Source: Acidobacteriota bacterium
GTDB taxonomy: Bacteria; Acidobacteriota; Terriglobia; UBA7540
Assembly: GCA_902812465.1 (NCBI GenBank)
Contig: CADDZE010000024.1
Coordinates: forward strand, 1 to 56,708
Direction: 5' to 3'
Length of the DNA: 56,708 bases
The stretch's first letter is position 1; the number at the start of each line of letters is the position of its first letter. The position numbers and the translations under genes were made by a program. The notes under the pieces were generated by a model, which saw only the letters and a list, made by a program, of their open reading frames with translations, was not told the DNA's origin and searched no databases. Shown here in pieces: positions 1 through 56,708 of the stretch.

Positions 1-225
1 GGTGGCGTTGAATTGGTCGAGGGCGTTCTGGACGGAGGAGGCGAGGCGGCGCCAGCGCCCAGTTTCGAGCTGGGAGACGGCTAAGCCCAGCTTGAGCTGG
101 AGGGTCTCTTCCGAGTGGAAGTAACCGTGGCGAGAGAGGGCGGCGCCGCGCCGGCCACGCGAGGAGGAGAAGCGTCCGGCGGTAGGAGCGGTGATCCGAC
201 AGCGGAAATGGATTCCTGCGGTGAA
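1..225 (-). other. Unidentified open frame running off the left edge
   Basis: The reverse strand stays open from about 225 to the window edge. It reads as a plausible protein fragment with basic and Gly/Arg/Ser-rich stretches followed by a helical part (SEETLQLKLG, LETGRWRRLASS). No ATG, GTG or TTG was seen in its first half, so the start is missing or the frame is a decayed remnant. It lies beside the IS-end-like repeats at 368-408 and could be part of a mobile element or its cargo, but I do not recognise a transposase motif. Overlapping forward frames look like GC-rich shadows. Confidence 0.25.
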
Positions 226-367
226 TCATCCGTGGCGTCAGGCCGCGCCCGGGCCACAGCGGTCGTCGTAGGTCGGGCCCTGCGCTTCGCCCTAAGCGCT
301 GGCCCTTGGGGCTCGCAGGGCTCCGCTCGGGGCCGACCCACGACGGAGAAAAAACCAAAACAGAAAA

Positions 368-408
368 GGGGGACATTCTTAACGAGGTAAGCCAGGGGGA
401 CATTTTAA
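368..408. repeat. Two direct repeats resembling IS subterminal repeats
   Basis: GGGGGACATT occurs at 368-377 and again at 395-404, a period of 27 bp, each copy followed by T/A-rich bases. Pairs of GGGGGACATT-type repeats are familiar to me from ends of some IS481/IS3-like elements. The second copy is only about 70 bp from the tmRNA. No matching second end and no transposase are visible, so this is at most one end of an element or a solo remnant. Confidence 0.35.
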
Positions 409-419
409 AAGAGCTTTGA

Positions 420-468
420 CAATCGACGCCGCTGACGATTGACAACTCGGCAAATGAGGATTTAGACT
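420..468 (+). promoter_or_regulatory. Likely tmRNA promoter with an overlapping inverted repeat
   Basis: TTGACA at 439-444 is followed after 18 bp by TAGACT at 463-468. The first tmRNA base lies 9 nt further on, the right distance for a sigma-70 type start. A 6-bp inverted repeat, CAATCG at 420-425 and CGATTG at 436-441 with a 10-nt spacer, overlaps the -35 box and could be an operator. A second TTGACA begins at 417. All of this is read from the sequence; its use is inferred. Confidence 0.5.
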
Positions 469-476
469 TGAAAAAG

Positions 477-845
477 GGGGGCGTACCGGTTTCGACGGAA
501 GCAATTACTCCTGGAAGGCATGCCGGGGGCCACACCACCCGTAATCGGCGTGGAACGAACAACTGCCAACACGCAGTTAGCTCTCGCTGCCTAATCTGAG
601 GTAGCGCGTCTCCCTTGCCCGGCCCGCTGGGCCAAGGCGAGGCGTCATACAAGCGGGCTGGCCTGGGGTCAGCCGCCTGAAGACTCCGGGTGACACCCCG
701 CAAGGGGAAATCAGGCTAGCTGGCGGGCTGTTCTTGCTCGTTCCTGAGGCCCACTGGCGAAAGCGCTTAGGCGAACGAGCTAAGCATGTAGGCTTCCAGG
801 GGGAAGGCTTCTCGGACGGGGGTTCGACTCCCCCCGCCTCCACCA
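477..845 (+). ncRNA. ssrA: tmRNA (transfer-messenger RNA)
   Basis: This RNA rescues stalled ribosomes by trans-translation and tags the unfinished protein for proteolysis. The 5' end GGGGGCG (477-483) pairs with CGCCTCC (835-841, one G-U pair), followed by A and an encoded CCA (843-845). The canonical 5' tmRNA sequence (CGTACCGGTTTCGACGG) and the T-arm GGTTCGACTCC near the 3' end are both present. The tag frame is read at 565-594: GCC AAC ACG CAG TTA GCT CTC GCT GCC TAA, giving ANTQLALAA, with the hydrophobic LAA end expected for ClpXP recognition. It is one-piece and not circularly permuted. A 5-bp hairpin at 892-905 lies downstream but has no U-run. Confidence 0.96.
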
Positions 846-1026
846 GCCTGGCAGAACTCTTCTACCTGACGACCGGGGATGGGTAGCGTTCGGGACTGCT
901 GTCCCCTGTACCCCCTCGAAAGGCGTGCCTGCCACAACATATGCCATGGTTCGCTACTCCTAAGACAGGGTGCCAGCGATCGATAGGCCTTCAACAGTGT
1001 TCGGGACCTTGGGAGGATGGACGCCG

Positions 1027-2801
1027 ATGCCAAAGTTCAGGCGGCGCACCGTAAGAGCTATGCTGGCCATAATCACCGCGCTTGTTCTTTGGACGCACCC
1101 AGATTTCTCGCTGGGTGGCGCCCTCACTACGGATCAGCGCTCCTGGGTGGAGCGGACCTTAGCGCGCATGACTCTGGATGAGAAGATCGGCCAGACCTTG
1201 TTTCCGGTAGCCTCGGGCGTCTTCACCAGCCGGGACAGCGATGAGTTCCAGACGATTAAGGAAAACATTGAGACCTACCATGTTGGCGGCTACCACATCG
1301 AGGGGGCGGCGGTGACCCGGCCACCGCGGCTCTGCTTATCGAGCGCATCCAGCAATTGGCAAAGATTCCGCTGCTTATCACCGCCGACCTCGAGGGGGGT
1401 GCAGGCTACCAGTTTAGAGGTGCGACGCGTTTCCCGCGCGGCATGGCGATCGGGGCCACGGGGAACACGCAATATGCTTACGAGGCGGGGCGGCTCACGG
1501 CACTCGAGGCAAAGGCCATGGGGATTAACATCAACTTCTACCCGGTGGTCGACGTCAACAACAACCCGCAAAGCCCCATTATTAACATTCGCTCCTTCGG
1601 CGAGAATCCGCAAAAGGTGGGCGAGTTCGGCGTTGCTTACATTAAGGGCACGCAGGATGCTGGCCTGCTGGCCACCGCCAAGCACTTTCCCGGGCATGGC
1701 GATACCAGCGTGAATTCGCACCTGCACTTGCCGGTGTTGAATTTCGACCGCGCGCGGCTGGACAAGGTCGAGCTGCCCTCGTTCGAGGCCGCCATCCAGG
1801 CCGGTGTCAGCGGGGTGATGACGGCACACATCGCGCTGCCGCAGATGGAGAAATCGGCGGACCTCCCAGCCTCCCTCTCCCCGGAGCTTACCACCGGCCT
1901 GCTGCGCAAGGACCTGGGATTCCAGGGGCTCGTTTTCACCGACGCCCTAGTAATGCACGCCATCAGCATGAATTTCGGGGGAGAGCGGGCGCCGGTGCTG
2001 GCAATCGAGGCAGGAGCGGATGTAGCGCTCGAACCTGCCGACTTGCCGAAGGCCTTCGCCGCACTCAAGGATGCAGTGGTTAAGGGCGAGATCACCGAGG
2101 CGCGGCTGAATGAATCGGTGCGCCGGCTCCTTGAGGCCAAGGCGCGCGCCGGGCTGATGAACCGGCAGGGTCCTGACTTAGCGACGCTCGACGAGCAAGT
2201 AGGAACGCGGGCCACCGCGGCGAAAGCGCAGGAAATCATCGAGCATGCGCTCACCCTGGTGAAGGATGACCGCAACGCAATTCCTCTGAAGCTCCCAGGC
2301 AGCGAGCAGGTGCTGCTCCTCAATGTAGTAGATGCGGACAACCCGGAGTATGCGGGTAATTCCGGAGCGACGTTCCGCGCCCAGTTTCTCCGGCGCCACC
2401 CCCAAACCTTCACGGCCCAGGTCACGCCGGGTATCACGCGGCAGGAAGCGGATCTGGTCGAGCAGCTCGCTGCCGCTTATCGCACGGTCGTTATCTCCTG
2501 CTTCATTCGCATCGCTTCCTACAAGGGTTTCTTCGGCTTGACGGACGCCCAGCAAGCGCTGCTGCGCGCGGTAGTGCAATCGAATCTCGCCAAGCCAGAT
2601 GGCCAGCTGGCATTCGCGCTGTTTGGCAGCCCTTATCTGCTCGATTCCATTCCCGAGCTGCCCACCTACGCTCTAGCTTATGAATTCTATCCGGACGCGG
2701 AAGCGGCGATGGTGCGCGCGCTGTTCGGCGAGATCAAGTTTCAAGGGAAGCTGCCGGTGACGGTAGCAAACTATCCTGCGGGCACCGGGCTTGGACGGTA
2801 G
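1027..2801 (+). pseudogene. GH3 family beta-N-acetylhexosaminidase-like glycosidase, single frameshift
   Basis: This is a glycoside hydrolase family 3 protein of the NagZ type, which removes N-acetylglucosamine from peptidoglycan fragments or related glycans. ATG 1027 has GGGAGG about 10 nt upstream and opens with a signal-peptide-like N-terminus, so an exported enzyme is likely. The frame breaks in the run of five G at 1302-1306. One extra G would join the first frame (ending VGGYHIEG) to the second (GDPATAALLIER), giving about 590 residues. The second frame keeps the NagZ loop KHFPGHGD with NSH, the likely nucleophile Asp in FTDALVM, and the C-terminal GH3 domain. All parts are therefore present apart from one base. 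A sequencing error in a homopolymer, a recent mutation and programmed frameshifting are all possible. Confidence 0.85.
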
Positions 2802-2876
2802 CGGGACGCGCCCTGACGGAGGACGAATTGAACCGCAGCCAGCCGGCGAGAGCGGGCTTTTCGGGCCAAGGATCTG

Positions 2877-3245
2877 CTACTGGGCGGACGGCGGCTTCAC
2901 CGTCAGGTTAATGACCAGCTTCATGCGGCCGTCGAGCGAGCTCACATCGCGCACTTCTGAGGAAGCGCCTTTGAAGCTTGCCTGAATCTTGTAATCGTGG
3001 GTGGGCTCGAGGTCGGCGAACTGGTAATGCCCGTCGCCCTCGCTGTAAATGTCGAGCTTCTTGCCCGTTTGGGTGTCTGTGAGCTCGACCACCGCACCGG
3101 CCACCGGATTGTCCGACTCGTCGAGCACCTGCCCGGTGATGGTGCGGAGAAGGGGCGGCTTCTTTTTTGCCGCGGCTTTTGGTACAGAGACCAGAGCTAT
3201 TAAGATGGCGACGATTGCCGCCGTGGTCGCACCTGCCCGCCACAT
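2877..3245 (-). CDS. Exported carboxypeptidase-regulatory-like domain protein
   Basis: This is a small exported protein of about 122 residues. The N-terminus has a short basic segment and a hydrophobic stretch ending VPKAAAKKK, a typical signal peptide. The rest is one Ig-like carboxypeptidase regulatory domain (TGQVLDESDNPVAGAVVEL, then YQFADLEPTHDYKI), a beta-sandwich fold common in acidobacterial surface proteins. The function is unknown; structural or adhesive roles are usual for such domains. The start is uncertain. ATG 3245 gives the most normal signal peptide. ATG 3293 would start just past the stop of the upstream LysW-like gene, and ATG 3323 would overlap it. It is probably co-transcribed with that gene. 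Confidence 0.75.
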   Translation of the reverse strand: MWRAGATTAAIVAILIALVSVPKAAAKKKPPLLRTITGQVLDESDNPVAGAVVELTDTQTGKKLDIYSEGDGHYQFADLEPTHDYKIQASFKGASSEVRDVSSLDGRMKLVINLTVKPPSAQ

Positions 3246-3297
3246 CCGGTTCAGGGGTCTTTGATGCCGCCCCTGAAGACAGGAGGTGTGCATGCGG

Positions 3298-3474
3298 CTA
3301 CCAATCCAGCTCCTCTTCTTCATCCTCCTCTTCCGTCACGACGTTCAGTTCGATTGGATTGGTATTGACGATCTCCAGCTCGGCGCCGCACTCTGGGCAG
3401 TCCAGTGTCTGCCCTTCTTCTACCTCGTCTTCTTCCATGTCGATTACCGCTTCGCATTCCGGACAATGGGCCAT
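3298..3474 (-). CDS. LysW-like acidic zinc-ribbon carrier protein
   Basis: This very short gene (58 residues) begins at ATG 3474, with a G-rich possible ribosome site 6-12 nt upstream. The protein starts MAHCPEC and has a second CPECG near residue 26, forming a CPxC...CPxC zinc ribbon. The centre reads GAELEIVNTNPIELNVV, which matches the LysW/ArgW amino-group carrier family. The tail is strongly acidic (TEEEDEEEELDW). In LysW the protein ends EDWGE and the final Glu side chain carries the amino-acid intermediate. Here translation stops directly after DW, so the attachment residue is missing. The window also encodes DapD, the diaminopimelate route to lysine, which argues against a lysine role. 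I call the family with good confidence but not the function. Confidence 0.8.
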   Translation of the reverse strand: MAHCPECEAVIDMEEDEVEEGQTLDCPECGAELEIVNTNPIELNVVTEEEDEEEELDW

Positions 3475-3647
3475 CACGCACCCCCCGAAAAAGCACTTTC
3501 AACTCCAGGGTTTCAGTCTATTCATTTCCCGCAGACCTGTCTAGCCGCTCGCGCCGATCCACGGTGGATCTGGTTTACCCGGCCGGAGTCTGGCCTGGCA
3601 CGCCCGAGCCCCGCCCTTAGCAGCACCTCTTGCCTGCAAACCAACCC

Positions 3648-4589
3648 TTATTCTACTAAACTCGTTCTTCCCAGTTCTTCTTCGTGGCGCGGCACCAGGA
3701 CGCGAAGTGCACCCGGCAGCACTTCCAGCGTGACCGGCAGGTCGTTGATGTATTCCCCGTCGCCGAAGAGTTCAAGGCGTGAGGGCGAGCGTAGAGTGAC
3801 CTTGCTCGCTTGGAAATAAGCGATACGTCGATTCCGCAGGTGTTCGCCCCGATAGGCCGCCGGTACCCAACGCAGCAGTTCGAGCTTGCTCATCGCGCCC
3901 ACCACGCAGACGTCCAGCAACCCATCGTCAAAGCGGGCGCGCGGCGCCATGGTGACCCCGCCACCGTAGGAGCGCGTGTTCCCGATAGTAACGAAGATCG
4001 CCTCGCCCGAGTATTCGTAGGTGTCCGACTCGATTTCCAGCCAGTGAGGGCGGTAATACTTCAGGCAGCGGAGGATCGCCCAAGCGTATGCTGGCGATCC
4101 GTGTACCCAGCGGACGCGCTCGTTGGCAAAGCGCGTCACAATAGAATCAAAGCCTGTGCCGGCCATGCACCCGTACACGGCGGGCTGGTCTGTTGATTCA
4201 CGATCCTCCAGCTTACGAACGGACACCAGGTCCACGGGCCGCGTCTCTCCTTGCAGGAGTGTTTGCACCGCGGCGCGCGGTTCAACGGGGATGCCCAGGC
4301 CTTTGGCGAAGTCGTTCCCCGACCCGATGGAGAGCAGGCCAAGCGGTACGGCGCCTCCCGCGAGGCCGTTGAGGACATAATGGTGCGTGCCGTCGCCGCC
4401 TGCCGAAACCACCAGGTCTGCCCCTTCCTCGCGTGCCTGCCGTGCCAGTTCACACAAGTGACGAGGACTATGGCTCTCGTGGATCAGCGGCTCAATGCCA
4501 GCTTCGCGGAGGGCCCGAAGCGCGCGCTCGAAGCGCTTTCGTGCGCGGCGCCGCCCGGCTGAAGGATTCAGGAGGATGATTGGTTTCAC
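3648..4589 (-). CDS. Diacylglycerol kinase family lipid kinase (YegS/BmrU type)
   Basis: This 313-residue protein belongs to the DAGK catalytic family, which phosphorylates diacylglycerol or related lipids at the membrane using ATP. It shows the nucleotide-binding signature GGDGT near residue 66, preceded by NPSAGRR at the N-terminus and followed by GSGNDFAKGLG. The C-terminal beta-rich half contains GTGFD and GNTRSYGGG, as in YegS/DgkB proteins. Length is normal for the family. The substrate cannot be read from sequence; diacylglycerol, sphingoid bases or another lipid are all possible. A second, divergent paralogue lies at 54864-55799. Confidence 0.88.
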   Translation of the reverse strand: MKPIILLNPSAGRRRARKRFERALRALREAGIEPLIHESHSPRHLCELARQAREEGADLVVSAGGDGTHHYVLNGLAGGAVPLGLLSIGSGNDFAKGLGIPVEPRAAVQTLLQGETRPVDLVSVRKLEDRESTDQPAVYGCMAGTGFDSIVTRFANERVRWVHGSPAYAWAILRCLKYYRPHWLEIESDTYEYSGEAIFVTIGNTRSYGGGVTMAPRARFDDGLLDVCVVGAMSKLELLRWVPAAYRGEHLRNRRIAYFQASKVTLRSPSRLELFGDGEYINDLPVTLEVLPGALRVLVPRHEEELGRTSLVE

Positions 4590-5056
4590 CGCCGGTCAGA
4601 ATGCGCGAAAGGAATCAGCCAAGTCAAGGGAAGCCAAGGGCCAAGGCATGGCTTCAGCCCGTGGGATGAGTCGCAAGGATTGTCCGTGACCTTCGGCCTA
4701 GAGGTTGTGGGTCCTGAGCAGTGGAAGTCGCTGGCTCGCGCGGGTCATGAACAGAATGCTTGGAGGCGTCCTGAGAGGACATAATCACACGAGTTGCTGC
4801 GCACAGGTTTCAGGGGCTGCTTCTGGCCAGAGCTGTCCACGCGCCGAGCGCAGCCAGCTTCTGCTCAGCTCGCCAGGGGCGCGTTCCCGCGGCCAGTCTA
4901 GCGGGCCGCGATGATAAGGCCGCCAGACTTCGGTCGGGCAGGATCAGCCAGCGGTACCTCTTGGCAGCGGCAGAGTGCTGGCCCGGTCTTCACTCGAAAA
5001 CCCAGGCTTGCCAGGGTCTCCCGATCCGTACACATAACGCCGGCGGCCCACCTCAG
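4590..5056. other. Gene-free stretch
   Basis: About 470 bases between the lipid kinase and the tartronate-semialdehyde reductase. Short forward frames here have low-complexity composition and no recognisable domain. I found no tRNA, no strong promoter and no clear hairpin. Part of it must serve as the upstream region of the lipid kinase. Confidence 0.5.
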
Positions 5057-5971
5057 TTAGGCTCCGCTGCCTGCGGCCTGCCCGCCTCTTACCTTCACTC
5101 CCGCCAACTCCTCGAAGAATGTGACCACCGCCGCGTAATCCAAGTCGCCCTTACCCTGTGCCTTCGCTGCTGCGTAAACCTCCTTCACCACCGCCGCGGC
5201 CGGCATGGAGACATTCTGCACGTAGGCTTGCTCCATGGCTAGCTCGAGGTCCTTGTGCATCAGCTTCAGCGAAAAGTAAGGCGAGAAGTCACCTCTGAAG
5301 ACAAACGGAGCCTTGAAATCGATCAGCCCGGAGCGGGCCAAGCTCGATTGAACGACCTCAAGCAAAGCTTCCGGCTTGACGCCCGCTTTGGCCGCGGCAA
5401 CGAAGGCCTCGCCGAATACCTCGACCATGGCCGCCTGCATGACGTTCTGCGAAAGCTTGGCGGCCAGCCCGGCTCCGTTTCGCCCGCAGTAGATGTGCTT
5501 CTTACCTAGAAAGCGAAGTACCGGCATCACCCGCTCGAGCGCCCCGGGGTCGCCGCCAATCATGAATGTCAGCTCGCCCTGCGCGGCCCCGTGCTTGCTG
5601 CCCGTGACGGGCGCATCCAGCCAACTCGCTTGCTTGCCCGCCGCGTGGCACGCCAGCCTGCGGCTGACCACCGGGCTAATGGTGCTCGAATCGACGATGA
5701 CGCTTCCGGGCCGCACGGTTTCTAGCAGGCCGTTCTTACCCAGCGCGACCTCCTCGACCGCCGCACTATCGCTGACAATGATCATCACGACGTCTGCCTC
5801 ACGGGCGGCTTCCGCCGGACTTGACGCGACCTTCGCCCCGGCCCGCGCCAGAGGCTCGGCCTTCTCCGGCGTCCGATTGTAGACCGTAACGTGAAGCCCA
5901 GCCCGCACTAGGTTGAGGGCCATGGGCTGCCCCATAAGCCCCAGACCGATGAAGCCAACCGACTGCTCCAT
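5057..5971 (-). CDS. 2-hydroxy-3-oxopropionate (tartronate semialdehyde) reductase family dehydrogenase
   Basis: This is a beta-hydroxyacid dehydrogenase of 304 residues that reduces tartronate semialdehyde to D-glycerate or handles a similar 3-hydroxy acid. The N-terminus shows the Rossmann motif GFIGLGLMGQPMALNL. VTGSKHGAAQGEL matches the substrate-binding segment, and AAKLSQNVM contains the catalytic Lys in the expected GxxxKxxxN setting. It lies 58 bp downstream of a glycerate 2-kinase on the same strand. The pair therefore forms a two-step route to 2-phosphoglycerate. 3-hydroxyisobutyrate or succinic semialdehyde reductase activity cannot be excluded; the neighbour favours the glycerate role. 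Confidence 0.85.
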   Translation of the reverse strand: MEQSVGFIGLGLMGQPMALNLVRAGLHVTVYNRTPEKAEPLARAGAKVASSPAEAAREADVVMIIVSDSAAVEEVALGKNGLLETVRPGSVIVDSSTISPVVSRRLACHAAGKQASWLDAPVTGSKHGAAQGELTFMIGGDPGALERVMPVLRFLGKKHIYCGRNGAGLAAKLSQNVMQAAMVEVFGEAFVAAAKAGVKPEALLEVVQSSLARSGLIDFKAPFVFRGDFSPYFSLKLMHKDLELAMEQAYVQNVSMPAAAVVKEVYAAAKAQGKGDLDYAAVVTFFEELAGVKVRGGQAAGSGA

Positions 5972-6029
5972 GTGCTTCTCTCCGTAGTGAGAAGGTAGTG
6001 GAAAAAACGAAGGTCTAGTCGTGCCTCAC

Positions 6030-7388
6030 TCAACCCTTCCCGAAGTGCATCCAGATTCTCAGATCGCGGACGTTGTTGTCCGTGTATCCCACGGTCAGCG
6101 CGTCGCCGAGCGGGCGGAAAAAATTGTAGGCGTCGCTATTTGCGGCATAGCGCTCGGGATCAAGCCCCAGGGCTCGGGCGCGCGCGATCGTACGGCCATC
6201 GGCAACAGCTCCGCACGCCGGGCTGTTGCCGTCGCGGCCATCGGTGCCGGCGCTGAGCACCACGCGGGGCTGGCCGGCAATTTTCTCGGCTGCATACAGT
6301 ACCAAAGCCTGGTTGCGTCCTCCCATGCCGCCGCCCGTCACCGGGCAGGTCACCTCGCCTCCGGTAACCAGGCAGACGGGTTCACCCGGGTGTTTCTGAG
6401 CGAGGGCGTCGAGGGCCTCCAGAGCGGCGTCGGCCACTTGCCGATAATCCGCGTCCCAATTGCCGGAGCCGATCTCGGCGCGAAAGCCGCATTCTTCGGC
6501 CAGCTGGCGCGCGGCTTGGACCGCATCCCGGTTCGAAAGGAGGCAGAAATAGTGGGAGCGCAGAAAGCGCGGGTCCTGCGGCTTGGGTGTCTCGTCGAGC
6601 GTGTGCTCTTCGAACCGCTGGCGAATTCTCGCGGGAAAGCGAGCTACCAGACCGTGCTGCGTCGCAATAGCATAGCACTCTTCCACCGTTGACTCGTCGG
6701 GCATGGTGGGTCCCGAGGCGACCATGGAAGGCAGGTGTTCCGGCACATCGGAGACGAAGACCGTCAACTGCCGCGCCGGACTGGCGTGCGCACCCAGCCG
6801 GCCGCCTTTGACGGCTGAGACGTGCTTGCGTAGCACGTTGATCTGCTCGATCGGCAGGTCACTGGTGACGAGAATGCGATTGAATTCCACCAGATCGGCA
6901 AGGCTGATGGACGGATCGAGGGGCTTTTCGAAGAGCGCCGACCCGCCACCGGAGATGAGGAAGACCACCAGGTCCTCGGCGCTGAGGCCCGTCGTCGCGT
7001 CCAGCGCGGCCTCAGCCGCATCGAGACTTCCCTGGGTGGGATAGGGATGGCCTCCGGCGAAGTAGCGCAATCCCGGCTGCTTGGCAACAGGTTCGGCCGG
7101 CGCGACCACCACCCCTGGTCCCAACCTCCCGCCCATGATTTCGGCGAAAGTGGAGGTCATGCGACTTGCCGCCTTACCCAAGGCGATGACGCGCGGTGGG
7201 TGCGCCTCCAGATCAACTGGCAGCACAATTTCCCCGGCGCGGAGCCATCCGCCTTCCAGCTTTAGCTTGGCCAGCATGGCGGCGCGCACATCGATCGCCG
7301 TCAGCGTGCGCGTCAAGATGCGCTGCGCCAGCCGCTTGCCTTCTTCATAACTTGGTTTGAAGGCTCCGGATTGCTGCGGAAGTACCAT
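6030..7388 (-). CDS. Glycerate 2-kinase (GckA/MOFRL type)
   Basis: This 452-residue protein belongs to the type-2 glycerate kinase family, which makes 2-phosphoglycerate from D-glycerate and ATP. The N-terminal DUF4147 domain contains ALGKAASRM and FLISGGGSAL. The C-terminal MOFRL domain has CLVTGGEVTCPV, GGRNQALVL and SAGTDGRDGNSPACGAV. All core segments are present and the length is normal. ATG 7388 opens MVLPQQSGAF. The gene precedes the tartronate-semialdehyde reductase at 5057-5971 in the same transcript direction, which supports a glyoxylate/glycerate salvage unit feeding lower glycolysis. Confidence 0.92.
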   Translation of the reverse strand: MVLPQQSGAFKPSYEEGKRLAQRILTRTLTAIDVRAAMLAKLKLEGGWLRAGEIVLPVDLEAHPPRVIALGKAASRMTSTFAEIMGGRLGPGVVVAPAEPVAKQPGLRYFAGGHPYPTQGSLDAAEAALDATTGLSAEDLVVFLISGGGSALFEKPLDPSISLADLVEFNRILVTSDLPIEQINVLRKHVSAVKGGRLGAHASPARQLTVFVSDVPEHLPSMVASGPTMPDESTVEECYAIATQHGLVARFPARIRQRFEEHTLDETPKPQDPRFLRSHYFCLLSNRDAVQAARQLAEECGFRAEIGSGNWDADYRQVADAALEALDALAQKHPGEPVCLVTGGEVTCPVTGGGMGGRNQALVLYAAEKIAGQPRVVLSAGTDGRDGNSPACGAVADGRTIARARALGLDPERYAANSDAYNFFRPLGDALTVGYTDNNVRDLRIWMHFGKG

Positions 7389-7771
7389 GCCAATAACCTA
7401 GATCTAGCGTGTCTTCTCACACTGGTACTGATTCCAATAGTCGAGCAGCACGCCCGTCGGTATGGAGCCCTGGACGCTCTGGAGTTGGCGTAGTGCCCTA
7501 CAAATGCACGCTTTCACTGCTTCCCATCAACAACGGCGCGCGGCAGGAGCCGGCGATCGTGCAACGTATCCAGTGCAATGAGTTGTTGAACCCGGTTCGC
7601 TTCCGCCTGGAACCTGGCTGTCCCCGCCGCCTTGACGTGAGCGAAAGGTTCGGCGCGCCGATCGCGAAACTGAAGCCACGTTCGTATGGCTTGCATGTCG
7701 AAAGATCCGGCTCATGATGAACTCCGCTGGCAGCGGTATAGCCATTCCGGGCATAGCGCGTATCCCCCTTT
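7389..7771. other. Region without a convincing gene; one small reverse frame
   Basis: About 380 bases between the glycerate kinase and the ROK kinase. A 60-residue reverse frame at 7514-7696 (starting MQAIRTWLQF) has protein-like composition but no recognised domain and no clear ribosome site. It may be chance or a gene remnant. I see no RNA gene here. Confidence 0.35.
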
Positions 7772-8755
7772 CTACAGTCCAAGGCGCTGGCGAGCCAGTA
7801 CCACAGCACCCAAGGCACCCGCGTTATCGCCGAGCTGCCCGGGCAGGATTTTGACCCGGCGGGCATCGTCGGGCCGGAGGAAATATTCGTAGGCGGTCTT
7901 GCGAATGGGTCCGACGAAATCTTCACCTAAACGGCCGGCAATGCCGCCGCCAATCACCACCCGTTCAGGATCGAGCAAATTGACCGCGTTGGCTACCAGT
8001 ATGCCGAGGTGGCGCTGCGCCCGTTCCAGAACGTTCCGCATCACCTCGTCATCCTGCTTAAGCGCGGCGTGGATGATGCTGCTGGTCATCCGTGATTTCT
8101 CTTTCTTCGCCATCAGCTTCAGCACCACGCTTTGTTGCCCGGCCTGGATGGCGGCCCGGACGTCGCGCTCCATGGCCGTGCGGCTGGCGAGGGCTTCCGC
8201 ACAGCCGCGATGACCACAACTGCAAAGGGGGCCATCCACCAGAATCACGGTGTGCCCGATTTCGCCGGCGCCGCCACGGCTGCCTTGGTAGAGCTTGCCA
8301 CCCGCGATGAGGGCGCCGCCGATGCCAGTTCCAACGAAGATGCCGGCCACGAAGGCGGCGCCTGCGCCAGCGCCTAGGGCGTGCTCGCCTACCAGGCCGA
8401 CGTTTACGTCGTTATCTACCACTACCGGGACGCCGAGGTGTCTTTTCAACTCGGGTCCGAGTTTGATTTCTTTCCAGCCGAGATTCGGCGCCTCGTGAAC
8501 GATTCCGTTGTTGTGGTCAATCGAGCCGGGAGCGCCAACACTGACTGCCTCCACCTGCTTCATCTCCAGCTTGGCTGACTCTACGGCTTTGCGGGCCACG
8601 CTGGCGATGTCGGCGATCAAATCGGACGGCTTCTTATTGCGGTCGGTGGCAGTCTTCTCCACGGCGAGGATGTTATTGCGAGCATCCACCGCGAGCGCCT
8701 TCATGCTCGTCCCACCGAGGTCCACGCCCACGATCACGCCGTCCCGCTTCGGCAT
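7772..8755 (-). CDS. ROK family sugar kinase, probable glucokinase
   Basis: This 327-residue ROK kinase probably phosphorylates glucose to glucose-6-phosphate in the cytoplasm. It shows the ATP phosphate-binding motif VDLGGTSMKA, the catalytic-region Asp in VVDNDVNV, the GEIGH motif, and the ROK zinc site CSCGHRGCAEAL. There is no N-terminal helix-turn-helix, so it is a kinase and not a ROK repressor. ATG 8755 is preferred because AAGG lies 8 nt upstream; a GTG at 8764 is also in frame. One copy of the conserved intergenic element lies about 120-155 bp upstream. N-acetylglucosamine or another hexose remains possible as substrate. Confidence 0.88.
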   Translation of the reverse strand: MPKRDGVIVGVDLGGTSMKALAVDARNNILAVEKTATDRNKKPSDLIADIASVARKAVESAKLEMKQVEAVSVGAPGSIDHNNGIVHEAPNLGWKEIKLGPELKRHLGVPVVVDNDVNVGLVGEHALGAGAGAAFVAGIFVGTGIGGALIAGGKLYQGSRGGAGEIGHTVILVDGPLCSCGHRGCAEALASRTAMERDVRAAIQAGQQSVVLKLMAKKEKSRMTSSIIHAALKQDDEVMRNVLERAQRHLGILVANAVNLLDPERVVIGGGIAGRLGEDFVGPIRKTAYEYFLRPDDARRVKILPGQLGDNAGALGAVVLARQRLGL

Positions 8756-8873
8756 TTCTGCCACCTTCTTCTCCGGCCAGCGGCCGGAGCGAATTCAGTG
8801 TAACTCATAGCCGAACGCCGGCCAACGTTCAAACTGAAGCAGAATAAGACGCACGTGCTGGGTGGCCGGTCCT

Positions 8874-8911
8874 TTGTTTTCATAGACATTTCCGGTTCGT
8901 TTTTCCAAATC
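8874..8911 (-). promoter_or_regulatory. Conserved intergenic element, copy 1 (upstream of ROK kinase)
   Basis: Read towards the ROK kinase, this copy has TTTGGAAAAACGAACCGG followed by AAATGTCTATGAAAA. It matches copy 2 at 26 of 36 aligned positions, including an unbroken CGAACCGG core (8892-8899). Copies 2 and 3 lie at 26005-26043 and 41643-41681. This is the most diverged copy, and its TTGGAA replaces the TTGAC[A/G] of the others. Confidence 0.5.
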
Positions 8912-8927
8912 GTGTGCTGGACAGTCA

Positions 8928-9914
8928 TTACCCGTCCGGCAGCAGGCTCGGCTCCGGCTTAGCTGCGTGCCCCAAACAATACCTCGCGCCGTTACTCTGC
9001 TCGTCGTCGTATTTGCTGTATATCTTTTGCACGGTCCAAGTGTTCCCACCAACCGTAATCGTATCGGTCTGTCCGTTACAGATGTCACCGTTTTCGCCGT
9101 TTTGAGGATCGTACCAGGCGTTGAGTTGCGGGTCCGAGGTCATCTCAGCAAACTCGTGACTGGCCACCTGGGTCTGCCGCTGTTCCTGGGATTCGGCGAG
9201 GTGAAGGGAGCAACCGGAGTCGGTGGGGCAGGATGCCGTGAGGCACATGTCGGTGAGAGCGGGGATCACGGCGTAGTAAAACGGGTTGCCGGCCGCGCAG
9301 GTGAAGAACTCGTGGTAGCCGAACGCCGTGTCATTGGAGGGCTCGCAGAGCACCAAACCGTCAGCCGGATCATTGATCCCAGTATTCTCATCCAGGTAGA
9401 TGAGCAGGGCTAGGTTGGAGGGATTTGATGGCTCGGGCAGGTTTCCTTGATTGATCTGCTGCTGTATCAGGTTCTGGATGTCGGCATCGGTCAGGGTGCT
9501 GGGAACGTTGGGAACGAAGGTGGCGCCAGCGAAGGTCCCTGCACGGCCAGCTCCTTGGCCGACTCCGTACTGGCTAAGGATGTTCATGAAGTCGCTCGCC
9601 AGCAAGTCGGCGTGAAACTGATTCAGCCTTTGGGCGCGCGACCGGTGACTGCGATCGGACCATAGTCCGCCCCAGAAGCCGGTATAGACCTGAGGCATGG
9701 TGATCACCGGCCCGCCGTGGTACGTGAAGTTCGGAAAGGCGCCGGGTCCCGCTGCCGCCGGGGCCCGGCGGTGCCCTCGTCGGCCACTGGGATGGCGGCT
9801 GACGCCGCGAATGGCGGGTTTGCCGGGGCCGGGATGGACGCCCCCACGGGGATGGGGATCATGGCTGCGAGTGTGCGAATGGGTGAGGTGACTCTGCTTT
9901 TCCAACATAAACAC
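8928..9914 (-). CDS. EXORDIUM/PHI-1-like protein with HExxE motif
   Basis: This protein of about 328 residues has no assigned role. After a His/Pro/Gly/Arg-rich N-terminus comes FTYHGGPVITMPQVYTGFWG, which resembles the start of the phosphate-induced/EXORDIUM domain. Towards the C-terminus, VASHEFAEMTSDP followed by AWYDPQNGENGDIC looks like a metal-binding peptidase-type site (HExxE with later Asp/Glu). Paired Cys residues suggest disulfides and an extracellular location. The N-terminus is odd: no clear signal peptide is visible in this frame, while another frame over 9714-9860 reads hydrophobic (MIPIPVGASIPAPANPPFAA). A frame error near 9720-9860 or an incorrect start is possible. Homologues in Acidobacteria are expected but were not searched. 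Confidence 0.65.
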   Translation of the reverse strand: MFMLEKQSHLTHSHTRSHDPHPRGGVHPGPGKPAIRGVSRHPSGRRGHRRAPAAAGPGAFPNFTYHGGPVITMPQVYTGFWGGLWSDRSHRSRAQRLNQFHADLLASDFMNILSQYGVGQGAGRAGTFAGATFVPNVPSTLTDADIQNLIQQQINQGNLPEPSNPSNLALLIYLDENTGINDPADGLVLCEPSNDTAFGYHEFFTCAAGNPFYYAVIPALTDMCLTASCPTDSGCSLHLAESQEQRQTQVASHEFAEMTSDPQLNAWYDPQNGENGDICNGQTDTITVGGNTWTVQKIYSKYDDEQSNGARYCLGHAAKPEPSLLPDG

Positions 9915-9993
9915 CGCCTTGAGGAGGTCGAGTTAAGATAGGCGCGCGATCCCGGCTTGTCAACCACCGCCCGCGCCCCACACCCCGGAGACA

Positions 9994-11178
9994 CTATGGC
10001 CAAGCGGTGGTGCTCCTGAGGCCCGCCCTGCGCATGGCGGCGTGCGCGGCAAGCTCGATGAAGGTGCGGCCCAGGATGCGGTACAGGCGCCCGGCCAAGC
10101 CAGCATAAGATTGCGATCCCTCCAAGAGGTCCCCGACCAAGCGCAGAAACGTCCGGCTGCCAGTACCGAATTGGACCAATCGCGTGGTAGAGGGTTGGCC
10201 GAGAAAATCCTCGCAATAAAAGAGGCGTGTTAGGCGGGCTCCGAGAGCCAGTCGGCAGCCGAATTCGCGCCACACACGTTCTGGATAGGTTTCGGGAGCG
10301 TTGCTCACCAGCGCTTGGGCTAGCAATTCGCCGGAGCGCATCGCGAAATAGATGCCCTCGCCGGTTACGGGATCCACCAAACCCGCCGCGTCCCCTATGA
10401 GCGCCCATCCCGGACCTGCCAGCCGCAGATTGTTCCAGCTTTCGGCGGTCAAGGCGGGGAGAAGATGGCTGAAGACGGGCGCCGCTTCGCATGGCAGGGA
10501 GTAACCGAGGCTGCGCACGAATCGGCGCAGCCTCAAGCGCAACCCCGCCATGCTGTCGCACGTTTTGCCGCAAATTCCGACGTCCAGGTGGTCAATGCGG
10601 GGAAAGGACCAAGCGTAGCCTTCGAACCCTTCGAAGAATTGGATGCGCAGCACATCATCGCATGCGGGAACGTAGTAGCCCAGAGTGAGCATGAAATCAC
10701 GGTAGGCGAAAGGTGTTGCCAGCTGCGCACGCAGCAGAGAACGCGCTCCGGCTGCCAGCACCAAGTAGTCCGCGTGATACTCGGCCAGCCGGCCTTGAAG
10801 CTTCCATCTCGCCCCCTGCCGGGAGAAGCCCCCGATGTGGTCTTTGATCAGTTGCGCGCCCGCCTGCTGGGCGCGATGCAGCAGAAGCTGGTTCAAGACG
10901 GATCTTGAATAGATAAGCAAAGGGCGGTTCAACTCAATGTGAAGGATGTCGGCGTTGGGGGCCACAAGTTCTGCACGATGCACGGCCTTGTGCTCCGCCG
11001 GAGCCTCCGTTAGAAAGGGATAGCGCTGCACTGCCCGGAAGGGCAGGCCGCCGCCGCAAGGCTTTTCCCAGCCCGGCCGGTCTTCATAGATCGTCACGCG
11101 CGCACCCGCGTGAGCTAGGTGCTCGGCAGCTGTTGCTCCCGCCGGTCCCCCGCCGATGATGGCCACATGCTGAGACAT
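9994..11178 (-). CDS. Geranylgeranyl reductase family FAD-dependent oxidoreductase
   Basis: This 394-residue flavoprotein carries the dinucleotide-binding motif AIIGGGPAGATAAEHL at its N-terminus, followed by the conserved PCGGGLPFRA segment. The FAD ribityl motif GDAAGLVDPVTGEGI lies in the second half. This arrangement fits the geranylgeranyl reductase/PHBH superfamily, whose members reduce isoprenoid chains of lipids or quinones or hydroxylate aromatics. Substrate is not predictable here. ATG 11178 has GAGG about 9 nt upstream. It is divergent from rfaE2, with a 130-bp shared upstream region. Confidence 0.85.
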   Translation of the reverse strand: MSQHVAIIGGGPAGATAAEHLAHAGARVTIYEDRPGWEKPCGGGLPFRAVQRYPFLTEAPAEHKAVHRAELVAPNADILHIELNRPLLIYSRSVLNQLLLHRAQQAGAQLIKDHIGGFSRQGARWKLQGRLAEYHADYLVLAAGARSLLRAQLATPFAYRDFMLTLGYYVPACDDVLRIQFFEGFEGYAWSFPRIDHLDVGICGKTCDSMAGLRLRLRRFVRSLGYSLPCEAAPVFSHLLPALTAESWNNLRLAGPGWALIGDAAGLVDPVTGEGIYFAMRSGELLAQALVSNAPETYPERVWREFGCRLALGARLTRLFYCEDFLGQPSTTRLVQFGTGSRTFLRLVGDLLEGSQSYAGLAGRLYRILGRTFIELAAHAAMRRAGLRSTTAWP

Positions 11179-11308
11179 GGTCGACCTCGGTGCGAGAATA
11201 CCAGCAGCCGGACAGCCGCGGACAGCGGTTTCTGCGCTTCGAGCGGCCGGGAGGCTCTTCGACGCAACATGTTAGAATGAAGGGTGAATGGAATAACGCG
11301 CCTGAGTT

Positions 11309-11800
11309 ATGAGTGTGAACAAGATCCTGGAGCTGGAAGAGGCGGTCGAGCGCGTGACCCAGCTCAAGCGCGCAGGGAAGCGCGTGGTATTTACGAATGG
11401 GTGCTTCGATCTGCTTCATCCTGGCCACACGCGATACCTAAGCGAAGCGCGTCAGCTGGGCGACTCGCTGCTGGTGGCCGTGAACAGCGATCGTAGTGTG
11501 CGCGCCCTTAAGGGACCCGACCGGCCGATGATCCCGGAGGCCGAGCGGGCCGAGGTGCTGGCAGCTCTCAAATGTGTGGACTACGTCACGATCTTTGACG
11601 AACTCACGCCGCGCACTCTCATTGCCAGGATGCTGCCGCACGTGCTGGTGAAAGGTGCCGATTGGGGACTCTCAGAGATTGTGGGGCGGGAAGAAGTGGA
11701 GGCCGCCGGCGGCCGCGTGGTGTCCATCCCGGTGGTGCCGGGCTTTTCGACATCGGGTTTAATTCAAAAATATCGGCAAGCGGTTAATTCCTCCGCATAG
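11309..11800 (+). CDS. rfaE2: D-glycero-beta-D-manno-heptose 1-phosphate adenylyltransferase (RfaE domain II)
   Basis: This 163-residue nucleotidyltransferase activates heptose-1-phosphate with ATP to give ADP-heptose for the lipopolysaccharide inner core. It has the signature [17 protein letters not shown], containing the HxGH-type motif, and the later [13 protein letters not shown] segment typical of RfaE/HldE C-terminal domains. The kinase domain found in fused HldE is absent, so this is the stand-alone adenylyltransferase; the kinase must lie elsewhere. mfd follows 87 bp downstream on the same strand. Confidence 0.93.
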
Positions 11801-11887
11801 AAAAGATTGTTGTCCGTCATCCTCATGAGCGGTACGGGATAGAGGCTCCCAACAAGTACCGCGCTCGCCATCCGTTCTCGACCTTGA

Positions 11888-14800
11888 ATGGAAGCCATGC
11901 GATCGTTGTTCGACCCGATTATCCATCATCCCGCCGTACGCGCCTGCCTGGAGGCGGCTGCGGGCAACCAAACGGTGGCCATATCCGGCGTGACGCGGAC
12001 GGCCAAGGGTTTGGTGATTGCCGCCCTGGCGCATGAATTGGGAGCGCTGGGCCAGCGGCAGACACTGTTGGTGCTGACGAGCGATAACGAAGCCGCGGAT
12101 AGCCTTCGCCGGAGTGCCGCCGCCTTTCTGGAATGGCTCGAGCCGGGCGCGGGCGAATGCGTTGACGCGCTGCCCACCCCCGATTGCTCTCCCTGGGACC
12201 ATCGTTCACCTCACGCTGAGTTGCTAGAGCTGCGGGCATCTACGCTCTGGCGCCTTTGCCGGGGAACCACGCGTGTCCTTGTGGCTCCGGTGGCCGCCGC
12301 TCTGGGGCGCTTCCGCGAGCCCAGCCATTACCGCTCTCTGGCGCTGCGCCTGAGTATCGGCGACGAAGTGCCGCCAGAAGACCTCGTGGAGCACCTCGAG
12401 TCGACAGGATACGAACGCAGCGAGCCCGCGGATGGCATAGGGCTTTACTCCGTCCGTGGCGGCATTGTGGACGTCTATCCGCCCTTCGCTGATTGGCCGT
12501 TCCGTTTGGAGTTTTTCGGCGATCGCATCGAGTCCATCCGTGAGTTTGACCCGGGCAGCCAGCGCTCGCGCCAAAGTGTGGACTCCGCGCTGCTGCTCCC
12601 CCTCGTCGAGGTCAAGCGCCGACGCGGCTTCTTCCGCGACCTGATCCGCGTGCTAGCGAACGATCGGGATCCTTCCAAGGAACCGGAGTGGGCCCCTTCC
12701 TATTCCGAACGCTTCCCAGGATGGGAATTCTACGCACCGTTGGTGGAACCCCACCCGCACACCCTGTTTTCTTTGAGTGGTGCGGTCTCGAGTACGGCTG
12801 TGTCTGAGGGTGTAAGCCGAAAGCCAGGCGTGGTTCTGATACAGGACGAGCCTGTCGAGCTTCGCCGCGTGCTGGAGCGCACTCTGTCGGGTTGGGAGGA
12901 GGCATTCGAAGAAGTTCGTGATGTGACGCCTCGGCCACCGCGCCCCGACGAGGTTTTCCTCACCCGCAGCGAATTTGAGAAGGGACTCCATAGCTGGCCA
13001 TGGATCGAACTCAAAGAACTTTCCATCGCCGCACGGAGTGACGATCCACGCAACTCAGCCCGCGAACCGGTGCCACTTGGCGGTGACGCGGCGGCCGGGA
13101 CCGCGGGCCGCGCCGCCGTCTGCGTCGAATATTCGCTGCTGAGCCAGCCTTCACCGAAGTTTCGTGGCGCGGTAAAGGATTTCGCTTCTGATCTCCGGAC
13201 GCGGCTGACAAGGCAGGAGCGGGCGGTGTTGGTATTCTCGGGCACCGGAAAAGTAGAGCGCGCGCGAGAGATCCTGGCAGAGTACGGCCTGCCGTTTACC
13301 TCTGCGGATGAATGGAAAAAGGCAACTAATCACGGACCAAGCAACGGAACAGCCAGGCAACCCGTGGCGAACACGTCGCCTGTCTATATCTTGCCCGGCG
13401 AGCTGGATGAGGGCGTCATCCTCCCCGAGGCCCGCCTCACCCTGCTGACGGACCGGGACGTGTTCGGGGGCTTCGATTGGGCTCCCTCTCGCCGCCGGGA
13501 GAAGTCGGCGGCCTCGCGCTTCATTTCCGACCTGAGCGATCTAAAGCCGGGGGATTACGTGGTCCACGTCGATCACGGGATAGGCCTGTACCAAGGTTTG
13601 CGTACCCTCGAGGTAGGTGGGATCCGCCGTGACTTTATGCTTCTCACCTACCAGGATGATGCCAAGCTCTACGTGCCCCTGGAGCGGCTCGACTTGGTGG
13701 AAAAATATCGTGCTGGCAGCGGCACCGCTGAAGGCGCGAAGCCGGCGCTGGACCGCTTGGGAGGCACGTCGTGGGCGCGCACCAAAACGCGGGTGAAGCG
13801 TGCCTTGCGCGACATGGCCGAAGAGCTGCTTCGCCTTTACGCGGAGCGCAAGATGGCGGGAGGCCGGGCCATAGGTCCGGACACGCCATGGCAGAAGGAA
13901 TTTGAAGAAGCGTTTGAGTTCGAAGAGACACCGGATCAGCTCACGTCACTCGCCGAGATCAAGCGCGACCTCGAGAGCCCCCAGCCCATGGACCGCTTGC
14001 TGTGCGGCGATGTCGGCTACGGCAAGACCGAGCTGGCCATGCGCGCCGCCTTCAAAGTAGTGCAGGACGGTCGGCAGGTAGCTGTGCTGGCGCCCACCAC
14101 GGTGCTGGCCTTTCAGCACTACCGAACGTTCCGCCAGCGGATGGCCGCCTTCCCGGTGCGCGTCGAGATGGTCAGCCGCTTTCGTTCGCCCGCCGAACAG
14201 AAGCAGGTGCTGGCGGACACGCAGGCAGGCAAAGTGGACATCCTGATCGGTACGCATCGCCTACTTTCTCAGGACGTGGAGTTCCGCGACCTGGGGCTGC
14301 TGATCGTTGACGAGGAGCAGCGCTTCGGCGTGGCCGCCAAGGAAAAGCTGAAGCGCCTGCGTGCCAACGTGGATGTACTTACCATGTCCGCCACGCCCAT
14401 CCCGCGCACCCTGCACATGTCGCTGGGCGGGTTGCGCGACCTGTCGGTAATCGAGACGCCCCCCAGCGGACGGATGGCTATCCAGACCCTGGTCGCACCC
14501 TTCAGCGACAACCTCATTCAAGCGGCCATCCTGCAGGAGATGGAGCGCGGAGGCCAGGTCTATTTTGTCCACAACCGAGTGGAATCCATCTTCAGCATAG
14601 CCTCGATCATCCAGCGGTTGGTGCCCAGTGCCCGCCTGGGAGTCGCGCACGGACAAATGGGTGAGCGGGAGCTCGAACGGGTGATGCTGAAGTTCGTCGA
14701 GGGCAGTTATGACGTTTTGGTGACGACGGCCATCATTGAGAACGGCCTCGACATTCCTCGGGCCAACACCATCATCGTCAATCGCGCCGATCGCTTCGGG

Positions 14801-15541
14801 TTGGCCGACCTCTACCAGCTCCGGGGGCGTGTCGGGCGCTCGGACCGGCGCGCCTACGCCTACTTTCTTATTCCGGACGAGGAGTCACTCACGCCTACGG
14901 CTAAGCGCCGTTTGGCCGCACTGAAGGAGTTTTCCGACCTGGGAGCTGGCTTCAGACTGGCGGCGCTGGACCTCGAACTGCGCGGAGCGGGCAACCTGCT
15001 CGGGGCGGAGCAATCCGGCCACCTCAATTCGATTGGCATCGACCTTTACCTCAAGATGCTGGAGGAGACCGTGAATGAGTTACGCGGCAAGCCGCCGGCG
15101 CCCGAGGTGCATACGACGCTGAACCTGGGGCTCGACATCAAAATCCCTGAGGCCTACATCCCCGACGAAGGCCAACGCCTGCGCATGTACAAGCGTATCT
15201 CCTCCCTTTCGACCCCGGAAGCCCGGGCCGACCTGGAAGCTGAACTCCGTGACCGTTTCGGGCCCATCCCGTCGTCGGTCCAGCACTTGTTGGATTACGC
15301 GCTGCTGAAGTCCACCGCTGAGCAACTCCTGGTACAGTCGGTCGAACGCAAGGCGGACGAAATCTGGCTGCGCTTCCACCAACAGGCCCCAGTCGACCCC
15401 GCCAAGCTCACCCACTGGGTGCGGCGCCATCCCCACACCAGCTTGCGGCCGGACGGCGTCCTGCGGTTTCGCGTCGACGGTAGCGGGGACGTGCTGGCGC
15501 GAATCCAGGATGTGTTGCAGGAGCTTAGGCCGTCGCCTTAA
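11888..15541 (+). CDS. mfd: Transcription-repair coupling factor
   Basis: Mfd (1217 residues) is an ATP-driven translocase that removes stalled RNA polymerase and recruits UvrA. The N-terminal third is the UvrB-like region. Around residues 550-610 lies the CarD-like RNA-polymerase-interacting domain ([17 protein letters not shown]). The helicase core has Walker [10 protein letters not shown] near 706, the DEEQ box near 807, and [13 protein letters not shown], as in RecG/Mfd. The TRCF C-terminal domain follows (about 1070-1170). Length is normal and the frame is intact. A SurA-like gene follows in the same direction. Confidence 0.98.
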
Positions 15542-15630
15542 GATGAAGCGTGAAGGAGGGGCAGGATTCGACTTGGCGGGCCTGTTGTATGTCCCGGGCT
15601 TTGCGGTGCCAACCTAAGGGTGAGCGGGTC

Positions 15631-16647
15631 ATGATGAAAAAAATGCTAGTCCTCATCGCGGTGTTCACAGCTGGCCGACCGCCGGCCCTGGCTGCTACCC
15701 GGGTCATCGAGCGCGTCATCGCTCGGGTGAATAATGAGATCATTACCCAGCGACAGTTTGAGCGGGAGCGCGCCCGTCTGCGCGAGGAGCTGGCGCAGCG
15801 CTACAGCGGCCCCGAGCTCGAGGCTCAGGTGCGCGAGCAGAGCAGGAACCTGTTGCGTGACTTAATTGACCAATCGTTGATGGTTCAGAAGGCGAAAGAC
15901 CTGGACATCAACGTCGAGACCGATCTGGTCAAGGAACTGGACCGCATGCGCCAGGAGAATCACCTGGCGAACTTGCAGGACCTGGAGAAGGCGGTGGAGA
16001 ACGAAGGTCTGATTTGGGAGGACTTTCAGGACCGCATCCGCCGCCAGCTGCTCATGCAAAGGGTAATCGAGCGCGAAGTGGGAGGACGCATCATCATCAC
16101 CCGGGCCGACGCCCGCCAGTACTTCGAGGCCCACAAAGAGCAGTTTGCTTCTCCCGGCGGGGTTCACTTGGCCGAGATTCTCATCTCCCTGGACAAGCAT
16201 AAGCCGGAGGAAGCGGAGAAGCTCGCCAACCAGGCGGCAGCGGAGTTGAAGGCAGGAGCACGCTGGGATGACGTGGTAAAGAAATATTCGGACGACACAA
16301 AAGCCGGGCCCCAGGGCGACGTTGGCTTCTTCAAGGAGGGCACGCTGGCGCCCGCCATCGCCGGATTCGTAGCTAAGCTGGACGTCAACGAGACCAGCCC
16401 CCCGATTCAGACCAAATACGGATTTGTGATCGTCAAGGTGCTGGAGCGCCGAACGCCGGGGACGCCGCGGTTCGACGAGGTGGAGCAGCGCGTGGACGAA
16501 GCCATCTACATGCAGCGCATGCAGCCGGCTTTGCGGGATTACTTGGCTAACTTGCGCAAGGAGAGCTATGTCTACGTGGCCCCCGGCTACGTGGATACGG
16601 GTGCTCCCCAGCCATCGACTAGCACCGCGCTGGCCAAGAATCCATAG
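15631..16647 (+). CDS. SurA-like periplasmic peptidyl-prolyl isomerase
   Basis: This 338-residue exported chaperone/PPIase probably assists outer-membrane protein folding. The chosen start ATG 15631 gives MMKKMLVLIAVFTAG with a signal peptide ending near ALA. The earlier in-frame ATG at 15550 would put 27 uncharacteristic residues in front. The N-terminal SurA-type segment contains VIARVNNEIITQRQFE. A parvulin (PpiC) domain spans roughly residues 180-275 (HLAEILISLDKH, FKEGTLAPAI). It lies between mfd and a BlaI-type regulator. Confidence 0.88.
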   Translation: MMKKMLVLIAVFTAGRPPALAATRVIERVIARVNNEIITQRQFERERARLREELAQRYSGPELEAQVREQSRNLLRDLIDQSLMVQKAKDLDINVETDLVKELDRMRQENHLANLQDLEKAVENEGLIWEDFQDRIRRQLLMQRVIEREVGGRIIITRADARQYFEAHKEQFASPGGVHLAEILISLDKHKPEEAEKLANQAAAELKAGARWDDVVKKYSDDTKAGPQGDVGFFKEGTLAPAIAGFVAKLDVNETSPPIQTKYGFVIVKVLERRTPGTPRFDEVEQRVDEAIYMQRMQPALRDYLANLRKESYVYVAPGYVDTGAPQPSTSTALAKNP

Positions 16648-16680
16648 GTGCGCTTCTCCTCTTTCGTGCCGGGCAGGGAC

Positions 16681-17082
16681 ATGGCCCGCAAAACGCGCAG
16701 TCACCAACTGGATCTTCCACCGCTTGAACTGGATTGCATGAAGGTTCTCTGGAGGCTTGGTACTGCCAGCGTGCAGGAGGTACGGGCGGCGCTGGCTCCC
16801 CGGCGTGCTTTGGCCTACACAACGGTCTTGACTGTCATGGACCGGTTGGCACGCAAGGGTGTGGCCACGCGCGAAAAGCGGGGCCGGGGCCACATTTACT
16901 CTCCCGCCGTGGCCGAAGACATCGTACGGGAGCGAGCACTACAGCGCTTGATCGACAGCTTCTTTGGGTCGCGCGAAGCGCTAAAGCACTATTTAGAGGC
17001 AGCCGAAGCCAGCTCCAATGCAGATCGCGCCGCCGCGCGCTTGGCAGCGGCCGAGAATGGCATTGACCCGAGCTTGTTGTAA
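16681..17082 (+). CDS. BlaI/MecI/CopY family transcriptional regulator
   Basis: This 133-residue winged-helix repressor has LELDCMKVLWRLGTASVQEV, then AYTTVLTVMDRLARKGV and GRGHIYSP, the classic BlaI/CopY signature. ATG 16681 follows GGCAGGGA; a GTG at 16648 directly after the SurA stop is less likely. In other bacteria such proteins act with a BlaR1-type M56 protease to control cell-wall stress or beta-lactamase genes. No M56 protein is encoded beside it here. It could regulate its own operon or a distant partner. Confidence 0.88.
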   Translation: MARKTRSHQLDLPPLELDCMKVLWRLGTASVQEVRAALAPRRALAYTTVLTVMDRLARKGVATREKRGRGHIYSPAVAEDIVRERALQRLIDSFFGSREALKHYLEAAEASSNADRAAARLAAAENGIDPSLL

Positions 17083-17214
17083 CCCGCGGCGCGCCGGTGG
17101 CCGCGGCCTCTCGGGGCAGGCTGGAGTTCCACGGTGCCCGAAAGGCCTCGGGCCCTCACTGGCACCACAAGGCTCGGAAGAGTAAGCAAAGGAGTACGGA
17201 AGGGAGTGTGACGC

Positions 17215-17688
17215 TTGGCCTCAAATGGAACCCTTCCGCCGCTGCTGCAAGCGGCGATCCAACGCGTTCTTCCCCACCGGTACCCCTTTCTTTTCGTCGA
17301 CCGGATAACGGAGTTTGTTCCAGGCGAGCGCATTGCCGGAGTGAAGAGTTTCAGTGGGGCGGAGGAGAGCTCCCGAGGAACGCCGGTCGTTCCCACGGCG
17401 GTTCTGCTCGAACTGGTGACGCAGCTTGGCGCCATTCTGGTGCTCGGACGTCCCGAGATGGAAGGCAAGGTTGCTATGATTCTCCAGATCCCGTCGGCTC
17501 GCCTGCTGGAAGTGGTCAGAACAGGCGATCAGGTGCGAGCAGAGGCCGAAGTGGTCCGGCTGCGGGAGCAGTGGGGGGAATTGCAAGGGCGTCTTTACCA
17601 CGGCGGTAGACTCATCGCGGAAGGCCAGATGCGTTTTGCGATAATTAACGCCGCCGGGCTCTTTCCGGCCAAGGCTGAGGTCAGATGA
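17215..17688 (+). CDS. FabZ-like hot-dog protein lacking the catalytic His
   Basis: This 157-residue protein has a clear FabZ start (VLPHRYPFLFVDRITEFVPG) and a hot-dog fold pattern. Authentic FabZ enzymes have HFPG...PG in front of the active-site helix. Here the equivalent reads SSRGTPVVPTAVLLELVTQ, so the catalytic His is replaced while the helix Glu appears to remain. Ordinary 3-hydroxyacyl-ACP dehydratase activity is therefore unlikely; a thioesterase-like or binding role is possible. TTG 17215 is the start (GGGAG 8-12 nt upstream), since a stop precedes it in frame. Its TGA overlaps the ATG of dusB (17685-17688), implying translational coupling. Confidence 0.78.
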   Translation: MASNGTLPPLLQAAIQRVLPHRYPFLFVDRITEFVPGERIAGVKSFSGAEESSRGTPVVPTAVLLELVTQLGAILVLGRPEMEGKVAMILQIPSARLLEVVRTGDQVRAEAEVVRLREQWGELQGRLYHGGRLIAEGQMRFAIINAAGLFPAKAEVR

Positions 17689-18680
17689 TCTTCGAGCGGC
17701 TGCAAATCCGCAATGTCTTAATCAAGCCCGCGCACATCCTGGCGCCGATGGCCGGCATCACCGATACCGTTTTCCGCCGGTTTATCAAGCGCCTGGGTGG
17801 GTGCGGCCTGATTATGACGGAGTTTGTGTCCAGCGAAGGTATGCTGCGCCATAATCTGAAGTCGCAGCGTTATCTCTACTACACCGAGGAGGAGCGCCCC
17901 ATCACGGCGCAGATCTTCGGTGCCGATCCGGACCACCTGGCCGAAGCCGCACGCATGATTGAGGACCTGGGTTTCGACCTGATCGATTTAAACCTGGGAT
18001 GCCCGGCAAAGAAGGTGGTGAAGTGCGGCGGATCCGGGCTGCTCCGTGACCTCCCACTCCTGGAGCGCATCCTCCGGAAGATTCGCTCCGCCGTCACCAT
18101 TCCCTTTACCATCAAGATTCGCATTGGGTGGAGTGACCAGGAGATCGTCGCGGTGCCGGTTGCACGCATGGCTGAGGATTGTGGAGTCGAAGCAATTGCT
18201 GTGCACGGCCGGACGCGGATGCAAGGCTACAGTGGGCGCGCTAACTGGAGCGTGATCGCTGAGGTCAAGGCCAGCGTGCGCATCCCGGTGATTGGGAACG
18301 GCGACGTCTTCACGCCGCGTGATGCCGAAGCCCTGCACGCCCAAACGGGCGTGGATGGGGTGATGATCGGGCGCGCTGCGCCCACCAACCCATGGATCTT
18401 CCAGCAGATGGCAGAGTACTTCCGTACCGGAAGCTATCGCGAGCCCACCGAGTCCGATCGCTATCAGCTGATTCGCCAATACTATGCCATGCTGGTAGAG
18501 GAAGAGATGCCCGGCGCGTTGGGCAAGATGAAGCAATTTGCCAGCTGGTTCACCCACGGTGTCCGCAACGGATCGGAGCTGCGCCGTTCCGTGCAAAGCG
18601 CCATGAGTCCCCGCGAAGTGCTCGAGCGCGTGGACGCCTTTTTTCTGGGGACAGCTTGCACCGTCAGCCGCGCGGATTAG
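17685..18680 (+). CDS. dusB: tRNA-dihydrouridine synthase
   Basis: This 331-residue FMN enzyme reduces uridine to dihydrouridine in tRNA. It opens with the FMN-barrel motif APMAGITD and carries NLGCPAKKVVKCGGSGLL, with the catalytic Cys in GCPA. Later come VHGRTRMQGYSG, GNGDVFTP and MIGRAAPTNPWIF, all typical of DusB. The C-terminal helical domain is present. It is translationally coupled to the preceding FabZ-like gene through an ATGA overlap. Confidence 0.94.
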   Translation: MIFERLQIRNVLIKPAHILAPMAGITDTVFRRFIKRLGGCGLIMTEFVSSEGMLRHNLKSQRYLYYTEEERPITAQIFGADPDHLAEAARMIEDLGFDLIDLNLGCPAKKVVKCGGSGLLRDLPLLERILRKIRSAVTIPFTIKIRIGWSDQEIVAVPVARMAEDCGVEAIAVHGRTRMQGYSGRANWSVIAEVKASVRIPVIGNGDVFTPRDAEALHAQTGVDGVMIGRAAPTNPWIFQQMAEYFRTGSYREPTESDRYQLIRQYYAMLVEEEMPGALGKMKQFASWFTHGVRNGSELRRSVQSAMSPREVLERVDAFFLGTACTVSRAD

Positions 18681-18743
18681 AGGTCAGTCTCGCGGTGTAG
18701 CGAGTTGATGCCGGCGACCACCGGCTTCGGACTGCAGCCCGAC

Positions 18744-19103
18744 ATGAGTTGGCCGGAAGGCAAAGAGCGCCGCACAGGAGAGAGGGTGAAGCAGACATTT
18801 ACCGTGCGGCTGCAGGGCGCGGACGCGCGAGGAGTGGCGTTTGACGAAAGTGTTCAAACCGTGGACGTGAGCCACCCGGGGGGCTGTGTGTGCTCACCGC
18901 TCGCGACCTGGCCCACGGTGCCGTCGTCACCGTAGCCATCCTAGGGCAGGGACGGTTTCACCTTGGGGCGAGGAAGACACGACTTCCAGGCCCAAGCCTT
19001 GGTAGGCTAGGTGTTCAGGGAAGGCGCGCTCAACCGTGTCAGGATTCGCTTCGTGGGCGCTACCCTGGTGATGCCCGGTGGGTACAGATTTGGCAGGAGG
19101 TGA
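18744..19103 (+). pseudogene. Decayed PilZ (c-di-GMP-binding) domain gene
   Basis: The first frame reads RRTGERV and TVDVSHPGG, which fit the PilZ RxxxR and DxSxxG c-di-GMP motifs. After the G-run near 18879-18884 the coherent sequence moves to another frame (LTARDLAHGAVVTV). It returns to the original frame near 18975 (FQAQALVG, then RVRIRFVGATLV). In that frame there is a TAG at 19008 and a final TGA at 19101-19103. At least two shifts plus one stop make a single functional product unlikely. ATG 18744 is a guess. The last bases overlap the ribosome site of pyrR. Confidence 0.7.
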
Positions 19104-19105
19104 AG

Positions 19106-19669
19106 ATGGAAGGAGCAAGCCCTAAACCGGTCCGGGAAAAGGCGCAACTGATGTCGGCGGCGGAAATCGACCGGACGCTGGTCCGCCTGGCACACGAAAT
19201 TCTCGAGCGTCACAACGGCGCCGACGGCCTGGTGATGGTCGGCATCCGGCGGCGCGGTGCACCCTTGGCCGAGCGCTTGGCGAGAAAGATCGGGGAGATC
19301 GAGAAAGTCCAGCCTCCGGTTGGCATCTTGGATATCACGTTCTACCGCGACGACCTCTCGACCATCGACCAGAAACCGGTGGTGCAGCGACTGGCGGCCA
19401 CCCTGCCCGTCGAGGGCAACACGGTGATCCTAGTAGACGACGTGCTCTACACCGGCCGCACCACCCGCGCTGCGCTCGATGCCCTCGTGGATCACGGTCG
19501 ACCGCGCCGCGTCGAGCTCTGCGTCCTCATCGACCGCGGCCATCGCGAGCTCCCGATCCAAGCCAACTACGTCGGGCGAGTCGTGCAGACTTCGGACCGC
19601 GAAGTGATCGAGGTCAGGCTGCGCGAGGTTGACCAGGAAGAGCGCGTGATGCTCTGCGAACGATCGTAG
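19106..19669 (+). CDS. pyrR: Bifunctional pyrimidine operon regulator / uracil phosphoribosyltransferase
   Basis: PyrR binds pyr mRNA in response to UMP to attenuate pyrimidine synthesis and also makes UMP from uracil and PRPP. The 187-residue protein has the PRPP motif VILVDDVLYTGRTTRAALDA, VGIRRRGAPLAERL near the N-terminus, and the conserved DITFYRDDL segment. ATG 19106 follows a very good AGGAGGTGA site. No other pyrimidine gene is adjacent, and no PyrR-type attenuator was recognised here, so its targets lie elsewhere. The gene is convergent with the dehydrogenase pair at 19713-22131. Confidence 0.95.
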   Translation: MEGASPKPVREKAQLMSAAEIDRTLVRLAHEILERHNGADGLVMVGIRRRGAPLAERLARKIGEIEKVQPPVGILDITFYRDDLSTIDQKPVVQRLAATLPVEGNTVILVDDVLYTGRTTRAALDALVDHGRPRRVELCVLIDRGHRELPIQANYVGRVVQTSDREVIEVRLREVDQEERVMLCERS

Positions 19670-19685
19670 CCGCCTGTGAGGCGGC
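19669..19685. terminator. Possible bidirectional terminator hairpin
   Basis: A perfect 7-bp stem GCCGCCT/AGGCGGC with a 3-nt loop begins at the last base of pyrR and lies between two convergent genes. It has no U-run on either side, so intrinsic termination is uncertain. Confidence 0.35.
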
Positions 19686-19712
19686 CGACGCCATCCCTAC
19701 CCACTCCGGCCG

Positions 19713-20378
19713 TCAAGATTTCAGGCCTAGCTTCTCCAGCACATGGGCCGGGCATCCTTCCCATCGTGTCACCATCTGATTGCCGAGATAGGGCAGGTCC
19801 TCGACCCCCATTTTGCTGGAAAAGAAACCCGCTACAACCAGGTCGCGCATGTGATTGAAGAAGGTCACGCCGGGGAGATCTTCCGGAGCGGCCCGTTTCG
19901 GATAGGCAATCCGGTCCAGGAGCTGCTTTTGCTCGGCAGGCGAGCAGTCAGCGAAGTCGTGGTGGAACTCGCGGTTGCAAGTCATATCGAGCCAGACCAG
20001 GCCACCGCGAATCTGGGCGAGAAGCCAGCCACCTTTGAATGCCAGCCAATCGTCAATGAACTCGGGGACGCCAGCCTGGGTAGCGCTACCGCTCCGCTCG
20101 TCGGCAGGAATGATGAGGTCGCTCAGCAGCTGCACGGTCTTCCACTCGTGGGGACTGAGAACGCGAGGCTGATAAGGCTCGGGTGGGGGCTCGGCGGCCG
20201 GAGTCGGCTGGGCTGCGGCGCTGGTCGGCGGCGCAGAAAGCGGCAGCAGCGCGGCGGGCACGGTGCCCAGCGCTTTAAGCAGCTCGCGGCGCCCCAAACC
20301 CCGAGCTTCGTGGCTCGGGCCCCGGGATTCGTTCGCTCCGCCCTCGAAGCCCTCTGGCTGGTTTGCGTCATCCGGCAT
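19713..20378 (-). CDS. Gluconate 2-dehydrogenase subunit 3 family protein, Tat-exported
   Basis: This 221-residue small subunit has a twin-arginine signal (LGRRELLKALG, then a hydrophobic stretch) and a Pro/Ala-rich linker. The gluconate-dehydrogenase gamma-subunit domain follows (LSDLIIPADERSGSATQAGV, GLVWLDMTCN). In characterised FAD-dependent gluconate and glucose dehydrogenases, the small subunit carries the Tat signal and helps export the folded flavoprotein. The GMC flavoprotein that lies 43 bp upstream has no signal of its own. A cytochrome c subunit is not present nearby. Confidence 0.9.
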   Translation of the reverse strand: MPDDANQPEGFEGGANESRGPSHEARGLGRRELLKALGTVPAALLPLSAPPTSAAAQPTPAAEPPPEPYQPRVLSPHEWKTVQLLSDLIIPADERSGSATQAGVPEFIDDWLAFKGGWLLAQIRGGLVWLDMTCNREFHHDFADCSPAEQKQLLDRIAYPKRAAPEDLPGVTFFNHMRDLVVAGFFSSKMGVEDLPYLGNQMVTRWEGCPAHVLEKLGLKS

Positions 20379-20421
20379 CGCTGTCTCTCCTGAATCGAAA
20401 GTCTGAATTGAAAACGTTGTG

Positions 20422-22131
20422 TCAAAGGTTTCGTTTCTTTACCTGGTCGGCAATGTATTCGGAGGTCCGCCAGGCCAGGGCCATAATGGAGAGAGTTGGA
20501 TTCTTGTCGGCGTTGCTGACGAAGGGGGCACCGTCGGCGACAAACAGATTCTTGCACTCCCAGGCCTGGCAGTAGGGATTCAGCACCGACCGGCGGCGGT
20601 CGTCGCCCATCTGGGTAGTTCCGACCTCGTGGATGATTTCGCCACCACGCGAGATTTTCCAGTTATCTTCAGGGCCAAAGTGCGTCAGCACCTGGCCGCC
20701 CGCCGTTTCGATGATTTCTTCAAAAGTCATCCGAGCGTGGCGAGCCATTTGAATTTCTTCGTCGCTCCACTTGAAGTGGAACCTTAGCACCGGGATGCCC
20801 CACTGGTCGACCACGTCGGGATCGATCTCACAGTAGCTATCCTTGTTGGGGATCATCTCCCCACGGCACGAGAAGCTGACGAAGGCGCCGTAAATCTTGC
20901 GGATGTTGCGCTTCAACTCCACGCCGTATCCCCCACCCAATATCATCTCGGACCCTTCGCCGAATCCCGCTTCCGGCATCCCGCGCCCACCGCCGAACTC
21001 GATGTGGTAGCCACGCGAAAAGGGCAGCTCATTGCGGAGTTGACGCTGGTAGTTCCACCAGGGCATATAAAGGTGCATCCCTCCAACGCCGTCGCAGTTG
21101 TGGGGTGGCAGGTCCATCAACACGGGGAGGAATCCGACGGATCCGTCAGCGCCCACTGTGTCCATCAGGTAGCGGCCCACCAGGCCGGTTTCATTGGCCA
21201 GGCCGTTGGGGTGACGCGGGCTTTTGGAGTTGAGCATAATGCGGGCTGTCTCACAGGCGCTTGCCGCCAGCACCACCACTTTGCCGCGCACCTGCATCTC
21301 TCGGCGCGTCTTTTTATCAATATAAGAAACGCCCGTGGCCAGCCCCTCGTTATCGGTCAGCACCTCTCGCACCATGGCGTCGCACCGGATCTCCAAGTTT
21401 CCGGTTGCCAGGGCTGGCGGTAGTAAAACCGTGGGCGAGGAGAAGTTCGAACTCGTGGCGCAGCTCCGGCCGCACTGCCCACAGTAGTGGCAGGCCGGGC
21501 GTCCCCTCAGCGGGCGTGTCAGGATGGACAGCCGGGCGGGAATGCAGGGAATGCCCAGCTTTTGGCATGCTTTCTGGATCACCAGCTCGTAGCAGCGGGG
21601 CTTGGGCGGCGGTAGGAATTTGCCATCTGGAGTATTTTCCAGCCCCTCGTGCGTCCCGAAGACGCCGATCAGCTCCTCCGTCTTGTCGTAATAGGGCGCG
21701 AGATCGTCATAGGTTATCGGCCAGTCGAAGCCTTTTCCGTCGCGGCTGTAGGGCTTGAAATCATAGGGGCCCATGCGCAGCGAGATGCGCCCCCAGTGGT
21801 TGGTGCGCCCGCCCAGCATGCGCGCCCGGTACCACATCCACTCGCTACCGGGGGCGCTGGTATAAGGTTCGCCCTCCACCTGCCAGCCCCCGTTAACCGT
21901 AGCGTCGAAGTATCCGAAGGGTTTCTGCGGAGTGGCAGCGCCGCGATGAGGAGCGTTGTACGCCCACTCAAACATCTTCGATTGCTTGGCCGTATCGTAC
22001 CAACTCCCTGCTTCGAGCATTAAACACTTAGCCCCGGCCCGGGTGAGCACGTAAGCAGCGATTCCGCCGCCGGCCCCCGATCCCACGATGATGACGTCAT
22101 AGACCTTTGGGCTTGAAATCACTTGAGGCAT
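20422..22131 (-). CDS. GMC-family FAD dehydrogenase large subunit with a four-Cys cluster motif
   Basis: This 569-residue GMC oxidoreductase probably oxidises a sugar, sugar acid or polyol in the periplasm. It has the FAD motif VIIVGSGAGGGIAAYVL, and at the C-terminus HEVGTTQMG with the likely active-site His plus NADKNPTLSIMA. Around residues 212-222 lies CHYCGQCGRSC, a cysteine cluster that may bind an Fe-S centre as in three-subunit FAD-glucose dehydrogenases. ATG 22131 (GGTGGAAG upstream) removes 38 residues of the longest frame and begins just before VYDVIIVG. There is no signal peptide; export would depend on the Tat-carrying subunit next door. Confidence 0.9.
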   Translation of the reverse strand: MPQVISSPKVYDVIIVGSGAGGGIAAYVLTRAGAKCLMLEAGSWYDTAKQSKMFEWAYNAPHRGAATPQKPFGYFDATVNGGWQVEGEPYTSAPGSEWMWYRARMLGGRTNHWGRISLRMGPYDFKPYSRDGKGFDWPITYDDLAPYYDKTEELIGVFGTHEGLENTPDGKFLPPPKPRCYELVIQKACQKLGIPCIPARLSILTRPLRGRPACHYCGQCGRSCATSSNFSSPTVLLPPALATGNLEIRCDAMVREVLTDNEGLATGVSYIDKKTRREMQVRGKVVVLAASACETARIMLNSKSPRHPNGLANETGLVGRYLMDTVGADGSVGFLPVLMDLPPHNCDGVGGMHLYMPWWNYQRQLRNELPFSRGYHIEFGGGRGMPEAGFGEGSEMILGGGYGVELKRNIRKIYGAFVSFSCRGEMIPNKDSYCEIDPDVVDQWGIPVLRFHFKWSDEEIQMARHARMTFEEIIETAGGQVLTHFGPEDNWKISRGGEIIHEVGTTQMGDDRRRSVLNPYCQAWECKNLFVADGAPFVSNADKNPTLSIMALAWRTSEYIADQVKKRNL

Positions 22132-22293
22132 ATGCGCTTCCACCAATGAAGTTAGGATGGACGTCACAGAGGGCGCCAGTCTAACACAAAGTCTGATCCG
22201 GTGATGGACGGATCTCGGAACACCCGTATAGAGCAAGCCGGCCATTGGGAGGCTGCCTCAGCCGCTGGCCGACACCGAGGCTTCCCCCCGTCC

Positions 22294-23598
22294 TTACCGG
22301 GATGGTAGAAGGGACCGGTCCATCCAGAGGGTTTGATCCCTCTGCGGGCCGGTCGAGACCATCACGATGGGCACACCAGTTTGCCCGGAAAGAAAACTGA
22401 GATAAGCTTTCGCTTTGGCTGGCAGTTGGTCGTAGTCGGTCAGCCCGAAAGTAGGCTGCAGCCAGCCGGGCAGCACTTCGTAGCGGACTTTGACGCGCTC
22501 CAGAACCTCGGCTTCAGCCGGAAAGTCGGTGGAGCGCTTCCCATCCCATTCGTACTCAACGCCGACCGGGATTTCCGCCAGGTGGTCGAGGATATCGAGC
22601 TTGGTAATCACCAGTGCGCTCAAGTGATTCACGCGCGCGCTGTAGCGCGCCGCCACCGCATCAAACCAGCCGCAGCGGCGCGGGCGACCGGTAACGGAGC
22701 CGTACTCGCTGCCGCGCTCGCGCAGCTTTTCGCCCTCCGGTCCCGTGACCTCCGTGGGAAACGGGCCGCTGCCCACGCGCGTGGCATAGGCCTTCGAGAC
22801 TCCGATCACCGCGCCGATGCGCGTGGGACCCACGCCGGCGCCAGTGCAAGCTCCGCCTGCCGTGGCGTTCGAGGAAGTGACGAAGGGATAGGTGCCGTGA
22901 TCGAGATCCAGAAGCGTACCCTGTGCCCCTTCAAAAAGCACGGTTTGGCCGCGATCCAAGGCCTGGTTCAGATGCGCCGAAACGTCGGATAAATAGGGAA
23001 TGATACAACGGGCCTTGGAGACGTATTCGTCTACTTGCCGCACTGTGTCCCTGGCGCTATGGCCATAGAGCGCAGAGGCCACGCGCTGCTTTTCGGCAAA
23101 AGCTTCGAGGCACTTCTGCCGGAATCCCGCGAGGTCGCGAACGTCACCTGCTCGCAGCCCGCGGCGCCCAGCCTTGTCTTCGTACGACGGTCCAATCCCC
23201 TTCGAAGTGGTGCCGATCTTCGAGGCACGAGCTGCTTCGGCTGCCTGCTCGTGCGTGCGGTGATAGGGCAGGATGAGGTGGGCGCGCTCGCTGATCAGCA
23301 GGCGCTGCCCCACTGAGATGCCCGCTGCCTGCACCGTCTCGAGCTCTTGAAGCAGGGCCGGCGGGTCGAGCACCACGCCGTTGCCCAGCACGGCAATCTT
23401 TCCCGGGCGCAGCAGGCCGGTGGGAATTAACTGCAAGAGGAATTTGTTACCGTCGATGATAACGGTGTGCCCGGCGTTGGCGCCTCCCTGGTAGCGAGCC
23501 ACAATGTCGAAGTGCTCGGCCAGGACGTCCACCACCTTGCCCTTGCCTTCGTCACCCCACTGCACACCCACTACGATGGTAGCTTTACCTTTGGACAT
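22294..23598 (-). CDS. purA: Adenylosuccinate synthetase
   Basis: PurA joins IMP and aspartate with GTP to give adenylosuccinate, the first committed step to AMP. The 434-residue protein shows VGVQWGDEGKGKVVDVL at the N-terminus, GGANAGHTV, IGTTSKGIGPSYEDK and SSNATAGGACTGAGVGP, the defining PurA motifs. ATG 23598 places GDEGKGK near residue 16 as normal; the longer frame adds 25 residues without homology character. The ribosome site is weak. It stands between the dehydrogenase pair and trxA on the same strand. Confidence 0.97.
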   Translation of the reverse strand: MSKGKATIVVGVQWGDEGKGKVVDVLAEHFDIVARYQGGANAGHTVIIDGNKFLLQLIPTGLLRPGKIAVLGNGVVLDPPALLQELETVQAAGISVGQRLLISERAHLILPYHRTHEQAAEAARASKIGTTSKGIGPSYEDKAGRRGLRAGDVRDLAGFRQKCLEAFAEKQRVASALYGHSARDTVRQVDEYVSKARCIIPYLSDVSAHLNQALDRGQTVLFEGAQGTLLDLDHGTYPFVTSSNATAGGACTGAGVGPTRIGAVIGVSKAYATRVGSGPFPTEVTGPEGEKLRERGSEYGSVTGRPRRCGWFDAVAARYSARVNHLSALVITKLDILDHLAEIPVGVEYEWDGKRSTDFPAEAEVLERVKVRYEVLPGWLQPTFGLTDYDQLPAKAKAYLSFLSGQTGVPIVMVSTGPQRDQTLWMDRSLLPSR

Positions 23599-23846
23599 GC
23601 GGGGAACGGTCGCGAGTCCGAAGAGAGCCGGCGTCTGCCTTGTCCCAAGCCTGCAATGCGCTTGGCGCTTCACCCGAGTGCGATCGCGCGGTGCAGGAAG
23701 CAGTTTTGAGCAACTGCGGGATCACGAGTTCCGGAGCTTCAGGGCAACCCCTAGTGGGGGGAGATGAAGCCCTCCTTAAGGATCCGTCAACTCTCGGCCT
23801 TCTAACCCAGGATCGACCACGGTTAAAACCGCCGTACGTCATGGGC

Positions 23847-24179
23847 TTACAGGTACTTCTCGATCATCTTGGCGATATTGTCGCTCGAGGTCGCGCCCAC
23901 CAACTGCTCCTGCACTTGGCCATCCTTGAAAAGTAGCAGCGCTGGAATCGCGCGGACGTTGTAGCGGCTGGTGAGCGACTGATTGTCATCCACGTTCAGC
24001 TTTCCCACCTTGGCGCGGCCGGCGTACTGGGCTGCAACCGCCTCGACGCTAGGCGCGATCATCCGGCAGGGGCCGCACCACTCTGCCCAGAAGTCGACTA
24101 GCACAGGCTTATCCGACTTCAGCACTTGCTCCTCGAAATTCTTCTCGTCCAACACTACAACGTTGTTGTTTTCACTCAT
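23847..24179 (-). CDS. trxA: Thioredoxin
   Basis: This 110-residue cytoplasmic disulfide reductase has the active-site motif WAEWCGPCRM and the cis-Pro segment AIPALLLFKDG, with typical thioredoxin length. ATG 24179 is chosen because GGAGG lies about 9 nt upstream; 95 further residues in the longest frame look like non-coding shadow. It lies 115 bp downstream of glgA and upstream of purA on the same strand. Confidence 0.96.
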   Translation of the reverse strand: MSENNNVVVLDEKNFEEQVLKSDKPVLVDFWAEWCGPCRMIAPSVEAVAAQYAGRAKVGKLNVDDNQSLTSRYNVRAIPALLLFKDGQVQEQLVGATSSDNIAKMIEKYL

Positions 24180-24294
24180 CCTTCGGACCCTCCATCCCAC
24201 CGGGAGACTGTCTGGCGTGTACAGCGGCGCCTCACTAAGGGCTCCCACGCCAGGAAAGGTGCCACGCCACGACCCACCCGCGACGGCAAGGCGG

Positions 24295-25785
24295 CTAGTT
24301 GGATGCCACCGCAGCCGCCGCGGTTTTTGCGCCCTCCACTTCTCCTGACTGCAACTCCTCATAGATTTTAGCGTACTGCCGTGCCGATTGCTCCCAGGAG
24401 AAGTCCTGGCGCATGCAGTTCTGGATGAGCTGCTTCCAGTGGTCGCGCTCGTGATAGAGGCCAATGGCTTCTTTCAGCGTCTCCAGCAGGGCGGCACCCG
24501 TATAGGGGATGAACTTGAATCCCGTCCCCTCCCGGGTGGAACGATCGTAGGCCTTGACCGAGTCCTCAAGTCCGCCTGTAGCCCGCACGACCGGGACGGT
24601 GCCGTACTTCATGCTGTAAATCTGGTTGAGGCCGCAGGGCTCGTAGCGGGAAGGCATCAGGAACATGTCTGCCCCGGCTTCGATCTGGTGCGCCAGCTCG
24701 TTGTCATAGGCCACCCTGACCAGGAACTTCTCCGGGTACTTCTGTGCCAGCTCACGAAACAACTGCTCGTATTCCGGCTCGCCGGTACCCAGAGCGGTCA
24801 CGTAGAGCTCGAGATTCATCATCTGTTCGGCGACCTCAGCAATCAGATCGAACCCTTTCTGCGGATCAAAGCGGGAAATGATGCCGACGGTGGGGCGGTC
24901 AAGCGCTGGATTCGCCACTCCCATTTTCTCCAGCAGCGCCTTCTTGCAAAGCGTCTTGCCTTCCAGTCTGGAGGGAGTGTAGCGGGCAGGTATCAACTTA
25001 TCCTTGGCGGGATTCCAGGCGTCGTAATCGACGCCGTTGAGGATGCCTACCAGGCGGTCGGCGCGGCTCCGCAGAGCACCCTCGAGTCCGCAGCCGTACT
25101 CTTTGGTCTGAATTTCCTTAGCGTAGGTCGGGCTGACCGTGGTGATGAAATCAGCCAGGGCGATGCCACCCTTCAGCAGGTTGGCTTTGCCGTAGAACTC
25201 GAGCACGTGGTGGTTGTAAAGCTCCCAGCCGATCGAAATCTGCGGCAGCACGTCGGGAGGAAAGAGGCCCTGGTAAGCGAGGTTGTGGATGGTTAGGACC
25301 ACGCGCGTCTTCTGAAAGAAAGGGTCGCAACGGTATAGGGTACGCAGATAGACAGGCACCAAAGCGCTTTGCCAGTCGTGGCAGTGAATGATGCTCGGGG
25401 GCGCTTCAGAGCGCTTCATGAACTCCAGCGCCGCTAGGCACAGACCGGCAAACCGCAGGTAATTATCGGGATAATCGGCGCCGCGCTCGCGATAAAGGGC
25501 TTCGCGGTCAAAGAATTCGGGGCAGTCGACTAAGCAGAATCGCAAGTTCTTGCTGCGCTTGCCCAACTGGACGGAGGCAAATCGGAAGCCTGAGGAAAGC
25601 GGCAAGGTGAGGTTGCGCGCTTCCGGCAGAACCGAGCCCGGCGGTGTGTTGCGGTACCGGGGGACCAGGACGTCCACCTCGTGGCTGAGCTTGGCCAGAG
25701 CTTTGGGCAAGGCCCCCACCACATCCGCCAGGCCGCCCGTCTTCGAAAAGGGCACACATTCTGACGCTACGAATACGATCTTCAC
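24295..25785 (-). CDS. glgA: Glycogen synthase (ADP-glucose)
   Basis: GlgA extends alpha-1,4-glucan chains from ADP-glucose. The 496-residue GT5 protein has the N-terminal KTGGLADV motif, HCHDWQSALVP, the hinge region TVGIISRFDPQKGFD and the catalytic segment SRYEPCGLNQIYSM with its Glu. The start is GTG 25785, giving (V)KIVFVASECVPFSKTGGL with AAGGAG 8 nt upstream; the longer frame is not supported. Copy 2 of the conserved intergenic element lies about 220-260 bp upstream. No glgB or glgC is in the window. Confidence 0.96.
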   Translation of the reverse strand: MKIVFVASECVPFSKTGGLADVVGALPKALAKLSHEVDVLVPRYRNTPPGSVLPEARNLTLPLSSGFRFASVQLGKRSKNLRFCLVDCPEFFDREALYRERGADYPDNYLRFAGLCLAALEFMKRSEAPPSIIHCHDWQSALVPVYLRTLYRCDPFFQKTRVVLTIHNLAYQGLFPPDVLPQISIGWELYNHHVLEFYGKANLLKGGIALADFITTVSPTYAKEIQTKEYGCGLEGALRSRADRLVGILNGVDYDAWNPAKDKLIPARYTPSRLEGKTLCKKALLEKMGVANPALDRPTVGIISRFDPQKGFDLIAEVAEQMMNLELYVTALGTGEPEYEQLFRELAQKYPEKFLVRVAYDNELAHQIEAGADMFLMPSRYEPCGLNQIYSMKYGTVPVVRATGGLEDSVKAYDRSTREGTGFKFIPYTGAALLETLKEAIGLYHERDHWKQLIQNCMRQDFSWEQSARQYAKIYEELQSGEVEGAKTAAAAVASN

Positions 25786-26229
25786 GCTTGCTCCTTTCCA
25801 GTCGATTGAGGATCCGCCAAACAAATAATCGGTAGTTCGGAGATCACGGTTGTGAGCGGAGAGCGGCTGCGCCAGGCCGCCCAGGGGGCTCGTTGCCGGC
25901 TTTGCGGTCCACCCCTGAATGTAGCCAGCCGCAGCTTGGACTGTCAACCAGGGTGCTCGGGCTGGTCTAAGCGTGCGGCAGCGGTAGGGCCCTTTTTCGC
26001 CGCCCTCGATTTTTCAATCACGTATCCGGTTCGTTTTGTCAAAATGCCTTTTGGACGGGTGTGGATGCTCGCATTTTACCTTGTAAACGGTGGTGACAAT
26101 GCCTGCGTTCAAGACAAGGCAGACGCGGGCGCCGCCTGTACTTTTCGTAAGAGGCCTGCCGCGACCCCATAACTTCTCTCTTCGGTCTGGCAGAGGGCCC
26201 GGCCTTCTGGTATAACCGTCCATCCCCGC
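25786..26229. other. Divergent intergenic region between glgA and pyrimidine-nucleoside phosphorylase
   Basis: About 440 bases without a convincing gene. It holds copy 2 of the conserved element (26005-26043). Further on is an inverted repeat TTTAC-CTT-GTAAA at 26075-26087, which might be an operator for either gene. Part of the region must carry the promoter of the forward nucleoside-salvage genes. Confidence 0.5.
26005..26043 (-). promoter_or_regulatory. Conserved intergenic element, copy 2 (upstream of glgA)
   Basis: Read towards glgA it starts TTTGACAAAACGAACCGG and continues ATACGTGATTGAAAAA. It agrees with copy 3 at 35 of 39 positions. TTGACA at its upstream end could be a -35 box, but no good -10 hexamer lies 16-18 bp further, and the conserved part includes what would be spacer. 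A regulator-binding site is therefore as likely as a bare promoter. Confidence 0.6.
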
Positions 26230-27537
26230 ATGAACATTCCGCTCCTGATCCGGAAGAAGCGCGACGGCGGCATCCTGACGCAGGAGGAGATCGCAGCCTT
26301 TGTGGAGGGCTACACACGGGGCAGCGTGCCTGACTATCAGGCGTCTGCACTGCTGATGGCCATTTACTTTCGCGGGCTCGACGCGCGGGAGACGGCCGAC
26401 CTAACCCAGGCCATGGTCCGCTCAGGGCAGACACTGGATCTTTCCGGGTTCTCCCAGCCCAAGATCGACAAGCACAGTACCGGCGGCGTAGGGGACAAGA
26501 CGTCGCTGGTGGTCGCACCGGTTGCCGCCGCCGCGGGCCTCCTGGTGCCGATGATCTCCGGCCGCGGCCTGGGACACACCGGGGGCACGCTCGACAAATT
26601 GGAGTCGATCCCGAACTTCAATACCCAGCTCAGCCTCGGTGAGTTCTACCGCGTGCTCCGTGTTTGCAGCATGGCCATGGCCGGCCAGACAGCCGAATTG
26701 GCGCCTGCAGACCGCAAGCTTTACGCGCTGCGCGACGTGACTGCTACAGTCGAGTCGATTCCCCTCATCAGTGCTTCCATCATGAGCAAGAAGCTGGCCG
26801 AGGGTATCGACGGTTTGGTGCTGGACGTGAAGGCGGGGTCGGGCGCCTTCATGAAGCAACTGGAGGACGCGCGTGCGCTCGCCCAGCGCATGGTCGAGAT
26901 CGGCGTTGCCAGCGGCAAGCGGGTCCGCGCCTTGATCACTGACATGAGTCAGCCGCTGGGATGTGCCGTGGGGAATGCGCTGGAAGTGGTGGAGTGCCTG
27001 GAAACCCTGGCTGGCCGCGGCCCGCAGGATTTGCTCCAACTCTGCCGCGAGCTGGCGGCCCAGATGTTCGTCCTCGGCGGGCTCGACACCAGTCTGGAGG
27101 CGGCGCGCACTCGGTTTGACTCGGTATTAGCCTCTGGCCGCCCGCTCGAGACGTTTGGCCGCGTCATCGCCGAGCAGGGGGGCGATCCCCATGTCCTCGA
27201 GGACTATACACGTTTTCCCCAAGCCAAGTGGCAGGAGTCGCTGGTCGCTTCTGGAGACGGATACGTAGAGGAGCTCGAAGCGGAGACAATAGGCCGGGCT
27301 TCGATGGTCCTCGGCGCCGGACGCGAACGCGTAGATTCGGCCATCGATCCGGCGGTAGGCATCGTCTTTGAAAAGAAGGTCGGAGACTCCGTCGAGACTG
27401 GCGAACGCCTTTGCACCCTGCACGCGAACGATGCGGATCGCTTGGCGCGCGCCAAAGAGATGCTGCGCGGGGCAATCGCCATCTCGCGTCAGCCACCCGC
27501 GTCTCGGCCGCTGGTTCTCGAGAGAGTAGAAGCTTAG
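26230..27537 (+). CDS. Pyrimidine-nucleoside (thymidine) phosphorylase
   Basis: This 435-residue enzyme splits thymidine, and probably uridine, with phosphate to the base and (deoxy)ribose-1-phosphate. It opens MNIPLLIRKKRDGGILT and carries the family signature SGRGLGHTGGTLDKLES, plus KHSTGGVGDKTS for phosphate binding. KAGSGAFMK and a C-terminal barrel-sandwich domain (VGIVFEKKVGDSVETGERL) complete it. Length matches bacterial PdP/DeoA. It begins a forward cluster with a CNT nucleoside transporter and a purine-nucleoside phosphorylase. Confidence 0.95.
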   Translation: MNIPLLIRKKRDGGILTQEEIAAFVEGYTRGSVPDYQASALLMAIYFRGLDARETADLTQAMVRSGQTLDLSGFSQPKIDKHSTGGVGDKTSLVVAPVAAAAGLLVPMISGRGLGHTGGTLDKLESIPNFNTQLSLGEFYRVLRVCSMAMAGQTAELAPADRKLYALRDVTATVESIPLISASIMSKKLAEGIDGLVLDVKAGSGAFMKQLEDARALAQRMVEIGVASGKRVRALITDMSQPLGCAVGNALEVVECLETLAGRGPQDLLQLCRELAAQMFVLGGLDTSLEAARTRFDSVLASGRPLETFGRVIAEQGGDPHVLEDYTRFPQAKWQESLVASGDGYVEELEAETIGRASMVLGAGRERVDSAIDPAVGIVFEKKVGDSVETGERLCTLHANDADRLARAKEMLRGAIAISRQPPASRPLVLERVEA

Positions 27538-27703
27538 CAGGGCGGCGCCCGCAAGCCAGGGTGAAAGTGGAGCAACCGGCAGTTCTTGCCGCACAGATTC
27601 TTTGGCCAGGACCCGATCCTCCACCAACGCGCTACTGGTTCACTCTGGCGTCTGACTCCTGGTTGCCGGCTTCTCACTCAGCGTTGCCGGATGCCCTTAC
27701 CTT

Positions 27704-28909
27704 ATGCGCTTGGTTCCCCTTCTCGCTATCGTCATGATTCTCGGCGTGGCGATCGCGCTTTCACGGCAGCGGCGAGCCATCCGGTGGCGGATTGTTGCCT
27801 GGGGTTTGGGCCTCCAGTTTTTGGTGGCGCTTTTCGTGCTTCGCACTGAGGTTGGTTTCAATCTGCTGGAAAAGGTATCGCAGGGTGCGGTCTGGCTGCT
27901 GAATTTTTCCTTCGAGGGCTCGAAGTTCGTCTTTGGCCCGTTAGGCGATCCTAAAGGGAGCCTGGGCCTCATCTTTGCCTTCCAGGTTTTGCCCTTGATC
28001 ATCTATGTCGCCTGCCTCTTTTCCATCCTTTACTACCTCCGTGTTTTACCCACCCTGGTGCTCCTGATTGGGAAGCTGATGTTCAAGCTGATGGGGACGA
28101 GTGGAGCCGAATCGCTCGAGCTGGCAGCGAGCATCCTGATTGGGCAGACGGAGGCTCCGTTGGTGATCCGTCCTTATCTGGCTGATCTCACCGAGTCCGA
28201 GTTGATGACGGTGATGACGGCGGGGATGGCGCATATCTCCGGGGCGGTACTCGGGGCCTACGTCCTCTTCGGCGCCGAGGCGCGCCACCTCCTCACCGCG
28301 GTGGTGATGACGGCGCCGGGGACGATTTTGATCTCCAAGTTGCTGCTTCCAGAAACCGAACGGGCGAAGACGGCTGGCCAAGCCGACCTGGCGCTCGAAC
28401 AGCGGAACGTGAACCTGTTGGATGCCGCCTCCCACGGCGTGACCGACGGCTTATTCTTAGCCCTCAACGTCGGCGCCATGTTGATCGCCTTTTACGCGCT
28501 GATCTACCTCTGCGACGGCCTGCTGAGCGCGGCGCACACGCACATCACACTGGAGTGGCTCTTTGGCCGAGTCCTGGCTCCCGTGGCATGGCTGCTGGGC
28601 GTTCCCTGGAGGGACGCCGCAACCGTCGGAAACCTGATGGGTGTGAAGCTGGTGCTGAACGAATTCGTGGCCTTCTCGATGCTTGGACCCCTGAAGGGCC
28701 GCCTCGCGGCGCGCTCCTTTACCATCGCCACCTATGCTCTGTGCGGCTTTGCTAACTTCTCGAGCATCGGCATTCAAATCGGCGGCATCGGCTCGCTGGC
28801 GCCGTCGCGCAAGCCGGATCTGGCGCGGCTTGGCTTCCGGGCTCTGCTGGCTGGCACGCTGGCGAACTACCTCTCGGCAGCCATTGCGGGAGTGCTATTG
28901 CGCCCGTAG
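27704..28909 (+). CDS. Concentrative nucleoside transporter (CNT/NupC family)
   Basis: This 401-residue inner-membrane symporter imports nucleosides with H+ or Na+. It has many hydrophobic segments and the CNT core motif GQTEAPLVIRPYLADLTESE. The gate region TAGMAHISGAVLGAYVLFGA and MGVKLVLNEFVAFSML are both characteristic. It lies between two nucleoside phosphorylases, which supports nucleosides as substrate. ATG 27704 follows the end of the phosphorylase gene by 166 bp; the product ends LSAAIAGVLLRP. Confidence 0.95.
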   Translation: MRLVPLLAIVMILGVAIALSRQRRAIRWRIVAWGLGLQFLVALFVLRTEVGFNLLEKVSQGAVWLLNFSFEGSKFVFGPLGDPKGSLGLIFAFQVLPLIIYVACLFSILYYLRVLPTLVLLIGKLMFKLMGTSGAESLELAASILIGQTEAPLVIRPYLADLTESELMTVMTAGMAHISGAVLGAYVLFGAEARHLLTAVVMTAPGTILISKLLLPETERAKTAGQADLALEQRNVNLLDAASHGVTDGLFLALNVGAMLIAFYALIYLCDGLLSAAHTHITLEWLFGRVLAPVAWLLGVPWRDAATVGNLMGVKLVLNEFVAFSMLGPLKGRLAARSFTIATYALCGFANFSSIGIQIGGIGSLAPSRKPDLARLGFRALLAGTLANYLSAAIAGVLLRP

Positions 28910-28974
28910 CCCTCGCTCTTGGCACCGAGAATAGGCAACCAGAAACTGGCGAACGAGAACCACGAGCAAAGACA

Positions 28975-29862
28975 ATGACCCGTCATTGGCCCGGCTACCG
29001 TGAAGCGCGCGCTGCCTCCCGCTTTATCTTCCAGCGCTCGAAGCTGGTGCCTCGAGTGGGGATCATTCTGGGCTCAGGACTGGGCGGCGTAACGGACCGG
29101 TTGCGGAGCGCGAGGAGCGTTCCCTATCCCGCTATCCCGCATTTCCCGCGCTCGACGGTGAAGGGCCATGCCGGGAGGCTGTGCCTCGGAATGTGGGGCG
29201 AAGCGGCCGTGGCGGTTCTCGAAGGCCGCACGCACCTCTACGAGGGCTATACGCCTGCCGAGGTGGTCCTACCAGTGCGGGCCCTGGGCCTGGCAGGGGT
29301 CGAATGCCTGATTGTCACCTGTGCGGCCGGCGGGATCGCGCCACGCGCCGTGCCGGGCAGTTTCATGCTCTTCCGCGACCACCTCAACTATCAAGGGATG
29401 AATCCGCTCGTAGGGCCGGAAGATGACCGGCTAGGTCCGCGGTTCATCGATATGAGCCAGGCGTATGATGCCGAGCTGCGCCACATCGCGCGCCGCGTGG
29501 CAGCGAGGCTGAAGCTGCGGACGTTCGAGGGTGTGTATGCTGCGCTGCTCGGGCCGAGCTTCGAGACACCGGCGGAGATTCAGGCCCTCAAGCGCCTGGG
29601 AGCGGATGCCGTGGGTATGTCGACCGTGCCAGAGGTGATCGCCGCCAGGCAACTGGGGATGCGCGTGCTGGCTGTAGCTTCGATTAGCAATCGGGCCGCC
29701 GGACTGAGCCATCATCCGCTTAGCCACCAGGAAGTGCTCGAAACCGGCAGACAAACGGCGCAGAACCTGGCCGCGCTGCTGGAAGGCGTCGTCACCGGCG
29801 TGGGAGCTGCCACATCTCTTCGCCCGCGGCGTGCGGGAAAGAATCCCCAAGATCAGCCCTAG
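28975..29862 (+). CDS. Purine-nucleoside phosphorylase (trimeric type)
   Basis: This 295-residue phosphorylase cleaves purine nucleosides with phosphate. It carries VGIILGSGLGGVTDRL, VTCAAGGIA, DHLNYQGMNPLVGP and LLGPSFETPAEI. VGMSTVPEVIAARQLGMRVL is followed by SISNRAAG, the base-binding region (usually TNxAAG). Length and motifs match class I PNP. With the pyrimidine phosphorylase and CNT transporter upstream it completes a small nucleoside-scavenging unit. The N-terminus is slightly long, so the start could lie a little downstream of ATG 28975. Confidence 0.93.
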   Translation: MTRHWPGYREARAASRFIFQRSKLVPRVGIILGSGLGGVTDRLRSARSVPYPAIPHFPRSTVKGHAGRLCLGMWGEAAVAVLEGRTHLYEGYTPAEVVLPVRALGLAGVECLIVTCAAGGIAPRAVPGSFMLFRDHLNYQGMNPLVGPEDDRLGPRFIDMSQAYDAELRHIARRVAARLKLRTFEGVYAALLGPSFETPAEIQALKRLGADAVGMSTVPEVIAARQLGMRVLAVASISNRAAGLSHHPLSHQEVLETGRQTAQNLAALLEGVVTGVGAATSLRPRRAGKNPQDQP

Positions 29863-29968
29863 GCCGCATCCTAACCGCCATCGTGTTGAACCGAAGCGCG
29901 CTTCTAGCCTGCGAGGGAGGCTGGCAGGTCCACAGTGCGGCAGCCAGCCGGCCGGCGCTTCATCTGCG

Positions 29969-31798
29969 TTATGAGAGCTTGTTCTGTCCCTTGCGGGCGC
30001 GGTTAGGCGCCACGCGCCGGGAAGCGTTACGCTTGGCCCGGGGGTGGCCCTGAAAGATGGGATTGATATTCTTCATCGGCACGGCCGGCGCCGTGTGCGC
30101 ATGCATGGCGTATCCGAGCTCGCTCTGGCAGTTTGCCAGGTCGGCCTGGAACATTTCCGCAGTCTTTTCTTGATTCCGCAGGAAGAAACTGATGTAGGGC
30201 ACGAGTTGTTGCTGAGTAGTCTGAATCTGCTGCCCGCGTTCCCGATATTCATCGCCCGCCTTCATTCCCTCGGCGTCGGCGACGATGCGGCTAACCTCTT
30301 CAAGGGGCTTCATGATGGCGTCGATGGCCGTGTAAGTCTCGAAGGCGCTGTTCACGTCGCTGGGGTCGCGGTCGAGCCGCTGGCGCCAAGTTTCAAGATC
30401 TGCCAGCTTCGATTCGAGTGTCTTGTGCGCCTCGTCAAATTCCTGACGCTCGGCAGCGGAAACAGGCCACTGCTCTGGATGCTCCTGGCTCAGCAGGTCG
30501 CGGATGCGAAACAGCGGGATATAGATCTTGTGGAGCAGCAACTTCACTTCGTCAGGAGAAAGTGGCGGCGTCTCCATGGCCAGCGTCTTGAGCGGAGCGA
30601 CGGGCGGAGGCGGGGCGGCGATTCGCTCCGTCGGAATGCCGTTTGCGCCCGCGGAAGCCGTGGCGGCCTGCAGCTTCGCATTCAGTTGCGTGAGGTAACC
30701 CTGCAGAGTCTCTCGAAGCCGCGCTAGTTCTTGCGCCGGTTGCTGAAGCTGCTCCGCCTCGGCCGGTGTGAGGTGTGGAGCAACAGTCTGGACCAGCAAG
30801 TCGATGGCCGGCAAAACTGCGTCCAGGGCACTCACTGTCTTGCTGCCGAGGTCGGTATTCTGCGGCTGGCCAGAGAAGCTATGGCGCGCTTCTTCCAGCG
30901 CCTGCATCTTGCCCTTCAGCGTCTCGAGGTTTTGCTGGAACGCCGCCATCGTTGCTTCGCCGAGGCGCCAGGAATCGGGCTTGAGTAAGGACACGAGATC
31001 GTTAAAGCGAGACGACGCATTGTAGATCTTGTTCAGTACGGCCAGGATTTCAGCTGGTGCGGGGCCGTTAAGTGCCGCGGGCGGCGTGGAAGACGGGGAG
31101 GCCTGGTGCGAGACAGCCGGTTGGGCTAAGGGGGCAGCGGAGGCCGGCGCGGCAGCAGGCTGCGGTTGGACGGCCGGCGGCTGGGCCGGGCCGGGGGTTT
31201 GCTCCTTCGCCTTCAGGGATGTGACGTAGCCCTCCAGCGCCGCCCGGAGACGAGGCAACTCGTTCAAAGGCTCGTTCAGCTGTGCCGCATCGCCCGGGTT
31301 GCCATACTGCGCTACCATTTGCACGATGGTCTTGAGGTCGGGTAATAAGTCATCAATCGCCGTCTGGGTCTTCTCACCCAGGCTGGCATTTTGGAGCTGG
31401 CCGGAGAAGGCGTGGCGAACCTCCTCGAGCGCCTGCATCTTGCTCTTAGCGACCTGCAAACTCTGCTGGAAGGCGGCCCGTGCTGCGTCATTCATCGGCC
31501 AGGTCTCCGGCTTCAGCAGGGAAAGGAGGTCGTTGAACCGATACACGGCGTCATAGATTTTGTTGAGCAGCGCCAGGCCTTCGGCAGCGCGCGATGAGCT
31601 GGTTTCGGCTTGTAGGGTGCCCGACGGGCTGGTGTTGGACGTCAACGAGGCTGAGGGTCGCACCGAATCGCCGGATGGCGGTGTAGTGGTGAAGCGCGGG
31701 GTGGGGCCGGTGCTTCGGGAAGCCGGTTGTTGAATGCCAGCCACCAGCACCAGTGGCGCAAAAAGAACAACGAGGAAGAGACGGGACGCGACCCTCAC
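29969..31798 (-). CDS. Exported helical protein with three internal repeats
   Basis: This protein of about 609 residues is unrecognised. GTG 31798 has GGAGG about 7 nt upstream and opens a signal-peptide-like stretch (RLFLVVLFAPLVLVAG). Three related helical modules of about 124 residues follow, at roughly 75-198, 250-373 and 420-545. Each starts (L)LNKIY or LLHKIY, then (S)RFNDL, and has LKPxxW or HPEQW. The first two are much closer to each other than to the third. Pro/Ala/Gln-rich linkers separate them, and the tail is strongly basic (HPRAKRNASRRVAP). The modules may be helical bundles. No domain family is assigned. Confidence 0.75.
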   Translation of the reverse strand: MRVASRLFLVVLFAPLVLVAGIQQPASRSTGPTPRFTTTPPSGDSVRPSASLTSNTSPSGTLQAETSSSRAAEGLALLNKIYDAVYRFNDLLSLLKPETWPMNDAARAAFQQSLQVAKSKMQALEEVRHAFSGQLQNASLGEKTQTAIDDLLPDLKTIVQMVAQYGNPGDAAQLNEPLNELPRLRAALEGYVTSLKAKEQTPGPAQPPAVQPQPAAAPASAAPLAQPAVSHQASPSSTPPAALNGPAPAEILAVLNKIYNASSRFNDLVSLLKPDSWRLGEATMAAFQQNLETLKGKMQALEEARHSFSGQPQNTDLGSKTVSALDAVLPAIDLLVQTVAPHLTPAEAEQLQQPAQELARLRETLQGYLTQLNAKLQAATASAGANGIPTERIAAPPPPVAPLKTLAMETPPLSPDEVKLLLHKIYIPLFRIRDLLSQEHPEQWPVSAAERQEFDEAHKTLESKLADLETWRQRLDRDPSDVNSAFETYTAIDAIMKPLEEVSRIVADAEGMKAGDEYRERGQQIQTTQQQLVPYISFFLRNQEKTAEMFQADLANCQSELGYAMHAHTAPAVPMKNINPIFQGHPRAKRNASRRVAPNRARKGQNKLS

Positions 31799-31955
31799 GG
31801 TGGACCTCCCTTCTTGCTTCTGCTCTATAAGGCAAGAGTGGCAGGCTCTTACCAGGTTCGTCAACCGGAGCTACGCGAGGCAAACGCCTGGGGCCTGTCG
31901 GATATTCGGCGCGAGAAATCGGCGGTGGGTGAGTCCGCTTGGGTAGTCCGGCACC

Positions 31956-33851
31956 TTAACTGGGTGCAGAGGCAGCGGGTGGTGCGGGGGATTGTGGAGG
32001 TGCAGCGCTTGACCGTCTGTCTTCGCCGAGCACCAGGGCTACTTCCGCTGCCATGGCGTACCGCCCGAAGGGAGCGGCGATCTGTACGCCGTCGACGAGA
32101 TGGCGCAGCTCGAGGAGCATCTCCTGTGCGATCTTCACTCCTTCCGCCCGTGCCTTATCGCCCGTGTCCGCCTTGCGCATCCGCTCGAGCACGGCCGGAG
32201 GCACAGAGACCCCGGGCACTTCGTTATTCAGGAATTCGGCGTTGCGAAAACTGGTAAGCGGCCAGAGCGTGGCCATCACCGGAATACGGCAATGTTCGAT
32301 CCTTTTCAGGAAGCCGACGAGTGGGGCCACGTCAAACACTGGCTCGGTGACGGCAAAATTGGCTCCGGCCTCCACCTTATATTCGAAGTGGCGAAGCTCG
32401 AGGTCGGGATCGACCGCGCAAGGGTTCACTTCGACGCCGATCAGAAATCCGGTCGGCGAGCCCATCGGGTTACCGCCGGCGTCGAGCCCGCGGTTCAGGT
32501 TGTTGAGGATATTCACTAGGCCGATGGCGTCGACGTCGAAGACTGGCGTCGCCTCGGGATAGGTAGCGAACTGAGGCGAGTCGCCGGTGACAGCCAGAAT
32601 GTTGCGCAAGCCCACCGCATAGGCGCCCAGCAGGTCAGACTGGATGCTCAGCACATTGCGGTTGCGGCAGCTATACTGCAACAGCACTTCAATTCCGGCA
32701 CGCTGCTGCAGGAGGGCGGCCAGCGTCTGCGGGCTCATGCGCGCCGTCGCGCCGCTACCCTCAGTGACGGTCACAGCGTCCACCTGGGTACGGAGGTACT
32801 GCGCCGCTTCGAGCTCCCTGGCCGCGTCACAGCCCTTGGGGGGCGTGATGACGACGAGGACGGGGAAGTGGCCCTCCACCAGCTTGCGGCCGAGCTCAGA
32901 TCGCCGCGCCGCCGGCTGGGGCTCAACGGCGCGAGCGCCGTTGGTACTTACAAACGTCGAGAAGCGCGCTGCTCGCGGGCGCAGGGAACGCACTGCCGCC
33001 TTGATGGCCTTGATGTGCTCGAAGGTGGTTCCGCAGCAGCCGCCCAGCAGCCGGGCTCCTGTCTCGATGAAACGCCGGGCATAACTGGCCATATATTCGG
33101 GCGAACAGAGATAGATGCTGCGGCCGTCCACGGTGCGGGGAAGCCCGGCATTGGGCTGGGCGGCCAGGGGCCGCCGCGTGACCTGGGCCATGCGCTCGAG
33201 CGTCTCGAGGATGGCCGCCGGGCCCATGCTACAGTTCAGCCCGATCACGTCTGCGCCCCAGGCGTCGAGCTGGCGGGTGAAGTCTTCGGGCTGGGTACCG
33301 GTCACCGTACTGCCGTCGTCCTGAATGGTCATCTGCACGACGACGGGAAGAGTGCATACATCCCGTGCGGCAAGCAAGGCCTGGTGGGCCTCATGGACGT
33401 TAACCATAGTCTCGATCACGATGAGGTCCACGCCCCCTTCCACCAGGGCGGCAATCTGCTCGCGAAAGGCTTCCCGTGCCTCATCGAACGATGTGGGGCC
33501 GAGAGGCTCGAGCTGGATGCCCAGGGGTCCCACGGAGCCCGCAACGTAGAGATCGTCGCCGGCCACCTCCCGCGCTAAGCGCGCACCGGCTAAATTGATC
33601 TCGCATACGCGGTCCTGCAGATTGAATTTCTGCAACCGGAAGCGGTTGGCTCCGAAGGTGTTGGTCTCCAGCACCTCAGCTCCTCCTTTGAGGTAGCCGA
33701 GGTGGACGTCCTTCACCAGGTGCGGTGCGCTAAGGTTGAGCTCGTCGAAGCAGCGGCTGAAGGGAATGCCCTTCGAGTAGAGGACGGTACCCATCGCGCC
33801 GTCGCATACGACGATACGCTTTTCTAACCGGGTGGCGAAGGGCTCGCGCAT
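31956..33851 (-). CDS. Bifunctional homocysteine S-methyltransferase / methylenetetrahydrofolate reductase
   Basis: This 631-residue fusion transfers a methyl group to homocysteine to make methionine and reduces methylenetetrahydrofolate. Residues to about 300 form the homocysteine methyltransferase domain with CDGAMGTVLYSKG, the zinc Cys in IGLNCSMGP and GGCCGTTFEHI. From about 340 the MetF-like barrel follows (VDAVTVTEGSGATARMS, NILAVTGDSPQ). The fusion occurs in several bacterial phyla. ATG 33851 is chosen at MREPFATRLEKR; the longer frame adds residues without family character. A SAM riboswitch was not evident in the short upstream region. Confidence 0.93.
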   Translation of the reverse strand: MREPFATRLEKRIVVCDGAMGTVLYSKGIPFSRCFDELNLSAPHLVKDVHLGYLKGGAEVLETNTFGANRFRLQKFNLQDRVCEINLAGARLAREVAGDDLYVAGSVGPLGIQLEPLGPTSFDEAREAFREQIAALVEGGVDLIVIETMVNVHEAHQALLAARDVCTLPVVVQMTIQDDGSTVTGTQPEDFTRQLDAWGADVIGLNCSMGPAAILETLERMAQVTRRPLAAQPNAGLPRTVDGRSIYLCSPEYMASYARRFIETGARLLGGCCGTTFEHIKAIKAAVRSLRPRAARFSTFVSTNGARAVEPQPAARRSELGRKLVEGHFPVLVVITPPKGCDAARELEAAQYLRTQVDAVTVTEGSGATARMSPQTLAALLQQRAGIEVLLQYSCRNRNVLSIQSDLLGAYAVGLRNILAVTGDSPQFATYPEATPVFDVDAIGLVNILNNLNRGLDAGGNPMGSPTGFLIGVEVNPCAVDPDLELRHFEYKVEAGANFAVTEPVFDVAPLVGFLKRIEHCRIPVMATLWPLTSFRNAEFLNNEVPGVSVPPAVLERMRKADTGDKARAEGVKIAQEMLLELRHLVDGVQIAAPFGRYAMAAEVALVLGEDRRSSAAPPQSPAPPAASAPS

Positions 33852-33939
33852 ACACCGCAGTGTACCATGCGACGGCTGAAGCCTGTTGGGTGATGCCCAC
33901 CTCCAAAGCCACAGCATCCTACGAGAGAGGAAGGAGTGG

Positions 33940-34728
33940 ATGAGGATGCGAGCCAGCAGGGCAGACCGCCGAGTCCCTTGGGCGTGGGCGACATTCCTCT
34001 GGCTGTGGCTACTTTCGCCAGTTGCGTCCAGCCAGAGCCCACCGTCTGCCGCCTTACCACCCCCCGCTCTGTTGGTTAGATCGCAGGAGAAGCCCGCCCC
34101 GCATGAGGCCCAGACATCGACGGCGGACGCCGGGCAGCAGGAAGATCAGTGCCTCACAGTAAATCCGGTGACCGGACAGGTGTCCGCAACCCCCTTGAAC
34201 TACCGCCCCTTGACCAAAGCAGAACGCTGGCGGCTCTATTTCAAGCAAACCTACTGGTCGATGGGTGCTTATTTTGGCCCCTTCTTCTCTGCCTTGGTCC
34301 TGGACCAGACCACGGGCAGTCCGAAGGATTGGGGTGGCGGCTTCCCCGGCTATGGCCGTCGCGTCCTTTCGCGTCTCGCCGCTGGGGACGTGATTCAGAA
34401 CAGCTTTCAGCATCCGGTCGCAGCCCTGCTCAGGGAAGACGTTCGGTATATCGCCAGCGACCACCGTGGGTTCAGGCGCCGCGTCCGTCATGCGGTTCTC
34501 TATAGCTTCCTGACCTACAACAACCAGGGCCGGCCAACGCTGAACCTGGCCAACATCGGCGGCTACTACGTGGCCAGCGCCGCCTCAACTCTGTGGCTGC
34601 CCGGCCGGCACAATCCCGCGCTCTACACGGTGACGGATGGGAACAAGGCTCTCGGGCTGAGTGTGACGGTCAATTTGCTGCAAGAGTTCTGGCCTGAGGC
34701 GCACCGCGCCTTTCTTTCCCGACATTGA
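33940..34728 (+). CDS. Conserved-looking exported hypothetical protein
   Basis: A protein of about 262 residues without an assigned domain. The start is ATG 33940 or ATG 33946; AAGGAG at 33931-33936 sits better for the second. A basic N-terminus and hydrophobic run (PWAWATFLWLWLLSPVASS) predict a signal peptide, followed by a Pro-rich linker. The C-terminal part has SMGAYFGPFFSALVLDQTTG, HPVAALLREDVRYIASDH and NIGGYYVASAASTLWLPG, hydrophobic enough to suggest membrane association. I believe similar proteins occur in Acidobacteria, but this is memory and not a search result. It starts close to, and divergent from, the homocysteine methyltransferase. Confidence 0.65.
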   Translation: MRMRASRADRRVPWAWATFLWLWLLSPVASSQSPPSAALPPPALLVRSQEKPAPHEAQTSTADAGQQEDQCLTVNPVTGQVSATPLNYRPLTKAERWRLYFKQTYWSMGAYFGPFFSALVLDQTTGSPKDWGGGFPGYGRRVLSRLAAGDVIQNSFQHPVAALLREDVRYIASDHRGFRRRVRHAVLYSFLTYNNQGRPTLNLANIGGYYVASAASTLWLPGRHNPALYTVTDGNKALGLSVTVNLLQEFWPEAHRAFLSRH

Positions 34729-34774
34729 CCCGAAACGCGGAGAACGTCGAGGCTTTATGTGACTTTTCAGACCG

Positions 34775-35452
34775 ATGCACCTCGCTGCACACCCTGACCT
34801 TCTTTGGCCTTTACCCTTTAGCCTCCAGCCTTTAGTCTTTCTTGTGGTGGCGGCCAGCCTGTTTGAGACCTTATCGCGCTTCTTCGCGAGCTATGGATAC
34901 GCCGCCGTGTTCTTTGGGGTGATGCTGGAGAACAGTGGCTTGCCCGTGCCCGGAGAGACGGTCCTTCTCTTTGCTGCGTTCCTGGCCGCTCATGGCAGAC
35001 TGAGCCTGGGGTGGGCGATTCTTACGGCGATTGCCGGCGCAACCACCGGCGACTCGCTCGGATATGGCATCGGAAAGATTGGCGGGGAAGCCCTGCTGAA
35101 GAAATATCGCGGCCGGTTTCTTTCCCGCGAGCGCTTTGACCGCGCCCAGGCCACTTTCCAGCGCTGGGGACACTGGGCCGTGTTCGCAGCTCGCTTCATC
35201 ACCGGCTTGCGGGTGCTGGCCGGACCGCTGGCCGGCGCCTTGCACATGCCTTATGGCCGGTTCTTTGTGGCAAACCTTAGTGGTGCTGTGGTGTGGGCCT
35301 CGACGGTTGGGGTGGTGGGCTTCATGTTTGGAACCAACTGGCGTCGGCTAGTCAACCTCTTTGGACAGGTTGACTTGGTCGTCCTGCTTTTGGTGGCGGC
35401 CGGCTGCCTCACTATCTATGCTCGGCGCAAACGCCAGAGCGGCCGATCGTAA
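34775..35452 (+). CDS. DedA family membrane protein
   Basis: DedA/SNARE-associated proteins are inner-membrane proteins involved in envelope integrity; some flip undecaprenyl phosphate or phosphatidylethanolamine. The core includes FFGVMLENSGLPVPGET and GATTGDSLGYGIGKIGG, and FAARFITGLRVLAGPLAG contains the conserved Arg residues. Several transmembrane segments and a basic tail fit. The start is uncertain: ATG 34775 gives 225 residues, but GTG 34844 would remove a poorly structured N-terminus; neither has a clear ribosome site. Confidence 0.88.
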   Translation: MHLAAHPDLLWPLPFSLQPLVFLVVAASLFETLSRFFASYGYAAVFFGVMLENSGLPVPGETVLLFAAFLAAHGRLSLGWAILTAIAGATTGDSLGYGIGKIGGEALLKKYRGRFLSRERFDRAQATFQRWGHWAVFAARFITGLRVLAGPLAGALHMPYGRFFVANLSGAVVWASTVGVVGFMFGTNWRRLVNLFGQVDLVVLLLVAAGCLTIYARRKRQSGRS

Positions 35453-35677
35453 CAACCTGCGCATAAGGTGTTCCGCATGCGCCTGAAGCAGCTACCAACA
35501 GGAAATCGTGAGCCGAAGAGCAGAGCCCACTCCGTGGCTCGGTGCCGCCGCTGGCCTTTGGCAACGGGCGAAGGGCTATGTAGCAGGTTGTTCGGCACCG
35601 AGTTTGGCTGCTATACTGACACCTTCCCGCGGACACGATCTGCTTGAGTGCGACCGAGACGCTGGCCAAGCTCTGCA

Positions 35678-36760
35678 ATGGAATCTTCCAAGCCTTCCCG
35701 CGGCCACGTGACTATTCGCGACGTTGCTCACGCGGCGGCGGTCTCTGTATCGACGGTCTCCGCGGCCATCAATAACACGGATTACGTCAGCCGGCCGATC
35801 CGGGCGCGAATCGAGCAGGCGATCCGGCGGCTCAATTACCGGCCAAACGACCTTGCCCGCGGACTGCGATTGCAGCGCACGCACACGATTGCGGTAGTGG
35901 TGCCCGACCTTACGAATGCCTTCTACGCCGAGATGGTGCAAGGGATGAAAGACTACGCGAGCGCTGCCAACTATACCTTGCTGATCGGCGACTCGCGCGA
36001 GCGGTGGCGGGAGGAGTTTCAGTATCTCGACACTTTTCATCGCCGCAGAGTGGACGGCGTCATCCGCATCCCGGCCATCGATGATGACGGCCATGACGCT
36101 GGCGCGGTGCTCGGCAACACTCCGGTGGTCTACGCCGACCGTTTTCATCGCGTGAAGAAGGCCAACGTGGGCTGCGTAGGGGTGAATAACGCGGTGGCTG
36201 CCATGGATGCCACACGGTATTTGCTCAGCCTCGGCCACCGACGTATTGCCATTATTGTGGGCCCCCAGACCGCCGAGACGGCGGTCCAGCGGCTGGAAGG
36301 CTATCGGGCCGCGCTGCGCAGCAGCCGCGTGCCCATTCGCCGCGATTTCATCCGCGTCGGCGATGATCAGCTGGTAGGCGGACATCGCGAGGCGATCGAG
36401 CTGCTGACCCGTGCGAACCGGCCCACGGCGATCTTCTGCACCAACTACAGTATGACCCTGGGAGCGTTCCAGGCCATCCAGGAGCTGAAGCTCCATTGCC
36501 CGAGGGACGTGAGCCTGCTCGGGTTCGACGACTTCAGCTTGGCTACTCTGCTTCGCCCGCGAATCACCATGGTGCGGCAGCCAGCGCGGGAGATCGGCAT
36601 GGCCGCGGCACGGATGCTGATCGACCACATTGAAGGTCGCAACGGCATGCGGGCGGAAATGTCGCTGCCCACGACGCTCATGGTGAGGGAATCGTGCTGC
36701 CCGCCCCGGGAGGATCCCGTGCTCCGCCGCGCGCGCCGCGGCACGGTCAGGGCTCATTGA
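35678..36760 (+). CDS. LacI family transcriptional regulator
   Basis: This 360-residue repressor has the N-terminal helix-turn-helix VTIRDVAHAAAVSVSTVSAAI followed by the hinge region (RRLNYRPNDLARGL). The periplasmic-binding-protein-like effector domain runs from IAVVVPDLTNAFYAEMV to LLGFDDFSLATLLRP and REIGMAAARMLIDHI. The effector is unknown; sugars are most usual. It lies 130 bp upstream of mmsA and might control it. It is also one candidate regulator for the conserved intergenic element, without direct evidence. ATG 35678 has no strong ribosome site. Confidence 0.9.
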   Translation: MESSKPSRGHVTIRDVAHAAAVSVSTVSAAINNTDYVSRPIRARIEQAIRRLNYRPNDLARGLRLQRTHTIAVVVPDLTNAFYAEMVQGMKDYASAANYTLLIGDSRERWREEFQYLDTFHRRRVDGVIRIPAIDDDGHDAGAVLGNTPVVYADRFHRVKKANVGCVGVNNAVAAMDATRYLLSLGHRRIAIIVGPQTAETAVQRLEGYRAALRSSRVPIRRDFIRVGDDQLVGGHREAIELLTRANRPTAIFCTNYSMTLGAFQAIQELKLHCPRDVSLLGFDDFSLATLLRPRITMVRQPAREIGMAAARMLIDHIEGRNGMRAEMSLPTTLMVRESCCPPREDPVLRRARRGTVRAH

Positions 36761-36893
36761 TGTGCTCAAGAGCGGGACTTCCTGAGCCGCCAGTCGTGGC
36801 GCTCTCCAGGTAGCGGTCCCCAACCAGACCGACGTGGCCGGCTGAGGTAACGCGCGCGCTCACGCGTCATCTTACGGCAGGAGGGAAGATGAG

Positions 36894-38363
36894 ATGCGCG
36901 AATTGCTGAACTTCGTCGGTGGCGCCTGGGTGCGAGCCGCAGCCACCGAGGAGCTGCCTGTCACCAATCCTGCCACCGCGGAAATAATGGCGCACACTCC
37001 GCTTTCCTCGGCGGCCGATGTGGACGCCGCGGTTGGGGCCGCGGCAAAAGCCTTTCCTGCTTGGCGCGCCACACCGCCCGGCGACCGTATTCGATACCTC
37101 TTCAAGCTGAAAGTTCTGTTAGAAGAACACGCTGATGAGCTGGCGCGCACCATCACGAACGAGTGTGGCAAAACGTACGAGGAATCGTTGGGCGAGGTGC
37201 GTCGCGGCATTGAGAACGTGGAGGTGGCCTGTGGGATTCCCATGATGCTGCAGGGTTACACGAGTGAGGATATCGCTCGCGGCATCGACGAAACCATGAT
37301 CCGCCAGCCCCTCGGCGTCGTCGCTGCCATCTGTCCATTCAACTTTCCTGCCATGATCCCGCTGTGGTTCCTGCCTTACGCCATCGCCTGCGGCAACACT
37401 TTCATTCTCAAACCTTCGGAAAAGGTGCCAATGACGGCCTCGAAACTGTTTGAGCTGCTGGCGGAAACCCATCTGCCTGCCGGGGTCGTCAACCTGGTGA
37501 ACGGAGCCAAGGCCGCGGTGGACGCACTGCTGGACCACCCCGGGGTTCGGGCCATCAGCTTTGTCGGGTCGACGCCGGTAGCCCGTTACGTCTACGCGCG
37601 GGCCGCCGCCAGCGGGAAGCGCGCTCAGTGCCAGGGCGGGGCCAAGAATCCAGTTATCCTGATGCCTGACGCGGACGTCGAAACAACAACAAAGGTGGTG
37701 GCGGACTCTGCCTTCGGCTGTGCGGGACAACGATGCCTGGCCAGCTCGATAGCTATCACGGTTGGCGACGGGCGGCAGACGTTCGTCGAGGCCCTGGCGG
37801 AAGCGGCAAGAAAACGCGTGGTGGGTTACGGTCTCGACCAGGACGTACAGATGGGACCGGTGATCAGCCCGGAAAGCAGAGCACGAATCGAGGGGCTGAT
37901 CGAAAAAGCCATCATAGAAGGCGCCAAACCTTGCGTCGACGGCCGCGGCGCTCGGATCAAGGGTTATGAACGCGGTAATTTCATCCGTCCCACCATTCTC
38001 CAGGATGTTCAGCCTACCAGCAGTATTGCCCAAACTGAGGTCTTCGGCCCGGTGCTGAGCACCATTCACGTCCGAACTCTCGAGGAAGCGATCGAATTGG
38101 TGAACCGCTCTTGTTACGGCAACATGGCCTGCCTCTTCACGCGCAGCGGCGCTGCCGCCCGCCAGTTCCGCTACGAAGCCTTGGCCGGCAATATCGGAAT
38201 CAACCTGGGCGTGGCTGCACCCATTGCCTACTTCCCATTTAGTGGCTGGAAAGACAGCTTCTTTGGCGATCTGCACGGCCAAGGGCGGGACGCCGTCGAG
38301 TTCTATACCGGCAAGAAAGTGGTTATCGAGCGCTGGCCCTTGGAATGGTCGCGGAAGTTTTAG
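36894..38363 (+). CDS. mmsA: CoA-acylating methylmalonate-semialdehyde dehydrogenase
   Basis: This 489-residue aldehyde dehydrogenase converts methylmalonate semialdehyde to propionyl-CoA (or malonate semialdehyde to acetyl-CoA) using NAD+ and CoA. It has the MmsA-type [22 protein letters not shown], the cofactor segment [13 protein letters not shown], and [12 protein letters not shown], with the catalytic Cys near residue 281. The C-terminal [21 protein letters not shown] is specific to this class. ATG 36894 has AGGAGGGA about 7 nt upstream. It suggests valine, inositol or beta-alanine catabolism; other pathway genes are not in the window. Confidence 0.92.
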
Positions 38364-38476
38364 TCGCTCCGAACAGACACTTCGCCGCGAGTGTAGAAGC
38401 TAATGAGGAGTGAAGCCTCCCCATTGGAGCTCGCGCATTACGAACCCACGATCGGTTTCGATTGCCCTCTAGGGAA

Positions 38477-39361
38477 TCATCGCAGCAGCTCCTCGAGGCG
38501 AGCTGCCTGGTCGGTTTTCTCGTCGCGGTACTTGATGATGACCGGGGTGTAGAGCGATAGGCCCAGCTCTTTGCCACGGCCACGGGTGATGGCTCGTGCG
38601 CCCGGAACAACTACCGCCTCGGGGGGAATCATCAGCGGAATCTCACCCTGCCGACGATAGACTTTGTCGCGCACCAAGTCGTAGACAGGCGTTGAGCCGG
38701 TGAGGATAGTGCCGGCAGCCAGCACCGCACCGCGGCCCACGATCGTGCCCTCGTAAACGCCGCAGTTACCGCCTACCAGCACGTCATCCTCGATGATGAC
38801 TGGCAGGGCACCTACCGGTTCCAGTACGCCACCGATTTGCGCACCAGCGGAGAGGTGTACCCGCTGGCCGATTTGGGCGCAAGAGCCGACCAAGGCGTGC
38901 GAGTCAATCAGCGTGCCATCACCGACGTAGGCGCCCACGTTGACGTACATGGGAGGCATGCACACCACACCCTTGCCAATGTAGCAGCCGTCGCGAATCG
39001 AAGACCCGCCGGGAACCACCCGAATGTTGTGTTCGGCGGGAATCTGTTTGAGGGGATAGGTATGCTTGTCGCGAAACTGCCAGGCGGTTGGCTGGCTTTC
39101 GGTGGCGGGTGAGCCCGCCGGCAAAGATACCGGCATCTCGACGATACGCCCGATCCGGAACCCCAGCAGGATACCCTTTTTCACCCAGCTGTTGACGCGC
39201 CAGCCGGTGGCCGCGCTGGGATCGGGCTCTGCGGCGCGGATACGTCCTTCATTGAGCGCAGCCTTAAGTTCGTCGAAAGCGCAGAAGTGTTCAGCGCTGG
39301 CGGAACTGGTATCGAGCGCAAACAGCTTCTCAATGCGGGCTTCCAGGCTGGAGGCATTCAT
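38477..39361 (-). CDS. dapD: Tetrahydrodipicolinate N-succinyltransferase
   Basis: DapD uses succinyl-CoA to succinylate tetrahydrodipicolinate in the succinylase branch of diaminopimelate and lysine synthesis. The 294-residue protein has an N-terminal helical domain and then left-handed beta-helix hexapeptides (VVPGGSSIRDGCYIGKGV, NVGAYVGDGTLIDSHALVGS). EDDVLVGGNCGVYEGTIVG follows. It sits 27 bp downstream of sucD and sucC, whose enzyme interconverts succinyl-CoA and succinate, so co-expression makes metabolic sense. ATG 39361 is likely. Confidence 0.95.
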   Translation of the reverse strand: MNASSLEARIEKLFALDTSSASAEHFCAFDELKAALNEGRIRAAEPDPSAATGWRVNSWVKKGILLGFRIGRIVEMPVSLPAGSPATESQPTAWQFRDKHTYPLKQIPAEHNIRVVPGGSSIRDGCYIGKGVVCMPPMYVNVGAYVGDGTLIDSHALVGSCAQIGQRVHLSAGAQIGGVLEPVGALPVIIEDDVLVGGNCGVYEGTIVGRGAVLAAGTILTGSTPVYDLVRDKVYRRQGEIPLMIPPEAVVVPGARAITRGRGKELGLSLYTPVIIKYRDEKTDQAARLEELLR

Positions 39362-39388
39362 GTCCCGTCGGCAAGCTAGGTGTGCTCT

Positions 39389-40312
39389 CTAGCCTCGCGT
39401 GGCCACGGATGGCTGGCGGCTGGCGGCCAACGTCCGCGCCATGGTCTCACCGATTAGCGCCGGGCTCGCAGCTATCTGGATACCTGCCGCTTCCAAGGCC
39501 GCGATCTTGTCAGCAGCCGTGCCTTTGCCTCCGGAAATGATCGCCCCGGCATGGCCCATGCGGCGTCCCGGAGGTGCCGTGCGGCCGGCAATGAATCCCA
39601 CCACTGGCTTGCGCACGTGCGCTTTGATGAATTCGGCCGCTTCCTCCTCCGCCGTTCCGCCTATCTCGCCGATCAGAACGATGCCGTGGGTTTCGACGTC
39701 ATCGTTCATTAGCCGCAGCACGTCCACGAAGGTCGTGCCGACGATGGGATCACCGCCGATACCGACGCAAGTGGACTGCCCAATGCCAAGAGCGGTGAGC
39801 TGCGCGACGGCTTCGTAGGTTAGCGTGCCACTGCGCGAGATCACGCCGACGTGGCCGCGCTCATGTATCCGGCCTGGCATAATCCCGACCTTGCATTTCC
39901 CCGGCGAAATGACGCCCGGGCAGTTAGGTCCAATCAAGCGGGTCCGCGGTCGTCCGGCGAGATACTGCTTGACCCTGACCATGTCTAGCGTGGGAATGCC
40001 CTCGGTGATGCAGACAATCAACGGCAGACCAGCGTCGGCGGCCTCCATGATGGCGTCAGCTGCGAACGCCGGAGGCACAAAGATCATCGACACGTTGGCG
40101 CCAGTGGCTTCCACCGCCTTAACCACGGTGTTGAACACCGGCACTTCGTAATTACCATCCTTACTCTCCCAGATGGTTCCGCCCTTACCGGGCGTCACGC
40201 CGGCCACCACCTTGGTTCCGTAAGCCAGGCACTGCTCCGCGTGGAACCCGCCTTCGCGGCCCGTGAGGCCCTGGACGAGGAGGCGGCTGTTTTCGTCGAC
40301 CAGAATAGCCAT
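39389..40312 (-). CDS. sucD: Succinyl-CoA synthetase alpha subunit
   Basis: This alpha subunit (307 residues) carries the CoA-binding Rossmann domain ([18 protein letters not shown]), [20 protein letters not shown] and the phospho-histidine loop [17 protein letters not shown]. With SucC it interconverts succinyl-CoA and succinate while forming ATP or GTP. The start lies 9 bp after the sucC stop, as expected for an operon. Confidence 0.97.
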
Positions 40313-40321
40313 AGGCTCGAT

Positions 40322-41482
40322 TCAGCGGGCCATTGCCACAACCTTTTCGGCTGCCTCTTTCATGCCGCTAGCTACGGTAAAGTTTAGACCGCTCTCGCGC
40401 AGGATCTGTTGCCCCAGCTCCACGTTGGTGCCCTCCAGCCGGACCACCACGGGAATCTGAATGCCGAGGGATTTGGCTGCAGCGACGACGCCGTTGGCCA
40501 CAATGTCGCAGCGCATGATGCCGCCGAAGATGTTAATGAGGACGGCGCGCACGTTAGGGTCGCTGAGGATGATCTCGAAGCCGTGCCTCACCTGTTCTTC
40601 GCTGGCGCCTCCGCCAACGTCGAGAAAGTTGGCTGGGCGTCCCCCAGCGTACTGGATGATGTCCATAGTAGCCATAGCCAGGCCGGCACCGTTCACCATG
40701 CAACCGACGTTGCCGTCCAGGCGAATGTAGTTCAAGCCGTAGTTAGTCGCTCTCACTTCGAGCGGATCCTCTTCGTTCGTGTCGCGCAGGTCGCGGATGT
40801 CAGGGTGGCGGAAGAGGGCGTTATCATCGAAGTTCATCTTGGCGTCCAGCGCCAGCAGCCGCCCGTCCGGGGTCACGACCAATGGATTAATCTCGGCCAG
40901 TGACGCGTCCGTAGCCTCAAAGGCACGATAGAGGGCCTGGAAAAGCTTTGCCGCCTCGCTCACCTGACGCGGGTCAAGTTGGAGTCCGAAGGCCAGCTTG
41001 CGCGCTTGAAAGGCCTGAAAGCCTACTGCGGGGTCAATGAACTCCTTGAGAATTCTCTCCGGGTGCCGCGCCGCCACTTCCTCGATCTCCACGCCGCCTT
41101 CCGTTGAAGCCATGAATACCGGGCGTCCGGAGCTGCGGTCAATCACCAGACCGAGATAGAGCTCGCGGGCAACGTCGAGTGCTTCCTCGACTAACACGCG
41201 GCGCACCGTGCGCCCCTGCGGACCGGTCTGGTGCGTGACCAGTTTCATGCCTAGGATTTGGCGCGCTACCGCCTCGGCTTCATCCGGCCCGCGAGCCCGT
41301 TTGACTCCGCCGGCCTGGCCGCGTCCTCCCGCGTGAATCTGCGCTTTGATCACCACCGTACCGCCCCCGAGCCGGTGCACCACTCCACGCACCTCGTCGG
41401 GGCTTTCAATTACCTCACCGCGCGGGATGGCCACGCCGTAGCGAGCAAGGATCTGCTTGGCCTGGTATTCGTGGATTTTCAC
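40322..41482 (-). CDS. sucC: Succinyl-CoA synthetase beta subunit
   Basis: The beta subunit (386 residues) has the ATP-grasp domain and the subunit contact region: [17 protein letters not shown] at the N-terminus, [32 protein letters not shown] and [11 protein letters not shown]. The start is GTG 41482, (V)[11 protein letters not shown], with GGAGG 8 nt upstream; the 37 extra residues of the longest frame are not supported. Copy 3 of the conserved intergenic element lies about 160-200 bp upstream, with sucD and dapD following downstream. Confidence 0.97.
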
Positions 41483-41879
41483 TGAAACCGCCTCCACTGC
41501 GGTCGTCCGCTGCCAGCAGCCGTTGACTATGAGCTTGCGGTCTTGAGCGCCAAACGGATTTTTCAGTATAGGGACGGAAGCCGGGGATGGCAATTCCTAA
41601 TCCCAAAACACGGCTTACTGGGATTTGGCCGGAGGGCTCGATCTCGTATTTTCAATCACATATCCGGTTCGTTTCGTCAAATCGATATTTGCGCTACAAG
41701 ATCACGGGCGGGGTCGGCTCGCCCCGTAAACAATGTTGACATTCGATACCTGTCTGACAAGACGGACCAGGTGCGCCACCGTGTGTGGCTGCTCACGACC
41801 GCATTGGGAACAGCTGATGGGTGCCGCTCTAGCCGACTTTCCGCTGAGGAGCCGGCCCCCGTGGCTCCTGATAACCAAC
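41483..41879. other. Intergenic region between sucC and plsY
   Basis: About 400 bases without a supported gene. It contains copy 3 of the conserved element (41643-41681). About 45-60 bp from it lies the imperfect palindrome GTAAAC-AAT-GTTGAC (41726-41740). A GTAAAC also follows copy 2 at a similar distance (26083), which may be coincidence. Confidence 0.5.
41643..41681 (-). promoter_or_regulatory. Conserved intergenic element, copy 3 (upstream of sucC)
   Basis: Read towards sucC it begins TTTGACGAAACGAACCGG and continues ATATGTGATTGAAAATAC. It is nearly identical to copy 2 (35 of 39). TTGACG could serve as a -35 box. The conserved CGAACCGG core and the following TGATTGAAAA argue for selection on the whole element. 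Confidence 0.6.
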
Positions 41880-42491
41880 CTACGAGCCACGAACCGACCC
41901 GCACCCCACCTGGCTCTCCGTCCCGTTGATGAGGCGGCGGATGTTCGCGTGATGCCGGGCGATGATCAGCACCGCCGAAGCTGCGGCGCCCGCCACGATG
42001 GCGCGTGGCGTGCTCTTGAGTAGGTAAACGAAAACGGGGAAGGAGGCCGCGGCCGTGATCGAGCCCAGCGAAACGTAGCGCCAGGCAGCCAATACGACCG
42101 CGAACAAGGCCAGGGCCAGTCCCGTCGGGGCTGGTGCGAGCAGCAAGAACGCGCCCACCCCGGTGGCGACGCCCTTACCTCCGCGGAATCCCAGCCATAC
42201 CGGAAAGATATGGCCCGTGATCGCTCCGAAGGCCGCAAGAGCCGTCCAGCACGGATCCTGGTGGGTTAAGCTGGAGGCCAGCCAGACAGCACCCCTTCCT
42301 TTACCCGCGTCCAAAAGCAGAGTTGCCACGAACCCGGCAATGCCCAGGTTCCGCATGACGTTGGTGGCGCCCGTTGAGTGGCTTCCAGTCTCGCGCACAT
42401 CGATGCCCTTGCGCCAGCGGACGATGAGATAGCCGAAGGGAATTGCACCCAGCAGGTAAGCTGCCAGCACGGATGAGAGTCGGGCTAGCAT
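41880..42491 (-). CDS. plsY: Acyl-phosphate:glycerol-3-phosphate acyltransferase
   Basis: PlsY is the inner-membrane enzyme that puts the first acyl chain onto glycerol-3-phosphate from acyl-phosphate. The 203-residue protein has the three signatures: LLGAIPFGYLI, GSHSTGATNVMRNLG and FPVWLGFRGGKGVATGVG, within several transmembrane segments. It ends the reverse-strand run that starts with rimO. The gap to thpR is 113 bp. Confidence 0.94.
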   Translation of the reverse strand: MLARLSSVLAAYLLGAIPFGYLIVRWRKGIDVRETGSHSTGATNVMRNLGIAGFVATLLLDAGKGRGAVWLASSLTHQDPCWTALAAFGAITGHIFPVWLGFRGGKGVATGVGAFLLLAPAPTGLALALFAVVLAAWRYVSLGSITAAASFPVFVYLLKSTPRAIVAGAAASAVLIIARHHANIRRLINGTESQVGCGSVRGS

Positions 42492-42604
42492 CGCTTTAGC
42501 CGAGGGCGGATGGTTGCGCCCGGAGATCGAAGCCGTTCAGGACGGAGAGCCCGAACCGAAGGCGCCTCCAACCCCCCTGGTCGTCCTGCTCCGGCCGACT
42601 AATG

Positions 42605-43180
42605 TCAACCCTGATTGAACCGTTCCACCTTGCGGTATTCCGCACCATGCGGTGACAGTTTGCTCTCAAAGAGAAAGAACTCGTTCACTTCGAATCGTCC
42701 CAGGCTCTGCTCGCCCTGTCGCTCGACAATTGCCCCTAACCGCGGCAGCGGCCGGGGCGTCTTGAAACGCGCCAGAGTGAGGTGGGGTGTGAAGGGTCGC
42801 GACTCCCGCGGAAAGCCCAGCGTGGCGACTGCCTCTTCCACGCGGCGGGCCAGTTGGGCCAGTTCCGGGGAAGGCTCGATTCCCACCCAGAGAACGCGTG
42901 GCCGCGTTAGGCCGGGAAAACCGCCCAGGCCTTTGACCTCGACCGCGAAGGGAGCGAACGCTGGGAGCTCACGCATCGCCTGGACCACTTGCGCCAACCG
43001 CTCTGATGGAACCTCGCCTAAGAACTTCAGGGTCAGGTGAATACCTTCCGGGCGGACCCAGGTAGCTCCGCGGTGAGCATCATCTTGCGTTTGCTCCAAG
43101 GCCGAGCGAATGGTGGATTGCAGCCGCTGCAACTCGCTGCGGACACCTGGCGGTAGATCGATGGCGATAAACGCGCGCAC
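42605..43180 (-). CDS. thpR: RNA 2',3'-cyclic phosphodiesterase (LigT family)
   Basis: This 191-residue 2H phosphoesterase opens the 2',3'-cyclic phosphate of RNA ends. It shows the two HxTx catalytic motifs, HLTLKFLG and HLTLARFK, spaced as in the family. The start is GTG 43180 at (V)RAFIAIDLP, the conserved N-terminus; the 25 residues before it do not fit. It follows cinA by 114 bp on the same strand. Confidence 0.92.
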   Translation of the reverse strand: MRAFIAIDLPPGVRSELQRLQSTIRSALEQTQDDAHRGATWVRPEGIHLTLKFLGEVPSERLAQVVQAMRELPAFAPFAVEVKGLGGFPGLTRPRVLWVGIEPSPELAQLARRVEEAVATLGFPRESRPFTPHLTLARFKTPRPLPRLGAIVERQGEQSLGRFEVNEFFLFESKLSPHGAEYRKVERFNQG

Positions 43181-43294
43181 GGGCGAGCCGGAGTTAAAAA
43201 TCAGAACCCGAAGTTTCAATAGCCCAAGGGCAATCCTGAGCGTGCGCCCAGCCAAGGCAGGCGGCCAGGGGCGTAAAACTTCGGCGCGGTGCTA

Positions 43295-44530
43295 TCAGCT
43301 TCGCACCCGCCGGCGGATCATTTCCAGCGCCGCTTGCGAGGCCCAGAAGCGCACCCGCTCGCGATCGCCAGGGAAGCGGAACTCGCGCACACTGGTTCCT
43401 TTCTCATCGGCGAGGCCAATGAACACTAGCCCCACAGGTTTCTCCGGCGTTCCGCCCCCGGGCCCGGCAATGCCGGTGATGCCTACGCCCAGGGAGGCAT
43501 CCGCCCGACGCCGCACACCTTCGGCCATAGCCTGCGCTACCGGCTTGGAGACGGCTCCGTGGGTAGCAATCAAGGCCTCGGGCACACCGGCCAGCAGCGT
43601 CTTGAGCTCGTTGCTGTAACACACGACTCCGCCCAGGAAGAAGTTGGAGCTCCCGGCGATACGCGTCAGGCGTTCGCTTAGCAAGCCGCCGGTGCAGCTT
43701 TCGGCTACGGCCACCGTCCGGCGCCGCATCATGAGGTACATGCCCACCACTTCTTCCAGACTTTCACCGCGTGTCGAGAAGATGTGGTCCCCCAAGGCTA
43801 GCTCAATTTTGTCACCCAGCTCGTTGAGCAATGCTTCGGCCTCAGCATCCGAGGCGGCGCGGGCCCGCAGGTGGATTTCGATGGCTCCCAGGGTGGCGAG
43901 GACAGTCGTGGTGGGGTTGGTATAAGCGGTATAGATCGGCGCGATGCGCAGATCGACCTCGGATTCCGGCAAGCCTACCACCTTGTAGACGCGGCTGCGC
44001 AGCCGTTCCCCGGTGGTGCGGCGTTCCAGGCGCGGCAGGCAAGCCGATTCGAACATGGCTTCCAGTTCCTGGGGAGGACCCGGTAGCAGGATGAGGGTGG
44101 TACTACCCAGCTCCAGCCAGATCCCCGGGGCGGTGCCGTTGGGGTTCTCGAGCCACTCGGCGCCCTCTGGAACCAGGGCTTGGCGCAAATTGTTCTCCGG
44201 CATCGGGCGACCCAGGCGTTTGAAGCGGCTCTCGATGCGGGCGCGAATTTCGGGCACCTCGCGCAGAGGACGGCCGAGCACGCTGGCCACCACATCGCGG
44301 TTGATATCGTCCTTGGTAGGGCCGAGTCCGCCGACGAGAATCACTAGCTCCGATCGCCCGAGGGCCGCCTGCAGGACAGCCGCCAAGCGCTCGCGGTCGT
44401 CCCCCACCACGGTCTTGAAACGCACTTCGATACCGAGTTCATTCAGCTTGCCGGTGAGGTAGAGGGAATTAGTATCCTGGCGAAAGGGTGTGAGTAGCTC
44501 CGACCCGACAGCTATGATCTCAGCGTCCAT
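43295..44530 (-). CDS. cinA: CinA family protein (nucleotide/NMN amidohydrolase type)
   Basis: This 411-residue two-domain protein has the MoCF-biosynthesis-like N-terminal domain (AEIIAVGSELL, ILVGGLGPTKDDINRDVV, LLPGPPQELEAMFE). The C-terminal CinA domain (TVAVAESCTGGLLSERLT, GITGIAGPGGGTPEKPVG) hydrolyses NMN to nicotinate mononucleotide in several bacteria. Both domains are complete. ATG 44530 is chosen at MDAEIIAVG; the longer frame adds 19 unsupported residues. It belongs to the rimO-yacG-pgpA-TIG/propeller-cinA run. Confidence 0.94.
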   Translation of the reverse strand: MDAEIIAVGSELLTPFRQDTNSLYLTGKLNELGIEVRFKTVVGDDRERLAAVLQAALGRSELVILVGGLGPTKDDINRDVVASVLGRPLREVPEIRARIESRFKRLGRPMPENNLRQALVPEGAEWLENPNGTAPGIWLELGSTTLILLPGPPQELEAMFESACLPRLERRTTGERLRSRVYKVVGLPESEVDLRIAPIYTAYTNPTTTVLATLGAIEIHLRARAASDAEAEALLNELGDKIELALGDHIFSTRGESLEEVVGMYLMMRRRTVAVAESCTGGLLSERLTRIAGSSNFFLGGVVCYSNELKTLLAGVPEALIATHGAVSKPVAQAMAEGVRRRADASLGVGITGIAGPGGGTPEKPVGLVFIGLADEKGTSVREFRFPGDRERVRFWASQAALEMIRRRVRS

Positions 44531-44583
44531 GCCAGGACGGTGATGACGAGGGAGGGGAACCCGAAGCGTCCGGGCCCCGCCCG

Positions 44584-45684
44584 TCACTCCAGCAGAGGCT
44601 TGCCTTCCACGTCTAGGAAGAGTTCAACCAGGGAGTCGTTAGTAGCCAGGACGACGGACCGGTGCGCCGTGAATGCCAGGCCCACAATGCCTTGGCCGGA
44701 GATGGCCAGCTCGGCCTGCCCGGCGGGATCGATCCGCACGACGCCGCGCCGTCCGGCGAGAGAGGCCGCCACGTACAGATTACCCTTCACGTCGAACGCC
44801 ATCCCTTGAGGGCGTCCTAGCCCGCGATAAAAAGTGCTGACCTCCCCGGCCGGCGAGATGCGGACGATCTGGTCAAAACTCGACGTCGTGGGCCCGGAGA
44901 CATAAAGGTACCCATCGGGTCCGAAGGCGAGATGGTAGGCCGAGACGCTAGGCTCAAGCGTGGCAAAGACAAAGATTTGCCGGTCGCGATTAATCTTGAA
45001 GATCGTCCCGCTGCGGTCGCCTACATAAAGGTTTTGCTCCCGGTCGAACGCAATCCCGGTGGCGATGCCCATTCCCTCGGCATAGATCGTCCGCCGGCCA
45101 TCCGGGGTAACCTGGTAGATGGTGCCCTCCATCCGGCTGGAGATGTAAAGCAGGCCGTCGCGATCAAAAGCGAGCCCTGTGGGGTTCATCAGATCATTCA
45201 AGAAGGGACGCATCATGTTGTGGCGGTCAATCTTGTAGACGGTGACGGGAATTTTCTGGCCGCGGCTGCCGCTAAAGGTCGTGAAGATATTGCCGGCGGC
45301 GTCCAGGGCAGGGTTAGCCACGGGATGCAGGTTTTCTGCTATGGTCACACCCACCGCAACGAAGGCCGGTGGACTGACCGCCGTGCCGGTATCGACGGTG
45401 ACGTCGCCGCTGGTCACGTCTTCGGGAACGCGTACTACAAGACGGCTCGGGGAACTCATCACCACCGCGCCCGGCTGCTCCCCGAAGCGCACTACGGGGC
45501 GCCGCAGGCCGTTTTCGGTAAAGCCTCGGCCGCGAATCGCGACCTCCCCACCGGCGATCGCCGCCGCAGGCGTCACGCTCTCAATAAAAGGTTTCTCCCG
45601 CGGCGGCCCTGACTTCTCCCCGGCTTGGTTCTCCGCTTTAGCCATTCCGTAACCCCGCCGGCTATCCTTTTTGAACAGACTCAT
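44584..45684 (-). CDS. IPT/TIG domain plus NHL/SMP-30-like beta-propeller protein
   Basis: This 366-residue protein has an N-terminal IPT/TIG Ig-like domain (IESVTPAAAIAGGEVAIRG, ENGLRRPVVRFGEQPGAVV). It is followed by repeats of a beta-propeller (NPTGLAFDRDGLLYISS, IATGIAFDREQNLYVGD, RPQGMAFDVKGNLYVAA). Such propellers bind partners or carry lactonase-like sites; I see no firm catalytic set. There is no signal peptide, so it is probably cytoplasmic, which is unusual for TIG proteins. The ATG overlaps the pgpA stop as ATGA (45681-45684). Placement between pgpA and cinA is unexplained. Confidence 0.82.
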   Translation of the reverse strand: MSLFKKDSRRGYGMAKAENQAGEKSGPPREKPFIESVTPAAAIAGGEVAIRGRGFTENGLRRPVVRFGEQPGAVVMSSPSRLVVRVPEDVTSGDVTVDTGTAVSPPAFVAVGVTIAENLHPVANPALDAAGNIFTTFSGSRGQKIPVTVYKIDRHNMMRPFLNDLMNPTGLAFDRDGLLYISSRMEGTIYQVTPDGRRTIYAEGMGIATGIAFDREQNLYVGDRSGTIFKINRDRQIFVFATLEPSVSAYHLAFGPDGYLYVSGPTTSSFDQIVRISPAGEVSTFYRGLGRPQGMAFDVKGNLYVAASLAGRRGVVRIDPAGQAELAISGQGIVGLAFTAHRSVVLATNDSLVELFLDVEGKPLLE

Positions 45685-46193
45685 CGGAACGCGAACTGGA
45701 GCAGCGACAGGATGACGAGGGCGTAGGCGCCCGCCACCACATCGTCTAACATAATTCCCCAGCCGCCGGGCAGGTTCTCAGCGCGGCGGGCCGGGAAAGG
45801 CTTCACCACATCCAGGGCTCGGAAGAGTAAGAACCCTGTGACGAGCCACTTCCATGAGGCTTCCGGTTGCCCTACGTACGCCATCAACTGGCCAGCCACT
45901 TCATCGATGACCACCGGTGCCGGATCGAGGCAGCCAAAATATCGCTCGCCGCACCCGGCGGTCCAGGCGCCAGCGGCAAACACCACCGCGGCGCCCACCA
46001 TGAGCCATAAACGTGGCGGCCACGCCGACGTCCCCGGGAAGGCAGCCAGCAACGGCCCACTCCGGGGAAAGCGCTGTCCGGCTTCCACGAGCAAGACCGC
46101 GACGGCGGAAGCCATCGTGCCAGGAGCGACGGGGAAATCTCCCACGCCGCCGCAGGTAGCAATCCAGACCGGCCAAGGCCGGCGCGCGCTCAC
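45681..46193 (-). CDS. pgpA: Phosphatidylglycerophosphatase A
   Basis: PgpA removes phosphate from phosphatidylglycerophosphate to give phosphatidylglycerol. The 170-residue membrane protein has the family segments TCGGVGDFPVAPGTMAS, VIDEVAGQLMAY, GFLLFRALDVVKPFPARR and GWGIMLDDVVAGAYA, with hydrophobic stretches between them. The GTG at 46193 overlaps the yacG stop (GTGA), and its own stop overlaps the next start. Together with plsY this run contributes to membrane lipid synthesis. Confidence 0.93.
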   Translation of the reverse strand: MSARRPWPVWIATCGGVGDFPVAPGTMASAVAVLLVEAGQRFPRSGPLLAAFPGTSAWPPRLWLMVGAAVVFAAGAWTAGCGERYFGCLDPAPVVIDEVAGQLMAYVGQPEASWKWLVTGFLLFRALDVVKPFPARRAENLPGGWGIMLDDVVAGAYALVILSLLQFAFR

Positions 46194-46426
46194 GGTTCAG
46201 CCTCGTCCGGATTCGGGTCGGCGGTACTCGAACCGCGGCGCGCCAAGCTCGGGTCCGCGGGGCACCCCGCAATTCGATAGCGGCCGGAGAGCCAATTGTC
46301 CAAGTCAATAAGCTGGCAGCGCTCGCTGCAAAACGGCCGGTACGGATTGTCAGCCGCCGGAACCTCTCGTCGGCAAATCGGGCAACGCCCGATGCTGGAC
46401 TTCCGGTGGCGAACACCCTCCCTCAT
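46190..46426 (-). CDS. yacG: DNA gyrase inhibitor YacG-type zinc protein
   Basis: This 78-residue zinc protein has the YacG fold: RCPICRREVP, then RPFCSERCQLIDLDNWLSG. That is a CPxC...CxxxC site and the conserved L(I)DL(D)xW motif. YacG binds and inhibits DNA gyrase in E. coli; many bacterial homologues are less studied. ATG 46426 overlaps the rimO stop (ATGA, 46423-46426), and the stop overlaps the GTG of pgpA. The start is decided by this overlap; 24 earlier in-frame residues are rimO shadow. Confidence 0.92.
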   Translation of the reverse strand: MREGVRHRKSSIGRCPICRREVPAADNPYRPFCSERCQLIDLDNWLSGRYRIAGCPADPSLARRGSSTADPNPDEAEP

Positions 46427-47859
46427 ACCATGGCGGGCTGGATGTTGACCAGCCCCGGCGGTGCCGAGCCCTGCCGCGCGAGAGGGAGCGGATGGCAAGC
46501 AGGCGCCGGCTCAGCCAGGCAATGCGCCTCCAGCCGTGCGACCAAATCGTAGTCCAGGCGCTGGGTGATGCTAGCCCAGCGGAACTCGCCGGGCCGCGGC
46601 TCTGGTCCGTCAAAGTCGTTGATGAGGACGTGGCCATCGATCTCGGGTGCTTGAGACTCGAGCCGGCCTTCGAAGAGCAAGTCTGTCTCGCGAGACCTCC
46701 CCTCGACGAGCACGGGCAAGGTCTGCCCGACGAGCCGAGCAAGCCTGCGGCGCGAAATCCTCCGTTGGAGGGCCATCAACTTGCGCTGGCGCTGCTTCGC
46801 CACGGACGCCGGAACCTGGCCGGGCAGGCCAGAAGCGGCGCACGTCTCCTCGTTTGAATAGACGAAAACTCCGAGATGGTCGAATTCCGCTGCCTGGACA
46901 AAATCCGTGAGCACCTGGAAATCCGCTTCGGTTTCACCCGGGAAGCCAACGATCAGGGTAGTGCGCAAGGTCACGCCGGGGATGGCGGCGCGAATGCGCT
47001 CGATCATCCTGAGAAAATGCTCCCCGCTCGAGCCGCGCTTCATCCGCCGCAGCACCGCGGCGCTCGCGTGTTGCAACGGAATATCAAAGTACTTGCAGAT
47101 TTTGGGCGAGCTCGCCACCGCCTCGATGAGGCTATCGCTTACCCGATTGGGATAAAGGTAGAGGAAGCGCAGCCAAACCAGGTCGGGAATCGCACTCAAC
47201 TGGCGGAGGAGGGTTGCCAAACCATGGCGCAGCCCAAGGTCTTCGCCGTAGCTGGTTGTGTCCTGGCCCACCAGTGTGATCTCGCGCACGCCCCGGCTTA
47301 CTAGGCCTTCTGCCTCGCGGACCACCGACTCGGGGTGCCGCGAACGGAAGCGGCCGCGCATCTGGGGAATCACGCAGAAGGAACACGGATGGTTGCAGCC
47401 CTCAGCGATCTTGATATAGGCCGAATAGGGAGGCGTGGTCAGCAGGCGTGGCGTCGACTCCGTGTACAGATACGGAGTGTAGGGGCGATTGGCCAGGCGC
47501 TGTGGGCCGGGCACACACGCCTCGAACACACGCTCCAGCTCATGGGGACCCAGAACAAAGTCAACCTCCGGGATCTCCTGCAAAATTTCCTGGCGGTAAC
47601 GCTCGACGAGGCAGCCGGCGACGATCAACCGCTTGGCCTTGCCCTGCTCCTTGTAGGAGGCCATCTCGAGGATGGCATCGATGGATTCGCGTTTGGCAGG
47701 CTCGATGAACGCGCAGGTGTTGACGATGAGGACATCGGCATCCTCCGCGCGGGCTGTGACCTCGTAACCGTGCCGGGCGAGAATGCCCAACATCACCTCG
47801 CTGTCGACGAGGTTCTTCGGGCAGCCCAGACTCACCATCCCCACCCTCGGCATCGTCAT
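46423..47859 (-). CDS. rimO: Ribosomal protein S12 methylthiotransferase
   Basis: RimO is a radical-SAM enzyme that adds a methylthio group to an aspartate of ribosomal protein S12. The 478-residue protein has the N-terminal MTTase domain (VSLGCPKNLVDSEVMLG, VNTCAFIEPAKRES) and the radical-SAM cluster CNHPCSFCVIPQMRG. IPLQHASAAVLRRMKRG and a C-terminal TRAM-like domain complete it. GCPKNLVDSE separates RimO from MiaB. It heads a closely spaced run of at least five genes. Confidence 0.95.
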   Translation of the reverse strand: MTMPRVGMVSLGCPKNLVDSEVMLGILARHGYEVTARAEDADVLIVNTCAFIEPAKRESIDAILEMASYKEQGKAKRLIVAGCLVERYRQEILQEIPEVDFVLGPHELERVFEACVPGPQRLANRPYTPYLYTESTPRLLTTPPYSAYIKIAEGCNHPCSFCVIPQMRGRFRSRHPESVVREAEGLVSRGVREITLVGQDTTSYGEDLGLRHGLATLLRQLSAIPDLVWLRFLYLYPNRVSDSLIEAVASSPKICKYFDIPLQHASAAVLRRMKRGSSGEHFLRMIERIRAAIPGVTLRTTLIVGFPGETEADFQVLTDFVQAAEFDHLGVFVYSNEETCAASGLPGQVPASVAKQRQRKLMALQRRISRRRLARLVGQTLPVLVEGRSRETDLLFEGRLESQAPEIDGHVLINDFDGPEPRPGEFRWASITQRLDYDLVARLEAHCLAEPAPACHPLPLARQGSAPPGLVNIQPAMV

Positions 47860-47969
47860 TACGCGCCGCTCACGGCTCCTGACCCATTTTCATTCTAGCA
47901 CAGCGCCACATTCGTCCGAACGCGCTCTGCCAGGGAAAGCCGGGCCGGAGGATAGTGCCTCCAGCCCCT

Positions 47970-49145
47970 TCAGTGATTTCCTGCCGACCACACAAACACG
48001 CTGCGTTCCGAGCTCGCAGCGAGGTAATGGCCCGTGGGCGAGAAGGCGACGGTAACGATCGGTTCGCGACCCTCCTCCAGCGTCTGCATCAGGTTTCCGT
48101 CCATCGCCGACCAAATGCGGACAGTAGTGTCCTCACCCCCCGAGGCCAGCCACTTCCCGTCGTGCGAAAACTCAGCCCAGTGGACTGGGCCCTGGTGCCC
48201 GCTGAGCGTCGCCAGCAGTTTCCAGTCTCCGGCGGAGAAGAGGCGCACCTTGCCATCCTCACAAGCGGTTGCTACCCGTCGGGCGTCGGGCGAGAAGGCG
48301 ATGGAGAGCACAGTGCCCTGGTGTCCAGCGAGAACATCGACGAATTGATGCTGTCGCAAGTCAACTACTGCCGGGTTGCCGGTGGCATTGGCTTCGATCT
48401 GGGCCAGCAGCAGCCAGTGGCCGTCAGGCGAAAAAGCAAAGAGGTTGGGCCGGTGAGTAAGGCCGGGCACAGCTACCCTTCCTCCGCGGTTACTTTCGGG
48501 ACTCCATAAGTCGAAGTGGCCTTCCTTGTACAGACCTACGTAGCCGATCTGGGGAAAGTAGAGGATCGGTCCAAAGCCGCCCCCTGCCCCGACTGCCTTC
48601 ACAGTGCCAAAGAGACTGTCCCCGTCGATGTACCACTCGAAGCCCAGCAGAGGCGTCCGCGGCAGAACACCCTTTTCCTTCCCCTTCACCTGAACTAAAC
48701 CGCTTGCCAGGATGAACAGCCGGGTGGGCGAAATAAAGTTCGCCGACTCAACAGCGAGGTCGATGACATCCTGCAAGTGGGGATGGAGCACCTTGCGGAC
48801 GCTAAAGCTGCTCAGGTCGATGAGCGCAATTTTATCCTGGTTGACGATGGCCAGAGTGGAACCATCCGGAGAAAAGGCGGCGTCGGGAGAATACTTCAGG
48901 GCCAGGTGTCCATCAGTGCGGCCGTGATGGGTCCAGAGGGGCGCCTCGGCCGGCCCCCCGGTTTCTACTTGCCCTCGCACTGGCGGAGGACCCGGTGCCC
49001 ACAGGCAAACCAGCACCAGGGCACTGAACCACCGGAAGCCGTGAGCGCTCGCTGCGGGAAACCAGGGCGCCCCACCAGACTCCCTCCCGTCACCGATTGC
49101 TGGACCCTCGAAACCACTGGCGGCAGCGCCGGGCACTCTCCGCAC
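47970..49145 (-). CDS. Exported WD40-repeat protein
   Basis: This protein of about 391 residues has a hydrophobic signal-like segment near residues 37-59 (FRWFSALVLVCLWAPG). WD40-type blades are clearest at the C-terminus: LAGHQGTVLSIAFSPD, LSGHQGPVHWAEFSHDG and GGEDTTVRIWS, VTVAFSPTGHYLAASS. Earlier blades are degenerate (AAFSPDGSTLAIV). It is probably a periplasmic or secreted binding propeller without an enzymatic role. The GTG at 49145 overlaps the stop of the Nudix gene by one base. The long N-terminal region before the signal suggests the start could be further downstream. Confidence 0.8.
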   Translation of the reverse strand: MRRVPGAAASGFEGPAIGDGRESGGAPWFPAASAHGFRWFSALVLVCLWAPGPPPVRGQVETGGPAEAPLWTHHGRTDGHLALKYSPDAAFSPDGSTLAIVNQDKIALIDLSSFSVRKVLHPHLQDVIDLAVESANFISPTRLFILASGLVQVKGKEKGVLPRTPLLGFEWYIDGDSLFGTVKAVGAGGGFGPILYFPQIGYVGLYKEGHFDLWSPESNRGGRVAVPGLTHRPNLFAFSPDGHWLLLAQIEANATGNPAVVDLRQHQFVDVLAGHQGTVLSIAFSPDARRVATACEDGKVRLFSAGDWKLLATLSGHQGPVHWAEFSHDGKWLASGGEDTTVRIWSAMDGNLMQTLEEGREPIVTVAFSPTGHYLAASSERSVFVWSAGNH

Positions 49146-49549
49146 TAGAGCACCTCACCTCGGGCAATCCGGCGGACCAATTCGCGGTCCGCTTCGAGGA
49201 AATGGAAGGCGGGCAGCTCCGTGCGGCGAACCCACTGGATACTTTCAAAGACCCGGTTGCGTACGGTGCCGTGGTAGCGAGGGACGGCAAAGAAAACCAC
49301 TTCAACGTACCGGTCCGCGTATCGATGCCGCAGGCGAAAAACCTCCGGGCCAATCTCCGCGTCGATGCCCAATTCTTCCGCGAGCTCCCGCCGCAACGAA
49401 GTCTTCAGGTCTTCGCCGCTCTCGACCTTGCCACCTGGAAACTCCCACTGCAGTCCGTAAGGGTCGGAATTGTGCCGCTGGCAGATCAGCACCCGGTCTC
49501 CCTCCCTTAAGATGCCTGCGGCGACAAGTGTAGGTTGCTGACGGGGCAC
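49145..49549 (-). CDS. Nudix hydrolase, MutT-like (8-oxo-dGTP diphosphatase type)
   Basis: This 134-residue enzyme hydrolyses a nucleoside diphosphate linked to another moiety; MutT members remove oxidised dGTP. The Nudix box GGKVESGEDLKTSLRRELAE followed by ELGI is complete, and WEFPGGK just before it is typical of MutT. Substrate is not certain. The start is GTG 49549, (V)PRQQPTLVAAGIL, with a weak ribosome site. Its stop overlaps the start of the WD40 gene. Confidence 0.9.
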   Translation of the reverse strand: MPRQQPTLVAAGILREGDRVLICQRHNSDPYGLQWEFPGGKVESGEDLKTSLRRELAEELGIDAEIGPEVFRLRHRYADRYVEVVFFAVPRYHGTVRNRVFESIQWVRRTELPAFHFLEADRELVRRIARGEVL

Positions 49550-49599
49550 GGAGAAAGTGTAGCAGGCGCCGGCTCTTGGCGTGGGGTCCGTTGAACCGT

Positions 49600-50208
49600 C
49601 TATTCCAACGGGCCGACCGGAATGGAGGCGGGTGGGGTTGCCCCAACACGTTTCCTCGCGCGCGGGCGCAGCCGGTAGCGAGCGCGGAGAATCGAAGCAA
49701 TCACAATGAGACCGAAACAGCTCTCGACAAATACCTTCTCGCCATCCAACGGATCGATGCGGCTGCCGTCAAGCTTCGGGTTGGTTAAGAGCCCGTGGAT
49801 GAATAGGCCAGCTGCCACGGCATACGTGAGGAAGTGCAGCCGTTTCCAAAGATGCCGCCCTAAACGCAGGCGGTAGATGGAAGTAATGATGACGACGACC
49901 AGAAGATAAAGCGCCGCGGCTCCCATCGTGTTTTCCACGGGCTGGCTCGGCGACCAAAGCGGCAGAGCGATGTCCAGTACACGGAAGCTGGCGCGCGCGG
50001 CCAGCAGCAATGGAAGAGGGTGAAGAGCGGTAACGGCCAGCGTGCAATAGCCCGTACGACGGTGCAGCCAGAAAACATCAAACGGGCGAAGAGGCCAAAA
50101 GCGTACCGGGCTGTAGCGCACCGAAATCAACAGCCCAATGCAAATGTTGAGCGTCACGAACCCCACGGCCACCAGACCCAAGTCCGCGGACAAATCGAGC
50201 GCGGTCAC
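49600..50208 (-). CDS. Ferric-reductase-like transmembrane (MsrQ-type haem) protein
   Basis: This integral membrane protein of about 202 residues has roughly five hydrophobic segments and histidines placed as haem ligands: WLHRRTGYCTL, ALHPLPLLL, RLHFLTYAVAAGLFIHGLLT. This fits the ferric reductase/MsrQ/YedZ family, in which two b haems pass electrons across the membrane. No MsrP-like molybdoenzyme is adjacent. The start is GTG 50208 with GAGGAG about 8 nt upstream. The 170 bases between it and the malectin regulator hold no feature I recognise. Confidence 0.85.
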   Translation of the reverse strand: MTALDLSADLGLVAVGFVTLNICIGLLISVRYSPVRFWPLRPFDVFWLHRRTGYCTLAVTALHPLPLLLAARASFRVLDIALPLWSPSQPVENTMGAAALYLLVVVIITSIYRLRLGRHLWKRLHFLTYAVAAGLFIHGLLTNPKLDGSRIDPLDGEKVFVESCFGLIVIASILRARYRLRPRARKRVGATPPASIPVGPLE

Positions 50209-50381
50209 TCTGCGTCTCCTCAGCTCGAAGTTCTTGAACTTTCATCGGTCACGCTCCAACGTAGCAGACGCCGCCGGCGTCGCCGGGGTTACGTGGACTC
50301 GCGAAGGGGCGCCGCAGGCTCGGGGGGGCACGCAGCCCGGCATGGCCCCGCCACACCAGCATCCAGATCCTGTCTGGGCGT

Positions 50382-52019
50382 CTACTCCGACTCCACCTCG
50401 ATGGCATTGACCTTGGCGTAGTTTCGCACCGGAACGAAACTGAAGATCAATTTACCCTGGGCGTTGGGGCGAAGGTGGTGGAACGTCCGCCTGAGAGCGC
50501 GATTTTCGCCCCCCGCTTCCTTGAAGATGTCAAAGTGCTGGAGCAGAGCCACTCCATTGCAGTAGACGTCGAAGATCCGGCTGCCCGGCCCGCCCTTGCC
50601 GGCATTGCTGGGGCCGAAGTAGGTTTCGGCGAAATGGAGCGTGGCTTTGTAGGTGCCCGGGGCAACTGGGATGGCGTAGCTGAAATTGCCGAAGCGCTCG
50701 CCGGCATAGAGGTCAGGATCGGCGCTGCCTTCCACCAGCCGGCGATGGTTCACCAGGCGGCCCCCGGCCGCATAACGGTCCGGCCTCCAGAGATGGCCGG
50801 CATAGTCGGTGTAGCTGTGGTCCTGAGCCAGGATGCGAATCGGCTGCATCTTGCCAGGGATCCCAGGGATCACTTCGAAGGCGTTCAGCACCGGATAGTC
50901 GTTCAGCTTAACGAACTGGAGGTGGAGGTGGCCGTCGGCAGCAGGATGAACGTCAGTGAAGACGCGCTCATCGGCGACAAAGTTGCCGCCCGCATCGGAG
51001 ATGGGGTCGAAGTTGCAAAGCAGGGGCGCTCCGTTGGCAAGCACATTGAACACCCGGGTAGTCTCGCCACCCCCGCTGAGGGTTCCTGGGCCATAGAGGG
51101 TCTCGGCGAAATAGAGGTGCAACTCGTAGGTGCCGGGCTGCAAGGGAATGTTGTAGGAAAACTCCCCCAAACGCGCTTGCTGAAAGAGGACGGGATCTCC
51201 CGTGCGCGCAATAAAGACTTGCGCCTGGGAGGTTGCTCCGCCGCCTTGATAATAGCGATCCGGCCCCCAAACCTTGCCCTCCCGGTCGATATAGTTCTCG
51301 CGAAAATAGCCGCAGAGAACGCGCACCTCTGGCAGCGCTGGCATCGCAGCGGGTGGCACCGCCGCGTTCGTAACAGCTGGGCGTGGGGCCGGGGACGACT
51401 CCCGCATGCGCCACCTCCATCGGGCGAAAAGGCCGACGCCCAGGAGCATCGATGCCGCCGCGGCCAAAACCGTCCATTTCCATTGTCGCCGGGTGGGCGC
51501 GGACAAGGAACGAGCGGGGGCGGCGGGTGAGGCCGGCAAGGCTCCCGCGGGCTCCTCTGCTACGACAGCGGCATCCGTGCCGTCCCCCGATCCATTACCC
51601 CGCGAGCCTGTCGGGGGGCTAGCGGGTTCGGAGCCTGCTAGGGCTGGGTCGAACGCCTCGCGGCGGATGAACTCTGGCACATAGCTGCCGGGACGCAACA
51701 CGATCACGACGGGGTCCGCTATGCCTTCGGTCTCGTAGTAGCGCCTGAGCTTATCCCTCAAGCGATGCAGATCAACGCGGACGCTGGAATTGGTAGTGGG
51801 ATCGAAGTCGAGCGGTCGCCCCAGCGCCTCCACACCAATGTTGTATTCCTTGAGATCGTGACTCCGGCCTTGAAAGTACTTTGTGCAAAGGTATTGGAGT
51901 AGGCGCGCCAGGTTGGGCGACTTACTGAAGCAGTCGGAGGTCAGTACCGCCCCGAGAGCGGCGTGCTGCTCGGCAGACGGGGTGAGCGCTCCTGCCTCTC
52001 TCTGGAAATCCACCTTCAT
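50382..52019 (-). CDS. Membrane-tethered winged-helix regulator with two malectin domains
   Basis: This 545-residue protein looks like a one-component transmembrane regulator. Residues about 15-118 form the acidobacterial-type winged-helix DNA-binding domain (RLLQYLCTKYFQGR, SSVRVDLHRLRDKLRRYYE, RPGSYVPEF). A Pro/Ala/Gly-rich linker follows. One transmembrane helix lies at about 180-204 (KWTVLAAAASMLLGVGLF). Outside are two malectin-like carbohydrate-binding domains at about 232-393 and 395-543. Each begins (V/I)R(V/I)L and shares WGPDRYYQGG/WRPDRYAAGG, FSY(N/A)IP(L/V)xPGTY and LHFAET-type motifs. Malectin domains bind di- or oligosaccharides in known cases. I infer that glycan binding outside controls DNA binding inside, as in ToxR-like proteins. 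Target genes are unknown; no glycosidase lies beside it. Confidence 0.88.
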   Translation of the reverse strand: MKVDFQREAGALTPSAEQHAALGAVLTSDCFSKSPNLARLLQYLCTKYFQGRSHDLKEYNIGVEALGRPLDFDPTTNSSVRVDLHRLRDKLRRYYETEGIADPVVIVLRPGSYVPEFIRREAFDPALAGSEPASPPTGSRGNGSGDGTDAAVVAEEPAGALPASPAAPARSLSAPTRRQWKWTVLAAAASMLLGVGLFARWRWRMRESSPAPRPAVTNAAVPPAAMPALPEVRVLCGYFRENYIDREGKVWGPDRYYQGGGATSQAQVFIARTGDPVLFQQARLGEFSYNIPLQPGTYELHLYFAETLYGPGTLSGGGETTRVFNVLANGAPLLCNFDPISDAGGNFVADERVFTDVHPAADGHLHLQFVKLNDYPVLNAFEVIPGIPGKMQPIRILAQDHSYTDYAGHLWRPDRYAAGGRLVNHRRLVEGSADPDLYAGERFGNFSYAIPVAPGTYKATLHFAETYFGPSNAGKGGPGSRIFDVYCNGVALLQHFDIFKEAGGENRALRRTFHHLRPNAQGKLIFSFVPVRNYAKVNAIEVESE

Positions 52020-52219
52020 GCAGGTGACGTCCTACCTTGAGCTGCCCGACGCCAGAAAAGCGTTGAACCTTCCCCCCACGGCTTCGGAACTCGTCCTGCG
52101 CCCAATTATACGCCTCTTAAAATGAAGCGCGCATTGCAAGACCTTGCCCGCGCTCCGCGCCCTTTCACCCATATCCCTTTGATCAACTCACGGCGTAGGC
52201 GCACGGACGGCTTCTGAAG

Positions 52220-53599
52220 CTAGCGGGAGCGCATAGCGTCCTCGATCGCGTCTGGATCGCGAGGCAGACGCTGGCTAAGGAGTTCGGCACCGTCCGGAGT
52301 AATCAGAATCATATCCTCGATGCGAACCCCAAGCTTCTCCTCCGGAATGTAGATCCCCGGCTCGACAGTGACCACCATGCCGGGCTCGAGCGGCGCGCCG
52401 CTGGGCATCGGATCGTGCACATTGAGGCCCACCGAATGACCGATGCCATGGATGAAGTACTGGCCCAGCGGCTGTCCGTGCAGGTCTTTGCCGTGCGCAT
52501 TGATGTAGTCGCGGGCGATGTTAACCAGTGTGTTCGAGCCCTTGCCGCTGATGATAGCCCCCGGCTTGGCCGCAGCCAGAACGGCATTCTGCGCTCCCAG
52601 CACGACTTCATAGATCTCACGCTGGCGCGGGCTGAAATGACCACTCACCGGCAGGGTCCGAGTTAGGTCGCTGGCGTAGCCGCTGTACGACCCTGCCACA
52701 TCCATGACCACTACGTCACCGTCCTGCATCTGATGATCGTTCGCATCGTAGTGCAGCACGGTGGAATAAAAGCCCGAACCCACGATGGGCGGGTAGGATG
52801 GCCACTCGCAGCCCAGGCGCTCGAACGTGTACTTCATCAGGGCGGCCACCTGATATTCCCAAACGCCAGGGTGCACCGCTTTCATGGCCGCAAGTTGGGC
52901 CTCGATGGAGGCGTCTACGGCCTTGCGGATCAGCGCTATTTCCGACGGCGACTTGACGGCACGCAGGGCAGTGAGGACTGGGCGCACGTCGGCGAGCTCG
53001 GCCTGGGGCGCCAGCTTGCGAAGTTGGGCCGTAGCGTCTTTCTGGAAGCAGTCTTCGCCGCTTTCCGGCTGGGGCGTCAATTCGGTGTAAATCTTCGGGA
53101 AGGCCTTCAGTGCCTCACGCAGCTCCTTTTCGAATTGGGCCGTGCTCCGCACCAGCTCGAATCCGGTGCGGGCCGGGGCATCGGGATCGTCAGGGCCGAG
53201 CTTTGGCCCGGTCCACTTCTCCTGCCGCAGGTCGTGCGGCGGGATGAAAAGCATCTCCTTGCCCAGCTTCCCGGGTGGACCGGCTACGGGAGAGGTTTTG
53301 GGACTCGTGGGAACGAGAAGCATCATGGCGCCGGGCTCGTTCCATCCGGTGAGATAGTAGAACGCTTCGTTTTGATGGAAGGTGGTGACGGAGGCGGCCA
53401 CGTCCTGCTCGCCGTAGCCGAAGAGGACAACCAGGCCGTCGCCGCCCGTTTTCTCGATCACCTGAGCCCGGCGGTGATGGTAATCGGCGAGTGATCCTCG
53501 ATCCCACGCCCCCGCCGGCAGTGCGCGGCACAGTAGGGCGAGCGCTGCTACCATCGGCAGGACGGAGCCTCCGGCAGCACTTCGCCATCTCGTTTTCAT
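52220..53599 (-). CDS. Exported Xaa-Pro aminopeptidase family (M24) metallopeptidase
   Basis: This 459-residue peptidase removes the residue before proline from peptides. ATG 53599 (AAAGGA upstream) gives a signal peptide (SVLPMVAALALLCRALPAGA). An AMP_N domain (YYLTGWNEPGAMMLLVP) leads into the pita-bread catalytic domain. The metal ligands are all visible: Asp in VVVMDVAG, Asp in YASDLTRTLP, His in GIGHSVGLNVHD, Glu in TVEPGIYI and Glu in GVRIEDM. Activity is expected in the periplasm or outside the cell. The product matches the normal PepP length. Confidence 0.93.
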   Translation of the reverse strand: MKTRWRSAAGGSVLPMVAALALLCRALPAGAWDRGSLADYHHRRAQVIEKTGGDGLVVLFGYGEQDVAASVTTFHQNEAFYYLTGWNEPGAMMLLVPTSPKTSPVAGPPGKLGKEMLFIPPHDLRQEKWTGPKLGPDDPDAPARTGFELVRSTAQFEKELREALKAFPKIYTELTPQPESGEDCFQKDATAQLRKLAPQAELADVRPVLTALRAVKSPSEIALIRKAVDASIEAQLAAMKAVHPGVWEYQVAALMKYTFERLGCEWPSYPPIVGSGFYSTVLHYDANDHQMQDGDVVVMDVAGSYSGYASDLTRTLPVSGHFSPRQREIYEVVLGAQNAVLAAAKPGAIISGKGSNTLVNIARDYINAHGKDLHGQPLGQYFIHGIGHSVGLNVHDPMPSGAPLEPGMVVTVEPGIYIPEEKLGVRIEDMILITPDGAELLSQRLPRDPDAIEDAMRSR

Positions 53600-53695
53600 C
53601 GTCAGGTCCTTTCTCCCTGGCTCGGAAGCGCGCCGGAGCAACGCAAACTCTAGACGCGCCAGGCCATGGACCGCCGCGCGACCCGGTCGACGCCA

Positions 53696-54712
53696 CTAGT
53701 CGCGCCGGCCAGCGAAACTGAAAGTCTGTGACACCGCTTTTAGCTCATGGTTCAGCCGGATGTGCGCAACAAATCCTCCGGCAGCAAGCCCGGGGCGGAG
53801 GCCAGTGAAACGCAGGTCTTCAAGCCGGACATCGTAGCCATCTTCGTTCTCGATAGCCTCCGCCCACAAGAAGCGCGCAAAGCTCGAGAAGATGACTCCG
53901 GTGGGCGTCTTCAACGCTGCATCCAGCGCCGGCGACGGCTCGGGTTTGTGGAAGATGCGGGCGGTGGCTGGCGCGACGCCGTTGCCCAGCGCATCGGCGG
54001 CTAGAACATAGAAAGCGGAATCCGTCTCTACCACGCCGATCCACGAGAGCGGATTAGCCGGCTGGGGAAAAGCGCCCAAGCGCACCGGATTTTCGCCACC
54101 GTAGACGTGTGCGTCCAGCATGTCGAGCACTCTGCGGTGCGCGAGGTCGCGGACTCCCCACAAGACGGCCGTCGCGGCGAGGGCTGCCAGGGCTCCACGG
54201 CGGTATCCGCCTCGTCCTGCGCCGACTTCCTCCGAGATCAGGCCGAAAATGGCCGGCAGGCCCAAACCGGCAACCAAGAATAGCAGCAGCAGAGGGTCAA
54301 AGATGAACATGATATCCCAGGCATACCACCGGCCGCTAAATGGGAGAAAGGGCCGCACGCCGTAAGCGTTGGTGAAGTCCATGAGCAAGTGGGTGGCGGT
54401 GGCCAGCCCGCAGGAGGCAAGCAGCCAGGGCCCATTGAGTGGCGGCAGCCCGCGCCTGGCCGGACGGCGCCTGCCCCAGAGGTAAATCACTCCCGCCAGC
54501 GCCACGCCCAACACGCTCACGCCCAGGAGGGAATGCGTGATGCCGCGATGGTATTTCAAGTAGGCGATCGTGCTGCCCCACCCGCTCCAGGCCACGTCCA
54601 CATCGGGAAGGTTCGAGCCGATAAGCAGGGCCAGCGTGGCAAAACGAGTCTTGCCGTTAAGCCCTGCCCGGCTGAGGGCCAGGCCGGTGAGCGTGTGAGT
54701 GATGTTGTCCAT
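53696..54712 (-). CDS. YdjM-like membrane-bound metal-dependent hydrolase
   Basis: This protein of about 338 residues belongs to the DUF457/YdjM membrane hydrolase family. The N-terminus has DNITHTLTGLALSRAG with early His and Asp residues, then GSNLPDVDVAW and KYHRGITHSLLG, the conserved metal-binding set. THLLMDFTNAYGVRPFLPF follows. Several transmembrane segments lie between, and the C-terminal 120 residues are soluble. The physiological substrate of the family is not known. ATG 54712 is chosen at MDNITHT, directly before the motif. Confidence 0.9.
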   Translation of the reverse strand: MDNITHTLTGLALSRAGLNGKTRFATLALLIGSNLPDVDVAWSGWGSTIAYLKYHRGITHSLLGVSVLGVALAGVIYLWGRRRPARRGLPPLNGPWLLASCGLATATHLLMDFTNAYGVRPFLPFSGRWYAWDIMFIFDPLLLLFLVAGLGLPAIFGLISEEVGAGRGGYRRGALAALAATAVLWGVRDLAHRRVLDMLDAHVYGGENPVRLGAFPQPANPLSWIGVVETDSAFYVLAADALGNGVAPATARIFHKPEPSPALDAALKTPTGVIFSSFARFLWAEAIENEDGYDVRLEDLRFTGLRPGLAAGGFVAHIRLNHELKAVSQTFSFAGRRD

Positions 54713-54863
54713 AGGCGCGGAGAGCGTCGCCAGAGAAGCTGAAGGGCCCCGTGCCAGGCGACTCACCTCCACCTAGCCGACGGCGGTCTTTGAGGCGCCT
54801 CGCCCAAGAAGCCAAACTACCCGCCTGCCCGCCGCCGGCGTTTAGCCCATCCAGACCGGCCGC

Positions 54864-55799
54864 TCACGGTGACGGCGCCAGCAGCGTTAACGCGCCCGGG
54901 ACCACCTGGAAGGTGGCTGGGATCGTCCCGGCCAGCTCGCCGTCCAACTCGAAGTAGATGGGCGGGCCGGCGCCCGCCGGCTCGCAGTCAACTTGCTGGC
55001 TCTCGACCAGGGTTACGTCCGGCAGCCGTGTGTGCACTCGCGCTGCCGCAGCCAGAGCGTAGATAACGTAGCGCGTGCGACGGCGGGAGCGAAAGACGCA
55101 CAGCGTGAATCCTGGTTTAAAAAGGCTGCCTTGCGGCACGAGGTGAAACCAACCGGCGTATCGCCGTGTGCGCTGGACCACGCCCAGGCTGCCTCGCCAT
55201 TCCCGGTCCGAGCAGCGGAATGCTACCTCGGGAAAACGGTAGCGCCAGAGCTGCCGCCAGGCCTCGAAAGCATACCCCACTGTGCCCCACGACCTCTTCA
55301 GGCTGGCGGAAAGCCGGTGAATGACATAAGCGTCAAACCCCACACCCGCGACGCTGAGAAAATAGCGGGAATGGGCGGGCGAAGTCGCGAGGCCAGCGGC
55401 TGCTCCATTCTGCCCCCACCGCGCTAAGCCGAGAGCCACACGGCGGGGCGACCATCGCGGCAGCTCGCGGGCGGCGCGCCCGATATCGTGCGGCAGGCCG
55501 AGCTCCTTGGCGAGGATGTTCGCCGTGCCGCCCGGAAGGATACCGAGGATGGTGTGGCCCGGCGACAGACCATTAATCGCCTCGTTGATGGTTCCGTCGC
55601 CACCACAGACAATCACCAGATCACTGTGGGCAGCGGCCGCCCGCGCTAACCCCTGCGCCTCCCCACCCGCGTTAGTCTGGACCAGGTCAATCCTCAGCCC
55701 CTGTGCCCGCAGCTCGGCGGCGGCCTTCTGGACTTCGGCCTCGCGGCGCCGGGGATGGCGCCCCGCGACCGGATTGTAGATGAGCGTGGCTGTCTTCAA
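54864..55799 (-). CDS. Diacylglycerol kinase family lipid kinase, second copy
   Basis: This DAGK-family protein of about 311 residues carries IYNPVAGR, VIVCGGDGTINEAINGL and GILPGGTANILAKELGL. The C-terminal domain has GVGFDAYV and PIYFELDGELAGTIPA, which contain the conserved active-site Asp. It differs clearly from the paralogue at 3648-4589 (GSGNDFA there, GGTANILA here), so the two probably use different lipids. Start TTG 55799 places the conserved IYNP segment near the N-terminus; the longest frame adds 36 residues without family character. The start is uncertain. Confidence 0.88.
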   Translation of the reverse strand: MKTATLIYNPVAGRHPRRREAEVQKAAAELRAQGLRIDLVQTNAGGEAQGLARAAAAHSDLVIVCGGDGTINEAINGLSPGHTILGILPGGTANILAKELGLPHDIGRAARELPRWSPRRVALGLARWGQNGAAAGLATSPAHSRYFLSVAGVGFDAYVIHRLSASLKRSWGTVGYAFEAWRQLWRYRFPEVAFRCSDREWRGSLGVVQRTRRYAGWFHLVPQGSLFKPGFTLCVFRSRRRTRYVIYALAAAARVHTRLPDVTLVESQQVDCEPAGAGPPIYFELDGELAGTIPATFQVVPGALTLLAPSP

Positions 55800-55913
55800 G
55801 GGCAGGGTTTGGCAGGAGGCCGATCGGTCACCAGCGGCAGTTCTGCCCCTTTGCCTCCGTGCCAAGCGCACCGCGACGAACGAACAACACCGCGCCCCCG
55901 GTGGCACCCGCCC

Positions 55914-56297
55914 CTACTCCGGTGCACCGGTCGGGTCGAGGCCCACCACCACCTTTTTGGCAATCATTTCGCCGGTCTTCTTCTCACGCTTGATCTGCAC
56001 CCAGACCTTGTCGCCCGCCTTGAGGTCAGCGAGCTGGCTGGGCTTGCCGTCACGCGTAAACTTAGTCTTGGCTTCTAGTTTGAATGGCTGGTTGTCACCG
56101 AATTCGGTCTTATCCAGAACCAGCTCCCCCGCTTCCACTCGCTTGACCACACCATAGATGTATCCCCGCATATTCGCGGCGATGACCGTGGGATTGCCGA
56201 AGCGCCCGGTCTCCGGTTTGCCCGGGTCAATCTGTGCCTCTACCGGGCCTAACCCAGCCAGCAAGGCAACTAAAAGAAGGGTTGCGGCCTTACCCAT
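55914..56297 (-). CDS. Small exported beta-barrel-like protein
   Basis: This 127-residue protein starts MGKAATLLLVALLAGLG with a signal peptide ending near VEAQ. The mature part alternates beta-strand-like segments (GVVKRVEAGELVLDKTEF, GDKVWVQIKREKKTGEMIA) and resembles the OB-like/DUF5666 proteins frequent in Acidobacteria. No catalytic residues stand out. Role unknown. Confidence 0.75.
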   Translation of the reverse strand: MGKAATLLLVALLAGLGPVEAQIDPGKPETGRFGNPTVIAANMRGYIYGVVKRVEAGELVLDKTEFGDNQPFKLEAKTKFTRDGKPSQLADLKAGDKVWVQIKREKKTGEMIAKKVVVGLDPTGAPE

Positions 56298-56419
56298 ACT
56301 TTTGCCTTTTCCCGACGTCCGTCCAGGCGTGACGCTTCCATCATGCCAGCACCATCAGAGTGGAAGCAACATAGCAACCCGCTTTTGCGGGTGTCAAGCA
56401 ACTGTACTCGTCGAGTAGC

Positions 56420-56467
56420 CCTTAGGGATTTTTGCTCCACCCGCCACTGGGTGAGGAATTCCTAAGG
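56420..56467. repeat. Inverted repeat able to form a branched hairpin
   Basis: CCTTAGGGATT (56420-56430) pairs with AATTCCTAAGG (56457-56467) over 11 positions, one of them a G-U pair. The intervening 26 nt contain an inner CACCC/GGGTG stem. It could be a terminator-like or regulatory RNA structure, or an end of a small mobile repeat. There is no following U-run. Confidence 0.4.
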
Positions 56468-56619
56468 CGCTTGGTAGCCGAGCGGCGACGGTATTGTAAG
56501 TGCCTTCCCATTGCCGGAGCGCTTCGTTAAGGGAGGCGATCTGCCAGGAGCAAGGGTGGTTTCACAGATCTCCTTGGTGTGAGGGCTGGGGTTGGCAACA
56601 GCACCCTGAGGTCAATTGG

Positions 56620-56648
56620 TTGACGGGAAAGGGCGGTAGTTATATATT
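56620..56648 (+). promoter_or_regulatory. Strong sigma-70-like promoter facing the right edge
   Basis: TTGACG at 56620-56625 and TATATT at 56643-56648 are separated by exactly 17 bp, the best promoter match I saw in the window. It would drive a transcript leaving the window on the forward strand. Confidence 0.55.
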
Positions 56649-56708
56649 AGTAAAGTGGGCTGGGTGGGCCATGAGCCCAGCTTAGCCAGCTCACACGCGG
56701 TGGCGCAG

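Follow-up and report, generated by a model that had tools for sequence, protein, structure and literature searches.

The window (the whole stretch of DNA analysed, 56,708 nucleotides from a member of the Acidobacteriota) carries on its minus strand a gene for a 545-aa protein, the features of which are as follows.

50382..52019, minus strand: whole gene, 545 aa (ATG at 52019, stop at 50382), with the domain order found in relatives
51663..51980, minus strand: N-terminal domain, residues 14-119, predicted to be cytoplasmic and a divergent OmpR-type winged helix (AlphaFold2 pLDDT; SaeR, PhoB and CadC matches; weak Trans_reg_C match)
51732..51785, minus strand: putative DNA-recognition helix, residues 79-96, with invariant R81, R88 and L91 (model and invariance in 69 sequences)
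51663..51710, minus strand: putative wing hairpin, residues 104-119, with invariant Y113 (model and alignment)
51483..51656, minus strand: disordered Pro/Ala-rich linker, residues 122-179 (pLDDT mostly <50)
51402..51482, minus strand: single transmembrane helix, residues 180-206 (membrane-segment scan and model)
50859..51335, minus strand: malectin domain 1, residues 229-387, sugar site mostly lost (A282, L284, L308) with Y309 kept
50385..50849, minus strand: malectin domain 2, residues 391-545, sugar-site residues E441, F443, Y467 and F468 kept
52020..52219, no strand assigned: region upstream of the gene, without GTTA/TAAC, unlike that of most relatives

The full-length protein was modelled with AlphaFold2 (alignment of about 69 homologues) at a mean pLDDT of 87. 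The model contains helices at residues 14-26, 35-49, 58-65 and 79-96, then a hairpin at 104-119; this N-terminal domain is followed by the disordered linker, a long hydrophobic helix (180-206) and two beta-sandwiches (approximately 229-387 and 391-545). A DNA-binding-type domain, a single membrane helix and a sensor are thereby combined in one chain, kinase and receiver domains are absent, and the order is conserved in relatives. The combination of a winged-helix-type domain, a transmembrane helix and a pair of malectin domains in one open reading frame, as originally predicted from the letters of the gene, was confirmed by Pfam, AlphaFold and the conserved order, and the prediction of a kinase-less membrane regulator of the winged-helix type with tandem malectin domains is supported.

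The same domain order was found in 14 relatives at 39-57% identity, from related genomes, and in about 80 loci fetched from GTDB, nearly all full length, across Terriglobia; since the order is kept in both sets, the arrangement is not due to chance, and the family search suggested with the original prediction has thus given a positive answer. On genome contigs, a scan with the single sequence returned nothing and an alignment scan recovered the relatives; in these, genes were assigned by the crude criterion of the longest ORF. All 80 GTDB loci bear the names Acidobacteria, Terriglobia, Bryobacterales or genera of Acidobacteriaceae, among them the cultured Edaphobacter aggregans DSM 19364. A survey of the phylum, in which at most 10 candidates per genome were scored so that members may be missed, yielded two additional matches, both within Terriglobia; the restriction to this class rests mainly on the names of the 80 loci. 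The expected wide occurrence in Acidobacteria accordingly holds within one class, on the basis of those names.

The N-terminal domain modelled by itself reached a pLDDT of 91.5. Residues 1-118 matched no Pfam or NCBIfam model above cut-off, and a Foldseek search with the domain alone returned nothing under E = 1; VIA-align was used as a second look. Its top matches were of the OmpR/PhoB type, namely SaeR, PhoB on DNA and RpaA on DNA (Z 6.2 each), and the CadC DNA-binding domain gave Z 5.7; values around 6 are modest and within the range of common arrangements. Because the VIA-align scores may reflect a common arrangement and Foldseek returned nothing, the sequence was taken as a second line of evidence. 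Trans_reg_C of Pfam was weakly matched by the domain in 22 of 69 members (best E 0.00066), and a profile search of the PDB gave chance-level matches only, with SaeR second and the motif region aligned. Across 69 sequences R81, R88 and L91 are invariant and lie on the helix that occupies the place of the recognition helix; Y113, also invariant, lies in the wing. OmpR-type effector domains, including that of CadC, have the topology beta1-4, alpha1-3, wing (PMC5430869). The beta1-4 sheet is missing from the model and helices occupy its place, for which reason the domain is regarded as a divergent winged helix. The structure prediction proposed at the outset has thus given a confident model whose best structural matches, at modest Z, are OmpR-type winged helices, and a DNA-binding function is predicted.

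A membrane segment is present at the matching place in 69 of 69 members; in the window protein it is the only one, and no hydrophobic segment precedes it. Regarding the flanking charges, 34/69 members carry more positive charge on the N side and 20/69 carry less, a weak lean towards an inside N-terminus, and the bias of the window protein itself is opposite (3 vs 4). The N-terminus is most likely cytoplasmic and the malectin pair periplasmic. The malectin domains had been described as extracellular; as the bacterium has two membranes, they would lie in the periplasm rather than outside the cell, and that part of the description should be dropped.

Pfam model PF11721 (Malectin) matches two stretches of the protein (E 8.3e-37, 127 bits against a gathering cut-off of 23). 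The malectin beta-sandwich fold is present; human malectin superposes over one domain with a TM-score of 0.73 by target length and an rmsd of 2.3, and the tandem sandwich is best matched in a structure search by the ectodomains of plant ANXUR and FERONIA (CrRLK1L; E 6e-20 to 2e-17). The sugar-site residues of Xenopus malectin are Y67, E87, Y89, Y116, F117 and D186, and the site of human malectin is also known (PMC13335976). In profile alignments to solved malectins, E87, Y89, Y116 and F117 correspond to E441, F443, Y467 and F468 of domain 2 and to A282, L284, L308 and Y309 of domain 1; these four positions were mapped, there being no confident mapping for Y67 and D186. Among 69 relatives, domain 2 has E or Q at the first site position in 65 and an aromatic residue (Y/F/W) at the second in 63, at the third in 50 and at the fourth in 58, whereas the corresponding numbers for domain 1 are 4, 6, 9 and 54. 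The equivalents of E87, Y89 and F117 are all kept in domain 2 of 52/69 relatives and in domain 1 of 1/69; all four residues (His allowed at Y116) occur in domain 2 of 47/69. With the site residues kept in one copy and mostly lost in the other, a putative working glucose-type site is suggested for domain 2 but not for domain 1. The ligand residues are therefore retained in one of the two copies, and the earlier observation that the copies differ holds exactly at the known sugar site; two equal sugar sites are improbable, domain 1 having lost three of the four mapped residues.

Of the 70 relatives having an upstream gene, 29 carry a divergent, directly adjoining TonB-dependent receptor-like gene, the product of which consists of a PF25183 barrel and a CarboxypepD_reg domain. 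At the other neighbour positions such genes number 0-4, and at positions 3-4 genes away they occur in 3/207 (Fisher p 7e-17). Other neighbours of the regulator in relatives encode TPR proteins, FG-GAP/ASPIC proteins, GH16 enzymes with malectin domains and GH3 enzymes. Divergent pairing with a receptor gene is also found in 17 of the 44 paralogues having an upstream gene; these share the N-terminal domain and carry other sensors, their C-terminal part being mostly of about 250 aa and unrelated to malectin. A single clade of receptors paired with malectin regulators was considered and rejected: the pairing label needs 11 changes on the receptor tree, fewer than in any shuffle, and falls on several lineages. 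This spread over several lineages means that pairing originated, or was retained, more than once. Many relatives, including the copy in the window, have no adjoining receptor gene. In many relatives the regulator most likely controls the divergent receptor gene.

Two further types of neighbourhood were seen. Large proteins similar to malectin adjoin the regulator at L061:3250-6714, L062:8840-11755 and L065:502-6369; scanning found GH16 glycosidase domains in those of L061 and L062, a hint at beta-glucan-type substrates. At L088, L092, L112, L117 and L120 the regulator gene is flanked on one side by a divergent TPR gene and on the other by a 2-amino-3-ketobutyrate CoA ligase-like gene, which is followed by a threonine-dehydrogenase-like gene; no TonB-dependent receptor gene is in sight there, and the target may differ.

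The tetramer GTTA is concentrated upstream of the family genes, at 16.7 per kb as compared with 3.7 in the remaining intergenic DNA of those loci. Of 74 non-redundant upstream regions, 33 contain direct GTTA repeats with a period of 9-11, as compared with a mean of 1.6 (maximum 6) in 500 dinucleotide shuffles of these regions and with 3/207 control intergenic regions, the background sets being derived from crude ORF calls. By this count of repeats GTTA, taken with its complement, ranked first of all 256 tetramers; the next, GTAA/TTAC, was far behind at 15 and overlaps the GTTA(C) unit. The second-turn spacing of 20-23 is also high (25 loci), and few loci (3-6) show off-phase spacings. GTTA density is at its maximum 25-150 bases ahead of the regulator start codon, and repeats were found in 18/29 loci with an adjoining receptor gene and in 17/47 without one. 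Upstream of the paralogues of the N-terminal domain, repeats are rarer (7/47; GTTA 11.7 per kb). OmpR/PhoB-type domains bind head-to-tail repeats one helix turn apart, so that the repeats and the fold of the N-terminal domain support each other, and the GTTA direct repeats are predicted to be operators bound by the regulator.

The upstream neighbour of the window gene is a Xaa-Pro aminopeptidase gene on the same strand. A GTTA operator was sought upstream of the window gene and none was found, the nearest GTTA being 500 bases off, inside the aminopeptidase gene; the closest relative of this copy (L049) retains a GTTA repeat. With both the receptor neighbour and the repeats absent, the target of the window's regulator must lie elsewhere. 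In its genome, 32 GTTA repeats of period 9-11 were counted, as compared with 156 for a reversed control pattern, and there are 66 matches to PF25183 (fragments included). The only other gene with the N-terminal domain found in this genome is an ORF on contig C31 (L159; 6857-8302, plus strand) encoding 481 aa; the protein has a single membrane helix, and its C-terminal region (about 250 aa, no Pfam match) recurs in about 37 relatives from Terriglobia. The gene is divergent from a TonB-dependent receptor gene, and the GTTA repeat GTTAATTCCATGTTA lies between the two. Contig C13 (L209) carries a cluster of TonB-dependent receptor genes at 36000-55900. One of them, starting at C13:49404 on the minus strand, has several GTTA units upstream, including a repeat of 10-bp spacing 188 bases before it, and clusters on the receptor tree, at full local support, with receptors that pair with malectin regulators. 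Two GTTA repeats ahead of receptor genes (C13 and C31) are above expectation (p 0.0055; small number). Going by phylogeny and this one repeat, our guess is that the C13 receptor gene is a candidate target of the window's regulator. Repeats on C4 (not placeable relative to a start codon) and on C35 (within a receptor frame) were set aside.

Taken together, the 545-aa protein is probably a one-component transcription regulator of the inner membrane, with a predicted periplasmic malectin sensor in which mainly domain 2 would bind a glucose-type oligosaccharide and with control exerted through GTTA repeats. A glucose-type oligosaccharide, once in the periplasm, would bind chiefly to malectin domain 2, and the membrane-proximal domain 1 might pack and transmit, or bind something else. 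Ligand binding may alter how two or more copies of the regulator pair in the membrane, and adjacent winged-helix domains would then line up head to tail along GTTA direct repeats with a spacing of about one helix turn. In many relatives the transcription controlled in this way, presumably by activation rather than repression, would be that of the divergent TonB-dependent receptor gene (an importer) and of the regulator gene itself.

Other readings of the sensor and of the N-terminal domain were weighed against this one. The malectin pair might sense a protein or peptide, such as the periplasmic face of the receptor or a component of the envelope, in which case the regulator would report the state of the envelope or of the transporter. 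The nearest tandem-malectin structures are those of the plant CrRLK1L receptors, which have not conserved the canonical sugar surfaces and bind none of the sugars tested; RALF peptides bind FERONIA (PMC6038381). The canonical site is also lost in domain 1 of the regulator. As the plant proteins have lost the site and bound no tested sugar, a non-sugar ligand deserves consideration, but domain 2, unlike the plant proteins, keeps the aromatic and acidic sugar-site positions family-wide, and GH16 and GH3 genes occur as neighbours; we regard such a ligand as unlikely. Much less credible is that the N-terminal domain mediates protein interaction, the GTTA repeats belonging to another regulator. Although it matches no Pfam or NCBIfam family above cut-off and its structural Z is modest, its best structural and its weak sequence matches are both to OmpR-type effector domains, and the repeats also stand beside paralogues that share nothing but this domain (7/47), the paralogue in the same genome among them.

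The direction of control bears on the same repeats. Their position 25-150 bases before the start codon, with or without an adjoining receptor gene, would fit negative autoregulation by a repressor of the regulator gene and of the receptor gene that is released by ligand; CadC and SusR, which resemble the regulator in plan or in job, are activators, however, and repression seems rather improbable. The preferred reading remains that of a sugar-responsive regulator acting on GTTA repeats.

Few groups of soil bacteria are as common as the Acidobacteriota, and they possess TonB-dependent receptors by the dozen, as the 66 matches noted above illustrate. In the literature search no paper describing the regulation of acidobacterial TonB-dependent receptors was found. 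A regulator with a predicted operator and a predicted target makes substrate prediction for the uptake systems of these bacteria testable. With the paralogues included, chances seem about even that Terriglobia possess a large family of membrane one-component regulators, built on the divergent winged helix and interchangeable periplasmic sensors (the malectin pair, the unnamed domain of about 250 aa and others), each dedicated to an importer through GTTA operators and together forming a separately evolved counterpart of the SusR/HTCS systems by which Bacteroidota regulate the uptake of glycans.

No paper was found in which malectin is linked to Acidobacteria, or to a sensor together with a DNA-binding domain in bacteria (subscription journals were mostly outside the search). 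The arrangement had been proposed as an undescribed mode of polysaccharide sensing, and to this extent the proposal stands; the principle of passing sugar sensing to DNA without a kinase is itself known from ToxR-like receptors, SusR and TfoS/ChiS. ToxR-like receptors have a cytoplasmic OmpR-type winged helix, a single membrane helix and a periplasmic sensor and work without a kinase (PMC5430869). The malectin regulator is predicted to have the same one-protein plan as these receptors (ToxR, CadC, TcpP, TfoS), and the CadC domain is among its structural matches; unlike them, it has no N-terminal beta sheet and no significant sequence match for its N-terminal domain, and it combines a malectin pair as sensor with GTTA direct repeats as predicted operators. 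A glycan signal also reaches DNA without a kinase in chitin signalling by TfoS and ChiS (PMC11856585). SusR of Bacteroides sits in the membrane, detects maltose on the periplasmic side and controls the operon of a TonB-dependent importer, with predicted direct-repeat operators; its DNA-binding domain is C-terminal, its repeats are spaced 67-77 bp apart, and proteins of its kind are reported from Bacteroidetes only (PMC3878776). It resembles the malectin regulator in the latter's predicted job, from sugar sensing to importer control, and the likeness is claimed for the job alone, by description, since the DNA-binding domain of the malectin regulator is N-terminal and its GTTA repeats are about one turn apart rather than long-spaced.

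On the sensor side, the malectin fold is common to both domains of the regulator. Animal malectin is a single domain of the ER, the glucose-site residues of which are kept in domain 2; the tandem layout is best matched by the plant CrRLK1L receptors (ANXUR, FERONIA), which have lost the sugar site and signal to a kinase, whereas the malectin regulator has no kinase. To our knowledge it would be the first malectin sensor coupled to DNA without one. In its predicted plan the protein follows ToxR and CadC, and in its likely job SusR; its novelty lies in the use of two malectin domains for sensing, in a divergent form of the winged helix and in the predicted GTTA operator.
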